Shown here: positions 1 through 64,000 of the stretch, piece by piece
How the letters are laid out: every line of letters begins with the position of its first letter
Numbering within the stretch: position 1 is the stretch's first letter
Assembly (NCBI RefSeq): GCF_900105185.1
Contig: NZ_FNTJ01000001.1
Location: 1,873,501 to 1,937,500, forward strand
DNA: 64,000 nt
DNA from: Pseudomonas saponiphila
GTDB lineage: Bacteria > Pseudomonadota > Gammaproteobacteria > Pseudomonadales > Pseudomonadaceae
Direction: 5' to 3'
Notes under the pieces: model-generated
The model's input: the letters and a program-made list of their open reading frames with translations, nothing else
Database searches by the model: none
Told to the model about the DNA's origin: nothing
Translations under genes and position numbers: made by a program

Positions 1-3000
1 GCGGCTGCTGTCGATCCTGGCCGATGCCGAGCCACGGTTGCTGCTGACCAGTGCCGGGCTGCGGGACTCACTGTTGCAACTGGATGAACTCAAGGCCGCG
101 GGCGCACCGCCACTGCTGTGCGTGGATACCCTGGCCCCCGGGCTGGCCGAAGATTGGCAGGCCGTTGAGCTCAAGGACGACGACATCGCCTTCCTGCAAT
201 ACACCTCCGGCTCCACCGCGCTGCCCAAGGGCGTACAGGTCAGCCACGGCAACCTGGTGGCCAACGAACTGCTGATCCGCCGCGGCTTCGGCATCGATCT
301 CAACCCGGACGATGTGATCGTCAGCTGGCTGCCGCTGTACCACGACATGGGCCTGATCGGCGGCCTGCTGCAACCGATCTTCAGCGGCGTGCCCTGCGTG
401 CTGATGTCGCCGGCCTACTTCCTGGCGCGGCCCGTGCGCTGGCTGGAAGCGATCAGCGAGTATGGCGGCACCATCAGCGGCGGCCCGGATTTCGCCTACC
501 GCCTGTGCAGCGAGCGGGTCAGCGAATCGGCCCTGGAGCGTCTCGACCTCAGCCGCTGGCGCGTGGCCTATTCAGGTTCGGAGCCGATCCGCCTCGACAC
601 CCTGGAAGGCTTTGCCGAAAAATTCAGCGCCAGCGGTTTTGCGCGCGACAACTTCCTGGCTTCCTACGGTCTGGCCGAGGCCACCCTGTTCGTCGCTGGC
701 GGTGTACGCGGCCAGGGCATCCCGGCCTTGCACCTGGACGACCAGGCCCTGGCGCAGAACCGCGTGGAGCCGGGGCCGGGCAGCGCCATGATGAGTTGCG
801 GTTTCAGCCAGCCTGAACACGCAGTGCTGGTGATGGACCCGCAACAGCTCAGCGAGCTGCCTGACAACCGCATCGGCGAAGTCTGGGCCGCCGGGCCAAG
901 CATCGCCCATGGCTACTGGCGCAATCCCGAGGCCACGGCCAAGACCTTCGTCCAGCATGCCGGCCGCACCTGGCTGCGCACCGGCGACCTGGGCTTCCTG
1001 CGCGACGGTGAGCTGTTCATCACCGGGCGCCTGAAGGACCTGCTGATCGTGCGCGGGCACAACCTGTATCCCCAGGACATCGAAAAGACCATCGAGCGCG
1101 AAGTGGAAGTGGTGCGCAAGGGCCGGGTGGCGGCGTTCGCGGTCAGCGACCAGGGCCAGGAAGGCATCGGCATCGCCGCGGAAATCAGCCGCAGCGTGCA
1201 GAAGATCCTGCCCCCCGAGGCGCTGATCAAGGCCATTCGCCAGGCGGTGGCCGAAGCCTGCCAGGAAGCACCCAGCGTGGTGGTGCTGCTCAACCCCGGG
1301 GCCTTGCCGAAGACCTCCAGCGGCAAATTGCAGCGTTCCGCCTGCCGCACCCGGCTGGCCGATGGCAGCCTGGATCACTACGCGCTGTTCCCCCAGGCCG
1401 ACGCCGCACCCGCCAGCGTTCAGGAAGCGTCCGACGACGCGCTGCAAAACCTGATCGGGCGGATCTGGCAGGAGCACCTGCAATGCGCCGCCGTGGCCGC
1501 CGACGATCACTTCTTCCTGCTGGGGGGCAACTCGATTGCCGCCACCCAGGTCACGGCCCGTCTGCGTGAGGAACTGGGCCTGGAGCTGAGCCTGCGGCTG
1601 CTGTTCGAGGCACCGACCCTGGGCGCCTTCACGGCCGCCGTGGCGCGCCTGCAACAGGACGGGGGCGTGGCCCAGGGCAGCATCCAGGCCCTGTCGCGCC
1701 AGCAGCCGCTGCCCCAATCCCTGGCGCAGAACCGCCTGTGGATCACCTGGCAACTGGACCCGCACAGCAGCGCCTACAACATTCCCGGCGGCCTGCGCCT
1801 GCGCGGCGAGCTGGACCTAGACGCCCTGCGCGCCAGCTTCCAGCACCTGCTGCAGCGCCACGAAGCGCTGCGTACGCGGTTCTTCGAGCGCGACGGCCAG
1901 GCCCTGCAACAGGTGGACGCGGCCGGTGAGTTCAACCTGCAGGTGATCGACCTCAGCGACCTGCCGCCGGCCGAGCGCGAAGCCCGGGCGCGGCAGATTC
2001 GCGAAGACGAAGCCCGCACCCAGTTCGACCTGGAAAAGGGCCCGCTGTACTGGGCGACCCTGGTGCGCCTGGACGATGAAGAGCACCAGTTGCTGCTGAC
2101 CCTGCACCACATCATCGCCGACGGTTGGTCGCTGAATGTGCTGCTCGACGAGTTCTCCCGGCTCTATGCCGCTGCGGTTCAAGGCCAGGGCCTGGAACTG
2201 CCGCCCCTGACCCTGCAATACGCCGACTACGGCAGTTGGCAGCGCCAGTGGCTGGCCCAGGGTGAAGGCCAGCGCCAGCTGGACTACTGGAAGCAGCAAC
2301 TGGCCGATGAGGCCCCGGTGCTCAGCCTGGCCACCGATCACCCGCGCTCGGCCCAGCTCCGCCACAGCGCCGCGCGCCACAGCCAACGCCTCGGTGTGAC
2401 CCTCAGCGAGGCCGTGCGCCAGACCGCCCAGGCCTGGCAGGTCACGCCGTTCATGCTGTTGCTGGCCACTTTCCAGACCCTGCTGCATCGCTACAGCGGG
2501 CAGACCGAGATCCGCATCGGCGTGCCCAATGCCAACCGCCCGCGCCTGGAAACCCAGGGCCTGCTGGGCTTCTTCATCAATACCCAGGTTTTGCGCGGCC
2601 AACTGGATGGGCGCCAGACCTTCGCCGAGCTGCTGCAACAGGTTCGCAGCACCGTGCTCGAAGCCCAGGCTCACCAGGACCTGCCCTTCGAACAACTGCT
2701 CGAAGCCTTCCCCGAAGCCCGTGAACAGGGCCTGTTCCAGGTCATGTTCAACCATCAGCAGCGTGATCTTGGCGCCTTGCGCCGCCTGCCGGGGCTGCTG
2801 GCCGAAGAGCTGCCGTGGCACAGCCGCGAGGCCAAGTTCGACCTGCAACTGCACAGCGAGGAAGAGCGCAACGGCCGCCTGAGCCTGGCCTTCGACTACG
2901 CCGACGAACTGTTCGACGCGGCGACCATCGAGCGCCTGGCCGGGCATTTCATCAGCTTGCTGGAACACGCCTGCCAGCAACCGGACAGCGCCCTGGGCGA

Positions 3001-6000
3001 CTTGCCGTTGCTCGGCAAGGCCGAAGCGGCGCAACTGCAGCAATGGAGCATGGCGCCCTGTGCGCCGGCCGAGCGTTGGTTGCCGGAACGTTTGCATGAA
3101 CAACTGCAGCAGACCCCGGAGCGCACCGCGCTGGTGTGGGACGGCGGGCAGCTGAGCTTTGCCGAACTCCATGCCCAGGCCAACCGCCTGGCCCACTACC
3201 TGCGGGACAAGGGCGTGGGCCCGGACGTGTGCGTGGCCATCGCCGCCGAGCGTTCGCCGCAGCTGCTGATCGGCCTGTTGGCGATCATCAAGGCCGGTGG
3301 CGCCTACGTGCCCCTGGACCCGGATTACCCCGCCGAACGCCTGGCCTACATGCTCGCCGACAGCGGCGTGCAACTGCTGCTGACCCAGACCCACCTGCTC
3401 GACCAGATGCCCGAGGCTCCGGGCGTCAGTGCCATCGCCCTGGACAGCCTCAAGCTCGACAGCTGGCCGAGCCACGCCCCGGGCCTGCACCTGGACGGCG
3501 AGCACCTGGCCTATGTGATCTACACCTCCGGTTCCACCGGTCAGCCCAAGGGCGTGGGCAACACCCATCGCGCGCTGATGGAACGCCTGCAATGGATGCA
3601 GGACAGCTATCAATTGCAGCCCGACGATGTGCTGATGCAGAAGGCCCCCATCAGCTTCGACGTGTCGGTGTGGGAATGCTTCTGGCCGCTGATCAGCGGC
3701 TGCCGCCTGCTGCTCGCCGCCCCCGGCGAGCACCGCGATCCCCATCGCATCGCCCAGTTGGTCCAGGAATATGGCGTGACCACGCTGCACTTCGTGCCGC
3801 CGCTGTTGCAGCTGTTCGTCGATGAACCGCTGAGCGCTGAATGCCACAGCCTGCGCCGGGTGTTCTCCGGTGGCGAAGCCTTGCCCGCCGAGCTGCGCGA
3901 CCGCCTGCTGGAGCTCTTGCCGAACGCGCAACTGCACAACCGTTACGGCCCGACCGAAACCGCGATCAACGTCACCCATTGGCCGTGCTCGGTCGATGAT
4001 GGCTCGCGTTCGCCCATCGGTCGTCCGCTGGGCAATGTGCTGTGCCGGGTACTGGATGCCGAGCTCAACCCGCTGCCCGCCGGGGTTCCGGGTGAGCTGT
4101 GCATCAGCGGCCAGGGCCTGGCCCGGGGTTACCTGGGACGCCCGGCGCTGACCGCCGAGCGCTTTGTAGTCGACCCGCTGAGTGAGGAGGGCGCGCGCCT
4201 GTACCGCACCGGTGACCGCGTGCGCTGGTGCGCTGATGGCGTGCTGGAATACCTCGGTCGCCTCGACCAGCAGGTCAAGCTGCGGGGCTTTCGGGTTGAG
4301 CCGCAGGAAATCGAAGCGCGGCTGCTGGCCCAGGACGGCGTGGCCCAGGCCGCGGTGCTGGTGAGCGACACCGTCGCCGGCCCGCAGTTGATCGGCTACT
4401 ACACCGCCCATGCCAGCGATGAAGACGAAACCCAATTCAGCGCCCGGCTGAAGGCCGCCCTGGCCGCCGAACTGCCGGAGTACATGGTGCCGGCGCAACT
4501 GCTGCGCCTGGAAGCCATGCCCCTGAGCCCCAGCGGCAAGCTCGACCGCCGGGCCCTGCCGGAGCCGCTATGGCAGGTGCGCGAGCACGTCGAACCGGGC
4601 ACCGATCTGGAACGGCAGCTCGCCGCCATCTGGCGCGACGTGCTGGGCCAGCCACGGATCGGCCTCAAGGACGACTTCTTCGCCCTGGGCGGGCATTCGC
4701 TGCTGGCCACCCAGATCATCTCTCGCACCCGCCAGGCCTGCGATGTCGAGCTGCCGCTGCGGGCGCTGTTCGAAGCCAGCGAGCTGGGAGACTTTGCCGA
4801 GCAGGTGCTGCTGATCCAGCAGTCCGGCGCGCGCAACCAGCAGCCGCCGATGGCCCGGGTCGACCGCAGCCAGCCGGTGCCGCTGTCCTATTCCCAGCAG
4901 CGCATGTGGTTCCTCTGGCAGATGGAACCCGACAGCCCGGCCTACAACGTGGGCGGCATGGCGCGGCTGTCAGGGGTGCTGGACGTGGGGCGCTTCGAGG
5001 CGGCGTTGCAAGCGCTGATCCAGCGTCATGAAACCCTGCGTACCACCTTCCCCAGCGTCAACGGCGTGGCCCATCAGCAGGTGCACGCCGACAGCGGCCT
5101 GCGCATGGCCTGGAAGGATTTCTCCGCCCTGGCCCCGGATGCCCGGCAACAACGCCTGCAACAGCTGGCGGACAGCGAGGCGCACCAGCCCTTCGACCTG
5201 GAGACCGGCCCCTTGCTGCGCGCCTGCCTGGTCAAGGCCGGCGAGCAGGAACACTACTTCGTCCTGACCCTGCACCACATCGTCACCGAAGGCTGGGCCA
5301 TGGACATCTTCGCCCGCGAATTGGGCGCGCTGTACGAAGCCTTCCTCGACGACCGCGAGTCGCCGCTGGAACCCTTGCCCGTGCAATACCTGGACTACAG
5401 CGTGTGGCAGCGCCAGTGGCTGGAGTCCGGCGAGCGCCAGCGCCAGCTGGATTACTGGACCGGGCAACTGGGCCGCGAACACCCGCTGCTGGAACTGCCC
5501 AGCGACCGGCCACGGCCGGCGGTGCAAAGCCACCAGGGCGAGCTGTACCGCTTCGACTTGAGCGACGAGCTGGCGGCCCGGGTGCGCACCTTCAATGCCG
5601 AACACGGCCTGACCCTGTTCATGACCATGACCGCCGCCCTGGCGCTGCTGCTCTACCGCTACAGCGGCCAGACTGACCTGCGCATCGGCGCGCCGGTGGC
5701 CAACCGCATCCGCCCGGAAAGCGAAGGGCTGATCGGCGCCTTCCTCAATACCCAGGTGCTGCGCTGCCAGCTCGATGGGCAGATGAGCGTCGGCCAGTTG
5801 CTGGAGCAGGTGCGCCACACGGTGATCGAGGGCCAGTCGCACCAGGACCTGCCGTTCGACCATCTGGTGGAAGCCTTGCAACCGCCGCGCAGCGCCGCCT
5901 ACAACCCGCTGTTCCAGGTGATGTGCAACGTCCAGCGCTGGGAGTTCCAGCAAAGCCGGCAACTGGCGGGCATGACCGTGGAGTATCTGGTCAACGATGC

Positions 6001-9000
6001 CCGCGCCACCAAGTTCGACCTCAACCTGGAAGTCACCGACCTGGATCAGCGCCTGGGTTGCTGCCTGACCTACAGCACCGACCTGTTCGATGAGCCGCGT
6101 ATTGCGCGCATGGCCGGTCATTGGCGCAACCTGCTGCAGGCCCTGATCGACGATCCGCAACGGCGCCTGTGCGAATTGCCGCTGCTGCACGCCGAGGAGC
6201 AGCAACAGCTGCTGGACAGCCTGAGCGCCGAGCCCGGCGAGCAACGCCTGGATCAGTGCATCCACCAGCTGTTCAGCGAGCAGGCCCTGGCCCGCGGCGA
6301 TGCCCCGGCCCTGAGCTTCGCCGGGCAGACCCTGAGCTACAGCGAACTGGACAGCCGCGCCAATCGCCTGGCCTGGATGCTCCGTGAGCGCGGCGTGGGC
6401 CCGCAGGTGCGCGTCGGCCTGGCCCTGGAGCGTTCCCTGGAGATGGTCGTCGGCCTGCTGGCGATCCTCAAGGCCGGTGGCGCCTACGTGCCCCTGGACC
6501 CGGAATACCCCCTGGACCGCCTGCACTACATGATCGAAGACAGCGGCCTCGGCCTGCTGCTCAGCGATGCGCGGATGTTCACCGCCCTGGGCCAGTTGCC
6601 GGCGGGTGTCGGCCGTTGGTGCCTGGAGGAGGACGGTCCGCGCCTGGCCGACTACCCGGCCAGCGAGCTGCCGTTGATCAGCCTGCCGCAGCATCAGGCG
6701 TACCTGATCTACACCTCCGGCTCCACCGGCCAGCCCAAGGGCGTGGTGGTGTCCCACGGGGAAATCGCCATGCACTGCCGGGCGGTGATCCGCCGTTTCG
6801 GCATGCGCCCGGACGACTGCGAGCTGCATTTTTATTCCATCAACTTCGACGCCGCCACCGAGCGCTTGCTGGTGCCGCTGCTCAGCGGCGCCCAGGTGGT
6901 GCTGCGGGCCCAGGGCCAGTGGGACGCCGAAGAGATCTGCCAGCTGATCCGTCAGCACCGCATCAGCATCCTCGGCTTCACCCCGAGCTACGGCAGCCAA
7001 CTGGCCCAGCATCTGGCCAGCCAGCAGCAGACCCTGCCGGTGCGCATGTGCATCACCGGTGGCGAAGCCCTGACCGGCGAGCACCTGCAACGCATCCGCG
7101 CGGCCTTCCAGCCGAGCCTGTTCTTCAACGCCTACGGCCCCACCGAAACCGTGGTCATGCCCCTGGCCAGCCTGGCGCCGCAGCAGTTGGCCGAAGGCGT
7201 GGCCAGTGTGCCGATCGGCAGTATCGTCGGGGCGCGGGTGGCCTACATTCTCGATGCCGATCTGGCGCTGGTGCCGCCCGGCGCCACCGGTGAGCTGTAT
7301 GTCGGGGGGGCCGGGCTGGCCCAGGGTTATCACCGTCGTCCGGGGATGAGCGCCGAGCGTTTTGTCGCCGACCCGTTCGCCACGGATGGTGGGCGCCTGT
7401 ACCGCACCGGCGATCTGGTGCGCCAGTGCGCCGACGGCCAGCTGGAGTACATCGGCCGGGTCGACCACCAAGTGAAGATCCGCGGTTTCCGCATCGAGCT
7501 GGGGGAGATCGAAACCCGCCTGCTGGATCATCCGGCCGTGCGCGAAGCGGTGGTGTTGGCCCTGGACACCCCGGCGGGCAAGCAGCTGGCCGCTTATCTG
7601 GTGAGCGAGGTGGCCGAGCACAACGAAGTGCAGCAGGCCAACCTGCGCGAAGCCCTCAAGCAGCAGCTGAAAACCCAGCTGCCGGACTACATGGTGCCGA
7701 CCCACCTGATCCTGCTGGCCAGCATGCCGCTGACCGCCAACGGCAAGCTCGACCGCCGGGCCCTGCCAATGCCGGACCCGGAGCTCAATCGCCAGCAGTA
7801 CGTGGCGCCGAGCAACGCGCTGGAGCAGACCCTGGCCAAGGTCTGGGGCGAAGTGCTGAACCTGCAGCAGGTGGGCCTCAACGACAATTTCTTCGAACTG
7901 GGGGGCGACTCGATCCTGTCGATCCAGGTGGTCAGCCGCGCCCGCCAACTGGGGCTGCACTTCACCCCGCGCGACCTGTTCCAGCACCAGACCGTGCAGA
8001 CCCTGGCCCAGGTTGCCAGCCACACTCAACAGGTCAGCGCCGAGCAGGGTCAGCTCAGTGGCGAAGCGCCGCTGACACCGATCCAGCACTGGTTCTTCGA
8101 CGCGGCCATTCCCCAGCCGCAGCACTGGAACCAGGCGCTGCTACTGGAGCCGCTGGGTGTGCTCGATGCGCAACTGCTTGAGCAAGCGCTGCTGGCGGTG
8201 CTGGAGCAGCACGACGCCCTGCGCCTGCGTTTCAAAGCGCTGGATGGGCAATGGCGCGCCGAGTACCTGCCGCTGTCCGACGCGCCGCTGCTGTGGCAAG
8301 TGCGGGTGCCGTCCATGGCCACCTGCGAGGCGCTGTTCGCCGATGCCCAGCGCAGCCTCGACCTGGAACACGGGCCGCTGCTGCGGGCGGTACTGGTGGA
8401 CGGGCCGCAAGGCGAGCAACGCCTGCTGCTGGCCATCCACCACCTGGTGGTGGACGGCGTGTCCTGGCGCGTGCTGCTGGAGGATCTGCAGAACGCTTAT
8501 CGCCAGCTGCAAGCCGGGCAGAGCCTGAGCCTGCCGGCCAAGACCAGCGCCCTGCGGGACTGGTCGAGCCGCCTGCAAGCCTATGCCGGCAGCGAATCCC
8601 TGCGTGAAGAACTCGGCTGGTGGCAACAGCAACTGGCCGGCCCGGCCGCGCAACTGCCGGGCCTGAATGCCGCTGGCCGCCAGCAGCATCAGCAGGCCCG
8701 CAGCCACAGCGTGACCCTGGATGCCGAGCGCACCCGGCAGTTGCTGCAACAGGCCCCGGCGGCCTACCGCACCCAGGTCAACGACCTGCTGCTGACCGCC
8801 CTGGCCCGGGTGCTGTGCCGCTGGAGCGGGCAGCCTTCGGCCCTGGTGCAACTGGAAGGTCACGGCCGTGAAGCGCTGTTCGACGAGATCGACCTGACCC
8901 GTACCGTGGGCTGGTTCACCAGCGCCTATCCGCTGCGCCTGACCCCGTTGCAGGTGGAAGAAGCGGCCGGGCAGGGCGCCTCGATCAAGGTCATCAAGGA

Positions 9001-12000
9001 ACAACTGCGGGCCGTGCCGCACAAGGGCCTGGGCTACGGCGTGCTGCGCTACCTGGCCGATGACGCCTGCCGCGAAGCCTTGGCGGCGCTGCCGCTGGCG
9101 CCGGTGACCTTCAACTACCTGGGCCAGTTCGACCAGAGTTTTGGCGCCGATGCGCTGCTGCGTCCGCTGGACGAATCCGTCGGCCCGGCCCACGCCCCAG
9201 AGGCGCCGTTGCCCAACGAGCTGAGTATCGACAGCCAGGTCTACGGCGGCGAGCTGGTGCTGCGCTGGACCTACAGCGCCGAGCGCTTCGACGCCGAGCT
9301 GATCGGCGAACTGGCGGACGCCTACCTGAGTGAGCTGCAGAGTCTGATTGCCCATTGCCTGGGTGACGATGCCGGTGGCCTGACGCCGTCGGACTTCCCC
9401 CTGGCGCGCCTGACTCAGGCCCAGCTCGATGGCCTGCCGGTGCCGGCTGTGCAGATCGAGGACGTCTACCCGCTGACCCCGATGCAGGAAGGCATGCTGC
9501 TGCACACCCTGCTGGAGCCGGGCACCGGCCTGTACTACATGCAGGACCGCTACCGCATCAACAGCGAGCTGGACCCGCAGCGTTTCGCCCAGGCCTGGCA
9601 GGCGGTGGTGGCCCGGCATGAAGCGCTGCGCGCGTCGTTCTGCTGGAACGTCGGCGAAGACATGCTGCAGGTTATCCACAAGCCGGGCCGTACCCCGATC
9701 GAGTTCCTCGACTGGAGCGCGGTGCCCGAGGCCGAGCAGGAACCCAAGCTGCAAGCCCTGCATAAGCAGGAACGCGAGGCCGGTTTCGATCTGCTCAACC
9801 AGGCGCCGTTCCACCTGCGGCTGATCCGCGTCGGCGCCGCGCGCTACTGGTTCATGATGAGCAATCACCACATCCTCATCGATGCCTGGTGCCGCTCGCT
9901 GCTGATGAATGATTTCTTCGAGATCTACACCGCCCTCGGCGAACGCCGTGAGGCGCAACTGGCGGCGCCACCGCGTTACCGCGACTACATCGGCTGGCTG
10001 CAACACCAGAGCCTGTCCGAGGCGCGGCAGTGGTGGCGGCAGAACCTTGCAGGTTTCGAACGCACCACGCCGATCCCCAGCGACCGGCCATTCCTGCGCG
10101 AACACGCCGGTGACAGCGGCGGCATGATCGTCGGCGACTGTTACACCCGTCTCGATGCCCGGGACGGCGCGCAACTGCGCGAGTTGGCGCAGCAGCACCA
10201 GCTGACCGTCAACACCTTCGCCCAGGCGGCCTGGGCCCTGGTGCTGCGGCGCATGAGCGGTGAGCGCGACGTGCTGTTCGGGGTCACCGTGGCCGGGCGC
10301 CCGGTTGAGATGCCGGAGATGCAACGTACCGTTGGTTTGTTCATCAACAGCATCGCGCTGCGGGTCAAGCTGCCCGAAGAGGGCCAGCGTTGCAGCGTGC
10401 GCCAGTGGCTTGGCGACCTGCTCGACCGCAACATGCAGCTGCGTGAATACGAATACCTGCCGCTGGTGGCGATTCAGGAATGCAGTGAGCTGCCCAAGGG
10501 CCAGCCGCTGTTCGACAGCCTGTTCGTGTTCGAAAACGCCCCGGTGGAAGTCTCGGTGCTCGACCGCGCCCAGAGCCTGAACGCCAGTTCGGATTCCGGC
10601 CGTACTCACACCAACTTCCCGATCACTGCGGTGTGCTACCCGGGGGATGACCTGGGCCTGCACCTGTCCTACGACCAGCGCTACTTCGAACAGGCGACCA
10701 TCGAGCGCATGCTCGGCGAGTTCAAGCGCTTGTTGCTGGCGTTGATGCAGGGTTTGCATGGCGACATGTCCGAACTGCCGCTGCTGGGTGCAGAGGAGCA
10801 GGACTTCCTGCTCGCCGGCTGCAATCAGAGCGCGCACCCGTATCCACTGGAGCGCAGCTACGTGGAGCTGTTCGAGGCTCAAGTGGCGGCGCACCCGCAG
10901 CGCGTGGCCGCCAGTTGCCTGGACCAGCGCCACAGCTACGCCGAGTTGAACCGCGACAGCAACCGCCTGGGTCATGCCTTGATCGCCCACGGCGTGGGCT
11001 TCGACCAACCCGTGGCCTTGCTGGCCGAGCGCGGCCTGGAACTCTTGGGCATGATCATCGGCAGCTTCAAGGCCGGGGCCGGCTACCTGCCCCTGGACCC
11101 GGGCCTGCCGAGCCAGCGTTTGGGGCGCATCATCGAGCTCAGCCGCACGCCGATCCTGGTGTGCACCGCGGCCTGCCACGAACAGGCTCTGGCCCTACTG
11201 GACGAATTCGCCTGCGCCGGGCGGCCACGGCTGCTGGTCTGGGAAGAACTGCAAGGCGCCGGGCATGCCGAAAGCAATCCGGGCCGCTATAGCGCGCCGG
11301 ACAACCTGGCCTACGTGATCTACACCTCCGGTTCCACCGGCCTGCCCAAGGGCGTGATGGTGGAGCAGCGCGGCATGCTCAACAACCAACTGAGCAAGGT
11401 GCCGTACCTGCACTTGAGCGAGGCTGACGTGATCGCCCAGACCGCGTCCCAGAGCTTCGACATTTCGGTCTGGCAGTTCCTCGCCGCGCCGCTGTTCGGT
11501 GCCCGGGTCGACATCGTGCCCAATGCCATCGCCCACGATCCCCAGGGCCTACTGGCCCACGTCGAGGAGCAGGGCATCACGGTGCTGGAGAGCGTGCCGT
11601 CGCTGATCCAGGGCATGCTCGCCCAGGACGCCATCGCCCTGGAGAGCCTGCGCTGGATGCTGCCCACCGGCGAGGCCATGCCACCGGAACTGGCGCACCA
11701 ATGGCTGCTGCGTTATCCACAGGTCGGTCTGGTGAACGCCTACGGTCCGGCGGAGTGTTCTGATGACGTGGCCTTCTTCCGGGTGGACCTGGCATCGACC
11801 CGGGGCGCCTACTTGCCCATCGGTACACCCACCGACAACAACCGGCTGTACCTGATGGACGAAGCCCTGGAGCTGGTGCCCCTGGGCGCCGTCGGCGAGC
11901 TGTGCGTAGCGGGCACCGGTGTCGGCCGTGGCTACGTCAGCGACCCATTGCGTACCGCGCTGGCCTTCGTGCCCCATCCGTTCGGTGCGGCGGGCGAACG

Positions 12001-12700
12001 CCTGTACCGCACTGGCGACCTGGCCCGCCGGCGCAGCGATGGGGTGCTGGAATACGTCGGCCGGATCGACCATCAGGTGAAGATCCGTGGCTACCGCATC
12101 GAGTTGGGCGAGATTGAAGCGCGCCTGCACGAACAGCCGGAAATCCGCGATGCCGCCGTGGGCGTGCAGGAAGGGGCCAACGGCAAGCATCTGGTGGGCT
12201 ACCTGGTGGCCAGTGACTCAAGCCTGAGCCCGAGCGAATGCCTGGAGCGGATCAAACCGCGGCTGCGCGCCGAACTGCCCGAATACATGGTGCCGCTGCA
12301 CTGGCTGTGGCTTGCGCGCCTGCCGCTCAACGCCAACGGCAAGCTCGACCGCAAGGCCCTGCCGGCCCTGGAGATCGGCCAGTTGCAGAGCCAGGACTAT
12401 CAAGCCCCGAGCAGCGAACTGGAGCAGACCCTGACGGACATCTGGGCCGAGGTGCTCAAGGTCGAACGGGTGGGCGTGCGCGACAACTTCTTCGAGTTGG
12501 GCGGGCATTCCCTGCTGGCGACCCAGATCGCCTCGCGGGTGCAGAAAACCCTGCAACGCAACGTACCGCTGCGGGCCATGTTCGAGTGCAGCACGGTGCA
12601 GGAACTTGCTGCGTACATCGAAGGCCTGGGTGCCAATGCAATCAGCGAGGAAAAGGTGGACCGGCTGAGCGACCTGATGGCCGAGCTGGAGGGCCTATAG
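1..12700 (+). CDS. pvdL: Pyoverdine NRPS PvdL, 5' end outside window
   Basis: This is the synthetase that starts pyoverdine peptide assembly in the cytoplasm. About 4232 residues are visible, reading from base 2, with no start codon; roughly 100 N-terminal residues should lie to the left. Order by nucleotide: acyl-CoA/FAAL-type ligase (to ~1390, [11 protein letters not shown] near 205), carrier (GGNSI ~1530), C (~1690-3000, HHIIADG), A (~3060-4560), carrier (GGHSL ~4690), C (~4870-6180, HHIVTEG), A (~6260-7770), carrier (GGDSI ~7905), epimerase (~8070-9400, HHLVVDG), C (~9450-10790, HHILIDA), A (~10840-12370), carrier (~12500). There is no thioesterase. The order ligase-T-C-A-T-C-A-T-E-C-A-T is that of PvdL, which loads a fatty acid and then Glu, D-Tyr and Dab. 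The substrates are taken from the family; I did not derive specificity codes. Confidence 0.95.
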
Positions 12701-12707
12701 AACGATT

Positions 12708-12963
12708 GTGGCGAGGGAGCTTGCTCCCGCTGGGTGGCGCAGCCACCCCAATGGCTGCACCTCGTTCCTTCAGGAAGATCGCAGACTCAGGTTTTACGGC
12801 CGCTGCCCAATCGAGCGGTCGGAATGCCTTCCCGTGGCGAGGGAGCTTGCTCCCGCTGGGTGGCGCAGCCACCCCAATGGCTGCACCTCGTTCCTTCAGG
12901 AGGATCGCAGACTCAGGTTTTACGGCCGCTGCGCGCCCGAGCGGGAGCAAGCTCCCTCGCCAC
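12708..12963. repeat. Two direct copies of a ~99-bp repeat plus inverted REP half
   Basis: Copy 1 (12708-12806) and copy 2 (12834-12932) are nearly identical; I see one A/G difference. Each starts with GTGGCGAGGGAGCTTGCTCC, a common Pseudomonas REP sequence. A reverse-complement copy of that start closes the block at 12940-12963. The block fills most of the 370-bp gap after pvdL. Open frames through it in several phases look like chance. Confidence 0.85.
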
Positions 12964-12993
12964 CAGGGTGGCTTCGGCCTGTCCGCAGATCCT

Positions 12994-13002
12994 TGCTATA
13001 GT
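12994..13002 (+). promoter_or_regulatory. Extended -10 promoter of the first paralogue
   Basis: TGCTATAGT matches the extended -10 pattern TGnTATAAT with one mismatch. The -35 region is weak, as is usual for extended -10 promoters. The same nine bases occur before the second paralogue at 14169-14177. Prediction only. Confidence 0.45.
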
Positions 13003-13010
13003 CCGCCGCG

Positions 13011-13041
13011 CAAAGCCCGACAGCAGCCCTGTCGGGCTTTG
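13011..13041 (+). terminator. Strong hairpin between pvdL and the next gene
   Basis: The stem AAAGCCCGACAG pairs with CTGTCGGGCTTT around a five-base loop, flanked by C and G. It could end pvdL transcription. It also lies just after the predicted extended -10, so it may instead sit at the very 5' end of the downstream mRNA. Confidence 0.55.
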
Positions 13042-13070
13042 TCGTTTCAGACAGTTCAAGGACCGGAACC

Positions 13071-14108
13071 ATGGCAGAACAGCTTTACTGGCACGACATC
13101 GAAGACACCCTGGGCAACTGGAGTGGCCTCGGCGTCGAGGTCGAACCGGGCGCCACGGACAAACCGCCGCTGTACCTGCGCACCGGCGCCAACGCTCGGA
13201 TCAGGTTGATGCACCACGACACACCGTTGTTCTGGGCCACCCTGGCCCGGGATTACGGCGGCGTGTGGCTGGTGCGCAACCCGCTGGCCGATGGCGCCGA
13301 ATGCCGGCTGCTGGCGCCCATCGATTCACCCACGGTCGAGCAGCACGCGGCGCTGGCGCCCGAGCAGCGGATCAAGGCCTGGAGCCGCTATTTCGTCAGC
13401 CGTCTGAGCGAAAGCGCCCGGCACTTTCTCACCCCCGGTTACTGGCTGGCCCAGGGCCTGCTGCCGGAGTCTCCCAGCACCGCCCGCGGCCTGGATAATT
13501 GGCGCTTCAACTCGCGGGACGACGCCCTGACCCACCTGCCCAACTGGCGACTGTACGGCGAGGATTTTCTCGACAACCTGCAACCCCAGACCCTGGAATG
13601 GATCGACTGGTGGCACGGCGGCGGCAAGCTCATCGGCCTGCACCGTGTCGACCCCGAGGCCGGGCGCTTGAAGTGGTGGCGCAAGAAGGCTCGGGAGGGC
13701 AGCCTGCCGCCGGTCTTGCTGTGGTACGTCGGCGGGCTGGCGTCCTATGTGGTGATCGATGGCCATTACCGCTTGCAGGCGGCCCTGGCGGAAAATCTTG
13801 CGCCCTCGTTCATCGTCCTCAGCGCCACCCGGGTGCGCGACTTCGCGCCAAGCCTGGAGCACCAGCAGCGGGTCATGGATTCACTGCGCAAGCGTGGCGA
13901 CTCGGTGTCGCGCAACCCGGCCCTGAGCACCGAGAACCTCAATCGGGTACTGATCCAGGCCTTCGATGACCGGCCGCATTACCACAGCGCCACCCAGGCC
14001 TGGGCCAGTCATGAAACGGAGGCGCAGTGGTGCGACGAAGTGCGTCAGTGCCTGAGTGGGCAGGGACTGGCGGATGAGGTGGAGGCGGTCATTGCCCGAC
14101 GTGGGTAA
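13071..14108 (+). CDS. Conserved hypothetical protein with ParB/sulfiredoxin-like motif (paralogue 1)
   Basis: A 345-residue protein, ATG start with AAGGA upstream, no signal peptide or membrane segment, so probably cytoplasmic. I do not recognise a named family over the full length. Residues ~200-245 contain GRLKWWRKKAREGSLPPVLL and then VIDGHYRLQAAL. The pattern 'LPPxLL ... hIDGHxRLxAA' resembles the core of ParB/sulfiredoxin-fold domains, where the DGHxR segment contributes to nucleotide or phosphate binding. The next gene encodes a close paralogue, and both share a similar promoter sequence. Function is unknown and the fold suggestion is inference. Confidence 0.75.
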   Translation: MAEQLYWHDIEDTLGNWSGLGVEVEPGATDKPPLYLRTGANARIRLMHHDTPLFWATLARDYGGVWLVRNPLADGAECRLLAPIDSPTVEQHAALAPEQRIKAWSRYFVSRLSESARHFLTPGYWLAQGLLPESPSTARGLDNWRFNSRDDALTHLPNWRLYGEDFLDNLQPQTLEWIDWWHGGGKLIGLHRVDPEAGRLKWWRKKAREGSLPPVLLWYVGGLASYVVIDGHYRLQAALAENLAPSFIVLSATRVRDFAPSLEHQQRVMDSLRKRGDSVSRNPALSTENLNRVLIQAFDDRPHYHSATQAWASHETEAQWCDEVRQCLSGQGLADEVEAVIARRG

Positions 14109-14120
14109 AGCGCTGGCCGC

Positions 14121-14144
14121 CTTCGCTGGCAAGCCAGCTCCTAC
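14121..14144. repeat. REP half-site
   Basis: CTTCGCTGGCAAGCCAGCTC followed by CTAC is the reverse-oriented half of the REP found elsewhere in the window. It lies alone between the two paralogues. Confidence 0.6.
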
Positions 14145-14168
14145 AGGAGAAAGCGCCGGCAAGCCATC

Positions 14169-14177
14169 TGCTATAGT
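14169..14177 (+). promoter_or_regulatory. Extended -10 promoter of the second paralogue
   Basis: TGCTATAGT, identical to the element before paralogue 1. A GC-rich palindromic stretch (GCCCGCCGCCGGGC) follows, so each copy has a promoter-hairpin-gene arrangement. Prediction only. Confidence 0.45.
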
Positions 14178-14223
14178 CGCGCCCGCCGCCGGGCCGGTCA
14201 TTGATCAAGGGTTAGGGACAATC

Positions 14224-15273
14224 GTGGAACAGATTTTCTGGCGTGATATCGAGGATTTGGCCGGCCACTGGAACGGCCTCGGCGTGGATGTCAAAGGTCC
14301 GGCCAGCGGCAAGCCCAACCTGTGCCTGCTCAGCGGCAACAACAAGCGCATGCAGTTGGTGTTGGGGGACCAGACCCTGCTCTGGGGCACCATGTCCCGC
14401 TGCCTCTATGGTGTGTGGCTGGTGCGCAATGACCTGCTGGAGCAACTGCCGCAGACCCTGGTGGGCCCCATCGATTCACCTCAGGTGGAACAACAGGCGC
14501 GCCTCGACCCGGCGCTGCGCCTCAAGGCCTGGAGCCGCCTCTTCGTCCAGCAATTGATGCAGCACCAGCCGGACTTCTTCTACCCCGGCTACTGGTTGGT
14601 GCGGGCCCTGCGTCCGGCGTCCCAGAAACCCATGCGACCCATGCTCAGCGGCACCGAAGCCTGGTACTTCAAGGGCGGTGAAGATGCCCAGAGCCACATG
14701 CCGCAGTGGGCGATCCATGGCCGCAATATCCTCGACAACCAACAGGCCGGTACGGCGCGCTGGGTCGAGCTGGGGGAGTACGGTGGCGCGGTGGTCGGCC
14801 TGCATGCCGTGGACCCGCATTCTGGGCGCTTGAAGTGGTGGCGCAAGAAAGCCCGCGAAGGCAGCTTGCCGCCGATCCTGCTGTGGTACGTCAGCGGCCT
14901 GAACTGCCACCTGATCCTCGATGGCCATTACCGCCTGCAGGCAGCCATCGATGAAAACCTGCCGCCGGAATTCCTGGTGCTCAGCTCGCCACGGCTGTAC
15001 CGCTATCGCCCCAACCCGCAAGAGCAGCAGAAGGTGCTGGGGGCGCTACAAGTGCAGGTCCAGCGCAACAAGCTGGAAACCGGGCGTTTCAACCAGTTGC
15101 TGATCAGCACCTTCGACGACCGGCCGTATCACGGCTTCGGCAGCCAGTCCTGGGCGGGGATTGCCTCGGAGCAGGTGTGGATCGACCAGGTCAGCGGCAT
15201 CCTCAAGGAACGCGGTGACCTGAGCGACCTTGAAGAAATCCTCGAACGCGAAGCCCCCGAAGAATACCGCTGA
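14224..15273 (+). CDS. Conserved hypothetical protein with ParB/sulfiredoxin-like motif (paralogue 2)
   Basis: A 349-residue protein. I chose GTG at 14224 because its N-terminus (EQIFWRDIEDLAGHWNGLG) aligns with paralogue 1 (EQLYWHDIEDTLGNWSGLG) and a purine-rich AAGGGTTAGGG lies upstream. The tract GRLKWWRKKAREGSLPP is shared exactly, followed by LILDGHYRLQAA. Other aligned blocks are APIDSP/GPIDSP, the KAWSR block, YW near residue 120, and FDDRPxYH near the C-terminus. It most likely arose by tandem duplication followed by divergence. No function can be assigned. Confidence 0.75.
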   Translation: MEQIFWRDIEDLAGHWNGLGVDVKGPASGKPNLCLLSGNNKRMQLVLGDQTLLWGTMSRCLYGVWLVRNDLLEQLPQTLVGPIDSPQVEQQARLDPALRLKAWSRLFVQQLMQHQPDFFYPGYWLVRALRPASQKPMRPMLSGTEAWYFKGGEDAQSHMPQWAIHGRNILDNQQAGTARWVELGEYGGAVVGLHAVDPHSGRLKWWRKKAREGSLPPILLWYVSGLNCHLILDGHYRLQAAIDENLPPEFLVLSSPRLYRYRPNPQEQQKVLGALQVQVQRNKLETGRFNQLLISTFDDRPYHGFGSQSWAGIASEQVWIDQVSGILKERGDLSDLEEILEREAPEEYR

Positions 15274-15302
15274 GGCCCAGCCCTAAGGCGGACACGCCCT
15301 CT

Positions 15303-15385
15303 GTAGGAGCTGGCTTGCCAGCGAAGAGGTCCGCAAGCCATGCGCCAGCCTGACGGACGCTTTCGCCGGCAAGCCGGCTGAAAGG
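15303..15385. repeat. REP pair
   Basis: TGTAGGAGCTGGCTTGCCAG is followed about 50 bases later by the inverted partner CGCCGGCAAGCCGGCTG. This intergenic REP element separates paralogue 2 from the structured leader. Confidence 0.7.
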
Positions 15386-15470
15386 TAGCTTGAGTGGTGT
15401 TTAGTCGCTTTCTTTTGTAAGGCATTTCCGAGAAACTGCGGGCCGCTTGAATGCGCCTGGTGGGCGGGCT

Positions 15471-15660
15471 AGGGTGCTGGAGCCATCGCCCAATCGATGG
15501 CTCGGATGTGCAAGTCCGAACTCTGCAAAGGCGCACAAGCGATCAGTACTGATTGATCGTTTTCATGTCCGCTGCGTTATGGCGGCCGTGCGTGGGAGAT
15601 CTTCGGATCTGCCGGGTGTCCTTGCAGACTCGGTCTTGCACACCTGCGTACGGCTGCCAC
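15471..15660 (+). ncRNA. Candidate structured leader RNA of the DUF6124-type gene
   Basis: The region can fold into several strong elements. GAGCCATCG (15480-15488) pairs with CGATGGCTC (15495-15503) around CCCAAT. A 12-bp stem, GGCGGCCGTGCG (15581-15592) with CGTACGGCTGCC (15647-15658), needs only two G-U pairs. It encloses AGATC-TTCG-GATCT (15597-15610), a classic C(UUCG)G tetraloop. It also encloses a hairpin in 15615-15644 in which GGTGT pairs with ACACC and GAC-TCG-GTC forms the tip. No reading frame with coding character overlaps. It ends about 55 bases before the small gene, so a cis-regulatory leader fits best. The transcript start is not known. Confidence 0.5.
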
Positions 15661-15716
15661 CTTATTCGTGTGCAAGCGAACGGTGTCGGCTCCTTTTATC
15701 TGCAAGGAGTTTGACG

Positions 15717-16073
15717 ATGAAAAAGCTCGTCCCCGATCCCCCCACGTCCTATCGCGATCCCGCCCTCAAGGCCGCCAACGCCACCCTGCGCGTGGCCCTG
15801 GCCCGGCAACCGCAGGACCCCGCGCTGTTTCAGCTTGCGACCCAGGCCAACCCCGTTTCCCCCGACTCGCTGTTCAGCGTGCGCGAAGGCGTCAGCGCCG
15901 AAGAGGCCCTGGTGCATGTGGCGCTGCTGCTCAAATGCGCCGAGGAGGTGTGCGATGAAATCACCCAGCAGGGCAGCGGCCTGGAGCGCGGGCTGATCTG
16001 GTCCATGGTGCATTCGGTGGAGATGGCCCGCGCGGTGGTGGAGGCCTTGCTCGACGGCCAGCGCGGGCCTTGA
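15717..16073 (+). CDS. Small DUF6124-type protein of Pseudomonas
   Basis: A 118-residue soluble protein starting at ATG 15717 with AAGGAG nine bases upstream. The N-terminus MKKLVPDPP, followed by a helical region that ends near 'GLIWSMVHSVEMARAVVEAL', resembles the DUF6124/DUF3077-like proteins found in many copies in Pseudomonas genomes. There are no enzymatic motifs, signal peptide or membrane segment. The C-terminal half is predicted helical. It has its own long leader upstream and a terminator downstream, so it is probably monocistronic. Family assignment is from memory; function is unknown. Confidence 0.7.
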   Translation: MKKLVPDPPTSYRDPALKAANATLRVALARQPQDPALFQLATQANPVSPDSLFSVREGVSAEEALVHVALLLKCAEEVCDEITQQGSGLERGLIWSMVHSVEMARAVVEALLDGQRGP

Positions 16074-16107
16074 ATCCGGGCATTTCCTGATACGTTTTTG
16101 TCGCCCC

Positions 16108-16157
16108 GGTCCGATTGACTGAGCCTGGTTCACGGCACAGTCTGTCGGACCTTTTTT
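16108..16157 (+). terminator. Rho-independent terminator after the DUF6124-type gene
   Basis: GGTCCGA (16108-16114) pairs with TCGGACC (16145-16151), with further pairing inside (GACT/AGTC), and is followed by TTTTTT. It lies between the small gene and the hydrolase. Confidence 0.8.
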
Positions 16158-16182
16158 GTCATTTCCCCGCAGGAGCTACCCC

Positions 16183-16995
16183 ATGCCTTTCGCAACCATC
16201 GATGGACAACCGCTGCACTACCTTGACCAGGGCCAGGGGCCCGTGGTGTTCCTGGCCGGTAGTTATTTGTGGGACACCGGCATGTGGGCGCCGCAGATCG
16301 AGGCGTTGTCGGCGCAGTACCGGGTGATTGCTGTGGATCTGTGGGGCCATGGCCAGTCCGGGGCGTTGCCGGTAGGCACCGCGTCGCTGGACGATGTGGC
16401 ACGGCAGATGCTGGCCTTGCTCGACCATTTGCAGATCGAGCGCGTCACGCTGGTGGGCTTGTCGGTGGGTGGCATGTGGGGCGCTCGTCTGGCCCTGGCG
16501 GCGCCGCAGCGCATCGACGGCCTGGTGCTGATGGACACCTACCTGGGGGCCGAACCGGAGCCGACCCGGCAGTATTACCTTTCCCTGTTCCAGCAGATCG
16601 AGCATGCCGGGGGGATCTCCGAGCAACTGCTGGATATCGTGGTGCCGATCTTCTTCCGTCAGGGTATCGATCGGCAGTCGGCGCTGTATCAGGATTTTCG
16701 TGCCAGCCTCGCCGCACTGCCGACCGAGCGCCTGCGCCAGAGCGTGATCCCCATGGGACGCATCACCTTCAGCCGGGCGGATGTGCTGGATCAGCTGCCG
16801 CACCTGGATGGGCGCAACACCTTGCTGCTCTGTGGCGACCAGGACCAGCCGCGGCCGCTTGCTGAAACCATCGAAATGGCCGAGCGCATTGGCTGCCCTT
16901 ATCAGCGAGTGCCCGAGGCGGGGCATATTTCCAGCCTTGAAAACCCGCAGTTCGTGACCCGGGTCCTGTTGGCGTTTTTACAGCGCGACGCTTGA
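16183..16995 (+). CDS. Alpha/beta-fold hydrolase
   Basis: A 270-residue cytoplasmic hydrolase; ATG 16183 has AGGAG upstream. The nucleophile elbow is GLSVGG near residue 95, the oxyanion-side block is VVFLAGSYLW near 20, and WGHGQSG near 57 is the usual turn after strand beta4. The catalytic histidine is probably in EAGHISS near 246, with the acid in the CGDQDQP segment near 223. These features fit an esterase or hydrolase of the 3-oxoadipate enol-lactonase/peroxidase-like group. The substrate cannot be told. The terminator at 16108-16157 separates it from the preceding gene, and a REP follows. Confidence 0.85.
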   Translation: MPFATIDGQPLHYLDQGQGPVVFLAGSYLWDTGMWAPQIEALSAQYRVIAVDLWGHGQSGALPVGTASLDDVARQMLALLDHLQIERVTLVGLSVGGMWGARLALAAPQRIDGLVLMDTYLGAEPEPTRQYYLSLFQQIEHAGGISEQLLDIVVPIFFRQGIDRQSALYQDFRASLAALPTERLRQSVIPMGRITFSRADVLDQLPHLDGRNTLLLCGDQDQPRPLAETIEMAERIGCPYQRVPEAGHISSLENPQFVTRVLLAFLQRDA

Positions 16996-17010
16996 AGCCC
17001 GATTTTTCTG

Positions 17011-17083
17011 CCGCAGGAACTGGCTTGCCGGCCAAAAGGCCCGCAAGCCATGCGCCAGGCTGACGGAGGCCGTCGCCAGCGAA
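17011..17083. repeat. Degenerate REP pair
   Basis: GCAGGAACTGGCTTGCCGGC and a weaker inverted partner near CCGTCGCCAGCGAA lie between the convergent hydrolase and helicase genes. Confidence 0.5.
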
Positions 17084-17118
17084 CACACTAAAAGGTCGCT
17101 GGAATGGAGTGACGGTGT

Positions 17119-20100
17119 TCAGCTTGAAATCTGTTCTTCCAGAGGGTTCAGTTGCGCCAGAAATGCAGCCGCGCCCATTCTTTTCAAGGGGTATTTGCCA
17201 CGGCTCACGGCTTCGAAATACCGCAGCGACCCCCAGAGTTTAAAATCGCCCACCAGATAGACCCGACGTTTGGCCCGGGTGAGTGCAACATTCAGCAGAT
17301 TGGGTTTGGATGCGGCCCACTGCGCAGCTCCTGCATGATCAAGGTCGGCCCCCAGCAGCATGAAGACGGTGTCTTGTTCCTTACCCTGGAAGGTATGCAC
17401 GGTGCCGATGGAGGATTTCAACCATTGCTTCAATTCCCCCGAGGGCAATTTCGGACGATGGTTGGGGCTGGCCCAAGCAGCTGCGCGTATGGCTTTTTGC
17501 AGGGCCAGGCGCACCGCCTTGAACGGTGAAATCACGTATAGCTGCGGCAGTTCTCCGTCGCGCAAGTAGAGTTGCCCGATAAGGTGGACCATGAACTCGA
17601 TCTGTTTAGGCACGACTTGTTTGTGTTCGACATGGCCAGGGATGTCGACCCAGCAACTGGAGCTGTAGACCGGGGCGCCCTGTTCGGCATGGGCACTGGG
17701 CAGACCAAAGACCATCTTGTTGCCGTAGGCGATTTGATTCGACAGGCTGAACATGGGTTCGATGCAGCGTCTGTGGACCCTCAAGGGGCTGCCGATCCAC
17801 AGTTCTTCGTCGGTATCGTTCCTGAAAACGCTTCCATAGCGATTGTTCTGGTCCGCCAGGCTCTGCACCGACACGCGATTGGGGGCGAAGGCTTGGTTGG
17901 CGGTGTGTACTGACAGCTGGCCGAGTGCCTTGACCAGGCGTTGCGGCAGGGTGAAGACCGGTTCGATTTGCAGAGGATCGCCCACGATCATGGCTCGTTT
18001 AGCCCGCCACAATGCGCCGACGGCTGCCTGAGGCACGGCTTGTCCCGCTTCGTCGATGTACAGCCACCCCAGCGAGCCGGCGCCCATTCCGCGGAACTGG
18101 TTGGCAAAGGAGGCAAAAGTACTTGAAACCACCGGTATCACCATGAACAGACTTTGCCAGAGCACCTGTGTGAGTCGTTCATCCTCGGGCGTCTTGTTGC
18201 TCAGCAATAGGCTGATGGCGGCGAGGTTGGCGCTAAAACCCTTGCCGTTCGAGCCCGAGGGGGCGACCTCGGCAAGCCAGGCTTCATGCAGGGTCAACGC
18301 CGCGGCGAATAACGTCGAACGCAAGTGATTGAGTGCAGCATCGTGCCAAAGCCCGTTTATCTGGAAGTCGCGGTCTTCCAGTTCACTCAGATGACTTGGC
18401 AAGTTCGGACGACCCAGACGGGTGGCGAAATCATCCAGGGATTGGCACTTGCCTTGCCACTGCGTTCTACGCGTATCGAGTTCGCTCTCACAGAACGGCA
18501 ATGAGGTTTGTGCCTCTTCGAGCTTCGGTATCAGGCTATTGCTGAGTAGGCCTTGCGTACTGTTGATCTCTTCATGCGCCTGACGCTGCAACCGGGCATT
18601 TTCCTGTTGTTCACCCCGATGGGCCCTAGCTGCTGGCGTGTTGAACAAGCGCTTCCACCATGTTGGGCGACTGCGATCTATCAGGCGTTCCAGTTCCTGA
18701 AGGCTGCTCAGATGTTGCTTGGACGCTTGAAGTTTCTGCTGGTGTTGCTCCAGTGACTGCTGGGCGGATGCCCTGAGCTGTTCGGCCTGATGGAAGGCCT
18801 GTTGTTGAAGGCCCAGGAAGCTGTGCTCGTCGGTAGCCGACATCTCACTCAGCAGGCTGGCATAACGGGCCCGTTCCTCCAGCGCTTTGTTGACAGCCTC
18901 ATCGGCTTTTTTGAATGCCGCGCGGGCCTCCTTGAAGCTGGGCCCTTTGTATTCATCCACCCATTGACGAATCGTCAGTGGTTTATGGGGGGCGGTGGAA
19001 TCTACCGGGTTGAAGAATATGCGTTCCTGCAAGGCTTTACGGTTGCCACTGTTGCCCAGTGCGGCGCAGATCAGTCCCCAGGGTTTATCCTCATCGGACA
19101 GTTCGCTGATGCTGCCATCACTGTTCTGTGCGGCAATTTTATGGGCAACCGGTTGCAGGTACTGAACGTTGCTCCAGCCTTTTCCCAGCGACTTGCGTTT
19201 GGGCAAGTCTCGGGAAATGTTTTCTACGGCGGCATTGTTGTAGGAGGCCACCACCATTTCATAGCCGGTCAACTCGGGTTTGAGCGCGCGGAGGGTGAAG
19301 GTATTTGCCATGCCCTTGAAGGTGACCTGAGGCTTTTTTCCGCCAACGAATGCATCCGCTGCGTCGCTGTATCCCGCCAGGACCCGGGCTCGACGCACAA
19401 TGTTCTCTGCGAACATGTCACGCAATAAAGTCGTTTTACCGGTCCCCGGCGGGCCGTTGACGGTGAACACGCCACTGTCTTCCAACGTGCCAAGTGCGCT
19501 GTTGATTGCGAACTGTTGCATCAGGCTCATAGCATGGCCCGGTTCATCCGGCCAGTGCCCAGGGTTGATGCATTGCGGTTGCAAGGCCTGATAGAGGGCC
19601 TTGCGTCCATTCTCGGTATACAGGTCAATTCGTTTGCTTGGATCGGCTTCAGCCAGGTACTGCAACAGAGCCGGGGGCTGTTCCCCACGCTGCAAGCTGG
19701 CGATCGCACGCTCGATATCTTTTATGAAAAAGCTGTTGAGTATGTCGATCTCGGTATCGGTTTCTTCTTCGTCCTCGACTTTCGCGACCTGTGCTGCTGA
19801 AGGTTGGGTGAGCGGCTTTTCGACCTTGGGCTGAGTCAGTACCTGAAGCAGCGCAACAGGGGCGCGGCCGTCCTGGTCCGGGGTAAAACGGGCCCAGTTG
19901 CACAGCAGTTGATGCAGATACATGACCTCGTCGGCCGTCAAGGCCGGGTCATCATTTTGCTGGCGCTGTCCATGGAAGTTGTGCAGCAGTTTTGCCAACT
20001 GCTCCTTGGCTTCCTCGAAGGCTTGGTGGCCCAGGGCATCAAGCCCCTTGGTGATTGTTTGCCCCAACGCCCAAGGCGCGGTGGACAGTGAGAGGGCATC

Positions 20101-20472
20101 GAGTTGAGGAACCGCTTGAGCATTGAGCTTGATCTTGGCGAAGCAGGTCAGCCCTTCAAGCTCCACCCGTTCCTGTTCTTCGTAGAACGTGTTTTCGTCG
20201 ATTGAGCAGGCGGCCAGGTGCGGTTCGCAAAGGGTGGCAATGACGGAGGCGTCAAAAACCCCGATATAGAGATTGAAGCCTGTGATTTTTAGGTCATCGG
20301 GTATGGAAAAAGTGCGCCAATGACTGTGCTGGATATCTTCCCGCGAGAGCCATCGGGTCTCCCATTTTTTAAAGTCCTCGACATATTTCTCAAGGGCATA
20401 GGGTAAAAAGAATTCCACCTTATGCCAGTAGTCGAGAATCTCTAGAAGCCTGGCTTGTCCTTGAGCTGTCAA
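17119..20472 (-). CDS. SF1 (UPF1/COG1112-type) helicase, stand-alone
   Basis: A 1117-residue protein with a TTG start at 20472 (GGGA about 10 bases upstream). The N-terminal ~320 residues have no motif I recognise. Walker A GPPGTGKTTL lies near 341, a long Gln/Glu-rich probable coiled coil at ~490-660, and Walker B YIDEAGQ near 807. After VGDPLQIEPV come HTFQGKEQD near 1028 and NVALTRAKR near 1065, the helicase motifs V/VI of UPF1-like enzymes. It should unwind nucleic acid using ATP. No nuclease domain or partner gene is visible. The gene looks less G+C rich than its neighbours by eye, which may mean acquisition. A role in phage or plasmid defence is possible but not shown. Confidence 0.85.
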   Translation of the reverse strand: MTAQGQARLLEILDYWHKVEFFLPYALEKYVEDFKKWETRWLSREDIQHSHWRTFSIPDDLKITGFNLYIGVFDASVIATLCEPHLAACSIDENTFYEEQERVELEGLTCFAKIKLNAQAVPQLDALSLSTAPWALGQTITKGLDALGHQAFEEAKEQLAKLLHNFHGQRQQNDDPALTADEVMYLHQLLCNWARFTPDQDGRAPVALLQVLTQPKVEKPLTQPSAAQVAKVEDEEETDTEIDILNSFFIKDIERAIASLQRGEQPPALLQYLAEADPSKRIDLYTENGRKALYQALQPQCINPGHWPDEPGHAMSLMQQFAINSALGTLEDSGVFTVNGPPGTGKTTLLRDMFAENIVRRARVLAGYSDAADAFVGGKKPQVTFKGMANTFTLRALKPELTGYEMVVASYNNAAVENISRDLPKRKSLGKGWSNVQYLQPVAHKIAAQNSDGSISELSDEDKPWGLICAALGNSGNRKALQERIFFNPVDSTAPHKPLTIRQWVDEYKGPSFKEARAAFKKADEAVNKALEERARYASLLSEMSATDEHSFLGLQQQAFHQAEQLRASAQQSLEQHQQKLQASKQHLSSLQELERLIDRSRPTWWKRLFNTPAARAHRGEQQENARLQRQAHEEINSTQGLLSNSLIPKLEEAQTSLPFCESELDTRRTQWQGKCQSLDDFATRLGRPNLPSHLSELEDRDFQINGLWHDAALNHLRSTLFAAALTLHEAWLAEVAPSGSNGKGFSANLAAISLLLSNKTPEDERLTQVLWQSLFMVIPVVSSTFASFANQFRGMGAGSLGWLYIDEAGQAVPQAAVGALWRAKRAMIVGDPLQIEPVFTLPQRLVKALGQLSVHTANQAFAPNRVSVQSLADQNNRYGSVFRNDTDEELWIGSPLRVHRRCIEPMFSLSNQIAYGNKMVFGLPSAHAEQGAPVYSSSCWVDIPGHVEHKQVVPKQIEFMVHLIGQLYLRDGELPQLYVISPFKAVRLALQKAIRAAAWASPNHRPKLPSGELKQWLKSSIGTVHTFQGKEQDTVFMLLGADLDHAGAAQWAASKPNLLNVALTRAKRRVYLVGDFKLWGSLRYFEAVSRGKYPLKRMGAAAFLAQLNPLEEQISS

Positions 20473-20517
20473 AGCGTTACATCCCTGTCAGTGTAAAAAA
20501 GACCGTAGTGTAACGCT
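20473..20517. promoter_or_regulatory. Inverted repeat just upstream of the helicase start
   Basis: AGCGTTACA (20473-20481) and TGTAACGCT (20509-20517) form a perfect 9-bp inverted repeat with a 27-base spacer, touching the helicase TTG codon. It could be an operator or a 5'-UTR stem that would sequester the ribosome site (GGGAT lies in the loop). Confidence 0.45.
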
Positions 20518-20566
20518 GTCGACAAGGCTAAAGGCCATTACTGGTTCAGGGATGGGTGCATCTCGC

Positions 20567-21334
20567 TTATTTCGGACCGAGAATCTGCGTCAGTTTGCCC
20601 GGGGCCGGGGCGCCCTGCTGCTGTTGCAAGTCGCCCTTGTCGTCGAGGTAGAAGATCGCCGGGGTGGCCGACAGCTCCAGCTCTTCCATCAGCTTCATGT
20701 TGGCGTCGAGCTTGGCTTGCACCGCTGCTGGAATACTCGCCAGCGGCTTCAGGCTGCTGCCCTTGCCGGCTTTTTCATGCTCTTGCAGGGCCTGTTGCGG
20801 GTCCTTGGCGGCCAGCAGGGCGGCGGATTTGCCCGGGCTGTCTTCGCGGATGATGCCCACCAGGATGTGCCGCAGCTGCACCTTGCCGGCGTTCACCCAG
20901 GGCCGGGCCTGTTCCCAGAACATGTTGCAGTAGGGGCAGTTGGGATCGCTGAACAGGTAGACGATGCGCGGCGCGTCGGCCTTGCCGTCGGCGATCCAGT
21001 GGCTCTTGTCCAGCTTGTTCCAGACTTCCTTGGCCATCGGTGCGTAAACCAGCTTTTGCAGCGGTTCGGCGCTCAGGTCCTTGCCCTCGGCGTCGTACAG
21101 GTTGCCCAGCAGCACGTGCTTGCCGTCCGGCGTCAGGTACAGGGTCATGCCACGGTTCTGGTACTGCGCGGCGTAGCCCTTGAGGCCGTCCGGGGCGTCG
21201 AAGCGGCCGATGATCTTGGCGCCCTTTTCCTCGATCTTGCGGATCGGCGCGGGCAGTTCTTCGGCTTGCAGCAACGGCGCGTTGAGCAGGGCTGCGCCCA
21301 AGGACAGGCTCAGCAGGTGGCGGATGAAGGGCAT
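20567..21334 (-). CDS. dsbG: Periplasmic disulfide isomerase/thiol protein DsbG/DsbC-type
   Basis: A 255-residue protein with an N-terminal signal peptide (FIRHLLSLSLGAALL, cleavage near QAEE), so periplasmic. A dimerisation-type N-domain is followed by a thioredoxin fold with active site CPYC (in SDPNCPYCN) near residue 128. DsbG and DsbC proteins protect or isomerise cysteines and are kept reduced by DsbD. ATG 21334 has AAGGA upstream, and the gene overlaps the end of dsbE by 25 bases, so translation is probably coupled. It is the third gene of dsbD-dsbE-dsbG. Confidence 0.88.
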   Translation of the reverse strand: MPFIRHLLSLSLGAALLNAPLLQAEELPAPIRKIEEKGAKIIGRFDAPDGLKGYAAQYQNRGMTLYLTPDGKHVLLGNLYDAEGKDLSAEPLQKLVYAPMAKEVWNKLDKSHWIADGKADAPRIVYLFSDPNCPYCNMFWEQARPWVNAGKVQLRHILVGIIREDSPGKSAALLAAKDPQQALQEHEKAGKGSSLKPLASIPAAVQAKLDANMKLMEELELSATPAIFYLDDKGDLQQQQGAPAPGKLTQILGPK

Positions 21335-22173
21335 GGCGGTTTCCTTGCAGGGGCGACCGGGGTCGGATGGACGTCGTCGAAGTTTTCCAGGGCGCGGGCC
21401 AGGCTGGCTTCCGAGAGTTCTCCCAGGTGACTGCTCAGCAGGCGGCCGTCGGCGCTGTAGAACAGTGTAGTGGGCAGGGCCATGGAGCCCACGGCCTGGC
21501 CCAGGCGGCCACTGCCGTCGAACAGCACGTTGTCCAGGTTGAGGTCCTGGGTGGCGAGGAAAGTGGCCACGCTTTGCATGCTTTCGGCCTGGTTGACGAA
21601 CAGGAAGGTCAGGTCTGGACGTTGCTGCTGGGCGCGCTCCAGGACCGGCATTTCTCGCCGGCACGGCGGGCACCAGGTGGCCCAGAGGTTGATCACCAGC
21701 GGCCCGCCCTGGTAGTCGGTGAGTTGCACGGTGTCGCCGGCGGCATTGCGCAGGGCCACTTCCGGCAGGCGGGTGCCCTGGTCGTAGAGCGTCAGGGACA
21801 GGCTGGCCAGCAGCCAGAAGGCCAGGCCGCTGGCGACGCCGGCAGCCAGGGGATGGCGCAGCGGCGGGCGCTTCCAGCCCCAGGCCAGGGCCGCCAGGAG
21901 CATGATGATGACCCCCGGCCAGGCCAGGAAGCCACCGTCGCGCAGGTCGATGATCAGCCACAGGTCGTGCTGGTAGTGCTTCCAGTAAGCGATGACGAAG
22001 CAAACCCGCGCCGCAAGCATGCCCAGCAGGAACAGCAGGAACAGCACTGATTCGGGGTTTTCGCCGCCACGCTTGGCCACCCGCCAGCCCACCAGGGTGG
22101 CCAGGGCCAGGGCGCTGATCAGCAGCAGGTGGTTGAGGGCGATGGCGAAGGTGCCGATGGTAAAGGTCAGCAT
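21310..22173 (-). CDS. dsbE: TlpA/DsbE-like thioredoxin with N-terminal membrane domain
   Basis: A 287-residue protein starting at ATG 22173, whose A overlaps the dsbD stop (TGATG). Residues ~1-125 hold about four hydrophobic segments. GMLAARVCFVIAYW and DLRDGGFLAWPGVI recall the prolipoprotein diacylglyceryl transferase (Lgt) fold. Residues ~130-275 form a periplasmic thioredoxin domain with WATWCPPCR. It probably passes electrons between DsbD and periplasmic substrates. The membrane part is longer than the single anchor of classical DsbE/CcmG, and the Lgt resemblance is my inference. Confidence 0.82.
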   Translation of the reverse strand: MLTFTIGTFAIALNHLLLISALALATLVGWRVAKRGGENPESVLFLLFLLGMLAARVCFVIAYWKHYQHDLWLIIDLRDGGFLAWPGVIIMLLAALAWGWKRPPLRHPLAAGVASGLAFWLLASLSLTLYDQGTRLPEVALRNAAGDTVQLTDYQGGPLVINLWATWCPPCRREMPVLERAQQQRPDLTFLFVNQAESMQSVATFLATQDLNLDNVLFDGSGRLGQAVGSMALPTTLFYSADGRLLSSHLGELSEASLARALENFDDVHPTPVAPARKPPCPSSATC

Positions 22174-23924
22174 CAACGGGCTTTCCGGGTCTGGGTCCAG
22201 CGTTGCAGGAAGGTGTTGGCATCCACTTCACCGGTGATGCGCTGGCTGCGGCGTTCGCTGCCGTCCGGGCCGATCCACAGCATGCTCGGTGGCCCCGGCA
22301 CTTTGTAGCGGCCCAGCAGTTCGCGGCCGTCGGCGTTGTCCTGGGTCACGTCCAGGCGCAGCAGGCGCACGTCTGTCAGGGCGCTCTGGACCTGAGGCTG
22401 GCCGAATACGGTTTTCTCCATGATCTTGCAGGACACGCACCAGTCGGCGTAGTAGTCCAGCAGCACCCACTGGCCCTGGGCCTGGGCGCTGTCCAGGGCA
22501 CGTTGCAGCTCGCCGGGGGACTTGATGGTGGTGAAGGCATCGTGGGCTGTGGTGCTGCCGGCCACGCTGCCACCGCTGTAGACCTTCAGCGGTCGCCACA
22601 GGTCATCGCTGCCACCGGCGGCGCCCACCAGCAACACGCCGCCCCACAGGCCGAACACCACGGCGGCGGCGCCGAACAGGTGCAGCAGGCGCCCGGCGAT
22701 GGCCCGTTGCTGCCAGGCGCAGTAAGCCAGTACCAGGGCCAGGGCGCCCCACAGACCGATCCACAGGCTGGCGCCGAGCACCGGGCGCAACATATAGATA
22801 GCGGTGCCCAGGAACAGGAAGCCGAACACGCCCTTGAGCAGGTTCATCCAGGGGCCGGGCTTGGGCAGGAAGCGGTTGCCCAGGGTCACCAGCAACAGCA
22901 GCGGCAGGCCGATGCCCAGGCCCAGGGCGAACAGTGCCAGGCCGCCGAACAGGGCATTGCCGGTCTGGGCGATGTACAGCAGGCCACCGGCCAGGGGCGC
23001 GGTCATGCATGGGCCCACCAGCAAGGCCGACAGTGCGCCGAGAGCGCCACAGCCGATCAGGCTGCCGCCCTGGCGCTGGCGGCTGGCGCCTTCCAGGCGG
23101 TCGCGCAGGAACGACGGCATCTGCAATTCAAAGAAACCGAACATCGGCAGGGCCAGCAGCACGAACAGCGCGGCGAAGCTGCCCAGCACCCAGGGCTGCT
23201 GCAGCCAGGCCTGCAGGTTGCTGCCCAGCAGGGCGGCGATCACCCCCATGCCGGCGTACACCAGGGCCATGCACAGTACGTAGCTGGAGGCCAGGGCCAG
23301 GCCCCGGCGCGGGCTGGCGCCGCTGCCGACCACGATCCCCGCGAGGATCGGCAGCATCGGCAGTGAGCAAGGGGCGAAGGCCAGCAGCAGGCCGAAGCCG
23401 AAGAAGGCCAGCAGGCCCAGGCCCCAGGATTTTTCTTGCAGGTCGTTGGCCAGCCGTTGGTCCTGGGCCGTGCCGTTGACGGTTGCGGCGCTGTTGCCGG
23501 CGGCCGCTGCGGGGGCGCCGCCCAGGTTGACTTCAAGGGTCTGTGGCGGGTAACACAGGCCGGCGTCGGCGCAGCCTTGCCAGCCCAGCTTGACCTTGCC
23601 GCTGGCGGTGGCCGGTAGCTTTACTTCCAGGCCCTGGCGATACACCGTCTGTTCGCCGAAGAATTCGTCGCTGTGGTGTTCGCCGTCCGGCAGCGCCGGC
23701 TGATGCTCCTGGGCCAGGCCGTCGAACTTCAGGCGTTTCTGGTACAGGTAGTAGCCGTCGGCAATCTGCCAGAACAGCTGGGTTTCCCCGGAAGGCAGGC
23801 GCTCGGAGGTGAAGGTGAAGGCCTTGTCCACCGGCAGGAAGTCGGGCTTGACCTCGAACGGATTGTTGCCGGCTTCGGCCAGGGTGGTGAACAGCATAAA
23901 CAGCAAGATGAGCAATCGACGCAT
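22173..23924 (-). CDS. dsbD: Thiol:disulfide interchange protein DsbD
   Basis: A 583-residue inner-membrane protein that carries electrons from cytoplasmic thioredoxin to periplasmic thiol proteins. A signal peptide (RRLLILLFMLFTTLAEA) leads into the periplasmic alpha domain with the Cys pair in CADAGLCYPP near 115. About eight transmembrane segments follow (~165-430), with Cys in FAPCSLPM and GPCMTAP, then a C-terminal thioredoxin domain with DWCVSCK near 500. I chose ATG 23924 over TTG 23930 because it is the better codon and leaves a normal signal peptide. It heads dsbD-dsbE-dsbG, divergent from dsbRS. Confidence 0.93.
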   Translation of the reverse strand: MRRLLILLFMLFTTLAEAGNNPFEVKPDFLPVDKAFTFTSERLPSGETQLFWQIADGYYLYQKRLKFDGLAQEHQPALPDGEHHSDEFFGEQTVYRQGLEVKLPATASGKVKLGWQGCADAGLCYPPQTLEVNLGGAPAAAAGNSAATVNGTAQDQRLANDLQEKSWGLGLLAFFGFGLLLAFAPCSLPMLPILAGIVVGSGASPRRGLALASSYVLCMALVYAGMGVIAALLGSNLQAWLQQPWVLGSFAALFVLLALPMFGFFELQMPSFLRDRLEGASRQRQGGSLIGCGALGALSALLVGPCMTAPLAGGLLYIAQTGNALFGGLALFALGLGIGLPLLLLVTLGNRFLPKPGPWMNLLKGVFGFLFLGTAIYMLRPVLGASLWIGLWGALALVLAYCAWQQRAIAGRLLHLFGAAAVVFGLWGGVLLVGAAGGSDDLWRPLKVYSGGSVAGSTTAHDAFTTIKSPGELQRALDSAQAQGQWVLLDYYADWCVSCKIMEKTVFGQPQVQSALTDVRLLRLDVTQDNADGRELLGRYKVPGPPSMLWIGPDGSERRSQRITGEVDANTFLQRWTQTRKAR

Positions 23925-23971
23925 GGTCAAGCCTTAAACCGGTGCAAGTGGGAAGCACAATGGCGGGTCCT

Positions 23972-24022
23972 GATTAACCGATGATTAACCATACTGGGTT
24001 GTGGCAGGGCGGCGGGCATAAT
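23972..24022 (+). promoter_or_regulatory. Divergent control region with tandem GATTAACC boxes
   Basis: GATTAACC occurs at 23972-23979 and again at 23983-23990, an 11-bp period typical of OmpR-family response-regulator sites. A CATAAT -10 candidate for dsbR lies at 24017-24022. The boxes sit between dsbD and dsbR, so DsbR could control both. Binding is inferred from position. Confidence 0.5.
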
Positions 24023-24074
24023 GTCCGCTTAATCCGCTGCCTGCCTAATCAACGCCTTTATTACAGGACCGACC

Positions 24075-24752
24075 ATGCACGTACTTGTCTGTGAAGATGA
24101 TGAGCTGATCGCCAGCGGAATAGTCGCCGGCCTCACGGCCCAGGGCCTGACGGTCGAGCATGTGGCCTCTGCCTCAGCGGCACGGGCGATGCTCGGCGTG
24201 GCCGATTTCGACGTGATGGTACTGGACTTGGGCCTGCCGGATGAAGATGGTTTGAAGTTGCTCAAGCAACAGCGCCAGCAGGGTCTGGAGATTCCGGTGC
24301 TGATCCTCACCGCCCGCGACTCGGTGACCGACCGGGTCGACGGCCTGCAGGCCGGGGCCGACGACTACCTGCTCAAGCCCTTCGACCTGCGGGAGCTGGC
24401 GGCGCGCCTGCACACCCTGTTGCGCCGGGTGGCGGGGCGCAGCGTCAACCTGATCGAGCACGGGCGCCTGACCTATGACCCCAGTACCCGGGAAACCCGC
24501 CTGGGCGGCGAGCCGGTGGACCTGTCCCGGCGCGAGCAGGCGCTGCTTCAGGCCCTGCTGCACAACCGCGGCCGGGTGCTGTCCAGCGAGCAGCTCAAGG
24601 ACAGCGTCTACGGGTTCAACGATGAGCTGGAAAGCAACGCCCTCAACGTGCACATCCACCACCTGCGGCGCAAACTCGGCAATGGCATCGTCGAGACGGT
24701 GCGTGGCCTGGGTTATCGCCTGGGTCCGGCCGACGGCGCGGAGAAGTCGTAA
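24075..24752 (+). CDS. dsbR: OmpR-family response regulator DsbR
   Basis: A 225-residue cytoplasmic DNA-binding regulator. The receiver domain has the phospho-acceptor Asp in VLDLGLPDEDG near 51, Thr in LILTARDS near 80 and Lys in LKPFD near 102. The C-terminal winged helix ends in HLRRKLGN...VRGLGYRL. It is followed directly by the kinase gene (TAA then GTG). In P. aeruginosa the copper-responsive DsbRS system controls dsbDEG; the identical arrangement here supports the name. Confidence 0.88.
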   Translation: MHVLVCEDDELIASGIVAGLTAQGLTVEHVASASAARAMLGVADFDVMVLDLGLPDEDGLKLLKQQRQQGLEIPVLILTARDSVTDRVDGLQAGADDYLLKPFDLRELAARLHTLLRRVAGRSVNLIEHGRLTYDPSTRETRLGGEPVDLSRREQALLQALLHNRGRVLSSEQLKDSVYGFNDELESNALNVHIHHLRRKLGNGIVETVRGLGYRLGPADGAEKS

Positions 24753-26078
24753 GTGAAGAGCCTGCGCCTGCGCCTGAGCGTGACCCTGGGCGCCGCCTTC
24801 ATCCTGATCTGGACCCTGGCCGCGGCCTGGATGCTCAGCGATCTGCGCAATCAGATGATGTTTTCCCTGGACCAGCGGCTGGTGGCGTCGGCGCGCATGG
24901 TCGCCGGCCTGTTGGAACAGATGCCGGCGCTGCCTTCCGACACCCATGCCCACCCCATTGCCAGCGCGGCCTTGACCATCCCTGGGGGCATGGCCTGTCA
25001 GGTCAGTTCTCTGCGCGGGCAGGTCCTGGCCCGCAGCCACAGCACCCCGGAACACACCCTGGAAGCCGAGAAACTGGGCTTTCATGACCAGATGATCGAC
25101 GGCGCGCCCTGGCGCACCTTCACCCTGGTGCGCGGTGATCTGCGCATCACCACCGCTGACCGCCAAGTGGAGCGCGAGGCGCTGAACATGTCGGTGCTGC
25201 TGGCCGCTTCGGTGCCGGTGGGGGTGGCCCTGCTGGGCTGCCTGTGGCTGTTGTGGCTGGGCATCGGCCAGAGCCTGGCGCCGTTGAACCGGATTCGCGA
25301 CGCGCTGATGCGCCGCAGCGCCGACTCCCTGGAGCCGTTGCAGATCCAGCCCATGCCCAGCGAATTGCGGCCGCTGGTGGACACCCAGAACCAGCTGTTC
25401 CAGCGCATTGCCAAGACCATCGAGCGCGAACGCCGCCTGACCGGCGACGCCGCCCATGAACTGCGCAGCCCGCTGACCGCGATCAAGACCCATCTGCAAG
25501 TGGCGCGCATGACCGAGGGCGCGGCCCGGGATCAATCCCTGGCCCGGGCCGAGGAGGGCGCCGACCGCCTGCACCGGACCCTGGAGCAGCTGCTGTTGCT
25601 GGCCCGGGTCGAGGGCAGCCTGTCGTTCGATGACGGCGTGCACTGCAACGCCGAGCAAGTGGTCCGCCTGGCGATCCAGGATGCTGCCGTGGGCGCCCGG
25701 CAGCGAGTCAAGGTGCACCTTGGGGAACAGGCCGCCGAGGCCCCGGTGGCCATGCCCTCGACCCTGGCGATTGCCGCCTTGCGCAACCTGCTGGACAACG
25801 CCCTGCGCCACACCCCGCAAGACTGTCCGGTGGAGTTGAACCTGGACCTGGTGGCCGGTCGCCTGCGTTTCCAGGTGCGCGACCATGGCCCGGGGATTGC
25901 CGAGCAAGACCTGCAGCACCTGACCCAGCGCTTCTGGCGCAACAGCCAGAGCACCGGGTGCGGATTGGGCCTGGCGATAGTCCAGGCGATTGTCCAGCGT
26001 TGTGGTTGCGAGCTGCGTTTCGACAGCCTTCCTGATGGCCTGCGGGTCGAACTGACCCTGCCTGCCCACCACGCCTGA
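24753..26078 (+). CDS. dsbS: Sensor histidine kinase DsbS
   Basis: A 441-residue inner-membrane kinase. GTG 24753 directly follows the dsbR stop, so translation is probably coupled. TM1 spans ~8-30, a periplasmic sensor ~31-143, and TM2 ~148-168. A HAMP-like linker precedes HisKA with AHELRSPLTAIK (phospho-His near 235). The ATPase domain shows the N box LRNLLDNALRH, DHGPGIAEQD and GCGLGLAIV. It pairs with DsbR. The ligand is known only by analogy (copper in P. aeruginosa); I see no obvious metal-binding cluster in the sensor domain. Confidence 0.88.
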   Translation: MKSLRLRLSVTLGAAFILIWTLAAAWMLSDLRNQMMFSLDQRLVASARMVAGLLEQMPALPSDTHAHPIASAALTIPGGMACQVSSLRGQVLARSHSTPEHTLEAEKLGFHDQMIDGAPWRTFTLVRGDLRITTADRQVEREALNMSVLLAASVPVGVALLGCLWLLWLGIGQSLAPLNRIRDALMRRSADSLEPLQIQPMPSELRPLVDTQNQLFQRIAKTIERERRLTGDAAHELRSPLTAIKTHLQVARMTEGAARDQSLARAEEGADRLHRTLEQLLLLARVEGSLSFDDGVHCNAEQVVRLAIQDAAVGARQRVKVHLGEQAAEAPVAMPSTLAIAALRNLLDNALRHTPQDCPVELNLDLVAGRLRFQVRDHGPGIAEQDLQHLTQRFWRNSQSTGCGLGLAIVQAIVQRCGCELRFDSLPDGLRVELTLPAHHA

Positions 26079-26094
26079 CCTATCACCGTCCTCC

Positions 26095-26341
26095 GTAGGA
26101 GCTGGCTTGCCAGCGAATAGGCCTTTGAGACCGCCTTCGCCAGCAAGCTGGCTCCTACAGGGCCTTATACGTTCCGCCTGCCCGCCGCAGGAGCTGGCTT
26201 GCCAGCGAAGGGGCCCTTGAGACCGCCTTCGCCAGCAAGCTGGCTCCTACGGGGCCTTGTACGTTCCCCTGCCCGCCGTAGGAGCTGGCTTGCCAGCGAA
26301 GGGGCCCTTGAAAGCGCCTTCGCCAGCAAGCTGGCTCCTAC
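26095..26341. repeat. Array of three REP pairs, ~91-bp period
   Basis: Units at 26095-26159, 26187-26250 and 26278-26341 each run from (G)TAGGAGCTGGCTTGCCAGC to GCCAGCAAGCTGGCTCCTAC and are almost identical. Each can form a long hairpin pair. The array fills the gap between dsbS and the pvdH promoter. The units are palindromic and lack unique spacers, so this is not a CRISPR. Confidence 0.85.
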
Positions 26342-26375
26342 GGGGCGGTATGTGCAATTTCCTCGCCCTGGGGTG

Positions 26376-26399
26376 TAAATCCCGACCTCGCTGGTGCGT
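26376..26399 (+). promoter_or_regulatory. PvdS (iron-starvation) box of pvdH
   Basis: TAAAT (26376-26380), exactly 16 bases, then CGT (26397-26399). This is the TAAAT-N16-CGT pattern recognised by the sigma factor PvdS in pyoverdine promoters. It lies about 97 bases before the pvdH ATG. Confidence 0.8.
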
Positions 26400-26495
26400 T
26401 TCCAGAACAGGAAAACCTGCCCGTGCGCACCCTGCTTCGGCTGCGCGTTCGGCCGGTAGCCGTTTTGCTCAAATTGCAGCGCGAGGGTTCGAGAC

Positions 26496-27908
26496 ATGTC
26501 AGCCGTTACCAGCCTTATGGATGATCAGCCGGTGGCCCTTGCCGCCATCCCGGCCGAGACGCTTTACCAGTTCGACGAGTCGCCCCTGCTGGCCCGTCAA
26601 AGCCGCCAGGAATCCAATGCCCGCAGTTACCCTCGGCGCATCCCCCTGGCCTTGAAGCGCGCCAGTGGCATTCACGTCGAGGATGTCGAAGGCCGGCGTT
26701 TCATCGATTGCCTGGCCGGTGCCGGGACTCTGGCCCTGGGCCACAACCACCCGGTGGTGATCGCCGCGATCCGCCAGGTACTGGCCGATGAATTGCCGCT
26801 GCTGACCCTGGACCTGACCACCCCGGTCAAGGACCAGTTCGTCCAGGATCTGTTCGGCCTGCTGCCCGAGGCCCTGGCTGCCGAGGCGAAAATCCAGTTC
26901 TGCGGGCCCACCGGCACCGACGCCGTGGAAGCCGCGCTGAAACTGGTACGCAGCGCCACCGGGCGCAGCACGGTGCTGTCGTTCCAGGGCGGTTACCACG
27001 GCATGAGCCAGGGCGCCCTGAGCCTGATGGGCAGCCTGGGCCCCAAGCGTCCGCTGGCGGGACTCTTGAACAACGGTGTGCAGTTCCTGCCGTTCCCCTA
27101 CGACTATCGCTGCCCGTTCGGGCTCGGTGGCGCCGAGGGGGTCAAGGTCAACCTGCACTACCTGGAAAACCTGCTGAACGATCCGGAAGCCGGCGTGGCG
27201 CTGCCGGCGGCGGTGATCGTCGAGGCGGTACAGGGCGAGGGCGGGGTGATCCCGGCGGACCTGGACTGGCTGCGGGGCGTGCGGCGTATCACCGAAAAGG
27301 CCGGAGTGGCGCTGATCGTCGATGAAATCCAGAGCGGCTTCGGCCGTACCGGCAAGATGTTCGCCTTCGAGCATGCCGGGATCATTCCCGATGTGGTGGT
27401 GATGTCCAAGGCCATCGGCGGCAGCCTGCCGCTGGCGGTGATGGTCTATCGCGACTGGCTCGACACCTGGCAGCCCGGGGCTCACGCCGGCACCTTCCGT
27501 GGCAATCAGATGGCCATGGCCACCGGTTCCGCGGTGATGCGCTACCTCAAGGAACAGCGTCTGCCCGAGCATGCGGCGGCCATGGGCGAGCGCTTGCGCG
27601 AGCATTTGCTGATCCTGCAGCGCGACTACCCGCAATTGGGCGATGTCCGCGGCCGTGGCCTGATGCTTGGCGTGGAACTGGTGGACCCGGCCGGTGCGCC
27701 GGACGCCCAGGGCCACCCGCCGCAACATGCGCGTCTGGCGCCACTGGTGCAGCGCGAATGCCTCAAGCGCGGCCTGATCCTTGAACTGGGCGGGCGCCAT
27801 GGCAGCGTGGTGCGCTTCCTGCCGCCGCTGATCATCAGCGCGGCGCAGATCGATCAGGTGGCGGACATCTTCGGCAAGGCGGTGGCGGCGGCGGTGGCCG
27901 GGCTCTAA
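26496..27908 (+). CDS. pvdH: Diaminobutyrate-2-oxoglutarate aminotransferase PvdH
   Basis: A 470-residue class-III PLP aminotransferase of the cytoplasm. It makes L-2,4-diaminobutyrate from aspartate semialdehyde with glutamate as donor; PvdL uses Dab in its last module. Visible motifs are CGPTGTDAVEAALK near 140 (cofactor phosphate region), GGYHGMSQG near 168, VDEIQSGFGRTG near 277 (Asp for pyridine N) and VMSKAIGGSLP near 306 with the Schiff-base lysine. The length fits the family. ATG 26496 is preceded by GCGAGGG. A PvdS box upstream explains iron-starvation expression. Confidence 0.93.
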   Translation: MSAVTSLMDDQPVALAAIPAETLYQFDESPLLARQSRQESNARSYPRRIPLALKRASGIHVEDVEGRRFIDCLAGAGTLALGHNHPVVIAAIRQVLADELPLLTLDLTTPVKDQFVQDLFGLLPEALAAEAKIQFCGPTGTDAVEAALKLVRSATGRSTVLSFQGGYHGMSQGALSLMGSLGPKRPLAGLLNNGVQFLPFPYDYRCPFGLGGAEGVKVNLHYLENLLNDPEAGVALPAAVIVEAVQGEGGVIPADLDWLRGVRRITEKAGVALIVDEIQSGFGRTGKMFAFEHAGIIPDVVVMSKAIGGSLPLAVMVYRDWLDTWQPGAHAGTFRGNQMAMATGSAVMRYLKEQRLPEHAAAMGERLREHLLILQRDYPQLGDVRGRGLMLGVELVDPAGAPDAQGHPPQHARLAPLVQRECLKRGLILELGGRHGSVVRFLPPLIISAAQIDQVADIFGKAVAAAVAGL

Positions 27909-27943
27909 TTTTTCGCGGCCCTGATTCGTTCCTTCTACACAAC

Positions 27944-27964
27944 CGCCGCGCCTGGGGTGCGGCG
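27944..27964 (+). other. Hairpin between pvdH and mbtH
   Basis: CGCCGC (27944-27949) pairs with GCGGCG (27959-27964) around a nine-base loop. No U-tract follows, so it is more likely an mRNA-processing or stability element than a terminator; pvdH and mbtH could be cotranscribed. Confidence 0.35.
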
Positions 27965-27990
27965 TCCCTAATCAGCGATGGAGACAAGCA

Positions 27991-28215
27991 ATGACTTCCG
28001 TATTCGACCGTGAGGACATCCTGTTCCAGGTGGTGGTCAACCACGAAGAGCAATACTCGATCTGGCCCGACTACAAGGCCATGCCCCAGGGCTGGCGCAC
28101 CGTGGGCAAGAGCGGCTTCAAGAAGGAGTGCCTGGCCTACATCGAGGAAGTCTGGACCGACATGCGGCCCTTGAGCCTGCGCCAGAAGATGGACCAGCAG
28201 GCGCTGGCCGGCTGA
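27991..28215 (+). CDS. MbtH-family NRPS accessory protein
   Basis: A 74-residue protein with the family hallmarks: [10 protein letters not shown] near 22, a central 'GW' (QGWRTVG) and '[10 protein letters not shown]' near the C-terminus. MbtH-like proteins bind NRPS adenylation domains and are needed for their activity or solubility; here the partners would be PvdL and the other pyoverdine synthetases. ATG 27991 has a GGAGA site. It lies 82 bases after pvdH and is followed by a strong terminator. It corresponds in position to PA2412 of P. aeruginosa. Confidence 0.95.
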
Positions 28216-28252
28216 TCTTCGGCAGCAGATCCGTAGCCGCGGCCCCAAGCAC

Positions 28253-28292
28253 AAAAAAAGCCCGCTGAGCCCTTGAGGCCAGCGGGCTTTTT
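28253..28292. terminator. Bidirectional terminator between convergent genes
   Basis: AAAAAAAGCCCGCTG, a short loop, then CAGCGGGCTTTTT. U-rich tails arise on both strands, so it can serve both mbtH and the opposing methyltransferase gene. Confidence 0.85.
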
Positions 28293-28304
28293 AATGCCCG
28301 GCGC

Positions 28305-29132
28305 TCAGGCCGGGCGCTTGACGGCCTGCAGGGTGTAGCTCAGCGGCAGGCGCCATGGCGCTTCCTTGAGCCGCCATTCGCCGCGTTCATCCACCACCAT
28401 CTGCCCGGGCAGGGCTTCCCAGGGAATGCTCTGGTGTTCCACCAGCCCGGTGATTTCCAGGCCCTGGGCCAGCAAGGCGCTGATGATTTCCCCGAGGCCG
28501 TGGTTCCATTCGTGGGTCACCGTGGCCTTGAGCGCGCTGTCGGTTTGCACGTAGGTGTTCTCGTCCTCCCAGACCAGCGGCTCGCGGCGTTCAAAGTAGG
28601 GGTATTCCACCCGTAGCGAGTCGCTGTGATCTTCATTGAGGGCCCAGAGCATGGGGTGCCCCTCGCGGATGAACAGCCGGCCACCGGGCTTGAGCAGGGC
28701 GCCGACGGTTTGTGCCCAGCGCTCGATGCTGGGCAGCCAGCACAGCGCGCCGATGCCGGTATAGACCAGATCGAAGCTGCCCTGGGGCAGCACCTCGGCG
28801 GCCAGGAACACGTCCGACTCGTGGTAGTCGATGGGCGTATGGCAGCGCTGTGCCAGGGTCCGGGCTTGGGCCAGGGACGCCGGGGAGAAGTCCACGCCGC
28901 TCATCTGTGCGCCGAGGCGCGCCAGGGACAGGGTGTCGGTGCCGATATGGCATTGCAGATGCACGCCGCAGAGGCCCTGGATATCGCCCAGCAGGGGGCG
29001 GTCGAACTGCACGACTTCGGAGAGAAACTGCGGGTCGTCGACGAAGCGCTGCACCGCGTAATCCGCCGAGGCGGCGTGCAAGGGCGCGCGCTCGTCCCAA
29101 TTGGTCTTGTTGAGTGTCAGGTATTCGCTCAT
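28305..29132 (-). CDS. Class I SAM-dependent methyltransferase
   Basis: A 275-residue cytoplasmic protein. I chose ATG 29132 (MSEYLTLNKTNWDERA) because AGGAAA lies upstream and the segment before it looks non-coding. The SAM-binding core is LQCHIGTDTLSLA near 64, SGVDFSP near 85 and FDLVYTGIG near 124, as in UbiE/COQ5-like enzymes. The substrate is unknown. It lies between mbtH and the end of the fpv operon but is convergent with mbtH, so it may be unrelated to pyoverdine. P. aeruginosa carries the thioesterase gene pvdG at this place. Confidence 0.82.
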   Translation of the reverse strand: MSEYLTLNKTNWDERAPLHAASADYAVQRFVDDPQFLSEVVQFDRPLLGDIQGLCGVHLQCHIGTDTLSLARLGAQMSGVDFSPASLAQARTLAQRCHTPIDYHESDVFLAAEVLPQGSFDLVYTGIGALCWLPSIERWAQTVGALLKPGGRLFIREGHPMLWALNEDHSDSLRVEYPYFERREPLVWEDENTYVQTDSALKATVTHEWNHGLGEIISALLAQGLEITGLVEHQSIPWEALPGQMVVDERGEWRLKEAPWRLPLSYTLQAVKRPA

Positions 29133-29257
29133 GGCGTGGTTTTCCTGTCTGGGCATGTTTGCGACGCGCAGACTAGCACCGGGAAATGGCCGTGATCTTG
29201 AGTGAATATGTAAGCGCTGCCGCCGCCGAACAGGCGGCAGCGGCGACAGGGACCGGC

Positions 29258-30247
29258 TCAGCTTTTCGGCGCCAGGGCCTGGGTGACTTGTTGCAGGTTG
29301 CCTTCCAGTTCGCCGAGCGGGTCGGCGCTGTCGGTTTGCAGCACCAGCAACTGGCTGCCGCCAGCGCTGATGGCGGCCTTCAGTGCCTCGGGCGGCTGAC
29401 GATGGTGCAGCACCAGGGCCACGTCATGCTCCTTGAGTTGTGCCTGCAGCTTCTGCAGCGCTTCGGGCGTCCATTTGTTGTCGGCACGGGCGTCGACGCC
29501 CACCAGTTCCAGGTTCAGGCCGCTGACCAGATAGCCGAAGTGCTCGGAAAGGCTCAGCACGCTGAGGTTGTCGGCCTCGGCCAGGCGCGTTTCGCTGGCG
29601 GCGCTGAGCTTGAGCAGGCGTTGCTTGAGCCCTGCCAGGTTGCTCTCGATCTGCGGCTTGGCTTCGGGGGCCAGCCGCGCCAGGTCCGCCGCCAGCACGT
29701 CGGCCATGCGTCCCAGGTTGTTGCTGGACAGCCAGGGCTGGGCATTGAGCCCGTCGCGCTGGCCCGGTTGCAGGGCCACCCCGGGCAGGGCGCCATCCAC
29801 CGGGCGCGCGGCGTCGATCTCGACGATGCGGATGTTGCTGCGCCGGGCATTGGGGTACAGCGGGTCGTCCGGCCAGATCGAGCGCAGGCCGATCACCGCG
29901 TCGGCATTCAGCGCCAGCTGGCTCAGGGCCTGGGCGCCGCGCCCGGTGAAATAGGCGGTCTGTCGCGAGCCGGGCAGATTGGCCGGGGCCGCTCGCTCCA
30001 GCTTGATGGCCGTGCCTTGCAGCAGCAGTTGCCCGAGGCCGAAGGTCACCGGCAGCGAAGCCAGCACCGTCAGCGGTTGTTGCGCGCTGGCGCTGTGCAG
30101 CGCGGTGTTACCCATGCCGTGGCTGGCCACCACGCGAATCGGTTCGAAGTGGTCGCGCTCGGCCAGGGCCGGGCCGCTGATCAGGCCGCCGAGGGCCAGG
30201 GCCAGGCTCAGGCGACGCCATGACGAGTGAGGCAATGAACTGTGCAT
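29258..30247 (-). CDS. fpvF: Periplasmic metal-binding protein FpvF
   Basis: A 329-residue ZnuA/cluster A-I-like solute-binding protein. The signal peptide (RRLSLALALGGLISGPALA) gives a periplasmic location. It carries VVASHGMGNTALH near 38, HHRQPPEAL near 279 and a C-terminal segment near LLVLQTDSADPLG. In P. aeruginosa FpvF binds ferripyoverdine and works with FpvC during iron release. ATG 30247 abuts the fpvE stop directly (TAA then ATG). It is the last gene of fpvGHJK-CDEF. Confidence 0.85.
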   Translation of the reverse strand: MHSSLPHSSWRRLSLALALGGLISGPALAERDHFEPIRVVASHGMGNTALHSASAQQPLTVLASLPVTFGLGQLLLQGTAIKLERAAPANLPGSRQTAYFTGRGAQALSQLALNADAVIGLRSIWPDDPLYPNARRSNIRIVEIDAARPVDGALPGVALQPGQRDGLNAQPWLSSNNLGRMADVLAADLARLAPEAKPQIESNLAGLKQRLLKLSAASETRLAEADNLSVLSLSEHFGYLVSGLNLELVGVDARADNKWTPEALQKLQAQLKEHDVALVLHHRQPPEALKAAISAGGSQLLVLQTDSADPLGELEGNLQQVTQALAPKS

Positions 30248-31147
30248 TTATCCGATATTCCCTTTCAGGCTGGGCACGGTGCCGCGGGCGATGGCGGCCA
30301 GGGCGAAGGCCACGCCGGCCACCAGGATGATGGCCGCGCCGGAAGGCACCGGCAGGTCGAAGACGATGGGCAGCAGGATGCCGCACAGGGTGCTGAGGGT
30401 GGCGATGCTCACCGAGATCCAGAAGAAGCCCTTGAGCGACTGGCTCAGCAGGCGCGCCGCGGCGGCCGGAATCACCAGCAACGCCCCCACCAGGATGGCA
30501 CCGATAACCTTGACCGCCGCCACGGTAATCAGGGTCACCAGGATCACGAACAGGTAGTCCAGGGACTTCACCGCCACCCCGCGCACCGCCGCCAGCTGCG
30601 GGTTGAAGCTGGCCAGCATGATGCGGTTGTACAGCGGCAGGCTCAGGCCCAGCACCAGCGCGCCGACCACCAGCAGCACCAGCAGGTCGTTGCCGTTGAC
30701 CGTGAGCACCGAGCCGAACAGCACGTTCTCCAGGATGTGCACGTTGATCTTGCCGGCCAGGATCAGCAGCAGGCTGGCGCCCAGGGCCAGGGACACCGAG
30801 AGGAACACCCCGATCAGGGTGTCCGGGGCCAGCCCGGTGCGGTTGCGCAGGTAGTTGAGGAGGATGCCGAACAGCAGGCAGTAGCCGAACAGGCTGCCGT
30901 AGGGGCCGGTATAGGGTTCGCCCAGCAGGATGCCGATGGCCACTCCGGTCAGCGCCGCGTGGCCCACGGCTTCGGAGAAGAAGGCGAAGCGCTTGACCAC
31001 CACCAGGGTGCCCAGGCCGCCGAGCACCGGGCCGATCAGCAGGCCGGCCAGCAGGGCGTTGACCACAAAGCCGTAGGCCAGGGCCTCGGGCAGGTAGCCG
31101 GACGAGGCCCAGCCCTGGACCAGCAGGCGCAAGGATTCATAGCTCAT
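30248..31147 (-). CDS. fpvE: ABC transporter permease FpvE
   Basis: A 299-residue inner-membrane permease of the ZnuB/ABC-3 family with about eight or nine hydrophobic segments. Typical family blocks are VGHAALTGVAIGILLG near 61 and GALLVIPAAAARLLS near 212. ATG 31147 overlaps the fpvD stop (TGATG), so I take this start rather than in-frame codons further upstream inside fpvD. It should carry iron released from pyoverdine across the inner membrane together with FpvD and FpvC. Confidence 0.9.
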   Translation of the reverse strand: MSYESLRLLVQGWASSGYLPEALAYGFVVNALLAGLLIGPVLGGLGTLVVVKRFAFFSEAVGHAALTGVAIGILLGEPYTGPYGSLFGYCLLFGILLNYLRNRTGLAPDTLIGVFLSVSLALGASLLLILAGKINVHILENVLFGSVLTVNGNDLLVLLVVGALVLGLSLPLYNRIMLASFNPQLAAVRGVAVKSLDYLFVILVTLITVAAVKVIGAILVGALLVIPAAAARLLSQSLKGFFWISVSIATLSTLCGILLPIVFDLPVPSGAAIILVAGVAFALAAIARGTVPSLKGNIG

Positions 31148-31890
31148 CAGGCAGCGCTCCCGGCGGTTCGTGGATGGGTGGAGAACAGGCTGAGCAGGCG
31201 CTCCGGGGTCAGTGTCTGTTGCGCCGGGCCGTCGAACAGCACCCGGCGGTTGAGGCCGGTGACCCGGTCCGCCAGGCGGCCCACGGCTTCCAGGTCGTGC
31301 TCGATCCACAGCAGGGTGATGCCGCTCTGGCGCCAGTCCTGGAGCAGGCGTTCGAAGACCTGGATCCCGGCCTCGTCCAGGGCCGACATCGGTTCGTCCA
31401 GCACCAGCAACTGCGGGGCCGGGATCAGGCCCTGGGCCAGCAGAACCCGCTGGCGCTCACCGCCGGACAGTGCGCCCATGCGCCGCTTGCGCTTGTCCTG
31501 CATGCCGACCCGTTCCAGGGCTTCGCCAATCGCCTGGGCGTAGTGCCGGCTGAGGCCGAGGAAGGCCGGGCGGCGCTGGCACATGGCGGCCATGAAATCA
31601 TCCACGGTCATCGGCAGGCCGCGGTCGAACTCCAGGGCCTGGGGCACGTAGCCAATGGTGCCGGCGGCGCCGGGCCATTGCAGGCGCAACTGGCCCTGGT
31701 GCGGCATCTGCCCCAGCAGGGTCTTGATCAGCGAACTCTTGCCGCCGCCGTTGGGGCCCACCAGCGCATGCACGCTGCCGGGCTGCACCTTGAAGGTCAC
31801 GCGGTCGAGGATGGTGGTCCGGCCCAGGGTCAGGCTGACCTGATCGAACTCGATGGCCGGACCGCGCCGCAGGGTTTCGATGGCGGTCAT
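31147..31890 (-). CDS. fpvD: ABC transporter ATPase FpvD
   Basis: A 247-residue cytoplasmic ATPase of the zinc/manganese/iron uptake type. Walker A GPNGGGKSSL lies near 41, the signature LSGGERQRV near 140, Walker B LLVLDEP near 160 and the switch His in WIEHD near 194. ATG 31890 overlaps the fpvC stop by ATGA. It energises FpvE. It is not the missing partner of the MetI/MetQ pair at 37.8-39.3 kb, because its family and operon differ. Confidence 0.92.
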   Translation of the reverse strand: MTAIETLRRGPAIEFDQVSLTLGRTTILDRVTFKVQPGSVHALVGPNGGGKSSLIKTLLGQMPHQGQLRLQWPGAAGTIGYVPQALEFDRGLPMTVDDFMAAMCQRRPAFLGLSRHYAQAIGEALERVGMQDKRKRRMGALSGGERQRVLLAQGLIPAPQLLVLDEPMSALDEAGIQVFERLLQDWRQSGITLLWIEHDLEAVGRLADRVTGLNRRVLFDGPAQQTLTPERLLSLFSTHPRTAGSAA

Positions 31891-32816
31891 GCCCCGGCCT
31901 CCTGGATGGCCCGGACCACGGTGTCGAGGTTGCCCTGCATTTCCTTCTCGTATTTGTCGGCGCTGTAGTCGCCGTAGGAAATGTGCGACAGCGGGTAGAG
32001 CTTGACCCCGGATTCGCGCTGGATGGTTTCGACGTAGGTGGAGGGGAAGTCCATCTCCGAGAAGATCACCTTGACGTCCAGCTCGCGCAGTTGGTCGATG
32101 GTCTTCTTCAACTGGCTGGGGCTGGGCTCGATGCCGTGGGCCGGCTCCACCACCGCGGTGACTTGCAGGCCGAACTCGCGCAGCAGGTAGTCGTAGGCGG
32201 CGTGCACCGTGGCCACCCGCAGGTCGGCATTGGGCGCCTGGGTCAGCTTGGCCAGGGCGTCGGCGCGCAACTGGCGCAGGCGCTTGCCGTAGGCCCGGGC
32301 GTTCTGGGTGTAGGTCTTGGCGTTGGCCGGGTCCAGCTTGCCCAACTCCCGGGCGATGTTGTTGACCTGGGCAATAGAGGCGCTGATGGAGAGGAAGGTA
32401 TGCGGGTTGACCACCTTGCCGGCGCCACGGGCGGCGACCCCGGTGGCGGCTAGCAGCGGCACGTTTTCGTTGGCTTCGATCAGCGGTATGTCCGGGCGCT
32501 CGCTGGCGGCGATCATGCGGTCGGCGAAGTCATCGTGGCCCACGCCATTGAGGACGATCACGTCCAGGCTGCCGATGCGCTTGATGTCTTCGGCCCGAGG
32601 CTCGTAGGCATGGGGGTTGAAACCGGCGGGAATCAAAGGCACCACCTCGGCCTTGTCGCCGACGATGTTCGCCACGTAGCTGTAGTAGGGATGCAGGGTG
32701 ATGCCGATGCGCAGGCGTTTGGCCGGGTCGGCGCTGACCAGCGGGCTGAGCGTCAGGGCCAGCAGGCCGATCAGCAGCCCCCGCAGAAAGGGACGGCGTT
32801 GCGATGAAATGGGCAT
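31887..32816 (-). CDS. fpvC: Periplasmic metal-binding protein FpvC
   Basis: A 309-residue ZnuA-like cluster A-I binding protein with a hydrophobic signal (LRGLLIGLLALTLSPLVSA). Probable metal ligands are His in TLHPYYSYVANIVG, in GFNPHAYEPRAED and in NPHTFLS, plus a C-terminal acidic residue near FSEMDFPS. In P. aeruginosa FpvC takes iron after its reduction from pyoverdine. ATG 32816 was chosen over TTG 32822. ATGA overlap with fpvD shows tight coupling. Confidence 0.88.
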   Translation of the reverse strand: MPISSQRRPFLRGLLIGLLALTLSPLVSADPAKRLRIGITLHPYYSYVANIVGDKAEVVPLIPAGFNPHAYEPRAEDIKRIGSLDVIVLNGVGHDDFADRMIAASERPDIPLIEANENVPLLAATGVAARGAGKVVNPHTFLSISASIAQVNNIARELGKLDPANAKTYTQNARAYGKRLRQLRADALAKLTQAPNADLRVATVHAAYDYLLREFGLQVTAVVEPAHGIEPSPSQLKKTIDQLRELDVKVIFSEMDFPSTYVETIQRESGVKLYPLSHISYGDYSADKYEKEMQGNLDTVVRAIQEAGA

Positions 32817-32844
32817 GGGCAAGCGTTCTTCTCTCGGAATGGGT

Positions 32845-33417
32845 TCAGTGGCGATGCTGGCGGGTCACTCCGGCATCGAATTGCGCGACCACCTGTTGCC
32901 AGCCGGCGGCGGCCAGCGTTGTGTCGCTGAGATCGACAGGCGCCGTGACGGACGGGGCGCGGTTGAGCCAGATGTCCACCTTGGCCGGGTCCTCGGTGTC
33001 CAGGCGCATGAGGAAGGAACCGGCCACTTGCGGGGCCTGGCTCAGGCCCAGGTAGGCCTGGTCCTGCAGTTGCCAGGCGTGGCCGCCACGGCTGACCGAA
33101 CTGGCGTCCTGGGCGAAGGGGGCGAAACCTTCCGCGGCCAGTGCCTCGGGGGTTGGCAGGCCCTGGTTTTCGGCGCGCAGCAGGTGGATCTCGTCAAGGG
33201 TCACCCGCAGGTCGGCGTAGATCCCTTGCTCGCCGGCGCTGAGGTCGCGCCGGGCGTCCAGCTGGTGGCTGGCGACGCTGTGCGTCTCGGTCCTCTCGCC
33301 ACGCCACAGCACCACGCTGGCGGCCACACTCAGAATCAGCGCGCACAACAACAGCACGTAGAGGGTTTCGTGGCCGGCGCCGGCGGGGCGCACGACCTGG
33401 GTGGTGGCTGGGTTCAT
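32845..33417 (-). CDS. fpvK: FpvK-like membrane-anchored protein
   Basis: A 190-residue protein with one transmembrane segment at ~17-40 (ETLYVLLLCALILSVAASVV) and a periplasmic C-terminal domain without recognised motifs, matching the DUF6162-like proteins of this operon. ATG 33417 overlaps the fpvJ stop (ATGA). FpvJ, FpvH and FpvK assist the reductase FpvG in iron release from ferripyoverdine in P. aeruginosa. The name is by gene order and general form. Confidence 0.78.
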   Translation of the reverse strand: MNPATTQVVRPAGAGHETLYVLLLCALILSVAASVVLWRGERTETHSVASHQLDARRDLSAGEQGIYADLRVTLDEIHLLRAENQGLPTPEALAAEGFAPFAQDASSVSRGGHAWQLQDQAYLGLSQAPQVAGSFLMRLDTEDPAKVDIWLNRAPSVTAPVDLSDTTLAAAGWQQVVAQFDAGVTRQHRH

Positions 33418-33752
33418 GGGGCCTCGATGTCCGCCTGGTCGATTTCCACCACGTGGCCGGGGCCGGCATCGAACAGCACGTAGAACTCGCTGGAGGGCTT
33501 CTTGAAGGTCAGGGTCGAATCGCTGCCGAGCTTGCCCGGTACCAGGATGGTTTCGTCGTAGCCGATCACGTCCAGGGTCACCCCCGGCGCGCCGCTGCCG
33601 TCGGAAAAACCGCCGGTGCAGCGGATCTGCTCGGTGTCGATGGCCTTGCATTCGCACATCGGGTTGTGGGCCTGGGCGCTGTGGCTGAAGGCGCCGGCCA
33701 GCAGCGACAGGGCCAGGGCGCCGAGGCGCCGGGAGGGTACTGCGCGGATCAT
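33414..33752 (-). CDS. fpvJ: FpvJ-like small periplasmic protein
   Basis: A 112-residue protein with a signal peptide (GALALSLLAGAFSHSAQA) followed by a Cys pair in NPMCECKAID and another Cys in IRCTGGF, which could bind metal or form a disulfide. ATG 33752 overlaps the fpvH stop and the stop overlaps the fpvK start, so it sits inside a coupled chain. It is named from its place in fpvGHJK. P. aeruginosa FpvJ is periplasmic and takes part in iron release. Confidence 0.8.
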   Translation of the reverse strand: MIRAVPSRRLGALALSLLAGAFSHSAQAHNPMCECKAIDTEQIRCTGGFSDGSGAPGVTLDVIGYDETILVPGKLGSDSTLTFKKPSSEFYVLFDAGPGHVVEIDQADIEAP

Positions 33753-34297
33753 CGTGTGCCTCCTTGTTTTTCGAGCCAGGCCACGGTGGCGGGCGAGGCC
33801 TGGCTCAGGGGAATGGATGCCTGGTGCATGCTGCCGTCCCAGCCTTCCATGGTGATCCACAGCTCGGCGTCGGCTTGGGTCTTTTCCGCAATCGGCAGGC
33901 TGGCGCCCATGCGGTACGGGCTGCCGAAGAAGATCACCCCGGCGGCCCGCAGGCTGCGGGGCTTGCCGATGCGCAGGTAGGTGGCCTTGACCGGTTCGAT
34001 GCAGGCCGCGCAGAGGGCGGCGTTGAAGTCTTTCAGGTAGCCGGCGGCACCTTGCAGTTGCGGTGCCTGGTCGCGCATTTCGGCCAGGCGCAGGCTCCAG
34101 GGACCGACCTGGATTTCACCGATCTCGCGCTCGCCCAGGCCGCTGTCGCCGCGAAACAACGAGGCATCGGCCAGGTACTTGGGCATGAAGCCCAGGGGAA
34201 TCAGTAGCAGCAGGATGTTCAGGTGGAAGCGCCACTTGTGCCAGAGCCGGCCCAATGTCGAGGTGGAATCAGCGGTTGCCGGGGTGGCTTTGCTCAC
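33749..34297 (-). CDS. fpvH: FpvH-like membrane protein
   Basis: A 182-residue protein with one transmembrane segment at ~22-42 (WRFHLNILLLLIPLGFMP) and a periplasmic domain with the Cys pair in ALCAACIEP near 96. The Cys pair is the only motif I see; it may be redox active or bind metal. ATG 34297 overlaps the fpvG stop. It is the second gene of the operon and named by position and topology. Confidence 0.8.
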   Translation of the reverse strand: MSKATPATADSTSTLGRLWHKWRFHLNILLLLIPLGFMPKYLADASLFRGDSGLGEREIGEIQVGPWSLRLAEMRDQAPQLQGAAGYLKDFNAALCAACIEPVKATYLRIGKPRSLRAAGVIFFGSPYRMGASLPIAEKTQADAELWITMEGWDGSMHQASIPLSQASPATVAWLEKQGGTR

Positions 34298-35505
34298 GGT
34301 TGGACCTCCGAGGTTTCGGCGCGCATGGCGGGGACGGGCCTGGCGGCAGGGCGCGGGCGAGCAGCCTTTTCCTCGCGCTTGAGGGCGTTGGCGGTGGCCA
34401 GGGCGGTGCGCTTGGTCCAGATCAGCAGGCCGCTGAGGACCATCATGCTCAGCACCAGGCCGAAGAAGAACCAGATCAGCTTGACCCAGATCCCGCCAAA
34501 ATCACCGGTATGCAGCGGGCGCATGGATTCGGTGACGAACTCCAGGGCATTGCGGTCCCCCAGCAGGTGCGCGGTATCCAGAGTGCCGGTGTAGGGATTG
34601 ATGTTGGCGGTCTGGTACATCAGCGGATACCAGCCGCGGCCACCGACATACAGGTGGCTGTAGGCATTGCTGGGCAGGCTGACGAAGCTGATGTCGAACC
34701 CGGGGATGCGCGAGGTGGCGGTGCTGATGGCCTGGTCCAGGCCGATCATGGGCGGCGGGTTGCCATCGGCGGAGTTCGGCACCTGCTCGCGGGCGATGAC
34801 CGGCACGATGGGTTCGCTGGAAATGCTGATCTGGTTGTCCCCCAGGATTGCCCGGATCAGGAACCAGATGCCGGTGATGGAAATCACCGCGATGAACCAG
34901 ATCGACCAGATGCCGCTCAGGCGGTGCAGGTCGCCCCAGAAAATCCGCGCGCCATGACGGATGCGCAAGGTGGGCTTGAGGAAGCCCTTCCAGAACTTCT
35001 TGTAGACCACCAGGCCGGTGATCAGCGAAGCGAGCATCGGCAAGCCGAGCAGCGACACCAGGTACCAGCCCCAGCTGTAGCCGTTGGTGAAAGGCACCAG
35101 CCACCAGCCGTGCAGGGCGCGGGTGAAGGCCTTGAAATCGAACGCCGGGCTGACCCCCTGGATCACGCCGGTATAGGGGTTGACGTAGACCGTCACGTTG
35201 CGGCCATCGGGGTAGCTGACATCGACACTCAGGGCGAAATGGCTTTCGTCCGGGGTCACGATGGTTTCGATGCGGGTCGTGGGTTCGGCCTGCTTGATGG
35301 CCGCCACCACCTGGTCGTAGCTCAAGGGCCGGGCGTCATCGGAGGGCTTGCTGGCGCGCACGTCGGGATTGGCCAGCCAGACGATCTCCTGGCTGACCAC
35401 CGCCAGGGTGCCGGTGACGCAGACGATCAGCACGAAAAACCAGATGGGCAGGGCCAGCCAGCTGTGCACCAGAAACCAGATTTTTGAACGGGACTTCTTC
35501 GACAT
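34294..35505 (-). CDS. fpvG: Ferripyoverdine reductase FpvG (PepSY-type)
   Basis: A 403-residue inner-membrane PepSY-associated protein. In P. aeruginosa FpvG reduces Fe(III) in pyoverdine in the periplasm so the siderophore can be recycled. Four hydrophobic segments are visible: near 10-35 (WLALPIWFFVLIVCVTG), near 155-175, near 205-230 (WSIWFIAVISITGIWFLI) and near 345-370. His residues in KIWFLVHSW, FTRALHGWW, RIRHGARI and WGDLHRLSG are candidate haem ligands. ATG 35505 begins MSKKSRSK. It heads the fpv operon, and a Fur-like box lies upstream. Confidence 0.9.
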   Translation of the reverse strand: MSKKSRSKIWFLVHSWLALPIWFFVLIVCVTGTLAVVSQEIVWLANPDVRASKPSDDARPLSYDQVVAAIKQAEPTTRIETIVTPDESHFALSVDVSYPDGRNVTVYVNPYTGVIQGVSPAFDFKAFTRALHGWWLVPFTNGYSWGWYLVSLLGLPMLASLITGLVVYKKFWKGFLKPTLRIRHGARIFWGDLHRLSGIWSIWFIAVISITGIWFLIRAILGDNQISISSEPIVPVIAREQVPNSADGNPPPMIGLDQAISTATSRIPGFDISFVSLPSNAYSHLYVGGRGWYPLMYQTANINPYTGTLDTAHLLGDRNALEFVTESMRPLHTGDFGGIWVKLIWFFFGLVLSMMVLSGLLIWTKRTALATANALKREEKAARPRPAARPVPAMRAETSEVQP

Positions 35506-35617
35506 TGAATGGGCGTCTTGATTCGAGGAATGGAGCAGCACTGGACCCTTCGGCCGCTTCCGCGGCAGAACACCCGAGGCATAGCCATGGCCAACGCGGC
35601 CTGCTGCATTCAATTAA

Positions 35618-35638
35618 GACGAATGAGAATCGTAAATC
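35618..35638 (-). promoter_or_regulatory. Fur-like box upstream of fpvG
   Basis: The 21 bases contain AATGAGAATCGTAAATC, close to the Fur consensus GATAATGATAATCATTATC. It lies about 115 bases before fpvG and would repress the operon when iron is plentiful. No PvdS box with the right spacing was found here. Confidence 0.6.
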
Positions 35639-35710
35639 CTGAAAGGCGATATGAAAGTAAATGTTACGAAGCAGCAAAAGCCGCGGTTTAAGCGGTCTGG
35701 CCAATGCCGC

Positions 35711-35775
35711 TGTAGGAGCGGGCTTGCCCGCGAACTGAACCGCGAGGGCGCCTTCGCCGGCAAGCCGGCTCCTAC
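35711..35775. repeat. REP pair
   Basis: TGTAGGAGCGGGCTTGCCCG and the inverted GCCGGCAAGCCGGCTCCTAC, between the fpv promoter region and the VOC gene. Confidence 0.75.
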
Positions 35776-35800
35776 GAGGGGGCGGATTGCAGGGGCAGGG

Positions 35801-36268
35801 TCAGCCGGCCTGTTGCTGGAACATTTCCCGCGCCCGCCGAGCGATTTCCTCGGCACTCAGGTCTTCCTTGCGGCTGGCCAGGAACCACACATGGCCGAAC
35901 GGGTCGCGCAGGCTGCCGCTGCGGTCGCCGTAGAACTGGTCCTTGACCGCCGACACCTCGGTGGCGCCGGCGGCAAGCGCCCGGGCGAAGCTGCGGTCGA
36001 CGTCTTCCACATAAAGATGCAGCCCGACCGAGGTCTTGTGGGTGTCCGGGCTGTCCATCGGGGTTTGTTCGCAGGGGCTGCCGAGCATGATGGCCGAGCC
36101 GCCGATACGCAGTTCGGCATGGCCGACGCTGCCGTCGGGCATGTCCAGGCGCATGCTTTCCTCGGCGCCGAAGGCCTGCTTGTAGAACTCGATGGCCAGG
36201 GCGGCGCGCTTGATGCCCAGGTACGGCGTGACGCCGCTGAAGCCTTCGGGAATGGCTTTGACGCTCAT
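35801..36268 (-). CDS. VOC-family glyoxalase/bleomycin-resistance-like protein
   Basis: A 155-residue protein; ATG 36268 has AAGGAGAAA upstream. It starts with SGVTPYLGIKRAALAIEFYK, followed by HAELRIGGSAIML and ending with DRSGSLRDPFGHVWFLA, the pattern of PhnB-like VOC proteins. The ligand residues His in GHAEL, His in GLHLYVEDVD and His in FGHVWF could bind a metal. The substrate is unknown. It is divergent from sfnB and shares its upstream region. Confidence 0.85.
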   Translation of the reverse strand: MSVKAIPEGFSGVTPYLGIKRAALAIEFYKQAFGAEESMRLDMPDGSVGHAELRIGGSAIMLGSPCEQTPMDSPDTHKTSVGLHLYVEDVDRSFARALAAGATEVSAVKDQFYGDRSGSLRDPFGHVWFLASRKEDLSAEEIARRAREMFQQQAG

Positions 36269-36384
36269 CTGGGTTTCTCCTTGATATTGTTTTGGGCAAA
36301 TCGGTCCGTCGCCGGATCGAGCAGGTTTCACTCTATACCCGGGGTCCCTCGGCCCCGGTGTGGGCCGACGAGGTGTCGTCCAGG

Positions 36385-36415
36385 CAACAGCATTTCACTG
36401 TTGGCCCAGCAACAG
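36385..36415 (+). promoter_or_regulatory. Candidate enhancer (UAS) for the sfnB sigma-54 promoter
   Basis: CTGTTG (36398-36403), six bases, then CAACAG (36410-36415), with an extra CAACAG at 36385-36390. The same CTGTTG-N6-CAACAG occurs upstream of msuE. It ends 84 bases before the -24 GG. Proposed as a binding site for SfnR. Confidence 0.55.
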
Positions 36416-36499
36416 CCCACCAGCAATTTGTCCGCTGGCCCGCTGGGCAATCCCTCCACAGAGGCCGGTAAACCCTTGAATTCACAGGCCCGATCTTTC

Positions 36500-36513
36500 G
36501 GCACAGAAGCTGC
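36500..36513 (+). promoter_or_regulatory. Sigma-54 promoter of sfnB
   Basis: CGGCACAGAAGCTGCA has GG (36500-36501), ten bases, then GC (36512-36513), the -24/-12 layout of sigma-54 promoters. The sfnB start is 40 bases further on. Confidence 0.7.
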
Positions 36514-36552
36514 AACGGCTGCCCGGAACCTTCATCCGCCCGAGAGCGCTGT

Positions 36553-37776
36553 ATGTCTTCTTTGCCTGAATCCGCCTTTTATCCCCTGCATACCCCCGCC
36601 GCCCATGTGATCCGCGATGGCGCCGAGGCCCTGGCCGTGGCCCGGCAAGTGGCGGCTGTCCTGCTGGAGCAGGACGCCGAACGCGACCGCAGCCGCCAGG
36701 TGCCGGCGGAGTTGCTCGACCTGTACTCCAACAGTGGCCTGTGGGGCATCAGCGTGCCGCGGGAGTACGGCGGCGCCCAGGTGTCCTACGCGGTGCTGGC
36801 GCAGGTGATCGCGATCATTTCCGCCGCCGATCCGTCCCTGGGGCAGATTCCGCAGAACCATTACTGCCTGCTGGAAGACATCCGCCTGCAGGGCACCCCG
36901 GAGCAGCAGGCGCACTTTTTCGCCCTGGCCCTGCAAGGCCATCGCTTTGCCAATGCGCTGTCGGAAACCGGCGGCAAGAACGTGCAGGACATCCAGGCCA
37001 CCGTGCGCCGCAGCGGTGATGCTTATGTGATCAACGGCCGCAAGGGCTACTGCACCGGCTCGCTGTATGCCCACTGGCTGGCGGTGCTGGCCCTGGATGA
37101 ACAGGGCCACGGTCAACTGGCTTTCGTGCCCCGGGGCAGCGCGGGGCTGGCGGTGATCGACGACTGGGACAGCATCGGCCAGCGCACCACCTCCAGCGGC
37201 ACCGTATTGGCGGAAAACCTGCGGGTGCCGGCTTTCAACCTGTTCCCCACTTACCGTTCCTATGAAAGCCCGACCCTGGCCGGGCCCTTCGCCCAGCTGA
37301 CCACGGCGGCCATCGATGCCGGGATTGCCCGGGCGGCGCTGCGCGACACCATCGCCTTTGTTCGTCAGCACGCCCGGCCGTGGATCGACGCCGGGGTGGA
37401 AAAGGCCAGCGAAGACCCGCTGACCATCATTCAGGTAGGTGCCCTGGACATTCGTCTGGAGGCCGCCGAAGCCCTGCTGGAACGGGCTGGCCTGGCCCTG
37501 GACGCGGCGCGTCCGGCGCCGGATGAAGACAATGTGGCCCAGGCGTCCCTGGCGGTGGCCAAGGCCAAGGTGCTGACCACCGAGATCGCCATCGAGGCCA
37601 GCAACAAGTTGTTCGAACTGGGCGGCACCCGCTCGACCCTCAAGCGCCACAACTTCGACCGCCACTGGCGCAATGCCCGGGTCCACACCCTGCACGACCC
37701 GGTGCGCTGGAAGTACCACGTGGTGGGCAACTGGCTGCTCAACGGCATCAAGCCGCCGCGTCACGACTGGTCCTGA
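36553..37776 (+). CDS. sfnB: SfnB-family sulfur-acquisition flavin oxidoreductase
   Basis: A 407-residue acyl-CoA-dehydrogenase-fold protein of the DszC/SfnB group. These use reduced flavin to oxidise sulfur compounds and are expressed when sulfate is scarce. N-terminal helices are followed by FANALSETGGKN near 136, and a C-terminal TLHDPVRWK block near 382 is typical of this group. It starts an apparent operon with metI (4 bases later) and metQ. A sigma-54 promoter and a repeat shared with msuE lie upstream, which ties it to the sulfonate regulon. Its substrate is not known. Confidence 0.88.
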   Translation: MSSLPESAFYPLHTPAAHVIRDGAEALAVARQVAAVLLEQDAERDRSRQVPAELLDLYSNSGLWGISVPREYGGAQVSYAVLAQVIAIISAADPSLGQIPQNHYCLLEDIRLQGTPEQQAHFFALALQGHRFANALSETGGKNVQDIQATVRRSGDAYVINGRKGYCTGSLYAHWLAVLALDEQGHGQLAFVPRGSAGLAVIDDWDSIGQRTTSSGTVLAENLRVPAFNLFPTYRSYESPTLAGPFAQLTTAAIDAGIARAALRDTIAFVRQHARPWIDAGVEKASEDPLTIIQVGALDIRLEAAEALLERAGLALDAARPAPDEDNVAQASLAVAKAKVLTTEIAIEASNKLFELGGTRSTLKRHNFDRHWRNARVHTLHDPVRWKYHVVGNWLLNGIKPPRHDWS

Positions 37777-37780
37777 CGCC

Positions 37781-38446
37781 ATGGCCGAATGGTTCAAGCA
37801 CATCTACTGGGCTGATATCGCCCAGGCCTGTCTCGACACCCTGAGCATGCTCGGTGCGGCCCTGGGCTTCACCGTGCTGCTGGGGCTGCCCCTGGGCGTG
37901 CTGCTGTTTCTCACCGGCAAGCGCCAGTTGCATGAGGCCGTGGGCCTGTATCGGTTGCTGTCGGTGATCGTCAACGTGCTGCGCTCCTTGCCCTTCATCA
38001 TCCTGCTGATCGTGCTGATTCCCCTGACCACCCTGCTGGTGGGCACCTCCCTCGGGGTGCCGGGGACCATCCCGCCGCTGGTGGTGGGCTGCACGCCGTT
38101 CTTTGCTCGGCTGGTGGAAACCGCCCTGCGGGAAGTCGACCACGGGGTGGTGGAAGCGACCCAGGCCATGGGCGGCAGCACCTGGCAGATCATCCGCCAC
38201 ACCCTGTTGCCCGAAGCCCGGGGCGGCCTGCTGGCGGCGGTCACGGTGACCGCCATCGTGCTGGTGGACTACACCGCCATGGCCGGGGTGATCGGTGGCG
38301 GCGGCCTTGGCGACCTGGCGATCCGTTACGGCTACCAGCGCTTCCAGACCGACGTGATGCTGGTCACCGTGATCCTCCTGCTGGTGCTGGTGCAGGCCCT
38401 GCAGATGACCGGCGACCGCCTGGTGGCGCACTACAGCCGACGTTGA
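37781..38446 (+). CDS. metI: Methionine-type ABC transporter permease
   Basis: A 221-residue inner-membrane permease of the MetI family with five hydrophobic segments. The ATPase-contact loop is EATQAMGGSTWQIIRHTLLPEA near 125-147, and GGGGLGDLAIRYGY near 170 is typical. ATG 37781 lies 4 bases after the sfnB stop. No metN ATPase gene is present on either side, which is unusual; the permease must use an ATPase encoded elsewhere. With sfnB in front, the cargo may be a sulfur compound such as methionine or a derivative. Confidence 0.9.
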   Translation: MAEWFKHIYWADIAQACLDTLSMLGAALGFTVLLGLPLGVLLFLTGKRQLHEAVGLYRLLSVIVNVLRSLPFIILLIVLIPLTTLLVGTSLGVPGTIPPLVVGCTPFFARLVETALREVDHGVVEATQAMGGSTWQIIRHTLLPEARGGLLAAVTVTAIVLVDYTAMAGVIGGGGLGDLAIRYGYQRFQTDVMLVTVILLLVLVQALQMTGDRLVAHYSRR

Positions 38447-38528
38447 ATCCATTGCCTTGAACACAACCCAAAAAGCGGCCCTACGTGTGCCTCACGACGG
38501 CCATCTGCCTTTGCCTTAGGAGCAACCC

Positions 38529-39299
38529 ATGAAAAAGACCCTGGCCGTACTGGCCGCCGTGCTGTCTCTGAGCGTCAATGCCAACGAAAAACTGCTGGTG
38601 GGCGCGACCCCGGTGCCCCACGCCGAGATCCTCGAATTCGTCAAACCCGAGTTGGCCAAGGAAGGCGTGGACCTGGACATCAAGGTCTTCACCGACTTTA
38701 TCCAGCCCAATCAGCAACTGGCGCTGAAGAACCTCGACGCCAACTACTACCAGTACCGGCCGTTCCTCGATGACTTCAACAAGACCCGGCACACCAACCT
38801 GGTGCCGGTGGTGGGGGTGCACATCGAGCCCTTCGGTGCCTATTCCACCAAGATCAAGAACATCGCCGAGCTCAAGGACGGCGCCAGCGTGTCGATTCCC
38901 AACGACCCAGTGAACACCGGCCGGGCCCTGGTGCTGCTGCATGAAGCGGGGTTGATCAAGCTCAAGGACCCGAGCAACACCCTGGCCACCCAGCGCGATA
39001 TCGTCGACAACCCCAAGCACCTGAAGATCCGTGAACTGGAAGGCGCCTTGCTGGCCCGTTCGGTGAGCCAGGTGGACCTGGCGTTCGTCTTCGCCAACTA
39101 CGCCCTGGAAGCCGGCATCGACACCAACAGCGCGCTGATCGTGGAGAAGGGCAAGGATCTGTACATCGAATTCCTGGTGGCCCGTCCGGACAACATCGAC
39201 GACCCGCGGATCCAGAAACTGGCCAAGGCGCTGAACTCCGACGCCGTGCGCCAATTCATCCTGAGCCGTTACAAAGGCCAGATCGCCCCCGGCTTCTAA
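38529..39299 (+). CDS. metQ: MetQ/NlpA-type substrate-binding protein
   Basis: A 256-residue periplasmic protein; the signal peptide KKTLAVLAAVLSLSVNA lacks a lipobox Cys, so it is soluble rather than a lipoprotein. Family blocks are LVGATPVPHAEIL near 23, NYYQYRPFLDDFN near 75 and SIPNDPVNTGRAL near 121. ATG 38529 has TTAGGAGCAA upstream. It is the binding partner of MetI in the sfnB-metI-metQ operon. Confidence 0.92.
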   Translation: MKKTLAVLAAVLSLSVNANEKLLVGATPVPHAEILEFVKPELAKEGVDLDIKVFTDFIQPNQQLALKNLDANYYQYRPFLDDFNKTRHTNLVPVVGVHIEPFGAYSTKIKNIAELKDGASVSIPNDPVNTGRALVLLHEAGLIKLKDPSNTLATQRDIVDNPKHLKIRELEGALLARSVSQVDLAFVFANYALEAGIDTNSALIVEKGKDLYIEFLVARPDNIDDPRIQKLAKALNSDAVRQFILSRYKGQIAPGF

Positions 39300-39329
39300 C
39301 CACCCGGCCCCCGCGGGGAAGGCGACTTG

Positions 39330-39470
39330 TAGGAGCTGGCTTGCCAGCGAAGAGGCCCATGAGATCGCCTTCGCCGGCAAGCCGGCCCCTACGGGGAGAG
39401 GAATTGTAGGAGCTGGCTTGCCAGCGAAGGGGGCCGCAAGATCGCCTTCGCCGCCAAGCTGGCCCCCACG
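39330..39470. repeat. Two REP pairs
   Basis: GTAGGAGCTGGCTTGCCAGC occurs twice (near 39330 and 39407), each followed by an inverted partner (GCCGGCAAGCCGGCCCCTAC and a diverged second copy). They lie between the convergent metQ and the defence-like operon. Confidence 0.75.
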
Positions 39471-39481
39471 CGGGAGGCGGA

Positions 39482-40816
39482 TCAGGTGCGCTGGTGCGCC
39501 TGCTCGCGATCAGCTTGCTGGGCGTCATCCAGCAGCACTTCCTTGAGTGGCACGGCGCCGACGGCCAGGGCTTTTTCGATGCTCAGGTCGTCGCCCTGGG
39601 TGGCCAGCAGGGCTTGCAGTCGCTGGAACTCACCGCACCAAATGGTTTCGATGTCCTTGTCGCGTCGGGTATCGCGCTGGGCGCTGAGGGCGACCGCTCG
39701 TACCTGCAGGCGGCCGTTGTCGGCGTTGCCCCCGACTTCCACGCCGTATCCCGGGGTGGCGCTCTTGCGCAGCACCACCCGGCCATCCTTGGCCCAGGCG
39801 GTGGCCATGCCCTCGCGGACTTCGTAGCCCAGGCCGGCCAGGCCTTCGAGCACCGCCTGACGACGGGCCAGGGCGGCGCGCTGTTGCAACTCGGCTTCGA
39901 TCAGCGCGCTGAAGCGGGCAATCAGCTCATCCACGGGCGCCATGTTGGCCAGGCTGCACTGTTCGGCCCGGGACAGCTCTGCCCCGGCGGCCGCCGGACA
40001 CAAGCTCGCCACTTCGCTGGCCAGTGCCTGGAGGCGCGCCAGGCGTGCGCGGCGCTCCTGGCTGTCACGGGTGGCCTGAGCCAGTTCCAGCACCAGGCTG
40101 TCCAGCAACAGGTTGCGCTGTGGCGCGCGGGTTTCGGCGTCGATCAGGCGCAAGGCGGCCAGGTAGGGGTCGGCACTGGCCTGATCATCGAGGGTCAGCA
40201 ACTGGGCAATGTGCTGCTCGATGCGTTCCAGCCTGGGTTCCTTTTGTTCATGGGCGGCGCGCCATTGGGCCAGGGTCTGGGGTGCGCTGTCGTCTTGCAG
40301 GCGTCGGGCCAGTTGTTGCTGGGCCTCGCTCAGGCCCGGCTCCTGGGCGACGGCGCCGAGGTGGGCGAACCCCTGGGCCAGGATCGACTCGACCGCCGCC
40401 ACGGGCTGGCCTTCGGCAATCGCCTGCAACTGTTGCAGCCACTCGGCTGAAAGGGCTTTGCCTTGCAACGCCCCCAGCAGGGTGGCGGCGTTTTCCCGCT
40501 GACGGCGGGCCAGTTGGCGCTGTTGCGCGACCTGCTGCACGGCGCGTTGTTCCCGTTGTTGCAGATCGTCCTTGAGGAACTCGATTTCGATCGGCACCTG
40601 TTTCTGCAGATCCACCAGGCGATCGGCTTCGATCAATTGGCGCAACTGCTGGAGACGGCCGTGGGTCGCGGCCCGCTCCTGCTCGCTCAGTTGCCCCAGG
40701 CGTTGCGCCTGGGCTTCCCAGCGGGCAATCGCCTGCTCCAGGCGCCGCAGGTGACCGGCGCAGATGTCGAGGATTTCTTCACGGGTGACGATCCGCACCA
40801 CTTTCGGGCCGCTCAT
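39482..40816 (-). CDS. Coiled-coil protein, last gene of the defence-like operon
   Basis: A 444-residue soluble protein beginning MSGPKVVRIVTREEILDIC. Residues ~20-330 are Gln/Arg/Glu/Ala-rich and largely predicted helical coiled coil. The C-terminal ~110 residues (from GLGYEVREGM) look like a compact beta-rich domain with VVLRKSATPGYGVEV and TIWCGEFQRLQ. No catalytic motif is recognised. ATG 40816 overlaps the stop of the helicase-fusion gene (ATGA), so the two are cotranslated. It may be an adaptor or a sensor in the same complex; that is inference. Confidence 0.7.
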   Translation of the reverse strand: MSGPKVVRIVTREEILDICAGHLRRLEQAIARWEAQAQRLGQLSEQERAATHGRLQQLRQLIEADRLVDLQKQVPIEIEFLKDDLQQREQRAVQQVAQQRQLARRQRENAATLLGALQGKALSAEWLQQLQAIAEGQPVAAVESILAQGFAHLGAVAQEPGLSEAQQQLARRLQDDSAPQTLAQWRAAHEQKEPRLERIEQHIAQLLTLDDQASADPYLAALRLIDAETRAPQRNLLLDSLVLELAQATRDSQERRARLARLQALASEVASLCPAAAGAELSRAEQCSLANMAPVDELIARFSALIEAELQQRAALARRQAVLEGLAGLGYEVREGMATAWAKDGRVVLRKSATPGYGVEVGGNADNGRLQVRAVALSAQRDTRRDKDIETIWCGEFQRLQALLATQGDDLSIEKALAVGAVPLKEVLLDDAQQADREQAHQRT

Positions 40817-43800
40817 GGGGTTTGCTCCGTGTCAGCCAGGGTTTGAGGTGGCGTTTGTGCTGCGCAGCCGGCCAGCGGTTGCAGGGCCTGTTCGATGGCG
40901 GCCTGCAGGCGTGCGCGTTCGTTGTGGGGGTCGTGGTACCAGGCCTGGGACGAGACTCGATGCAGGTGGGGAATGGCTCGGCGCAGTACCGACGGGCGCC
41001 AGATCTCCCGGGAGCGGGCGCGGGCCAGCAGCCCGTGGCGCGGGGTGTCGCATTCGATGCCCAGGGCGTAGAGCCCGGTATCGGGATGCTCGATGGCAAA
41101 GTCCAGGCCGAAGGCATCCCCTTCGTTGGCGCTGATCGGGTTCCAGCCCAGGGAGCGGATGAACGCCGCCACCGCCTGGGTGAATCCGTCGCCGTGGTCG
41201 TTGTGCCGGGCCCGGGTGTCCTGGCGCTCGGTGACCAGGCGCTGCAGCAGCTTGTGGCCGCTGGCGAACTCCCCGGCCGACAGGGCGCGGGCGTACTCCA
41301 GGTAGCCTTGCAGGTAGTCTCGCGGGCTGGCGGGCGGGCGCTGGGTGGTGAGCATGTCGGAGATGTCGGCAATCGGCATCGAGGTGATCATCACCACTTT
41401 GCGCCGGGCCCGGGTCACCGCCACATTGAGCCGGCGTTCGCCGCCGGTCTGCCCGAGCACCCCGAAATTGCGTCGGAAACTGCCTTGGCCGTTTCGCCCG
41501 AAGGTCGAGGAAAACACGATGATGTCGCGCTCGTCGCCCTGGACGTTCTCGACGTTCTTGACGAACACCGACATGTCTTCGCCGTCCTCGCTGCGTTCGC
41601 GTTCCTCGCTGTAGGCGGCACGAAACACCGGGTCCTGTTCGGCTCGCAGCTCCAGGTGCTCCTCGATCAGGTCGGCCTGCTTGCGGTTGAAGGTCACCAC
41701 CCCCACCGACGGTCGCTCGGCGTAGGGCGTCTGCCACAGCTCGGCCAGGTAGTCGACCACCCGTTGCGCCTCCTCGGGGTTGACCTGCTGCTGGTAGACG
41801 CCGTCCACGCGGATCAGCTCCAGCGGCTTGATGGCGAGGATATTGGCCTCTGGGTGACGCACCGGAATGCTCAGCCGGTTGCCATAGAACGAGGCGTTGG
41901 AGAAACCGATCAGCTCGCGGTAGGCCGAGCGGTAGTGGATCTGCAGGGTGGTGGCGGGCAAGGCGCTGCGGGCCAGTTGCAGCAGGTCCGGGCAGTCCTT
42001 GATTTCGCGGCGGTTCCAGGTGTCTTCGAAGGCCTCGCGTTGTTCTTCGTCGGCGTCGGCATCGGGCTGGTCGCCGTCGAACAGTTCGGCCTCGTCGCTT
42101 TCCACCCGGCTGGAGAAGAAGGCGGTGGGCGGCATCTGCTTCTCGTCGCCGCTGACCACCGTGACCCGGCCCCGGTACAGGGTCGGCAGGGCGAATTCCA
42201 CCGGCATCTGCGAGGCTTCGTCGTAGATCACGATATCGAACAGCCCGGGCTTGAGCGGCAGCACCCGGCTGGCCACGTCCGGGTTCATCAGCCATACCGG
42301 CCGCAGGCTCATCAGCCCAAGACCAGCGCCCATCTCCATGAATTCGCGCAAGCGGCGCGAACGCCGGCCGGTGAGGCGGGTCACGTCTTCCCACTGCTTG
42401 CGGGTGCCCAGGCGCGCGAGGTCGATGCCTTCGCTGAGCAGTTGGCGGTTGAGGCTGCGCATCTGGGTGTCGGCCTGCCCGAGGCTGGCGATCTTCGCCG
42501 CGGTTTCACTGTGCTCCAGCATCAGCTCGGGTTGGCGTTGTTCCATCTGGCGCTTCCAGCCCAGCCGCGCTTCGCGGTTGAGCATGCGCCGGACCACGGC
42601 CTCCAGCTGCTCGGCGGGAATGGCGTCGAGCGTTGTCTGGTATTCGCGCAGTATCTGCAGTAACTCCAGGTCGGCCGGTGACAGCTGGCCGGCCCGGGCG
42701 CGGAACGCCTGGTAGGCGCTCAGGGTCGGCAAGGCTTCGCGCAGGCGATTGAGGGCCGGCTGGTTGCCCTGGTTGTGCTCCACGCGCTGACGCAGTTGGC
42801 CCAGCAGCTCCGGTTGCAACCATGGATTGAGGCGCTGCAGGGCATTCAGGCTGTCCTGGCGCACGCTGTGGCGGATAAAGGCGGCGTCGTAACCGGCCAG
42901 CAGGCTGTCCAGGGGTTGCCGCTGGCCGGTCAGTACCACGGCGTCCAGCTGTTCCACCCGTGGCGCCTGCGCCAGGCTCATGGCCAGGACGCGCATTTCT
43001 TCCAGCTGCCCGAGGTCCTGGCGCACTTGCGGCAGCAGGTCCGGGCCGCAATCGTCGGCGATCTGCGCGAGGCCCAGTTGCTGATGCAGTTGCTGCAACT
43101 GGTTGCGCAAGGGCCGCCACTGGCTTTCCAGCAGGGCCGCCGCCAGCAGTGGCGGCAGGTGCTGCGGCTCGGCCGGGGCGCCCTGTTCGGCGAGGAAGGC
43201 CAGCAACCGGCGCTGGCGGATCAGGCGCAGCGGGTTCAGGCGCGCCAGCCAGGAGCGGCCCTGGATCACGGCGCGGGCGCGGTGCTGCAGGGTGCGCAAC
43301 TGGGCCGCGGGCAGGGCGCTGAGGCCCGGCGCCAGATCGGCCTGATGGGCCGCCGCGTCGCATTGCTGCAGTTGTTGAGCCAGGGCTTGCAGGGTCTGGA
43401 TCAGCCCATCGCCTTCGGCCGTCTGCCCCGGGTGGCCACGGAACAGCGGCAGCCAGCGCGCCAGCCGCTGGCGGCGTTCATCGTCCAGGCCCAGCAGGCT
43501 GTGCACGTGCTGTTCGAGCCAGGCGCGGTAGGGCGCCGGGTCGTCCACTTCAAAATCGGCCGGGTGCGCCTGCAGGGTTTCCAGGCGCTGTTCCTCGCAG
43601 CGCCACAGGCGTTCGAAGCCGTCGTTGAAGGCTTGCAGGGTGGCGGCATCGGTGGGGAACGGCTGGAGCTGGGCCAGGGCGCTCTGTTCATAGCGGGCCG
43701 GCAGCCACAGGCGGATCAGCGGCGCGCAGGCTTCTTCCAGGCGCGTCAGGTCGGCGATGCCCAGGGCCGCCAGGTGCTGGCGCAGTACCGCAACGTCCAG

Positions 43801-46800
43801 TGGCGCAGGCCCCTGTTCCAGGCCGATCAGCTCGCCGATCAGCTGGCGGTAGCTCAAGCCGCAGTGTTCATCGACGCGGTGCAGGCTCTGGTGGAAGCGA
43901 TCCAGCTCGCCCTCCAGGGCCTCGATGCGTGCCGCCAGGCGCTCGCGCTGGTGCAGCCAGGGCTGCTGGGCGGCATCGTCCTTGAACAGGGCTTCGAGCT
44001 GTTCGCGGACACTGCGGATCACCGGTTCGCGGTCGCGGTTGATGTCGTTGAGCATCACCACCCGGTTGCCCAGGCCCTCGGCCACCAGGCGCTTGTGCAC
44101 CACCTCCAGGGCCGCGTGCTTCTGGCAGACGATCAGCAGGCTGCGCTGGCGACCGATGGCGTCGGCCACCATGTTGACGATGGTCTGGCTCTTGCCGGTG
44201 CCGGGCGGCCCTTCCACCAGCAGCCCGGGCGCCTGGCGCGCCTGGAGCACCGCGGCTTCCTGGGACGGATCGCTGGCCACGGTAAAGAAGCGTTGCAGCT
44301 CCGGCGCGGGCGCTGCGGCCGGGCTGTCGCCGCCGTCCTGCTCCGTCGGGTTCAGGCGCAGGGCGGTTTCCAATCCGGTGCCGCCGGGCGGCAGGGCCTT
44401 GAGCTGGCGCAGGTCCTCGCCAATGGCCTGGCCGATGAAGGCGACGTGGAACAGCACGGCGGCGCAGGCCAGTTGATCCTGGTAGGGCGGCACCTCGGTG
44501 CTGGCCGGCGGCAGGTTGCCCAGTACCCGGGAACCCGGCGTGGCCAGCATGCCGAAGGCGTCCATGACATCGGCAGCCTTGAGCGCCGAGCGTCCCAGCA
44601 GTTCGTCGGCGGCCTTGCGCCAGAGCTTGGCGGGCTCGATACCCAGCAGGGTGTCGAGGCCCGGGTTGAGGCGCACCTCTTCACGCTCGCTGTCGAAGAC
44701 CAGGGCCACCTTGCCGCGGCTGCCGACTTCCAGCAGCAGCTTGACCGGCCACAGCAGCAAGGGCGCGATGCGGGTGCGGGTGGTGCCTCGCGGGTCCCGG
44801 GTCAGGAGGAAGGGGAAGCCCAGGTACAGGCCGTCGATCCCGGTGTCGCGCTGGTACAGCGAACTCTGGCGGTACAGGCTGTTGAGCCGCGCATCCAGCA
44901 GTGGATTCTCGGCGAAGCACGCCGGGTCGAGGTGGATGGGCTGGGCGTTGCGCGCCACCAGATGATCCAGCAGCGCCGGGGCCGGGCTGCGTTCGCCGTG
45001 CAATTCGTTGAGGTCGACCCGGGCGGTGGTCTTGCCGATGCTCATGCGCACCAGCGGGCCGCGCAGCACCCCGCTGGCGACCTTCTTCTCGAAGAAGTCG
45101 AGGATCTGCGCAACGTAATGCTGCTTTTGCGGTTCCAGCCACTGTTCGGCACCGATGGCTAGCAGCACCAGGGCCTTGGCCAGGGGCATGCGCCGTTCCA
45201 GGCGGAACTGCTCGGCCCACTCGTCGACGCTGGGCACGCCGCAGCGGGCGAAGCCGCTGATGCGTTCGTCGACCTCCCGGTACAAGACCGGGCGCGGCAG
45301 CCCCAGCAGGGTGCGGGCGCTATCGGCATCGAAGCTCAGGACTACGGCCTCGCAGGCCAGGGTGGTGGCTTCTTCGAGGATGGCGTCCACCGCGCGGAAC
45401 TGGCCGATGGCGGCGCTGAGCAGCACGATCAGGTCTTCTTCACTGATGGTGCGCCGGTCGGCCAGGGACAGGATGCCGTGGTGCTCGCTGTCCGGCAGCA
45501 GACGCTGACGTGCTTCCCATAGCGCGGCCAGATGGGCTCGGGAGCTGGAGAGCAGGTAGATGCGCAACTGCTCCTCGTCCAGTTCGATGGCCTGGTGCTG
45601 GGCGCGTTGGCGCACCTGTTCGGCCCGCAGCTTGAGCCGCGACAGCCAGTGTTCGCTCTCCAGGCGTTCCAGCAGGTCCGGGGCCGGGCCGCTGATCAAC
45701 CGGTAGCCGTCCAGGGGATGTTCCAGCAGCCAGCCCGGGGTGACGATCTGGCCGCGCAGGATCAGCGGCATTTCCGGGTTCAGCAGCTTCAGCGCCAGCA
45801 TCAGCCGGGTATCGTCTTCCAGCTCCTGGTGCTGGGCTACCTGACGCAGGCCGGCCAGGTGGCGGGCGGACACCCCGGCCTGTTCGGCCCAGGTGACGAT
45901 CACCCCGCGCAACAGGTGATCCAGGGCCTGGGGCCAATGCTCGGCTTCGGCGGCGGCCAGGGCGAACGGTCCCGGGCGGCGGAAGCGCCGGGTGCCCAGG
46001 GCAATGCTGGCGCCTTCGTCGGCGTCCTCTTCGCGGGTGATCGAGTCCGGGACGCGGGGGCTTTCGCCCTGCAGCCAGGCCTGAACCTGGGGCCATTGCC
46101 AGCGCTGGTGGCGATCCCGCGCCAGCAGGCCGCGCAGCAGCAGCTCCAGGCGCGGGTCGAGGTCCTCCGGCAGCAGCACGCCATTGGCCAGCACGTGAAT
46201 CAGGTAGGCGTTGGCGTTGATCCCGGCAAAGCACTGGCCCTGGGTCAGTTGCTCCAGCAGGATCATCCCCAGGCTCCACCAGTCGGAAGCCGCGGCCACG
46301 CCGCCGGCGATGGCTTCGGGGGCCATGTAGCGGCTGGTTTCCAGAGGCGAGACGATGTCCAGGTCGAACTCGGACAGGCGCGCCGAGCCGAAGCCGCTGA
46401 TCACCAGGTCCAGGGGCTCGCGGCTGCGCACCAGCAAAGTGGCCGGACGCAGGTCGCGGTGGCGCAGGCCGGCTTCACTGAACGCATGCAGGGCCTGGCC
46501 CAGTTCACTGACGATGTGCTGTACCGCCGCCCGATCGCTGACCACGATTCCCAGCTCGGCCAGGGTGCCGCCGGTGAGCTCCTCGGCCACTTCGAAGGCG
46601 CGTTCGTCCCAGCGGCCGGTGAGGATGATCTCCGGCACGTGTTCCCGGGGCAGGCGCTTGAGGGCTTCGTACACCGAAGGGTCGGGTTCGGCGCCGGCCT
46701 GGTAGAGGGTCAGCACCGCCTGCTGGGCGGTTTCACGGTGCTCGGCGATAAAGCGCTCGCGCACGCCGCCGCTGCTGATCTGCCGCAGCAGGCGCCAACC

Positions 46801-47130
46801 CTCGATCACGGTTTCGCTGTCGGCGGCGGGGGCTGTGGCGGCAGCGGGTTGCTCCGCGGCAAGCGGGTCGGCGCCGCAGACCAGGCACATCAGGTCGCCG
46901 TCGGCCATGGCGTGGCCGTTGCTGCAGGCCAGGGTTGAGCTGCCGTGCGCTGCGACCTCGGGCTGGGGCTCCAGTGCTTCGGCGGTGATCACCGGCTGCG
47001 GGCGCCAGCCCTCGGGGTGAATCGCTTCGGCGGACAGTTCCCAGCCGCAGACCCGGTGGTCCACCTGGCCTTCGCAGAAGATTTCGGCCAGGGAGCGTTC
47101 AGTCTGGCAATTGGGGCAAAAACGTATCAT
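40813..47130 (-). CDS. Zinc-ribbon / pseudokinase / SF1 helicase / nuclease fusion
   Basis: A 2105-residue multidomain protein. At the N-terminus are Cys clusters FCPNCQ...C...C (5-28) and ACSNGH...CLVCG (~67-86). A protein-kinase-like domain (~110-355) has HRDLRP and MAPEA, but the VAIK Lys is Thr, the Asn after HRD is Thr and DFG reads GFG, so it is probably a pseudokinase. A DUF4011-like linker leads to an SF1 helicase: GPPGTGKSQT near 975, IYDEASQMP near 1637, NVENVQGDERD, and NVAVTRARR near 1905. The C-terminal domain has GLDFAIEHPD...GIECDTPRHG (~2005-2030), like MTES_1575/Vsr-type nucleases. Sense-kinase-helicase-nuclease fusions are typical of conflict systems. The radical-SAM gene ends 15 bases before it. 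Confidence 0.85.
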   Translation of the reverse strand: MIRFCPNCQTERSLAEIFCEGQVDHRVCGWELSAEAIHPEGWRPQPVITAEALEPQPEVAAHGSSTLACSNGHAMADGDLMCLVCGADPLAAEQPAAATAPAADSETVIEGWRLLRQISSGGVRERFIAEHRETAQQAVLTLYQAGAEPDPSVYEALKRLPREHVPEIILTGRWDERAFEVAEELTGGTLAELGIVVSDRAAVQHIVSELGQALHAFSEAGLRHRDLRPATLLVRSREPLDLVISGFGSARLSEFDLDIVSPLETSRYMAPEAIAGGVAAASDWWSLGMILLEQLTQGQCFAGINANAYLIHVLANGVLLPEDLDPRLELLLRGLLARDRHQRWQWPQVQAWLQGESPRVPDSITREEDADEGASIALGTRRFRRPGPFALAAAEAEHWPQALDHLLRGVIVTWAEQAGVSARHLAGLRQVAQHQELEDDTRLMLALKLLNPEMPLILRGQIVTPGWLLEHPLDGYRLISGPAPDLLERLESEHWLSRLKLRAEQVRQRAQHQAIELDEEQLRIYLLSSSRAHLAALWEARQRLLPDSEHHGILSLADRRTISEEDLIVLLSAAIGQFRAVDAILEEATTLACEAVVLSFDADSARTLLGLPRPVLYREVDERISGFARCGVPSVDEWAEQFRLERRMPLAKALVLLAIGAEQWLEPQKQHYVAQILDFFEKKVASGVLRGPLVRMSIGKTTARVDLNELHGERSPAPALLDHLVARNAQPIHLDPACFAENPLLDARLNSLYRQSSLYQRDTGIDGLYLGFPFLLTRDPRGTTRTRIAPLLLWPVKLLLEVGSRGKVALVFDSEREEVRLNPGLDTLLGIEPAKLWRKAADELLGRSALKAADVMDAFGMLATPGSRVLGNLPPASTEVPPYQDQLACAAVLFHVAFIGQAIGEDLRQLKALPPGGTGLETALRLNPTEQDGGDSPAAAPAPELQRFFTVASDPSQEAAVLQARQAPGLLVEGPPGTGKSQTIVNMVADAIGRQRSLLIVCQKHAALEVVHKRLVAEGLGNRVVMLNDINRDREPVIRSVREQLEALFKDDAAQQPWLHQRERLAARIEALEGELDRFHQSLHRVDEHCGLSYRQLIGELIGLEQGPAPLDVAVLRQHLAALGIADLTRLEEACAPLIRLWLPARYEQSALAQLQPFPTDAATLQAFNDGFERLWRCEEQRLETLQAHPADFEVDDPAPYRAWLEQHVHSLLGLDDERRQRLARWLPLFRGHPGQTAEGDGLIQTLQALAQQLQQCDAAAHQADLAPGLSALPAAQLRTLQHRARAVIQGRSWLARLNPLRLIRQRRLLAFLAEQGAPAEPQHLPPLLAAALLESQWRPLRNQLQQLHQQLGLAQIADDCGPDLLPQVRQDLGQLEEMRVLAMSLAQAPRVEQLDAVVLTGQRQPLDSLLAGYDAAFIRHSVRQDSLNALQRLNPWLQPELLGQLRQRVEHNQGNQPALNRLREALPTLSAYQAFRARAGQLSPADLELLQILREYQTTLDAIPAEQLEAVVRRMLNREARLGWKRQMEQRQPELMLEHSETAAKIASLGQADTQMRSLNRQLLSEGIDLARLGTRKQWEDVTRLTGRRSRRLREFMEMGAGLGLMSLRPVWLMNPDVASRVLPLKPGLFDIVIYDEASQMPVEFALPTLYRGRVTVVSGDEKQMPPTAFFSSRVESDEAELFDGDQPDADADEEQREAFEDTWNRREIKDCPDLLQLARSALPATTLQIHYRSAYRELIGFSNASFYGNRLSIPVRHPEANILAIKPLELIRVDGVYQQQVNPEEAQRVVDYLAELWQTPYAERPSVGVVTFNRKQADLIEEHLELRAEQDPVFRAAYSEERERSEDGEDMSVFVKNVENVQGDERDIIVFSSTFGRNGQGSFRRNFGVLGQTGGERRLNVAVTRARRKVVMITSMPIADISDMLTTQRPPASPRDYLQGYLEYARALSAGEFASGHKLLQRLVTERQDTRARHNDHGDGFTQAVAAFIRSLGWNPISANEGDAFGLDFAIEHPDTGLYALGIECDTPRHGLLARARSREIWRPSVLRRAIPHLHRVSSQAWYHDPHNERARLQAAIEQALQPLAGCAAQTPPQTLADTEQTP

Positions 47131-47145
47131 CGGTGGCGGTTCCGG

Positions 47146-47790
47146 TTAACGGCGGCGTGAGGTGTGGGCGCTGGTCTGGAGTTGGTGGCCCTGGGCGTGC
47201 AGCAGGTCGCGCAGACGCAGCAGGTCGTCACGCCGGGGGATGCCAGCCATCCAGACACTGCCGTCGTCGTCGAACATCACATCCAGCGCGCGCTCGTCTT
47301 GGTGCAGCGGGCGCTGGTAGCTGGACAGACGCTGGCGGCCCAGCTCGGTCAAGAGGATCAGGCGCTGGTTGTCGCTGCCCCGTAGGACCAGCGTTTGCGC
47401 CTGTTGTTGCTCGAAGGGGTCGCAGATCAGTGCATCCAGCAGGCCTTCGGCTTGTTCAAGCAGCGGTTGCAGGCGTTCCAGGGAATGGCCGCTGTAGACC
47501 AGGATGTCCACCGCGGTGCGTTCGCGCAGGGCGCGCAGCAGGGCCAGCAGGGCCTCGGGCTGGTCGAAGGGCTCGCCGCCGGACAGGGTGATGCCTTCGG
47601 CCTGGGCCAGCCAGGGTTGCAGGTCGTCCAGCACCTGGGGCAACGGCAATGGCTGCTTGCCCGGGCCCCAGGTGTCCGCGGAAATGCAGCCTTCGCAACG
47701 AATGCTGCAGCCCTGGAACCAAAGGCCCAGGCGCTGTCCCGGCCCCAGGGTGGTGACCGGGAAGTGCACCCGCGACAGGCTGATGTTCAC
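47146..47790 (-). CDS. Small radical-SAM protein (NrdG/activase-like)
   Basis: A 214-residue protein. GTG 47790 overlaps the stop of the AAA+ gene (GTGA) and gives the N-terminus NISLSRVHFP. The CxxxCxxC motif for the 4Fe-4S cluster is CSIRCEGC near 30-37, and the SAM-binding GGE is in TLSGGEPF near 71. Size and motifs are like NrdG and pyruvate-formate-lyase activases, which make glycyl radicals, but no glycyl-radical enzyme is encoded nearby. The target is more likely a nucleotide, a metabolite or an operon partner. This is an unusual member of a helicase-nuclease operon. Confidence 0.82.
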   Translation of the reverse strand: MNISLSRVHFPVTTLGPGQRLGLWFQGCSIRCEGCISADTWGPGKQPLPLPQVLDDLQPWLAQAEGITLSGGEPFDQPEALLALLRALRERTAVDILVYSGHSLERLQPLLEQAEGLLDALICDPFEQQQAQTLVLRGSDNQRLILLTELGRQRLSSYQRPLHQDERALDVMFDDDGSVWMAGIPRRDDLLRLRDLLHAQGHQLQTSAHTSRRR

Positions 47791-49625
47791 GAAGCGCGGG
47801 CAAGCAATTGCAGGCTGCCGGCCTGCAACTGGCGGACTTCGAAGGACTGGCCGGGCTGGGCGTCCTGGTCGAACAGGGCCCGGGCCAGGGGGTTGAGCAG
47901 GTGCGCTTCCAGCTGGTTGCGAATGCCCCGGCCACCGTTGGACAGGTCTTGCAGACACAGCTGGCGCAGGTTGCCCAGAGAGGCGTCATCGAGCTGCACG
48001 TGCAGGGCCTGGGCCGCCAGGTCGGCGAGGATGTTGCCGACCATCTGCTGGAAGATCTGCTCGGCGATGTCCGGGCGGATGAAGTCGAAGACGATGATGT
48101 TCTCGCCGATGCGGTTGAGGATTTCCGGTCGATTGAGCACCAGCTTGAAGTGCCGCTCGATCTCCCCCTGGACCTTGCCCTGCACGGCCTCGAAGGCTTC
48201 GCCGGGCTGCACGTTGGCGACGCGTTCGCCGTGCTCGCCCTGGCGGTAGATGCCCAGGTTGGAAGTGAAGACGATCAGCGCCTCGGAGAAGTACACCCGA
48301 TCGCCGCGGCCGGAAGTGAGTACTCCGTCGTCGAGGATCTGCAGGAACTTGTCGAGGATTCGTGGGTGAGCCTTTTCGATCTCGTCGAACAGCACCACGC
48401 TGAAGGGCTTTTCGCGGATGGCGTTGGTCAGTTCGCCGCCCACGTCATAGCCGACGTAGCCGGGCGGGGCGCCCACCAGGCGCTGGTCGGCGTGTTCGGC
48501 GCTGAATTCCGACATATCGAAGCGGATGTATGCGCTTTCGTCACCAAACAGCAGGCTGGTGATGGTCTTGGCCAGTTCCGTTTTGCCGACCCCGGTGGGC
48601 CCGGCGAGAAAGGCCACGCCCCGGGGACGATTGCCCTTGCGGCTGGCGCCGACTCCGGTCATGGCGCGCTTGACGATGTCCAGCATGTGGGTCACGGCGT
48701 GGCCCTGGCCCTTGACCCGCTGGCGGATGAAATCATCGGCCTGGCGGATGCGCTGGCGGTCGATCTTCAGCCAGGGGTCTTCGGTGACCCCGACCTTATA
48801 GCGGCGCACGGCGTCGCCGATGCGCTCCATGGCCAGGCCTTCGACCCGGGCCAGTTGCACGATTGCATTGAGGTCGAGCAGCAGCAGGCCTTCGGTATTT
48901 TCGACGAAGGCCCGCACCGCCTGGTCGCGGTTCTCTTGGCTGGCTTCCTGGGCCCCGGGCAGGCCCCGCAGCAGCGCCGGCGCCAGCGCCTGGCGGGCCT
49001 GCTGGTCGGGTTTGGACACCGGAATCGGGCGCAGGCGCGGGTTGTCGATCAGCAGCCAATCGGGCAGGTCGCCTTCCTTCTCCACCACCCAGAGGATGCT
49101 GTTGAAGAACGGCGTGCGCTGTTCCCCGGCTGGCCGGCTGCGGGCCTGATGGGACAGCACCAGGGCCTGGGTGAACAGCTGGTGCTCGGCGGCGCTCAGG
49201 GCGTCGTTGCGGATCACCAGGCGGGAGGCGAAATCGACAATCAGGGCCAGGGGCGCGCCTTGGCGTTCCACCAGGCGCGGCAAGGTGGCGCACAACAGGT
49301 CGAGGCCCGCTGGCGCCGCGCCTTCCACCGGGGTCAGCCCCAGTTCGCGCAGCAGGTTGTCGGCCTGGGCCGGCTCGCTGCCCGGGGGCAGCAGCACCCG
49401 CAGCCCGCCGAGGGGATCCCAGCTCAGCACCTGGGCATAACCGGCCGCCAGCAGTTCGTCGCGCAGATTGAGATTGAAGGGTTGGGGTGTGATGACCCCG
49501 GGGGCGACTTCGCTGGCTTGCAGGTCGCGGACGTTGCCGGACAGTACGAACTGGCTTTTCAGAGGGAGAAAGCGCAGCAGATCACGCAGCCAGCGTGGCT
49601 TTTCGAAAGAGGCAGTCCTTGGCAT
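47787..49625 (-). CDS. Clp/HSP100-like AAA+ ATPase, first gene of the defence-like operon
   Basis: A 612-residue ATPase. The N-terminal ~280 residues (with FVLSGNVRDLQ near 27 and LALIVDFASR near 125) look like an AAA+ module without Walker A, so probably inactive. The second module is ClpA/B-like: GPTGVGKTEL near 347, pore-loop-like GAPPGYVGYD, VVLFDEIEKAHP near 413, sensor 1 FTSNLG, and the Arg-finger region LNRPEILNRIGEN. It lacks a Clp N-domain and ClpP loop, so it is probably not a protease partner. ATG 49625 follows a REP-containing gap, so transcription of the four-gene operon probably starts here. Confidence 0.85.
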   Translation of the reverse strand: MPRTASFEKPRWLRDLLRFLPLKSQFVLSGNVRDLQASEVAPGVITPQPFNLNLRDELLAAGYAQVLSWDPLGGLRVLLPPGSEPAQADNLLRELGLTPVEGAAPAGLDLLCATLPRLVERQGAPLALIVDFASRLVIRNDALSAAEHQLFTQALVLSHQARSRPAGEQRTPFFNSILWVVEKEGDLPDWLLIDNPRLRPIPVSKPDQQARQALAPALLRGLPGAQEASQENRDQAVRAFVENTEGLLLLDLNAIVQLARVEGLAMERIGDAVRRYKVGVTEDPWLKIDRQRIRQADDFIRQRVKGQGHAVTHMLDIVKRAMTGVGASRKGNRPRGVAFLAGPTGVGKTELAKTITSLLFGDESAYIRFDMSEFSAEHADQRLVGAPPGYVGYDVGGELTNAIREKPFSVVLFDEIEKAHPRILDKFLQILDDGVLTSGRGDRVYFSEALIVFTSNLGIYRQGEHGERVANVQPGEAFEAVQGKVQGEIERHFKLVLNRPEILNRIGENIIVFDFIRPDIAEQIFQQMVGNILADLAAQALHVQLDDASLGNLRQLCLQDLSNGGRGIRNQLEAHLLNPLARALFDQDAQPGQSFEVRQLQAGSLQLLARAS

Positions 49626-49730
49626 GGAAGCGAAGCTCGTCGTAGGAAGCAGGACGCGACATTAGCATAGGGAAGTTTTTTCTTACGATGCTCTACGGGT
49701 TTTCTGACCTGTCGCCGCAGGGTTGCACGC

Positions 49731-49786
49731 GGGCTTGCCGACGAAGGGGCATGAGATCGCCTTCGCCGGCAAGCCGGCTCCTACGG
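49731..49786. repeat. REP pair overlapping the soxR stop
   Basis: GCGGGCTTGCCGACGAAG and the inverted GCCGGCAAGCCGGCTCCTAC. The soxR TAG (49783-49781) lies inside the REP, so the last soxR codons and the repeat touch. Confidence 0.65.
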
Positions 49787-50254
49787 GGTGTCGGTGGGGG
49801 CGTCGGGCGCCAGCAGGCGGGCGCCTGGGCCGGCTTCTCCCAGCACGTCTCCCTGGTTGCGCAGCGGGCAACCTTCCATGGACAGGCAACCGCAACCAAT
49901 GCACTGGTTCAGTCGTTCGCGCAACAGGCTCAGTTGGCGGATGCGTTCGTCCAGTTCGCGGCTCCACTGCTCCGACAGGCGCTGCCAGTCGGCGGCGCTG
50001 GGGGCGCGGTCGGCGGGCAGGCTGGCCAGGGCCTGGCCGATCTCCGCCAGGGGAATGCCCAGACGCTGGGCCACTTTGATCAAGGACACGCGACGCAGCA
50101 CCGAGCGCGGATAGCGCCGCTGGTTGCCGGCGTTGCGGTTGCTCTTGATCAGTCCTTTGCTTTCGTAGAAGTGCAGCGCGGTCACGGCCACGCCGCTGCG
50201 GGCCGAGAGCTGGCCGACCGTCAATTCTTTATGGAGGGCGTCGGGTTCGATCAT
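49781..50254 (-). CDS. soxR: Redox-sensing MerR-family regulator SoxR
   Basis: A 157-residue DNA-binding regulator. The helix-turn-helix is [20 protein letters not shown] and the dimer helix follows. The 2Fe-2S ligands are in [12 protein letters not shown] (C-x2-C-x-C-x5-C) near 119-130. SoxR reacts to redox-cycling compounds such as phenazines in Pseudomonas. I chose ATG 50254 (MIEPDALHK), the usual position before the HTH. It is divergent from a monooxygenase gene, with a SoxR box between them. Confidence 0.93.
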
Positions 50255-50283
50255 TGAAAGGGCACCAGAATGAAAAAACAGGC

Positions 50284-50314
50284 TTGACCTTGACTTAACT
50301 AGAGGTTTTACCCT
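50284..50314 (+). promoter_or_regulatory. SoxR-controlled promoter with 19-bp spacer
   Basis: TTGACC (50284-50289) and TACCCT (50309-50314) are 19 bases apart, the long spacing of MerR-type promoters. The spacer holds CCTTGACTTAACTAGAGG (50288-50305), 14 of 18 matches to the E. coli soxS box. It points to the monooxygenase gene. Confidence 0.75.
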
Positions 50315-50364
50315 GCCGCCCATTGCATCGCAAGATTCTGTCCGACCGCCGTAGGGAGTAGTTC

Positions 50365-50726
50365 ATGAGCGCCTTCGAGAGAAACCGCAGTTTCACCCAA
50401 TTGATCGAATTCGAGATCGAACCCCGCCAGCAGCAGGCTCTGGTATCGGCTCTGGTCGAGCAGACGGAGCGTCTGGCCCAGGGCTGTGGTGGCTTTTTGA
50501 ATGCCAGCGTGCAGGCCAGCGACGATGGCCGGCGGGTGCTCAATTACCTGCAATGGCAATCCCGGGAGGCCGGCGAGGCGGCCTTCCGGCGCTTCGAGAG
50601 CGGCGAGCAGGATTTCTGGCAGTTGATCCTGACGCATCGGGCCAAGACCGTGAGCTTCGGTTCATTCCAGGTGCACAGCAGCATTGCCCGCAGCCATGAC
50701 GATGCCTTGCACTGCCACTTGCCGGA

Positions 50727-50730
<4 letters not shown>
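50365..50730 (+). CDS. ABM-type quinone/antibiotic monooxygenase-like protein, SoxR target
   Basis: A 121-residue small protein of the antibiotic-biosynthesis-monooxygenase fold: FTQLIEFEIEP at the N-terminus, a helix with SALVEQTERLAQ, GGFLNASVQ, and a central NYLQWQS strand. Such ferredoxin-like dimers act on quinones or similar compounds. In P. aeruginosa the gene next to soxR (PA2274) has the same character and is in the SoxR regulon; the box upstream supports the same here. Its stop overlaps the convergent sfnR stop (CTAG). Confidence 0.82.
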
Positions 50731-51827
<1,097 letters not shown>

Positions 51828-51851
51828 CGGCACTCTCCGGAAAATTGGCAA

Positions 51852-53039
51852 CTAGGAGTAGAAAGTCGGGGTTGGCAGGGACTGGTTCAGTGCCCAGTCG
51901 CCCAGCTCGTGGAGCTTGTAGTCCAGCGGGTCGTGCAGGGTCTGGGTGCGCAGGTTGCGCCAGTGGCGGTCCAGGCGCAGGGAGGCATGGGTCGAGCGCG
52001 CACCGGTGACTTCGAACAGCCGGCTGCACAGGTCCAGGCCCTGGCGGCTGGCGGCGACCTTGGCGGTGGCGATTGCCGTGGCCAGGTGCCCGCGCTCTTC
52101 GGCGCTGAGGTTGGGGCCCTTGGCCCAGGCCTGGTCCAGCAGGGCGGCGGCCCGTTCCACCAACAGGCGGATACCTTCCAGGGCGACCCAGAACTCGCCG
52201 TAGTGGCTGAGGATGTAAGGGTCCTGGCGCACGTCCTGGGCGCTGGACTTATGCCAGACCCGGGTTTCGCTCAGGGTGTACTGCCGGGCTTCCTCGAAGG
52301 CGCCTTCGGCGATACCGAGGAACATGTGGGTGAAGGTCAGTTGGGCGATCAGCGGGCGCAGGCAGGCGAAGGGGGTGCTCAAGGGGCCCGGGTCCAGCAG
52401 CAGTTCCGATTCCTCGACCCGCACCCGTTCGAAGGTGGCGCTGCCGCTGTCGGTCTGGCGCTGGCCCATGTTGTTCCAGTCGTTGTGCAGGGTGATGCCG
52501 CTGCGACCGCTGGGGATGGCGGCGATCAGCAACTTGCCGCCGTTGCTTTCATCCACCGCCGAGGCGATGAGCATTTCCGAGTCGCTGGCCCCGGAGCAGA
52601 AGCTTTTCTTCCCGGAAAACTCGCGCCAGCCGCCGAGCTTCTTGACCAGGGTGCGGGTGTCCAGCGGGTTCAGGGCGTTGCCCCAGAACCAGTTCTTGCG
52701 GGCGGTCTGCTCGAACCAGGGCTGCCATTGCTCGGGCTTGGCGAACAGGCGCACGGTGGCCAGCATCAGGTGATGGAAGCCGAAGACATGGGCGATGGAA
52801 CTGTCGACCTTGGCGAATTCGCGGACGATGTTCAGGGTTTCGCTCCAGGGCGCGCCCAGGCCGCCGAACTGGCGGGGAATGCTCAGGGCCAACAGGCCGC
52901 TCTGGCGCAGGGCGTCGCGTTCGGCCTTGGGGGTGCCGCCGCGCTCGTCGCGTTCGACGGCGGTCAGGGCAAACTCGGCGGCCAGTTGGCGGGCGGTCTG
53001 CAAGGGGGACAACAGGGCGCTTTGCGGTTTGGCAGTCAC
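51852..53039 (-). CDS. msuC: MsuC, flavin-dependent methanesulfinate monooxygenase-type
   Basis: A 395-residue acyl-CoA-dehydrogenase-fold monooxygenase of the DszC type, using FMNH2 from MsuE. Blocks are LALSIPRQFGGLGAP near 52, FCSGASDSEML near 148 and the C-terminal THASLRLDRHWRN...TLHDPLDYK near 350-380. MsuC is thought to oxidise methanesulfinate to methanesulfonate, the substrate of MsuD. GTG 53039 has GAGGAAC upstream. A REP pair separates it from msuD; sfnR begins 25 bases after its stop. Confidence 0.88.
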   Translation of the reverse strand: MTAKPQSALLSPLQTARQLAAEFALTAVERDERGGTPKAERDALRQSGLLALSIPRQFGGLGAPWSETLNIVREFAKVDSSIAHVFGFHHLMLATVRLFAKPEQWQPWFEQTARKNWFWGNALNPLDTRTLVKKLGGWREFSGKKSFCSGASDSEMLIASAVDESNGGKLLIAAIPSGRSGITLHNDWNNMGQRQTDSGSATFERVRVEESELLLDPGPLSTPFACLRPLIAQLTFTHMFLGIAEGAFEEARQYTLSETRVWHKSSAQDVRQDPYILSHYGEFWVALEGIRLLVERAAALLDQAWAKGPNLSAEERGHLATAIATAKVAASRQGLDLCSRLFEVTGARSTHASLRLDRHWRNLRTQTLHDPLDYKLHELGDWALNQSLPTPTFYS

Positions 53040-53092
53040 GCGGTGTTCCTCGTGGGTGGCCGTTTGTGGCGGCCGGAAAAGGTGCTGCGAGT

Positions 53093-53158
53093 TGCAGGAG
53101 CTGGCTTGCCAGCGAAGAGGGCTGGAAGGTCGCCTTCGCCGGCAAGCCGGCTCCTACA
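53093..53158. repeat. REP pair inside the msu operon
   Basis: TGCAGGAGCTGGCTTGCCAG and the inverted GCCGGCAAGCCGGCTCCTAC, between msuD and msuC. It may stabilise the upstream part of the transcript or reduce read-through. Confidence 0.75.
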
Positions 53159-53173
53159 ACGGCTTTGGGGATT

Positions 53174-54313
53174 TCAGCGGCGGTTGGGCAGCACGTCGTT
53201 GGCGATCATTTCGCCGAACGGTCCGGTGAGGTTGGTCACGCCCCGGCCGGCCAGGCTGGCATAGGGTTCGGGCAACAGCGGGAACACCAGTTCGGCGAAG
53301 CGATAGGCCTCTTCCAGGTGCGGGTAGCCGGAGAAGATGAAGCTCTCGATCCCCAGGTCGGCGTATTCCTTGATCCGTTCGGCCACTTGTTGCGGGTTGC
53401 CCACCAGGGCGGTGCCGGCACCGCCACGCACCAGGCCGACCCCGGCCCAGAGGTTGGGGGCGATCTGCAGTTGATCGCGTCGCCCGCCGTGCAGCGCGGC
53501 CATGCGCCGCTGGCCTTCGGAGTCGAAGCGGGCGAAGGATTGCTGGGCGGCGGCGATGGTTTCGTCGCTGATGTGTTCGATCAGCTTGTCCGCGGCTTGC
53601 CAGGCTTGTTCCTCGGTTTCGCGCACGATCACGTGCAGGCGGATGCCGAACTTCACCGTGCGGCCCTTGCGGGCTGCGCGTTCACGCACGTCGGCAAGCT
53701 TCTGTGCCACGGCTGCCGGTGGTTCGCCCCAGGTCAGGTAGACGTCCACCTGATCGGCGGCCAGTTCGTGGGCGGCTTCGGAGGAGCCGCCGAAGTACAG
53801 CGGCGGGTAGGGCTTCTGCACCGGTGGGTAGAGCGCCTTGGCGTTCTGTACGTGCAGGTGCTTGCCTTCGAAGTCCACGGCTTCGCCCTGCAGCACCCGG
53901 CGCCAGATCTGCAGGAATTCGTCGGTGACTTCGTAGCGCTCGCTGTGGCTGAGGAAGCTGCCGTCGCCACGGTTTTCGTCCGGGTCGCCGCCGGTCACCA
54001 CATTGATCAGCAGGCGCCCGTTGGACAGCCGGTCCAGGGTGGCGGCCATGCGCGCCGAGACGGTGGGGGAAATGATCCCCGGACGGATCGCCACCAGGTA
54101 GCGCAGGCGTTCGGTCAGGGGCACCAGGGCCGAGGCGATGACCCAGGAGTCCTCGCAGGAGCGCCCGGTGGGAATCAGCACGCCGTGATAGCCCAGGCTG
54201 TCGGCGGCCTGGGCCACTTGCTTGAGGTAGTTGAGGGTGACCGGGCGCGCGCCCTGGGCGGTGCCGAGGAAGTGGCCATCGCCGTGGGTCGGAAGAAACC
54301 AGAACACATCCAT
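53174..54313 (-). CDS. msuD: FMNH2-dependent alkanesulfonate monooxygenase MsuD
   Basis: A 379-residue luciferase-like enzyme that splits short alkanesulfonates (methanesulfonate) to aldehyde and sulfite with FMNH2 and O2. It begins [17 protein letters not shown] and has GRSCEDSW near 51, [13 protein letters not shown] near 77, [10 protein letters not shown] near 104 and PPLYFGGSS near 170, all as in SsuD/MsuD. Length fits. ATG 54313 lies 9 bases after the msuE stop. SsuD would give the same motifs; gene order (msuE-D-C-sfnR) decides for msuD. Confidence 0.92.
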
Positions 54314-54322
54314 GACAGTTCC

Positions 54323-54886
54323 TTAAGCGATTTTCAGCAGGTTGTTCGGTTGCGCGCCAAACAGCGGCGCAGCCCGTTCGGCAGCCAGCTGGATGCGGGC
54401 TTTGAGCAGTTCGCTGGTGATCTGGTAGTTGCTGAAGTCGGCTTCGGTGGCGTAGACGCCGATCGGCAGGGTCAGGGCCTGGAAGAAGCTGAACAGCGGA
54501 CGCAGTTGGTGATCCAGGACCAGGGCGTGGCGTTCGCTGCCACCGGTGGCGGCCAGCAGCACCGGGGTGTTGATCAGGGCGTTGAGATCGATCAGGTCGA
54601 ACAGGTGCTTGAGCAGGCCCGGATAGGAGCCGCGGTAAACCGGGGCGGCAACGATCAGCAGGTCGGCGTTTTCGATGGCTTGCAGCTCGGCTTCGACCTC
54701 GGCCGGCAGTTCCTGGCGCGACAGGGCGCCGCCCACTGGACGGGCGATATCGCCCAGTTCGATCAGGTGGCTGTTGATGGGCAGGTGGTTGGACAGCTCG
54801 CTCAACAGGGCCTGGGTCAGCACCAGGGTCCGGGACGGGCGCCAGGTTCCACCGGAGAGGGCAACGACGTTCAGGGGACGGGACAT
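54323..54886 (-). CDS. msuE: NADH-dependent FMN reductase MsuE
   Basis: A 187-residue flavodoxin-fold reductase that supplies FMNH2 to MsuD and MsuC. The phosphate-binding loop is ALSGGTWRPSRT near 9-20, and APVYRGSYPGLLKHLFDL near 80-97 and LLAATGGSERHAL near 108-120 form the flavin pocket. I chose ATG 54886 because AAGGAA lies just upstream and the N-terminus then matches the family. It is the first gene of the operon, 60 bases behind a sigma-54 promoter. Confidence 0.92.
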   Translation of the reverse strand: MSRPLNVVALSGGTWRPSRTLVLTQALLSELSNHLPINSHLIELGDIARPVGGALSRQELPAEVEAELQAIENADLLIVAAPVYRGSYPGLLKHLFDLIDLNALINTPVLLAATGGSERHALVLDHQLRPLFSFFQALTLPIGVYATEADFSNYQITSELLKARIQLAAERAAPLFGAQPNNLLKIA

Positions 54887-54944
54887 GATCGGTTCCTTTT
54901 TAAACAGTGGCTCAACGAGCAATGACAGGTGTACCTGCACTGGA

Positions 54945-54958
54945 GCAAGAGCTGTACC
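54945..54958 (-). promoter_or_regulatory. Sigma-54 promoter of msuE
   Basis: On the minus strand TGGTACAGCTCTTGCT matches TGGCAC-N5-TTGCA closely: GG at 54958-54957, ten bases, GC at 54946-54945. It is the best sigma-54 site in the window. Confidence 0.8.
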
Positions 54959-55043
54959 AACCGGCCAGGGCCCGGTAATCCGGGGGCTTGGCGGGCTGTG
55001 CCGGCGCTGGCTGTTGTTGTTCGGGCACTGTTTTGTTGATCGG

Positions 55044-55076
55044 CTGTTGCCTGGCCAACAGTTGCTCCGGCAACAG
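55044..55076 (-). promoter_or_regulatory. Candidate enhancer (UAS) for the msuE sigma-54 promoter
   Basis: CTGTTG (55044-55049), six bases, CAACAG (55056-55061), then another CAACAG at 55071-55076. The near edge is 85 bases from the -24 GG, almost the same distance as at sfnB (84). The rest of the 54887-55283 gap shows no gene. Confidence 0.6.
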
Positions 55077-55283
55077 TTGGGCAACGGGATGTCGCTGTTA
55101 TAAAGGCTTGTTGTTATTCCTCAAAAGAGCTTGTTTCCATATTTATAGGTTGTTATGGAATAAGAACGGGCTGTCCGAGCCCCTGGAAAAGTCGATAGCG
55201 ACTATCGAGCGGGATGATTTTTGCCACTGACGGTGCGCGAGTAGCCTGTGTTCATTGTTCGCAACCCGCTTCAGGTGCACGTC

Positions 55284-55544
55284 ATGAAGGCTTACTCCGT
55301 TGTTCTGCTGCTGTTGATTTCCAGTGTGCTGGCCGGTTGTGCCAGCGCGGGCGCGCCGGAATTGCGCCCTTACACGGCCGAGGAAAGTCGCGAGCTGGCG
55401 CTGGAAGCCTTGAACCGGCGTGGTCTGTCGTTCGATGCGTACCAGCAGGAAAAAGCCCGGCTGCTGGCGCGCCCTGCAGCGTTCGACCGTCAGGGCGAGA
55501 TGAGCGCCCAGCGCAATATCAGTCGTCACCAACCGGCCAGTTGA
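55284..55544 (+). CDS. Small putative lipoprotein
   Basis: An 86-residue protein with a lipoprotein signal: KAYSVVLLLLISSVLAGC, with Cys at 18 as the likely lipidation site (lipobox VLAGC). The mature part is charged and polar (YTAEESRELALEALNRRGLS, QQEKARLL), probably helical. Residue +2 is Ala, which favours the outer membrane. Function is not known. ATG 55284 was preferred to the upstream ATG at 55248 because it places the signal at the N-terminus. Confidence 0.72.
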   Translation: MKAYSVVLLLLISSVLAGCASAGAPELRPYTAEESRELALEALNRRGLSFDAYQQEKARLLARPAAFDRQGEMSAQRNISRHQPAS

Positions 55545-55647
55545 TAAAAACTGTACGGGTCAAAGTTTTCAACAACTGTCCGTGAGTTCCGGGTCGGTGC
55601 CGGGTTAGGGTCGAGGCTTGATCGATCTAGCCCAGGACCTTGCCCCC

Positions 55648-56262
55648 ATGAGCCTCTCCCCCGACCTGCTGTTGGCGTTCGCGCTGTTTGCCCTGGTCAC
55701 GTCCATCACCCCCGGCCCCAACAACACCATGTTGCTGGCCTCGGGCCTGAACTTCGGTTTCAACCGCTCTATCCCGCATATCCTCGGCATCAGCTGTGGT
55801 TTCTTCGTGCTGGTGCTGGCGGTCGGCCTGGGCCTGGGGGCGGTGTTCGAGGCCTATCCGGTGCTGTACCGCGTGCTGCGTTATGTCGGTGCGGCCTACC
55901 TGCTGTACCTGGCGTGGAACATCGCCCGCTCCGGGCCCATGAACGACGATCAGCGGGGCCAGGGGCAGCCTTTGGGTTATTGGGGCGCGGCGGCCTTTCA
56001 GTGGGTCAATCCCAAGGCCTGGGTCATGGCGGTGGGCGCCATCAGCACCTACACCCCCTTGCAGGGCTATTTCACCAATGTGCTGGTGATTGCGGCGGTC
56101 TTCGCCCTGATCAACGCGCCGACGGTGAGCCTCTGGGCGGCCTGCGGCAGCCTGTTGCGCAATGTGTTGCGCAATCCGCGCTGGCTGCGCCTGTTCAATC
56201 TGGCCATGGCCGGCCTGCTGGTGATTTCCCTGGCGCCGCTGGTGCTGGAGAACATCAGTTGA
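55648..56262 (+). CDS. LysE/RhtB-family amino-acid exporter
   Basis: A 204-residue inner-membrane protein with about six hydrophobic segments. The family motif is near the start (SITPGPNNTMLLASGLNFG), followed by FVLVLAVGLGLGAVF, GAAYLLYLAWNIAR and FQWVNPKAWVMAVGA. RhtB-type exporters release amino acids or related metabolites; here the neighbour is a cysteine desulfurase, so cysteine or a derivative is conceivable. I chose ATG 55648 because it gives the usual family N-terminus. Confidence 0.88.
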   Translation: MSLSPDLLLAFALFALVTSITPGPNNTMLLASGLNFGFNRSIPHILGISCGFFVLVLAVGLGLGAVFEAYPVLYRVLRYVGAAYLLYLAWNIARSGPMNDDQRGQGQPLGYWGAAAFQWVNPKAWVMAVGAISTYTPLQGYFTNVLVIAAVFALINAPTVSLWAACGSLLRNVLRNPRWLRLFNLAMAGLLVISLAPLVLENIS

Positions 56263-56387
56263 GCGGTGCTTCAACGCGTTGCCCCGAGCCTGTTAAGCTG
56301 CGCCCCAGGAGCGTTCCTACGCACTTTTAGACGAAGTTGTGCTTCTTTAACTGCATCCGATCGGCTATTGCTCAGCGCCTGCTGTTG

Positions 56388-56411
56388 ACGCGCCGTCCCT
56401 GTACGGCGCGT
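56388..56411 (+). other. Strong hairpin upstream of the cysteine desulfurase
   Basis: ACGCGCCGT (56388-56396) pairs perfectly with ACGGCGCGT (56403-56411) around CCCTGT. Only a short TTTG follows, so it is a weak terminator for lysE or a leader hairpin of the next gene (ATG 63 bases on). Confidence 0.45.
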
Positions 56412-56473
56412 TTGTGCATGCTGCTCTTTGAGCCAATGCCGATCCTGGAACCAGCTCTGCGGGTCTTTCTGTC

Positions 56474-57643
56474 ATGAACAAACGTCCTCTTTATTTCGAC
56501 TATGCCGCTACCACGCCGGTGGATGAGCGGGTCATTCAGGTGATGCTGGAGTGCCTGGGGTTCAACGCCAACTTTGGCAACCCGGCCTCCAGTTCCCATG
56601 CTTTTGGCCAGGCGGCGCGACGCAGCGTCGAACATGCCCGGCAACAAGTGGCGCAGTTGGTGGGCGCCCAGCCCGAGCAGATCGTCTGGACGTCCGGCGC
56701 CACCGAATCCAACAACCTGGCGCTCAAGGGCGTGCTACAGGCTCGGGGGGTGGAAGGCGGGCACATCATCACCAGCCAGATCGAGCACAAGGCCGTGCTG
56801 GACACCGCTCGCCAGTTGCAGGAAAGCGGTGTGGCGGTGACCTACCTGCTGCCCGATGCGCAGGGGTTGATCAGCGCCCAGGCGGTGAGCGAGGCCCTGA
56901 GGGATGACACCATTCTGGTGTCGCTGATGCTGGTCAACAACGAATTGGGCACCCTCAACGACATTCCGGCGATTGGCCAGGTGGTGCGTGAGCATGGCGC
57001 CCTGTTGCATGTGGACGCGGCTCAGGGCGTGGGCAAGGTGGCCATTGATCTTGAGCGTTGGCCGGTGGATCTGATGTCGTTTTCGGCGCACAAGGTGTAC
57101 GGCCCCAAGGGCATTGGTGCGCTGTATGTCGGAGCGCGGGCGCAGCGACGCTTGCAGGCGCAGATCCATGGTGGCGGGCATGAGGGCGGTTTGCGTTCCG
57201 GCACCCTGGCCACTCACCAGATCGCCGCCATGGGGGCGGCCTTTGCCCTGGCCGGCGAGTTGTTCGACGAGGAAACCGCCACCATCGTGCGCTTGCGCCA
57301 ACGCCTGCTGGAGCAACTGGCGGGGGTGGCCGGCCTGCGCTTGAATGGCAGTGCCACCCAGCGCATTCCCCATACCCTGAGCTTGACGTTCAGCGAGGGG
57401 GGCTTTGACGCCGCGGCGTTGAGTGCGTCCCTGGCGTTTTCCGCGACTTCGGCCTGCAACTCGGCCAGCAATGCCCCGTCCCATGTGCTGCTGGCCCTGG
57501 GGCATGACCCGTTGCAGGCCGGTCGCACCATTCGCCTGAGTCTCGGACGCTTCACCCGCGAAGAGGACGTGGATCGCGCTGCACAATTGATCAAGGCGTC
57601 ATGCGCCACTGCTCCGGCATTCTGGGCCGGAGCCCAGTCTTGA
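56474..57643 (+). CDS. IscS/NifS-like cysteine desulfurase
   Basis: A 389-residue PLP enzyme that takes sulfur from L-cysteine, giving alanine and a protein persulfide. Blocks: YFDYAATTPVD near 7, TSGATESNNLALKG near 74, SQIEHKAVL near 101, HVDAAQGVGK near 180, the PLP lysine in SFSAHKVYGPKG near 203 and the active Cys in ATSACNSASNAPSHVL near 326. No iscR/iscU genes adjoin, so this is probably a second, non-housekeeping desulfurase. The downstream pepP-type gene is 55 bases away and may be cotranscribed. Confidence 0.9.
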   Translation: MNKRPLYFDYAATTPVDERVIQVMLECLGFNANFGNPASSSHAFGQAARRSVEHARQQVAQLVGAQPEQIVWTSGATESNNLALKGVLQARGVEGGHIITSQIEHKAVLDTARQLQESGVAVTYLLPDAQGLISAQAVSEALRDDTILVSLMLVNNELGTLNDIPAIGQVVREHGALLHVDAAQGVGKVAIDLERWPVDLMSFSAHKVYGPKGIGALYVGARAQRRLQAQIHGGGHEGGLRSGTLATHQIAAMGAAFALAGELFDEETATIVRLRQRLLEQLAGVAGLRLNGSATQRIPHTLSLTFSEGGFDAAALSASLAFSATSACNSASNAPSHVLLALGHDPLQAGRTIRLSLGRFTREEDVDRAAQLIKASCATAPAFWAGAQS

Positions 57644-57698
57644 GGGGCGAGCGATCTCGACCTTCCATAACAATGATTAAGCCGGTTAAGGAGTCACA

Positions 57699-58744
57699 AT
57701 GAGTACCCAGCCAACGTCCCATGGAGTGGTCCCCCAGCGCCTGGCGCATGTGCGTCAGTTGATGAGCCGCGAGGGCATTCATGCCTTGCTGGTGCCTTCG
57801 GCCGATCCGCATCTGTCGGAGTACCTGCCGGGTTACTGGCAGGGGCGCCAGTGGCTGTCGGGCTTCCACGGCTCGGTGGGCACCCTGATCGTGACGGCGC
57901 AGTTCGCCGGGCTCTGGGCCGACAGCCGTTACTGGGAACAGGCGAGCAAGGAACTCAAGGGCAGCGGCATTGATCTGGTGAAGTTGCAGCCGGGTCAGCC
58001 CGGCCCTCTGGACTGGCTGGCGGAACAGACCCCGTCAGGCGCGGTGGTGGCGGTGGACGGCGCGGTCATGGCGCTGGCCTCGGCCCGTACCCTGGGTAGC
58101 CGGTTGCAGGAACGCGGGGCCAGCTTGCGCACCGACATCGATCTGCTGCAGCAGGCGTGGAGCGATCGTCCTGGCCTGCCGGATCAACCGGTCTATCCAC
58201 ACTTGCCGCCCCAGGCCACGCAGAGCCGGGTGGAGAAGCTGGCCAAGCTGCGCGAAACCCTGAGCGAACGTGGCGCGCAGTGGCATTTCATCGCCACCCT
58301 CGATGACATCGCCTGGCTGTTCAACCTGCGGGGGGCGGATGTTTCGTTCAACCCGGTGTTTGTCTCTTTCGCCCTGATCAGCCAGCAGCAGGCCACTTTG
58401 TTCGTGGCCTTGAGCAAGGTCGACCCGCAGTTGCGCGGGGTGCTGGAGGCCGACGGCGTCAGCCTGCGGGATTACACGGAGGTGGCGGCGGCCTTGGCCG
58501 CTGTGCCTGAAGGCGCGACGTTGCAGATCGACCCGGCGCGGGTGACCACTGGTTTGCTGAACAACTTGCGTTCGGGGGTGACGCTGGTGGAGGGGCTCAA
58601 TCCCACCACCCTAGCCAAGTCGCGCAAGAGCCCGGCGGATGCCGAGCATATTCGTCGGGCCATGGAGCAGGACGGCGCGGCGCTGTGTGAGTTCTTTGCC
58701 TGGCTGGAGAGTGCCCTGGGGCGCGAGCGAGTCACCGAACTGAC
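57699..58744 (+). pseudogene. 5' part of split Xaa-Pro aminopeptidase gene (M24B)
   Basis: Encodes the N-terminal ~348 residues of an aminopeptidase P-type enzyme (creatinase-like domains: SADPHLSEYLPGYWQGRQWLSG near 30, DSRYWEQA near 74, ATLDDIAWLFNLRG near 200). The IS21 element at 58745 ends it; translation would run about 12 codons into the IS and stop at 58781. The metal-binding catalytic domain is on the other side of the insertion. Joined without IS and one target copy, the reading frame is intact: 602 residues, the normal size. Confidence 0.92.
58739..58744. repeat. Left target-site duplication of the IS
   Basis: ACTGAC, repeated at 61386-61391. Six bases is in the range for IS21-family elements. 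Confidence 0.9.
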
Positions 58745-58750
58745 TGCGGA

Positions 58751-58792
58751 TTTCGGTGAACGTGACCGAGCGTTTCGCTAATACGTGACCGG
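58751..58792. repeat. Left-end IS repeats (istB side)
   Basis: Two copies of a ~19-bp unit: TTTCGGTGAACGTGACCG (58751-58768) and TTTCGCTAATACGTGACCGG (58773-58792). Such terminal repeats are the binding sites of IstA-type transposases. Confidence 0.75.
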
Positions 58793-58837
58793 TGCTTCCA
58801 CCCCGGTTGCGCGGGTTCTGGATTGTAATCGCATCGG

Positions 58838-59584
58838 TCACGATGCGGCTTGTTCCTCGGCTTTTTTTCGGCGCAGCGACTCGCCTTTCATCGTCAGTCG
58901 GTAGGCGTTGTGCACCAGGCGGTCGAGGATGGCATCGGCCAGGGTCGGGTCGTTGATCCAGCCGTGCCAGTGCTCGATGGGCAGTTGGCTCGTCAGGATG
59001 GTGGAGCGGCTGCCAGCGCGGTCGTCGATCACCTCCAGCAGGTCATGCCGGGCTCCTTCCTCCAGCGGGGCTAGCGCCCAGTCGTCCAGCACCAGGACGT
59101 CGACCTTTGCCAGCTGTTGCAGGGTACGGCCGAAGCTGCCGTCGCCATGAGCGATGCGCAGTTGTTCCAGCAGGCGCGGGGTGCGCAGGTACAGGGTGCT
59201 ATAGCCCTGGCGGCAGGCCTGGTTGCCCAGGGCGCAGGCCAGCCAGGTTTTGCCGGCACCGGTCGGGCCGGTCAGCAGCAGGTTGTGCTGCTGGCGGATC
59301 CAGTCGCCACTGGCCAGGGTGGCGATCAGACGCTCGTCCAGGGCGCGTCCGGTGCGGCGGTCGAGATCTTCCAGGCAGGCGTTGGCGTACTTGAGCTTGG
59401 CCTTCTTGCGCAGCCGTACCAGGCGCTGGTTGTCACGCCAGGCCAGTTCGCGGTCGAGCAGTAGGCCGAGGCGTTCATCGAAGCTCAGGCTGTGGCTGGC
59501 CGGCAGCGTCCATTGCTCTTCCAGGGCGCGGGCCATGCCGTCCAGGCGTAGCTGGTGCAGTTGATTCAGGGTGTGTTGCGGCAT
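58838..59584 (-). CDS. istB: IS21 transposition helper ATPase IstB
   Basis: A 248-residue DnaC/IstB-type AAA+ ATPase that assists the transposase in target capture. N-terminal helices are followed by Walker [12 protein letters not shown] near 108, [10 protein letters not shown] near 135 and Walker [13 protein letters not shown] near 165. I chose the ATG at 59584 (MPQHTLNQL); another ATG lies one codon upstream. It overlaps the end of istA by about 110 bases in a different frame, so istA and istB translation should be linked. Confidence 0.92.
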
Positions 59585-61160
59585 CATCGAACAGCTCCTG
59601 TTGCGGGGGTTGGTAGTAGTCGGCGCCACGGACGTTCTCGTGGTCGCCGGGTAAGGTCGTTTCGGCGGCACGCTGGGGCAGCGGCTGTTGATCCAGGCCT
59701 TGCTGGAGCAGGTTGCGCACGCTGCGCCCGGTGAAGGCGCGCAGGTGTACGGCACGTTCGGCAGCGGCTTCCAGGCGTGCATTGCCATAGCGCCGGGCCA
59801 GCGAGAGCAGGCCGAGGCAGGCGCGGTAGCCCATCTCCGGGTGCGGCTTGTGGGTCAGTTGGTGATCGATCAGTTGGCGCGTGTAGGGGCCGATCCGCGC
59901 GCCCCAGTCGAGCAGGCGTTGTGGCGTCCATTCGCGATGCGCCTGGTGCGCCGCGGGCATGTGCTCGCGCTGGGTACTGTAAGCGCCGCGTCGCCCCAGC
60001 AGCAGGTGGCTGGCCACCCGCCGGTTGCCATGCAGCACTTCCAGGGTGTGTGCCGTCAGTCGCACGTCCACGTTCTGCCGGGCCAGGGCGGAGGGCACGC
60101 TGTAGAAGCTGCCATTGACCTCGATGTGGTAGTCGATGCTGACCTTGCAGCGCTTGAAGGTGGCGACCTCGTAGGGATGCACCGGCAGCGCTCGCAAGGC
60201 CGGGCGATCCAGGCGCTCGAACCAGTCGCGCCGGCAGCCATCGAGCCGCTTGAACGGGCGCCGATTCAGATCCTCCAGCAGCTCGGCGATGGCCTGGTTA
60301 AGCGCATGCAGGCTGAAGAACTGCCGATGGCGCAGCCGCGCCATGATCCAGCGCTCGACCACCTGCACCGCCACCTCGGCCTTGGCCTTGTCCTGAGGCT
60401 TGCGTGGCCGTGCCGGCAGGATCACCGTCTGGTAATGACGCGCGCACTCCAGCGTGGCCCGGTTCAGGCCCGGCTCGTAGCGATCCGGCTGGGCGACCAG
60501 GGCGCGCGGATTGTCCGGCACAACCATTTCCGGCACGCCGCCAAAGTAGGTCAGAGCCTGGCCCAGCGAGGTCAGCCAGTCCACCTGGGTTTCGCCTGGC
60601 GTCGCGCAGGCATAGGTGTAATTCGAGGCGCCCAGGGCGGCGACGAAGATGTGCGCCCGGCGCACTTCGCCGGTGGCCGGGTCGACCACCGGCAGCGTCG
60701 GCCCGGCATAGTCGATGAATAGCTTCTCGCCCGCACGGTGCAGCTGACGCATCGAACGTTTGAGCGTCTGGGCGTAGCGCCGGTAGTGCTCGACGAACTG
60801 GGTGTAGCGGTAGGTCGGCTGGCCCGCATGCGCGGCGAGATATTCCTCCCACAGCAGCTGCAAGGTCACGCCCTTGCGTCGCAACTCGCGGTGGATGCTC
60901 AGCACATCGGGCAGCACTCGCTCACCGCGCGGCTTGTTCGTCGACGTCGGTGCAAACAAGGCGGCCGCCAGCGCGGCCTCGTCCATGGCCACCAGCGCCG
61001 GCCAGTCCAGCCCGGCCACCCGCGCCGCCGCGATGTACTTGCTAACCACGCCCTTGGACAGCTGCAAGGCACGGGCAATCTTCTCGTGGGACAAGCCGGC
61101 CTCAAACTTGAGGCGCAGACATTCTTTGATGTTTCGCATGGCTACTCGCGGCGCCGCCAT
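59475..61160 (-). CDS. istA: IS21-family transposase IstA
   Basis: A 561-residue DDE transposase. An N-terminal HTH ([20 protein letters not shown] near 24-43) binds the ends; the RNase-H-like core has Asp in [10 protein letters not shown] near 150, Asp in [10 protein letters not shown] near 220 and Glu in [13 protein letters not shown] near 258. A C-terminal beta region ([14 protein letters not shown]) follows. ATG 61160 gives [15 protein letters not shown]; an internal ATG seven codons in is also plausible. It is intact. Confidence 0.93.
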
Positions 61161-61224
61161 CTTCCTCTCCCGAAATCGGTCGAGGATGGCGGCGCATCAG
61201 GTCATGCGCAACGAAGGGGAAGGC

Positions 61225-61380
61225 TTTCGCTAAGTCGTGACCGGCGATTTCGGTAAGCCGTGACCACCTGTTTCGGAACAGGCGGAAAATCGGTCACGTT
61301 GCTACCGAAATGAGCGGTCACGCGTTAGCGAAATGACCGGTCACGATCAACCGAAACGGCCGGTCACGGTGCTCCGAAAT
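61225..61380. repeat. Right-end IS repeats (istA side), six copies in two orientations
   Basis: Copies like TTTCGNTAAGNCGTGACC at 61225-61244 and 61248-61266 point inward from the left-end orientation. Four reverse copies like CGGTCACG-N6-CCGAAA lie at 61291-61310, 61315-61333, 61338-61356 and 61361-61380. Between the groups is the hairpin CCTGTT-TCGG-AACAGG (61267-61282). The promoter for istA should lie here. Confidence 0.7.
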
Positions 61381-61385
61381 CCGCA

Positions 61386-62154
61386 ACTGACCATTGATGA
61401 GCACCTGACTGCCGCTCGTGAACGGCGTCCGGGCTATGTGTCTCTGAGCTTCAATACCATCGCGGCCTTCAATGCCAACGGGGCGATGCCTCACTACCAC
61501 GCCACTCCTGAAGAACATGCAGTGATCGAGGGCGATGGCCTGCTGCTGATCGACTCTGGCGGTCAGTACCTGGGGGGCACCACCGACATTACTCGCATGG
61601 TGCCGATCGGCACCCCGAGCGCCGAGCAGAAGCGCGATTGCACCCGGGTGCTCAAGGGCGTGATCGCCTTGTCGCGGGCGCAGTTTCCGCGGGGCATTCT
61701 TTCGCCGTTGCTGGATGCCATCGCCCGGGCGCCGATCTGGGCCGAGGGCGTGGATTACGGACACGGCACCGGGCATGGCGTGGGCTACTTCCTCAATGTG
61801 CATGAAGGGCCGCAGGTGATCGCCTATCAGGCGGCTCCAGCGCCGCAAACGGCGATGCAGCCGGGGATGATCACTTCCATCGAGCCGGGGACCTATCGTC
61901 CCGGGCGTTGGGGGGTACGAATCGAGAACCTGGCGTTGAACCGCGAGATCGGTACCACCGAGTTTGGTGAGTTCCTCGGTTTTGAAACCCTGACCCTGTG
62001 CCCGATCGACAGCCGTTGCCTGGAACCCGGACTGCTCACCCAGGAGGAGCGGGACTGGTTCAACGGCTATCACGATGAAGTGCGTCGGCGTCTTGCCCCG
62101 CTGCTGGAAGGCGCCGCGCTGGAGTGGTTGAACCTGCGCACCGCGCCGATCTGA
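61386..62154 (+). pseudogene. 3' part of split Xaa-Pro aminopeptidase gene (M24B)
   Basis: Encodes the C-terminal ~254 residues with the dinuclear metal site: Asp in LIDSGGQYLGGTTDITR, His in GHGTGHGVGYFLNVHEGP, Glu in SIEPGTYRPG and in VRIENL. It begins with the right ACTGAC copy; reading across the repaired junction gives VTELTIDEHL. Without its own start the fragment is probably not made, although ATG 61333 inside the IS end is in frame and could allow weak expression of the catalytic domain. Confidence 0.92.
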
Positions 62155-62167
62155 AGGATTGAAGGAA

Positions 62168-62196
62168 GGCCTCAGCCATGCAATGTGGTTGAGGCC
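62168..62196. terminator. Hairpin after the aminopeptidase gene
   Basis: GGCCTCAGCCA (62168-62178) and TGGTTGAGGCC (62186-62196) form an 11-bp stem with one G-U pair around TGCAATG. It lies between convergent genes. No U-tract follows, so terminator function is only likely. Confidence 0.5.
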
Positions 62197-62233
62197 GCAG
62201 TCCCTGTCCGTCGCGGCTGACGGGCGCGGCTTT

Positions 62234-62830
62234 TCAGCCCGCGCTCAAGGCCTCTCGGACAAAATCCAGGCGGTCCTGGCCGAAGAACAATTGGTCCCCC
62301 ACGAACATGCTGGGGGCGCCGAAGACACCCCGTTGCAATGCCTGGTCGGTCTGGTCCTTGAGCCGGGCCTTGACCTGTTCTTCATTGCTCAGGTCGAGGA
62401 TCTGCTGTGGGTCGAAACCGCCTTGCTCCAGCACCTGGGTGACGGTGGTGGCGTCGTTCAGGTTGCGTTTGTCGACCCAGAGGGCACGAAACAGGCAGTC
62501 GATGAATTCGACGAAGCGTTCCGGCATGTGCAACTGCACGCCGGTCACGGCACGCATCAGTAGCAGGGTATTGATGGGGAAGTGCGGGTTGAAGTTGAGT
62601 TCAACCTGATAGCGCCGGGCAAATCGCGCCAGGTCCTGCAGCATGTAGCGGCCCTTGGCGGGAATGCTGATGGGGGAGGCGTTGCCGGTGCTTTTGAAGA
62701 CTCCGCCCAGCAGCATGGGGTGGTACTCCAGTTGACTGCCGGTCTGGGCGCAGATGTTCGGCAGTTGGGTATAGGCCAGGTAGCTGGTCGGGCTGCCAAG
62801 GTCGAAGAAGAACTCCACTTTCTGGCTCAT
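62234..62830 (-). CDS. 2-hydroxychromene-2-carboxylate isomerase-like (DsbA/kappa-GST fold)
   Basis: A 198-residue cytoplasmic protein. It begins VEFFFDLGSPTSYLAY with the catalytic-type Ser (SPTSY) in place of the CxxC of DsbA, and ends GVFGAPSMFVGDQLFFGQDRLDF, as in NahD/HCCA isomerases and kappa GSTs that use glutathione. The real substrate cannot be told; no aromatic-degradation genes adjoin. It lies 35 bases after the SDR gene in the same direction, so the two are probably one operon under the TetR regulator. Confidence 0.88.
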   Translation of the reverse strand: MSQKVEFFFDLGSPTSYLAYTQLPNICAQTGSQLEYHPMLLGGVFKSTGNASPISIPAKGRYMLQDLARFARRYQVELNFNPHFPINTLLLMRAVTGVQLHMPERFVEFIDCLFRALWVDKRNLNDATTVTQVLEQGGFDPQQILDLSNEEQVKARLKDQTDQALQRGVFGAPSMFVGDQLFFGQDRLDFVREALSAG

Positions 62831-62865
62831 GTCGTGAACTCTCTGATTGTTGTGGGGGCAGTGGC

Positions 62866-63606
62866 TTACCAGCGTTCGTTCCAGGGGCGCAGGTCCAGCT
62901 CGAAGGTCCAGGCATCCCTGGGCTGGCTGTGCAGGTACCAGTAGTTCTCGGCGATGTGTTCGGGGTTGAGGATGCCGTCCTGGTCCTTGAGGGCGTACTT
63001 CTCGGGAAAGCTGGTGCGGATGAAATCGGTATCGATGGCGCCGTCGACGATGATATGGCCGACATGGATGTTCAGCGGCCCCAGTTCTCGGGCCATGCTC
63101 TGGGCCAGGGCGCGGATACCGTGCTTGGCACCGGCGAAGGCGGCGAAACCGGCGGCGCCGCGGACCCCGGCGGTGGCGCCAGTGAACAGGATGGTGCCGC
63201 GTTGGCGCGTCACCATGCGCTTGGCCACTTCGCGGGCATTGAGAAAGCCGGAGAAACAGGCCATCTCCCAGATCTTGAAGTACTTGCGGGCGGTTTCCTC
63301 AAGGATGCTGCAGGGTACGTTGGCGCCGATGTTGAAGATGAATGCTTCGATGGGGCCGATCTGGGTTTCGATCTGTTCGATCAGTGCGACCACGTCCTCT
63401 TCCTTGCGCGCGTCGCAGGCAAAGCCATGGGCCTGGCCGCCGGTTTGCCGGATGGCTTCCACCAGCGGTTGCAGTTTGTCTGCGCTGCGTCGAGTGACGC
63501 AGGCGGTGAAGCCTTGCGCGGCAAAACGCTTGGCGATGGCGCTGCCGGTAGCATCGCCGGCGCCGACCACCAGTACCACTTTGTTGTTGTTCGGGGCTGT
63601 AGTCAT
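62866..63606 (-). CDS. Short-chain dehydrogenase-like protein without the catalytic Tyr
   Basis: A 246-residue Rossmann-fold protein. The cofactor loop is VVGAGDATGSAIA near 13 with Ala where the third Gly of GxxxGxG would be; FNIGAN (NxGx) near 90 and LFTGATAG near 138 follow. At the active site the YxxxK motif reads FAGAK, so the tyrosine is Phe while the lysine is kept. It may bind NAD(P) but act differently from classical SDRs. It is divergent from tetR with operator-like repeats between, and upstream of the HCCA-isomerase-like gene. Confidence 0.87.
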   Translation of the reverse strand: MTTAPNNNKVVLVVGAGDATGSAIAKRFAAQGFTACVTRRSADKLQPLVEAIRQTGGQAHGFACDARKEEDVVALIEQIETQIGPIEAFIFNIGANVPCSILEETARKYFKIWEMACFSGFLNAREVAKRMVTRQRGTILFTGATAGVRGAAGFAAFAGAKHGIRALAQSMARELGPLNIHVGHIIVDGAIDTDFIRTSFPEKYALKDQDGILNPEHIAENYWYLHSQPRDAWTFELDLRPWNERW

Positions 63607-63626
63607 GGGAGGTTCGCTCTTTAGTA

Positions 63627-63651
63627 AACGGTCGTTAACTAAACGGACGTT
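63627..63651. promoter_or_regulatory. Two operator-like palindromes between SDR and tetR
   Basis: AACGGTCGTT (63627-63636) and AACGGACGTT (63642-63651) are AACG-NN-CGTT palindromes 15 bases apart, within the longer direct repeat TAAACGGNCGTTA. This is a good candidate for the TetR operator controlling both genes. Confidence 0.65.
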
Positions 63652-63698
63652 ATGCTACGATTTTGCGGTCGTCAAGCCAGCAGGAGAGTGCTTCAGTC

Positions 63699-64000
63699 AT
63701 GCGTTATTCAGCCAGTCATAAGCAGGAAACCCGCGAACGCCTGTTGCAGAGCAGTGCAATCCAGGCCAAGAACGAGGGTTTTTCCACCGTCGGTGTGGAT
63801 GCGTTGATGAAGGCCATTGGTCTGAGTGGCGGGGCTTTTTACACTCACTTCGGGTCCAAGGATGAGCTGTTCGGTTCTATCGTCGAGCGCGAGTTGAGCC
63901 AGAGCCTGGAGCGTCTGGGAGGGGAGGGCCGGCAGAATCGGGATAAATTGCGCCGCTGCCTGAAGCAATACTTGAGCGTGGCGCATCTGCAGCAGCCGGG
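63699..64000 (+). CDS. TetR-family regulator, 3' end outside window
   Basis: About 100 residues are visible from ATG 63699 (AGGAGA upstream). The N-terminal helix-turn-helix is typical of TetR: ETRERLLQSSAIQAKNEGF, VDALMKAIGLSGGAFYTHFG, SKDELFGSIVERELS. The GGAFYTHF form is common in regulators of reductase and oxidoreductase genes. The ligand domain lies beyond the edge. It probably represses the divergent SDR/isomerase pair through the palindromes at 63627-63651. Confidence 0.9.
   Translation, partial: MRYSASHKQETRERLLQSSAIQAKNEGFSTVGVDALMKAIGLSGGAFYTHFGSKDELFGSIVERELSQSLERLGGEGRQNRDKLRRCLKQYLSVAHLQQP

Follow-up and report, generated by a model that had tools for sequence, protein, structure and literature searches.

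A mobile four-gene operon of Pseudomonas saponiphila as a candidate conflict system: AAA+ ATPase, radical SAM protein, pseudokinase-helicase-nuclease fusion and coiled-coil protein

Described relatives and operon layout

Several described systems share parts with the locus analysed here. Mokosh has an SF1 helicase that belongs broadly to the same group, and its type II is defined by a PLD nuclease. Two anti-phage families of NCBIfam, Hhe and ProA, have a helicase-nuclease region in common with the largest protein of the operon (for ProA as a phage system, a literature search found no paper), while the PADLOC candidate PDC-S37 provides the best PADLOC model for the helicase-nuclease half of that protein. 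The FtsH ternary conflict systems likewise pair a two-domain AAA+ protein whose first domain is inactive with a stand-alone radical SAM enzyme, which is predicted to modify a peptide effector (Kaur et al., 2020; PMC7159879). Their ATPase is FtsH-type, whereas that of the operon is ClpB-type, and the operon lacks a MoxR/vWA pair. The right flank of cDHS1 in P. aeruginosa is also occupied by these genes, where the published account treats them as a conserved border and not as a system (Johnson et al., 2023; PMC10250203).

The window is the whole stretch of P. saponiphila DNA that was analysed, 64,000 nucleotides in length. The original prediction, made from the letters alone, grouped four minus-strand genes within positions 39482-49625 into one operon, and the open reading frames confirm this grouping together with its overlaps and gap. 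The features are as follows:

49625-47787, minus strand: Hsp100-like AAA+ ATPase, 612 aa
47146..47790, minus strand: NrdG/PFL-activase-like radical SAM protein, 214 aa, with a CX3CX2C motif
47130-40813, minus strand: predicted pseudokinase-helicase-nuclease fusion, 2105 aa, with two zinc ribbons, pseudokinase, helical region, DUF4011/SF1 helicase and REase_MTES_1575 nuclease
40816-39482, minus strand: coiled-coil protein, mostly helical, 444 aa, with conserved N-terminal MSGPKVVR and a C-terminal alpha/beta domain
39309..39462, no strand: REP-type repeats, two 77-bp copies, downstream of the operon at the insertion border

The radical SAM gene starts at GTG 47790, overlapping the AAA+ stop as GTGA; a longer mechanical open reading frame from 47958 was disregarded in favour of this start. 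A gap of 15 bases separates its end (47146) from the helicase ATG at 47130, and the helicase stop overlaps the start of the coiled-coil gene as ATGA. Special REP borders for the operon were considered and rejected, since REP elements are common across the window, with 16 hits that are not specific to the operon. Promoter/terminator and Rfam scans yielded nothing useful.

Domain content and relation to known systems

The fusion protein contains the Pfam domains Pkinase, DUF4011, AAA_11, AAA_12 and REase_MTES_1575, preceded by two N-terminal zinc-ribbon-like sets, C5-C8-C19-C28 and C69-H73-C82-C85, that are invariant in 41/41 rows of the alignment. These domains and Cys/His sets bear out the proposal that zinc ribbons, a kinase-like fold, an SF1 helicase and a restriction-type nuclease are joined in one protein. 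Alignment with two relatives that keep both residues places Thr141 where the beta3 Lys should be and Gly246 at the DFG Asp position, each in 41/41 rows; judged from these losses, the kinase part is a pseudokinase, a catalytically dead fold, as originally labelled. Helicase and nuclease motif residues are kept in at least 97% of the 41 rows, with D2005 and D2010 present in every one.

The original prediction set the operon apart from Mokosh for want of a PLD domain, and this distinction holds, as a Pfam search at E up to 1 found no PLD family in the operon proteins, whose nuclease is of the REase_MTES_1575 family. The operon further differs from Mokosh in its dead kinase and in its AAA+, radical SAM and coiled-coil partners. 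MkoA matches the fusion protein only partially (5.1e-51), in three stretches of which the best spans only 1630-1921, so that kinase and helicase together are not covered. PDC-S37 matches the helicase-nuclease half strongly, with a whole-protein E of 5.9e-150; the better of two stretches runs over residues 949-2085 of 2105 and over positions 290-1344 of the 1550-position profile. A partial Aristaeella plasmid helicase scores 4.4e-265 against this model. Relative to PDC-S37, the fusion protein adds the zinc-ribbon/pseudokinase head, and the operon adds three constant partner genes. The protein scores 319 bits against Hhe and 528 bits against ProA, far below the curated NCBIfam cut-offs of 2000 and 1500, and no PADLOC model covers two or more members of the set. 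The statement that the set of four corresponds to no named system therefore stands for the set as a whole, but its helicase-nuclease half has a strong counterpart in the candidate PDC-S37. The operon is best read as a variant among helicase-nuclease systems of the DUF4011/Mokosh type, to which an unusual module with a predicted role in protein maturation is added.

The AAA+ protein carries AAA_2 (152 vs 27 bits) and ClpB_D2-small. The Walker and pore-loop residues of its ClpB-type NBD2 are invariant in 36 rows, and this domain is predicted to be active by its intact motifs, while NBD1, whose sequence lacks Walker A, is probably degenerate. The protein apparently has neither N domain nor M domain, and it falls outside the ClpB equivalog (TIGR03346, 259 bits against a cut-off of 1232, with the match confined to residues 265-599). 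The radical SAM protein matches Fer4_12 (3.1e-23), with Radical_SAM below its cut-off, and its C28, C32, C35 and GGEP are invariant in 32 rows. It does not fall within the viperin family (pVip E 0.021; NF038283 12.7 vs 180 bits) and scores below the NrdG/PFL activase model TIGR02491 (73 bits, cut-off 126), and Pfam gave no glycyl-radical enzyme match among its three operon partners.

The coiled-coil protein matches nothing in Pfam, PADLOC or NCBIfam. Of 7995 proteins scored, 1331 are related to it at E 0.001; its structure model has pLDDT 83.6, and its C394 is invariant in 50 rows. Its identification as a DUF1257/DUF2997 (Ycf35-like) protein or as a pan-system adaptor was rejected as unproven. 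LGY...C motifs are common, by eye, to the C-terminal domains of several versions, and AAA+, DUF1257, DUF2997 and radical SAM genes are neighbours on a Paenibacillus plasmid. With hhalign, its C-terminal domain reached 0.2-0.4% probability, against 37% for an unrelated radical-SAM control, and a sister version reached 23% against DUF2997, a family that Pfam finds weakly (E 0.05) in only one sister protein. With 800 shuffled controls in hmmsearch, the coiled-coil model had no significant match to other versions, only to the Microvirga orthologue (L055), while the sister model matched two more distant hypothetical proteins (L076, E 2e-4; L077, 9e-4). At 1e-3, blastp gave no match between AAA+ proteins of the Paenibacillus/Actinomycetota type and that of the operon. 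The lack of statistical similarity between the coiled-coil protein and its counterparts in the other versions argues against the defence reading developed below.

Linkage, mobility and genomic setting

All four genes occur in the same order and on the same strand at 40/40 related loci, so their grouping is not due to chance, and the proteins have diverged in step between loci (r 0.92-0.95). It is highly improbable that the cluster is a degraded or passenger set with no selected function. A split last gene at one locus (L016) and a Microvirga plasmid bearing only the helicase end and the last gene would be in keeping with decay, but at 38/40 loci all four proteins exceed 80% of full length, the exceptions being L016 and L023, where the contig start cuts the AAA+ gene, and motif residues are preserved across Pseudomonadaceae, Burkholderiaceae and Lysobacteraceae. 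An apparent helicase/last-gene fusion in G664 (1970 aa) was taken to be an open frame in high-G+C DNA, because L052 on the same contig has a separate last gene overlapping the helicase stop.

By its distribution, the four-gene set is mobile and horizontally moved. It is present in 12/298 genomes of the genus (own included) and was not found full-length in the other 286, and its last gene occurs in 2/369 genomes of the class and 3/398 of the phylum, again counting its own. Seven relatives have an empty site of 46-201 bp in place of 10.5 kb in the window, and the helicase tree crosses families, with Stenotrophomonas nested among Pseudomonas. Rhizobium megaplasmids carry the operon, in one case on a conjugative plasmid where 1.3 kb separate it from an IS21 gene. 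Outside P. aeruginosa, the set is patchy and lies at many different sites.

Within P. aeruginosa the picture differs. The PA7 orthologue matches the published border of cDHS1, and one P. aeruginosa AAA+ cluster (P0146) represents 2522 member sequences. We take PA2727 to be the orthologue of the operon's helicase. PMC10250203 reports the DUF4011 gene from every isolate, as the core flank of the hotspot. Uniform presence in relatives, one part of what the original prediction named as contrary evidence, thus holds for this gene in P. aeruginosa, but the set is rare in the rest of the genus. Such ubiquity, together with the position of the window copy amid metabolic genes (a metQ-type lipoprotein and, by eye, acyl-CoA dehydrogenases), would suit a role in core cellular maintenance (in repair of DNA, in replication conflicts or under stress). 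The Hsp100, radical SAM enzyme and helicase-nuclease would then act on nucleoprotein that is damaged or stalled, and defence genes would merely insert alongside in P. aeruginosa. We regard this as rather doubtful, given the scarcity across genus, class and phylum, the empty sites, the plasmid carriage, and a +G indel in PA2727 that appears in the relevant list of PMC3697988.

The AAA+ and radical SAM genes form a portable pair that recurs with other helicases and nucleases, a finding absent from the earlier reading. In 20/20 plasmid records that contain this AAA+ the radical SAM gene is present as well, in one case at a distance of 9 kb, and on plasmids the two are coupled to an SF1 helicase and a PIN protein in sister five-gene operons, whose helicase has MkoA as its best PADLOC model (7e-102). 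In other cases the pair accompanies a DUF4011 helicase, a kinase and a zinc-ribbon/FHA protein, each encoded by its own gene. On a Clostridia plasmid, a PDC-S37-type helicase, kinase, double-zinc-ribbon/FHA protein, radical SAM and AAA+ are separate neighbours, and in G673 the AAA+/radical-SAM/kinase set directly adjoins CRISPR genes (Cas3 2.4e-44; CasE/Cse3 1.3e-4). Plasmids of Moellerella, Photobacterium, Acinetobacter, Leisingera, Polaromonas and Rhizobium carry sister five-gene or full operons; that of Moellerella is conjugative, with the operon near ArdA and an integrase, and the Leisingera operon lies near repABC.

This plasmid carriage raises the alternative of a plasmid- or element-encoded competition module, which would guard its own replicon against rival plasmids or aid its persistence instead of acting against phages. 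Among the matches listed, phage records touch the second ring only, with the AAA+ covered to 80% in 0/53, and at least 80 viral-contig loci match it only beyond residue 258, where the generic second ring lies. Both facts are in line with such a module, but the window spans 1.87-1.94 Mb of contig 1 in a genome of 7.4 Mb and the PA7 copy is on a 6.6-Mb complete-sequence record, and we consider it unlikely.

Enrichment near defence genes, proposed as a check, was not established. Once 7 loci that shared a site or were near-duplicates had been set aside, the remaining 33 supplied 324 representative neighbour genes, of which 134 were scanned: 131/155 within three genes, plus three farther PA7 genes taken by choice, one of them a methylase. 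Ten neighbour proteins were also scanned singly. As raw counts, Wadjet JetA/JetB and Lamassu LmuB are found no more than three genes away at 2/33 distinct loci, and a type II methylase slightly beyond three genes at a third (PA7). The neighbours matched 81 PADLOC families at 1e-10, and the 25 of these that were listed include PDC-M40A and RtcR, the latter presumably not a defence match. One of the ten singly scanned proteins, at L029, has a weak partial reverse-transcriptase match. Integrases, regulators, transporters and metabolic enzymes make up most of the best 25 of 173 neighbour families, which argues against a defence role.

Proposed function and implications

Judged from sequence, the operon has a somewhat better than even chance of being a horizontally moving, nucleic-acid-targeting conflict (defence) system, probably anti-phage or anti-plasmid. 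The reading rests on the constancy of the unit with its correlated divergence, on its mobility (rarity in the genus, empty sites, Stenotrophomonas nesting, the conjugative Rhizobium plasmid), on homology of the helicase-nuclease to the Hhe, PDC-S37, ProA and Mokosh models, and on the company kept by the pair and by PA7 (plasmid SF1 helicase and PIN protein, the Clostridia set, CRISPR neighbours, the cDHS1 border). The original view of a defence unit is thereby sustained in part, the genes being tightly kept together, patchy, horizontally moved and related to known systems. It is weakened by the neighbourhood result and by the report of the DUF4011 gene from every P. aeruginosa isolate (PMC10250203), a ubiquity unusual for a defence system, and its division into sensor, modifying enzyme and nuclease effector is still a prediction. 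No phage phenotype for the operon genes was found in the literature searched.

In the proposed mechanism, the zinc-ribbon/pseudokinase head and the coiled-coil adaptor would keep the helicase-nuclease inactive and sense an invader cue. The radical SAM enzyme would modify a partner protein, most likely the coiled-coil adaptor, although this substrate is a guess, and the Hsp100, probably with one active ring of two, would thread the adaptor or the complex, switching the assembly on or off. The released helicase could then move along invader DNA (or RNA) while the nuclease cuts; the order of these steps is likewise a guess. Phospho-signalling was probably the ancestral trigger, since two relatives have, in place of the pseudokinase, separate kinases that look active and are partnered by FHA proteins, in one of them also by PP2C.

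More tentatively, the Hsp100 AAA+ and radical SAM proteins may form a portable maturation or licensing module placed on varied nucleic-acid effectors (an SF1 helicase fused to REase; an SF1 helicase with a PIN nuclease; a DUF4011 helicase with kinase/FHA/PP2C), in which the radical SAM enzyme modifies and the Hsp100 remodels the coiled-coil adaptor, arming the helicase-nuclease against invaders. If true, this would bring radical-SAM protein modification, as opposed to the nucleotide chemistry of viperins, into prokaryotic immunity, and what is called the core flank of cDHS1 in P. aeruginosa would itself be an immune system, always present next to the hotspot. The AAA+/radical-SAM pair could also serve as a marker in searches of plasmids for more conflict systems that await description. 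If the defence reading is correct, a gene set so far used only as a landmark for defence islands would itself be an immune or anti-plasmid system, and its combination of radical-SAM chemistry with an Hsp100 motor and a pseudokinase would represent a new way of arming a helicase-nuclease.

Gene content and affinities of the operon

The gene set and domains of the operon are intact, and its genes, all on the minus strand, form a four-gene unit, as the original prediction held: successive genes overlap at GTGA or ATGA or are separated by a 15-base gap.

49625-47787, minus strand: AAA+ protein (Pfam AAA_2/ClpB_D2)
47790-47146, minus strand: radical SAM protein, GTG start (Pfam Fer4_12/Radical_SAM)
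47130-40813, minus strand: helicase-nuclease (Pfam Pkinase, DUF4011, AAA_11/AAA_12 and REase_MTES_1575)
40816-39482, minus strand: coiled-coil protein

No family was found for the coiled-coil protein in the Pfam search. The G+C content of the operon is 68% vs 66% for the window, and the operon is therefore not foreign by base composition. Judged by sequence, the helicase-nuclease is a member of the DUF4011 group (the PADLOC candidate PDC-S37 and the anti-phage proteins Hhe and ProA), while scoring below the curated cut-offs of both Hhe and ProA. The operon differs from Mokosh by the absent PLD domain, a distinction already drawn that holds here. Among the matches listed in the open full-text literature, which leaves subscription papers mostly outside, neither the four-gene set nor the AAA+/radical-SAM/helicase combination is named; the nearest described idea is the radical SAM of FtsH ternary conflict systems (PMC7159879).

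Elsewhere in the window, 17119-20472 (minus strand) encodes a lone 1117-aa SF1 helicase (PADLOC MkoC, Mokosh II, 2.7e-66), which has no HKD motif by pattern search and by eye adjoins a DsbD-like gene. It is possibly a second defence-related gene, approximately 19 kb from the operon. A 4220-aa NRPS occupies 38-12700 (plus strand); its condensation, AMP-binding and PP-binding stretches number four each.

Conservation and mobility

A scan of GTDB contigs recovered 40 distinct loci with operon relatives, in Pseudomonas, Burkholderia, Paraburkholderia, Pandoraea, Cupriavidus, Chitinasiproducens, Stenotrophomonas, Luteimonas, Lysobacter and an unclassified member of the Lysobacteraceae. All four genes occur in identical order in 40/40, counting L023, where the contig start truncates the AAA+ gene, and L016, where the last gene is split. 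In the latter (P. morbosilactucae, from 16351) it forms 280- and 183-aa frames, through assembly error or decay. Across the window and 38 of the 40 loci, the four proteins have correlated pairwise distances (r 0.92-0.95), as would also be expected from common descent alone.

The operon is mobile. The full-length helicase-nuclease is found in 12 of 298 genomes of the genus, and its C-terminal helicase/nuclease part alone is matched in 48 further ones (34-40% identity); the coiled-coil protein is found in 2/369 genomes of the class and 3/398 of the phylum, each count including the genome itself. From the metQ match (38529-39299) to the soxR match (49781-50323), the window site measures 10,487 bp. 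Among 95 genomes searched, nine others have a metQ match of at least 82% identity, and in seven of these soxR lies 46-201 bp away, the operon-less spacing; none of the seven belongs to the 12 helicase-nuclease carriers. The remaining two have the genes on different contigs (G009) or more than 1 Mb apart (G045). The window's soxR also adjoins the AAA+ gene at seven loci (L013-L018, L034), four of which (L013, L015-L017) have metQ in common with it too, and the other loci lie in many different neighbourhoods. In a helicase tree (quick method, midpoint root), Stenotrophomonas is nested within a clade of Pseudomonas, a genus that itself falls into two separate clades. Plasmids of Rhizobium and Caballeronia carry the operon (8 records with at least 80% of the helicase), one of the eight being conjugative with an IS21 gene nearby.

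On a Microvirga plasmid remnant (L055), the helicase C-terminal part directly follows an ISKra4 transposase and is accompanied by the last gene; a type I restriction endonuclease and a SIR2 protein are encoded nearby. The window has REP-type elements (GTAGGAGCNGGCTTGCNNGCGA, with at most 2 mismatches) at 16 places, where chance would give none; both borders of the operon insertion are among these places.

Modular relatives of the operon

The AAA+/radical-SAM pair is portable and recurs with different partners. The AAA+ protein matches 20 plasmid records (tblastn, E 1e-60), and a radical SAM relative, placed by coordinates or by annotation confirmed by homology, lies in the same region in all 20, adjacent in 19 and approximately 9 kb away in the Geminocystis record. 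The operon's helicase is present in 8/20, and relatives of one other hypothetical gene in 10/20 (six Moellerella, Photobacterium, Acinetobacter, Leisingera, Polaromonas). Five of these ten were inspected and have the order SF1 helicase, PIN protein, hypothetical, AAA+, radical SAM; the best PADLOC model for this sister-set helicase is MkoA (7e-102), and the Moellerella AAA+ shares 35% identity with that of the operon over 12-587.

On the Acinetobacter plasmid named pNDM1_010055 (L080), the sister set is followed by another AAA/radical-SAM/hypothetical trio. Further arrangements (L072, L090) are, in one genome, a run of adjacent genes for an AAA protein that is FtsH-like and by eye split, an SF1 helicase, a 204-aa charged protein, a radical SAM and a DUF2997 protein, and, on Paenibacillus and Actinomycetota plasmids, the order AAA, DUF1257/hypothetical, DUF2997, radical SAM.

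In Aristaeella lactis (Clostridia), the order is DUF4011 helicase, kinase, hypothetical, double zinc ribbon with FHA, radical SAM, AAA+, phosphatase, DUF6273 and kinase. The helicase, of PDC-S37 type, aligns with the operon helicase over DUF4011/helicase (E 7e-20) and helicase/nuclease (E 4e-48), and the kinase beside it retains K/HKD/DFG and aligns with the operon pseudokinase (E 7e-13). The 2105-aa protein thus looks like a fusion of zinc ribbon, kinase and helicase-nuclease, which A. lactis encodes separately. A 616-kb contig (G673) encodes AAA+, radical SAM, zinc ribbon/FHA, two FGE-sulfatase proteins and a kinase that looks active; none of the genes examined there was recognised as an SF1 helicase. 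CRISPR-cas genes directly adjoin this module on the same strand (L070:476-7718, minus), including a Cas3 helicase (2.4e-44 to PDB Cas3) and a CasE/Cse3 relative (1.3e-4); a 544-aa protein encoded between these two matched nothing in the PDB.

Proposed mechanism and the cDHS1 border

The operon would target invaders, with the radical SAM protein modifying the adaptor (the coiled-coil protein), the Hsp100 AAA+ remodelling and the pseudokinase acting as a gate. The adaptor is the proposed radical SAM target because it is the sole partner without a recognised domain and the operon encodes no glycyl-radical enzyme.

In P. aeruginosa PA7, the operon copy (L042) ends approximately 20 kb from pheT, its last gene facing pheT, and its position is the right flank of core defence hotspot 1 (cDHS1). 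We take the PAO1 counterpart to be PA2725-PA2728. In the passages of three papers that name PA2727 or PA2728, these genes appear in variant or sRNA tables only (PMC4918941, PMC3697988, PMC5870498). The cDHS1 flank genes, the DUF4011 gene among them, are described as present in every P. aeruginosa isolate and serving as borders (Johnson et al., 2023; PMC10250203). The added interest of the operon lies in its portable module and in its constant place beside cDHS1.
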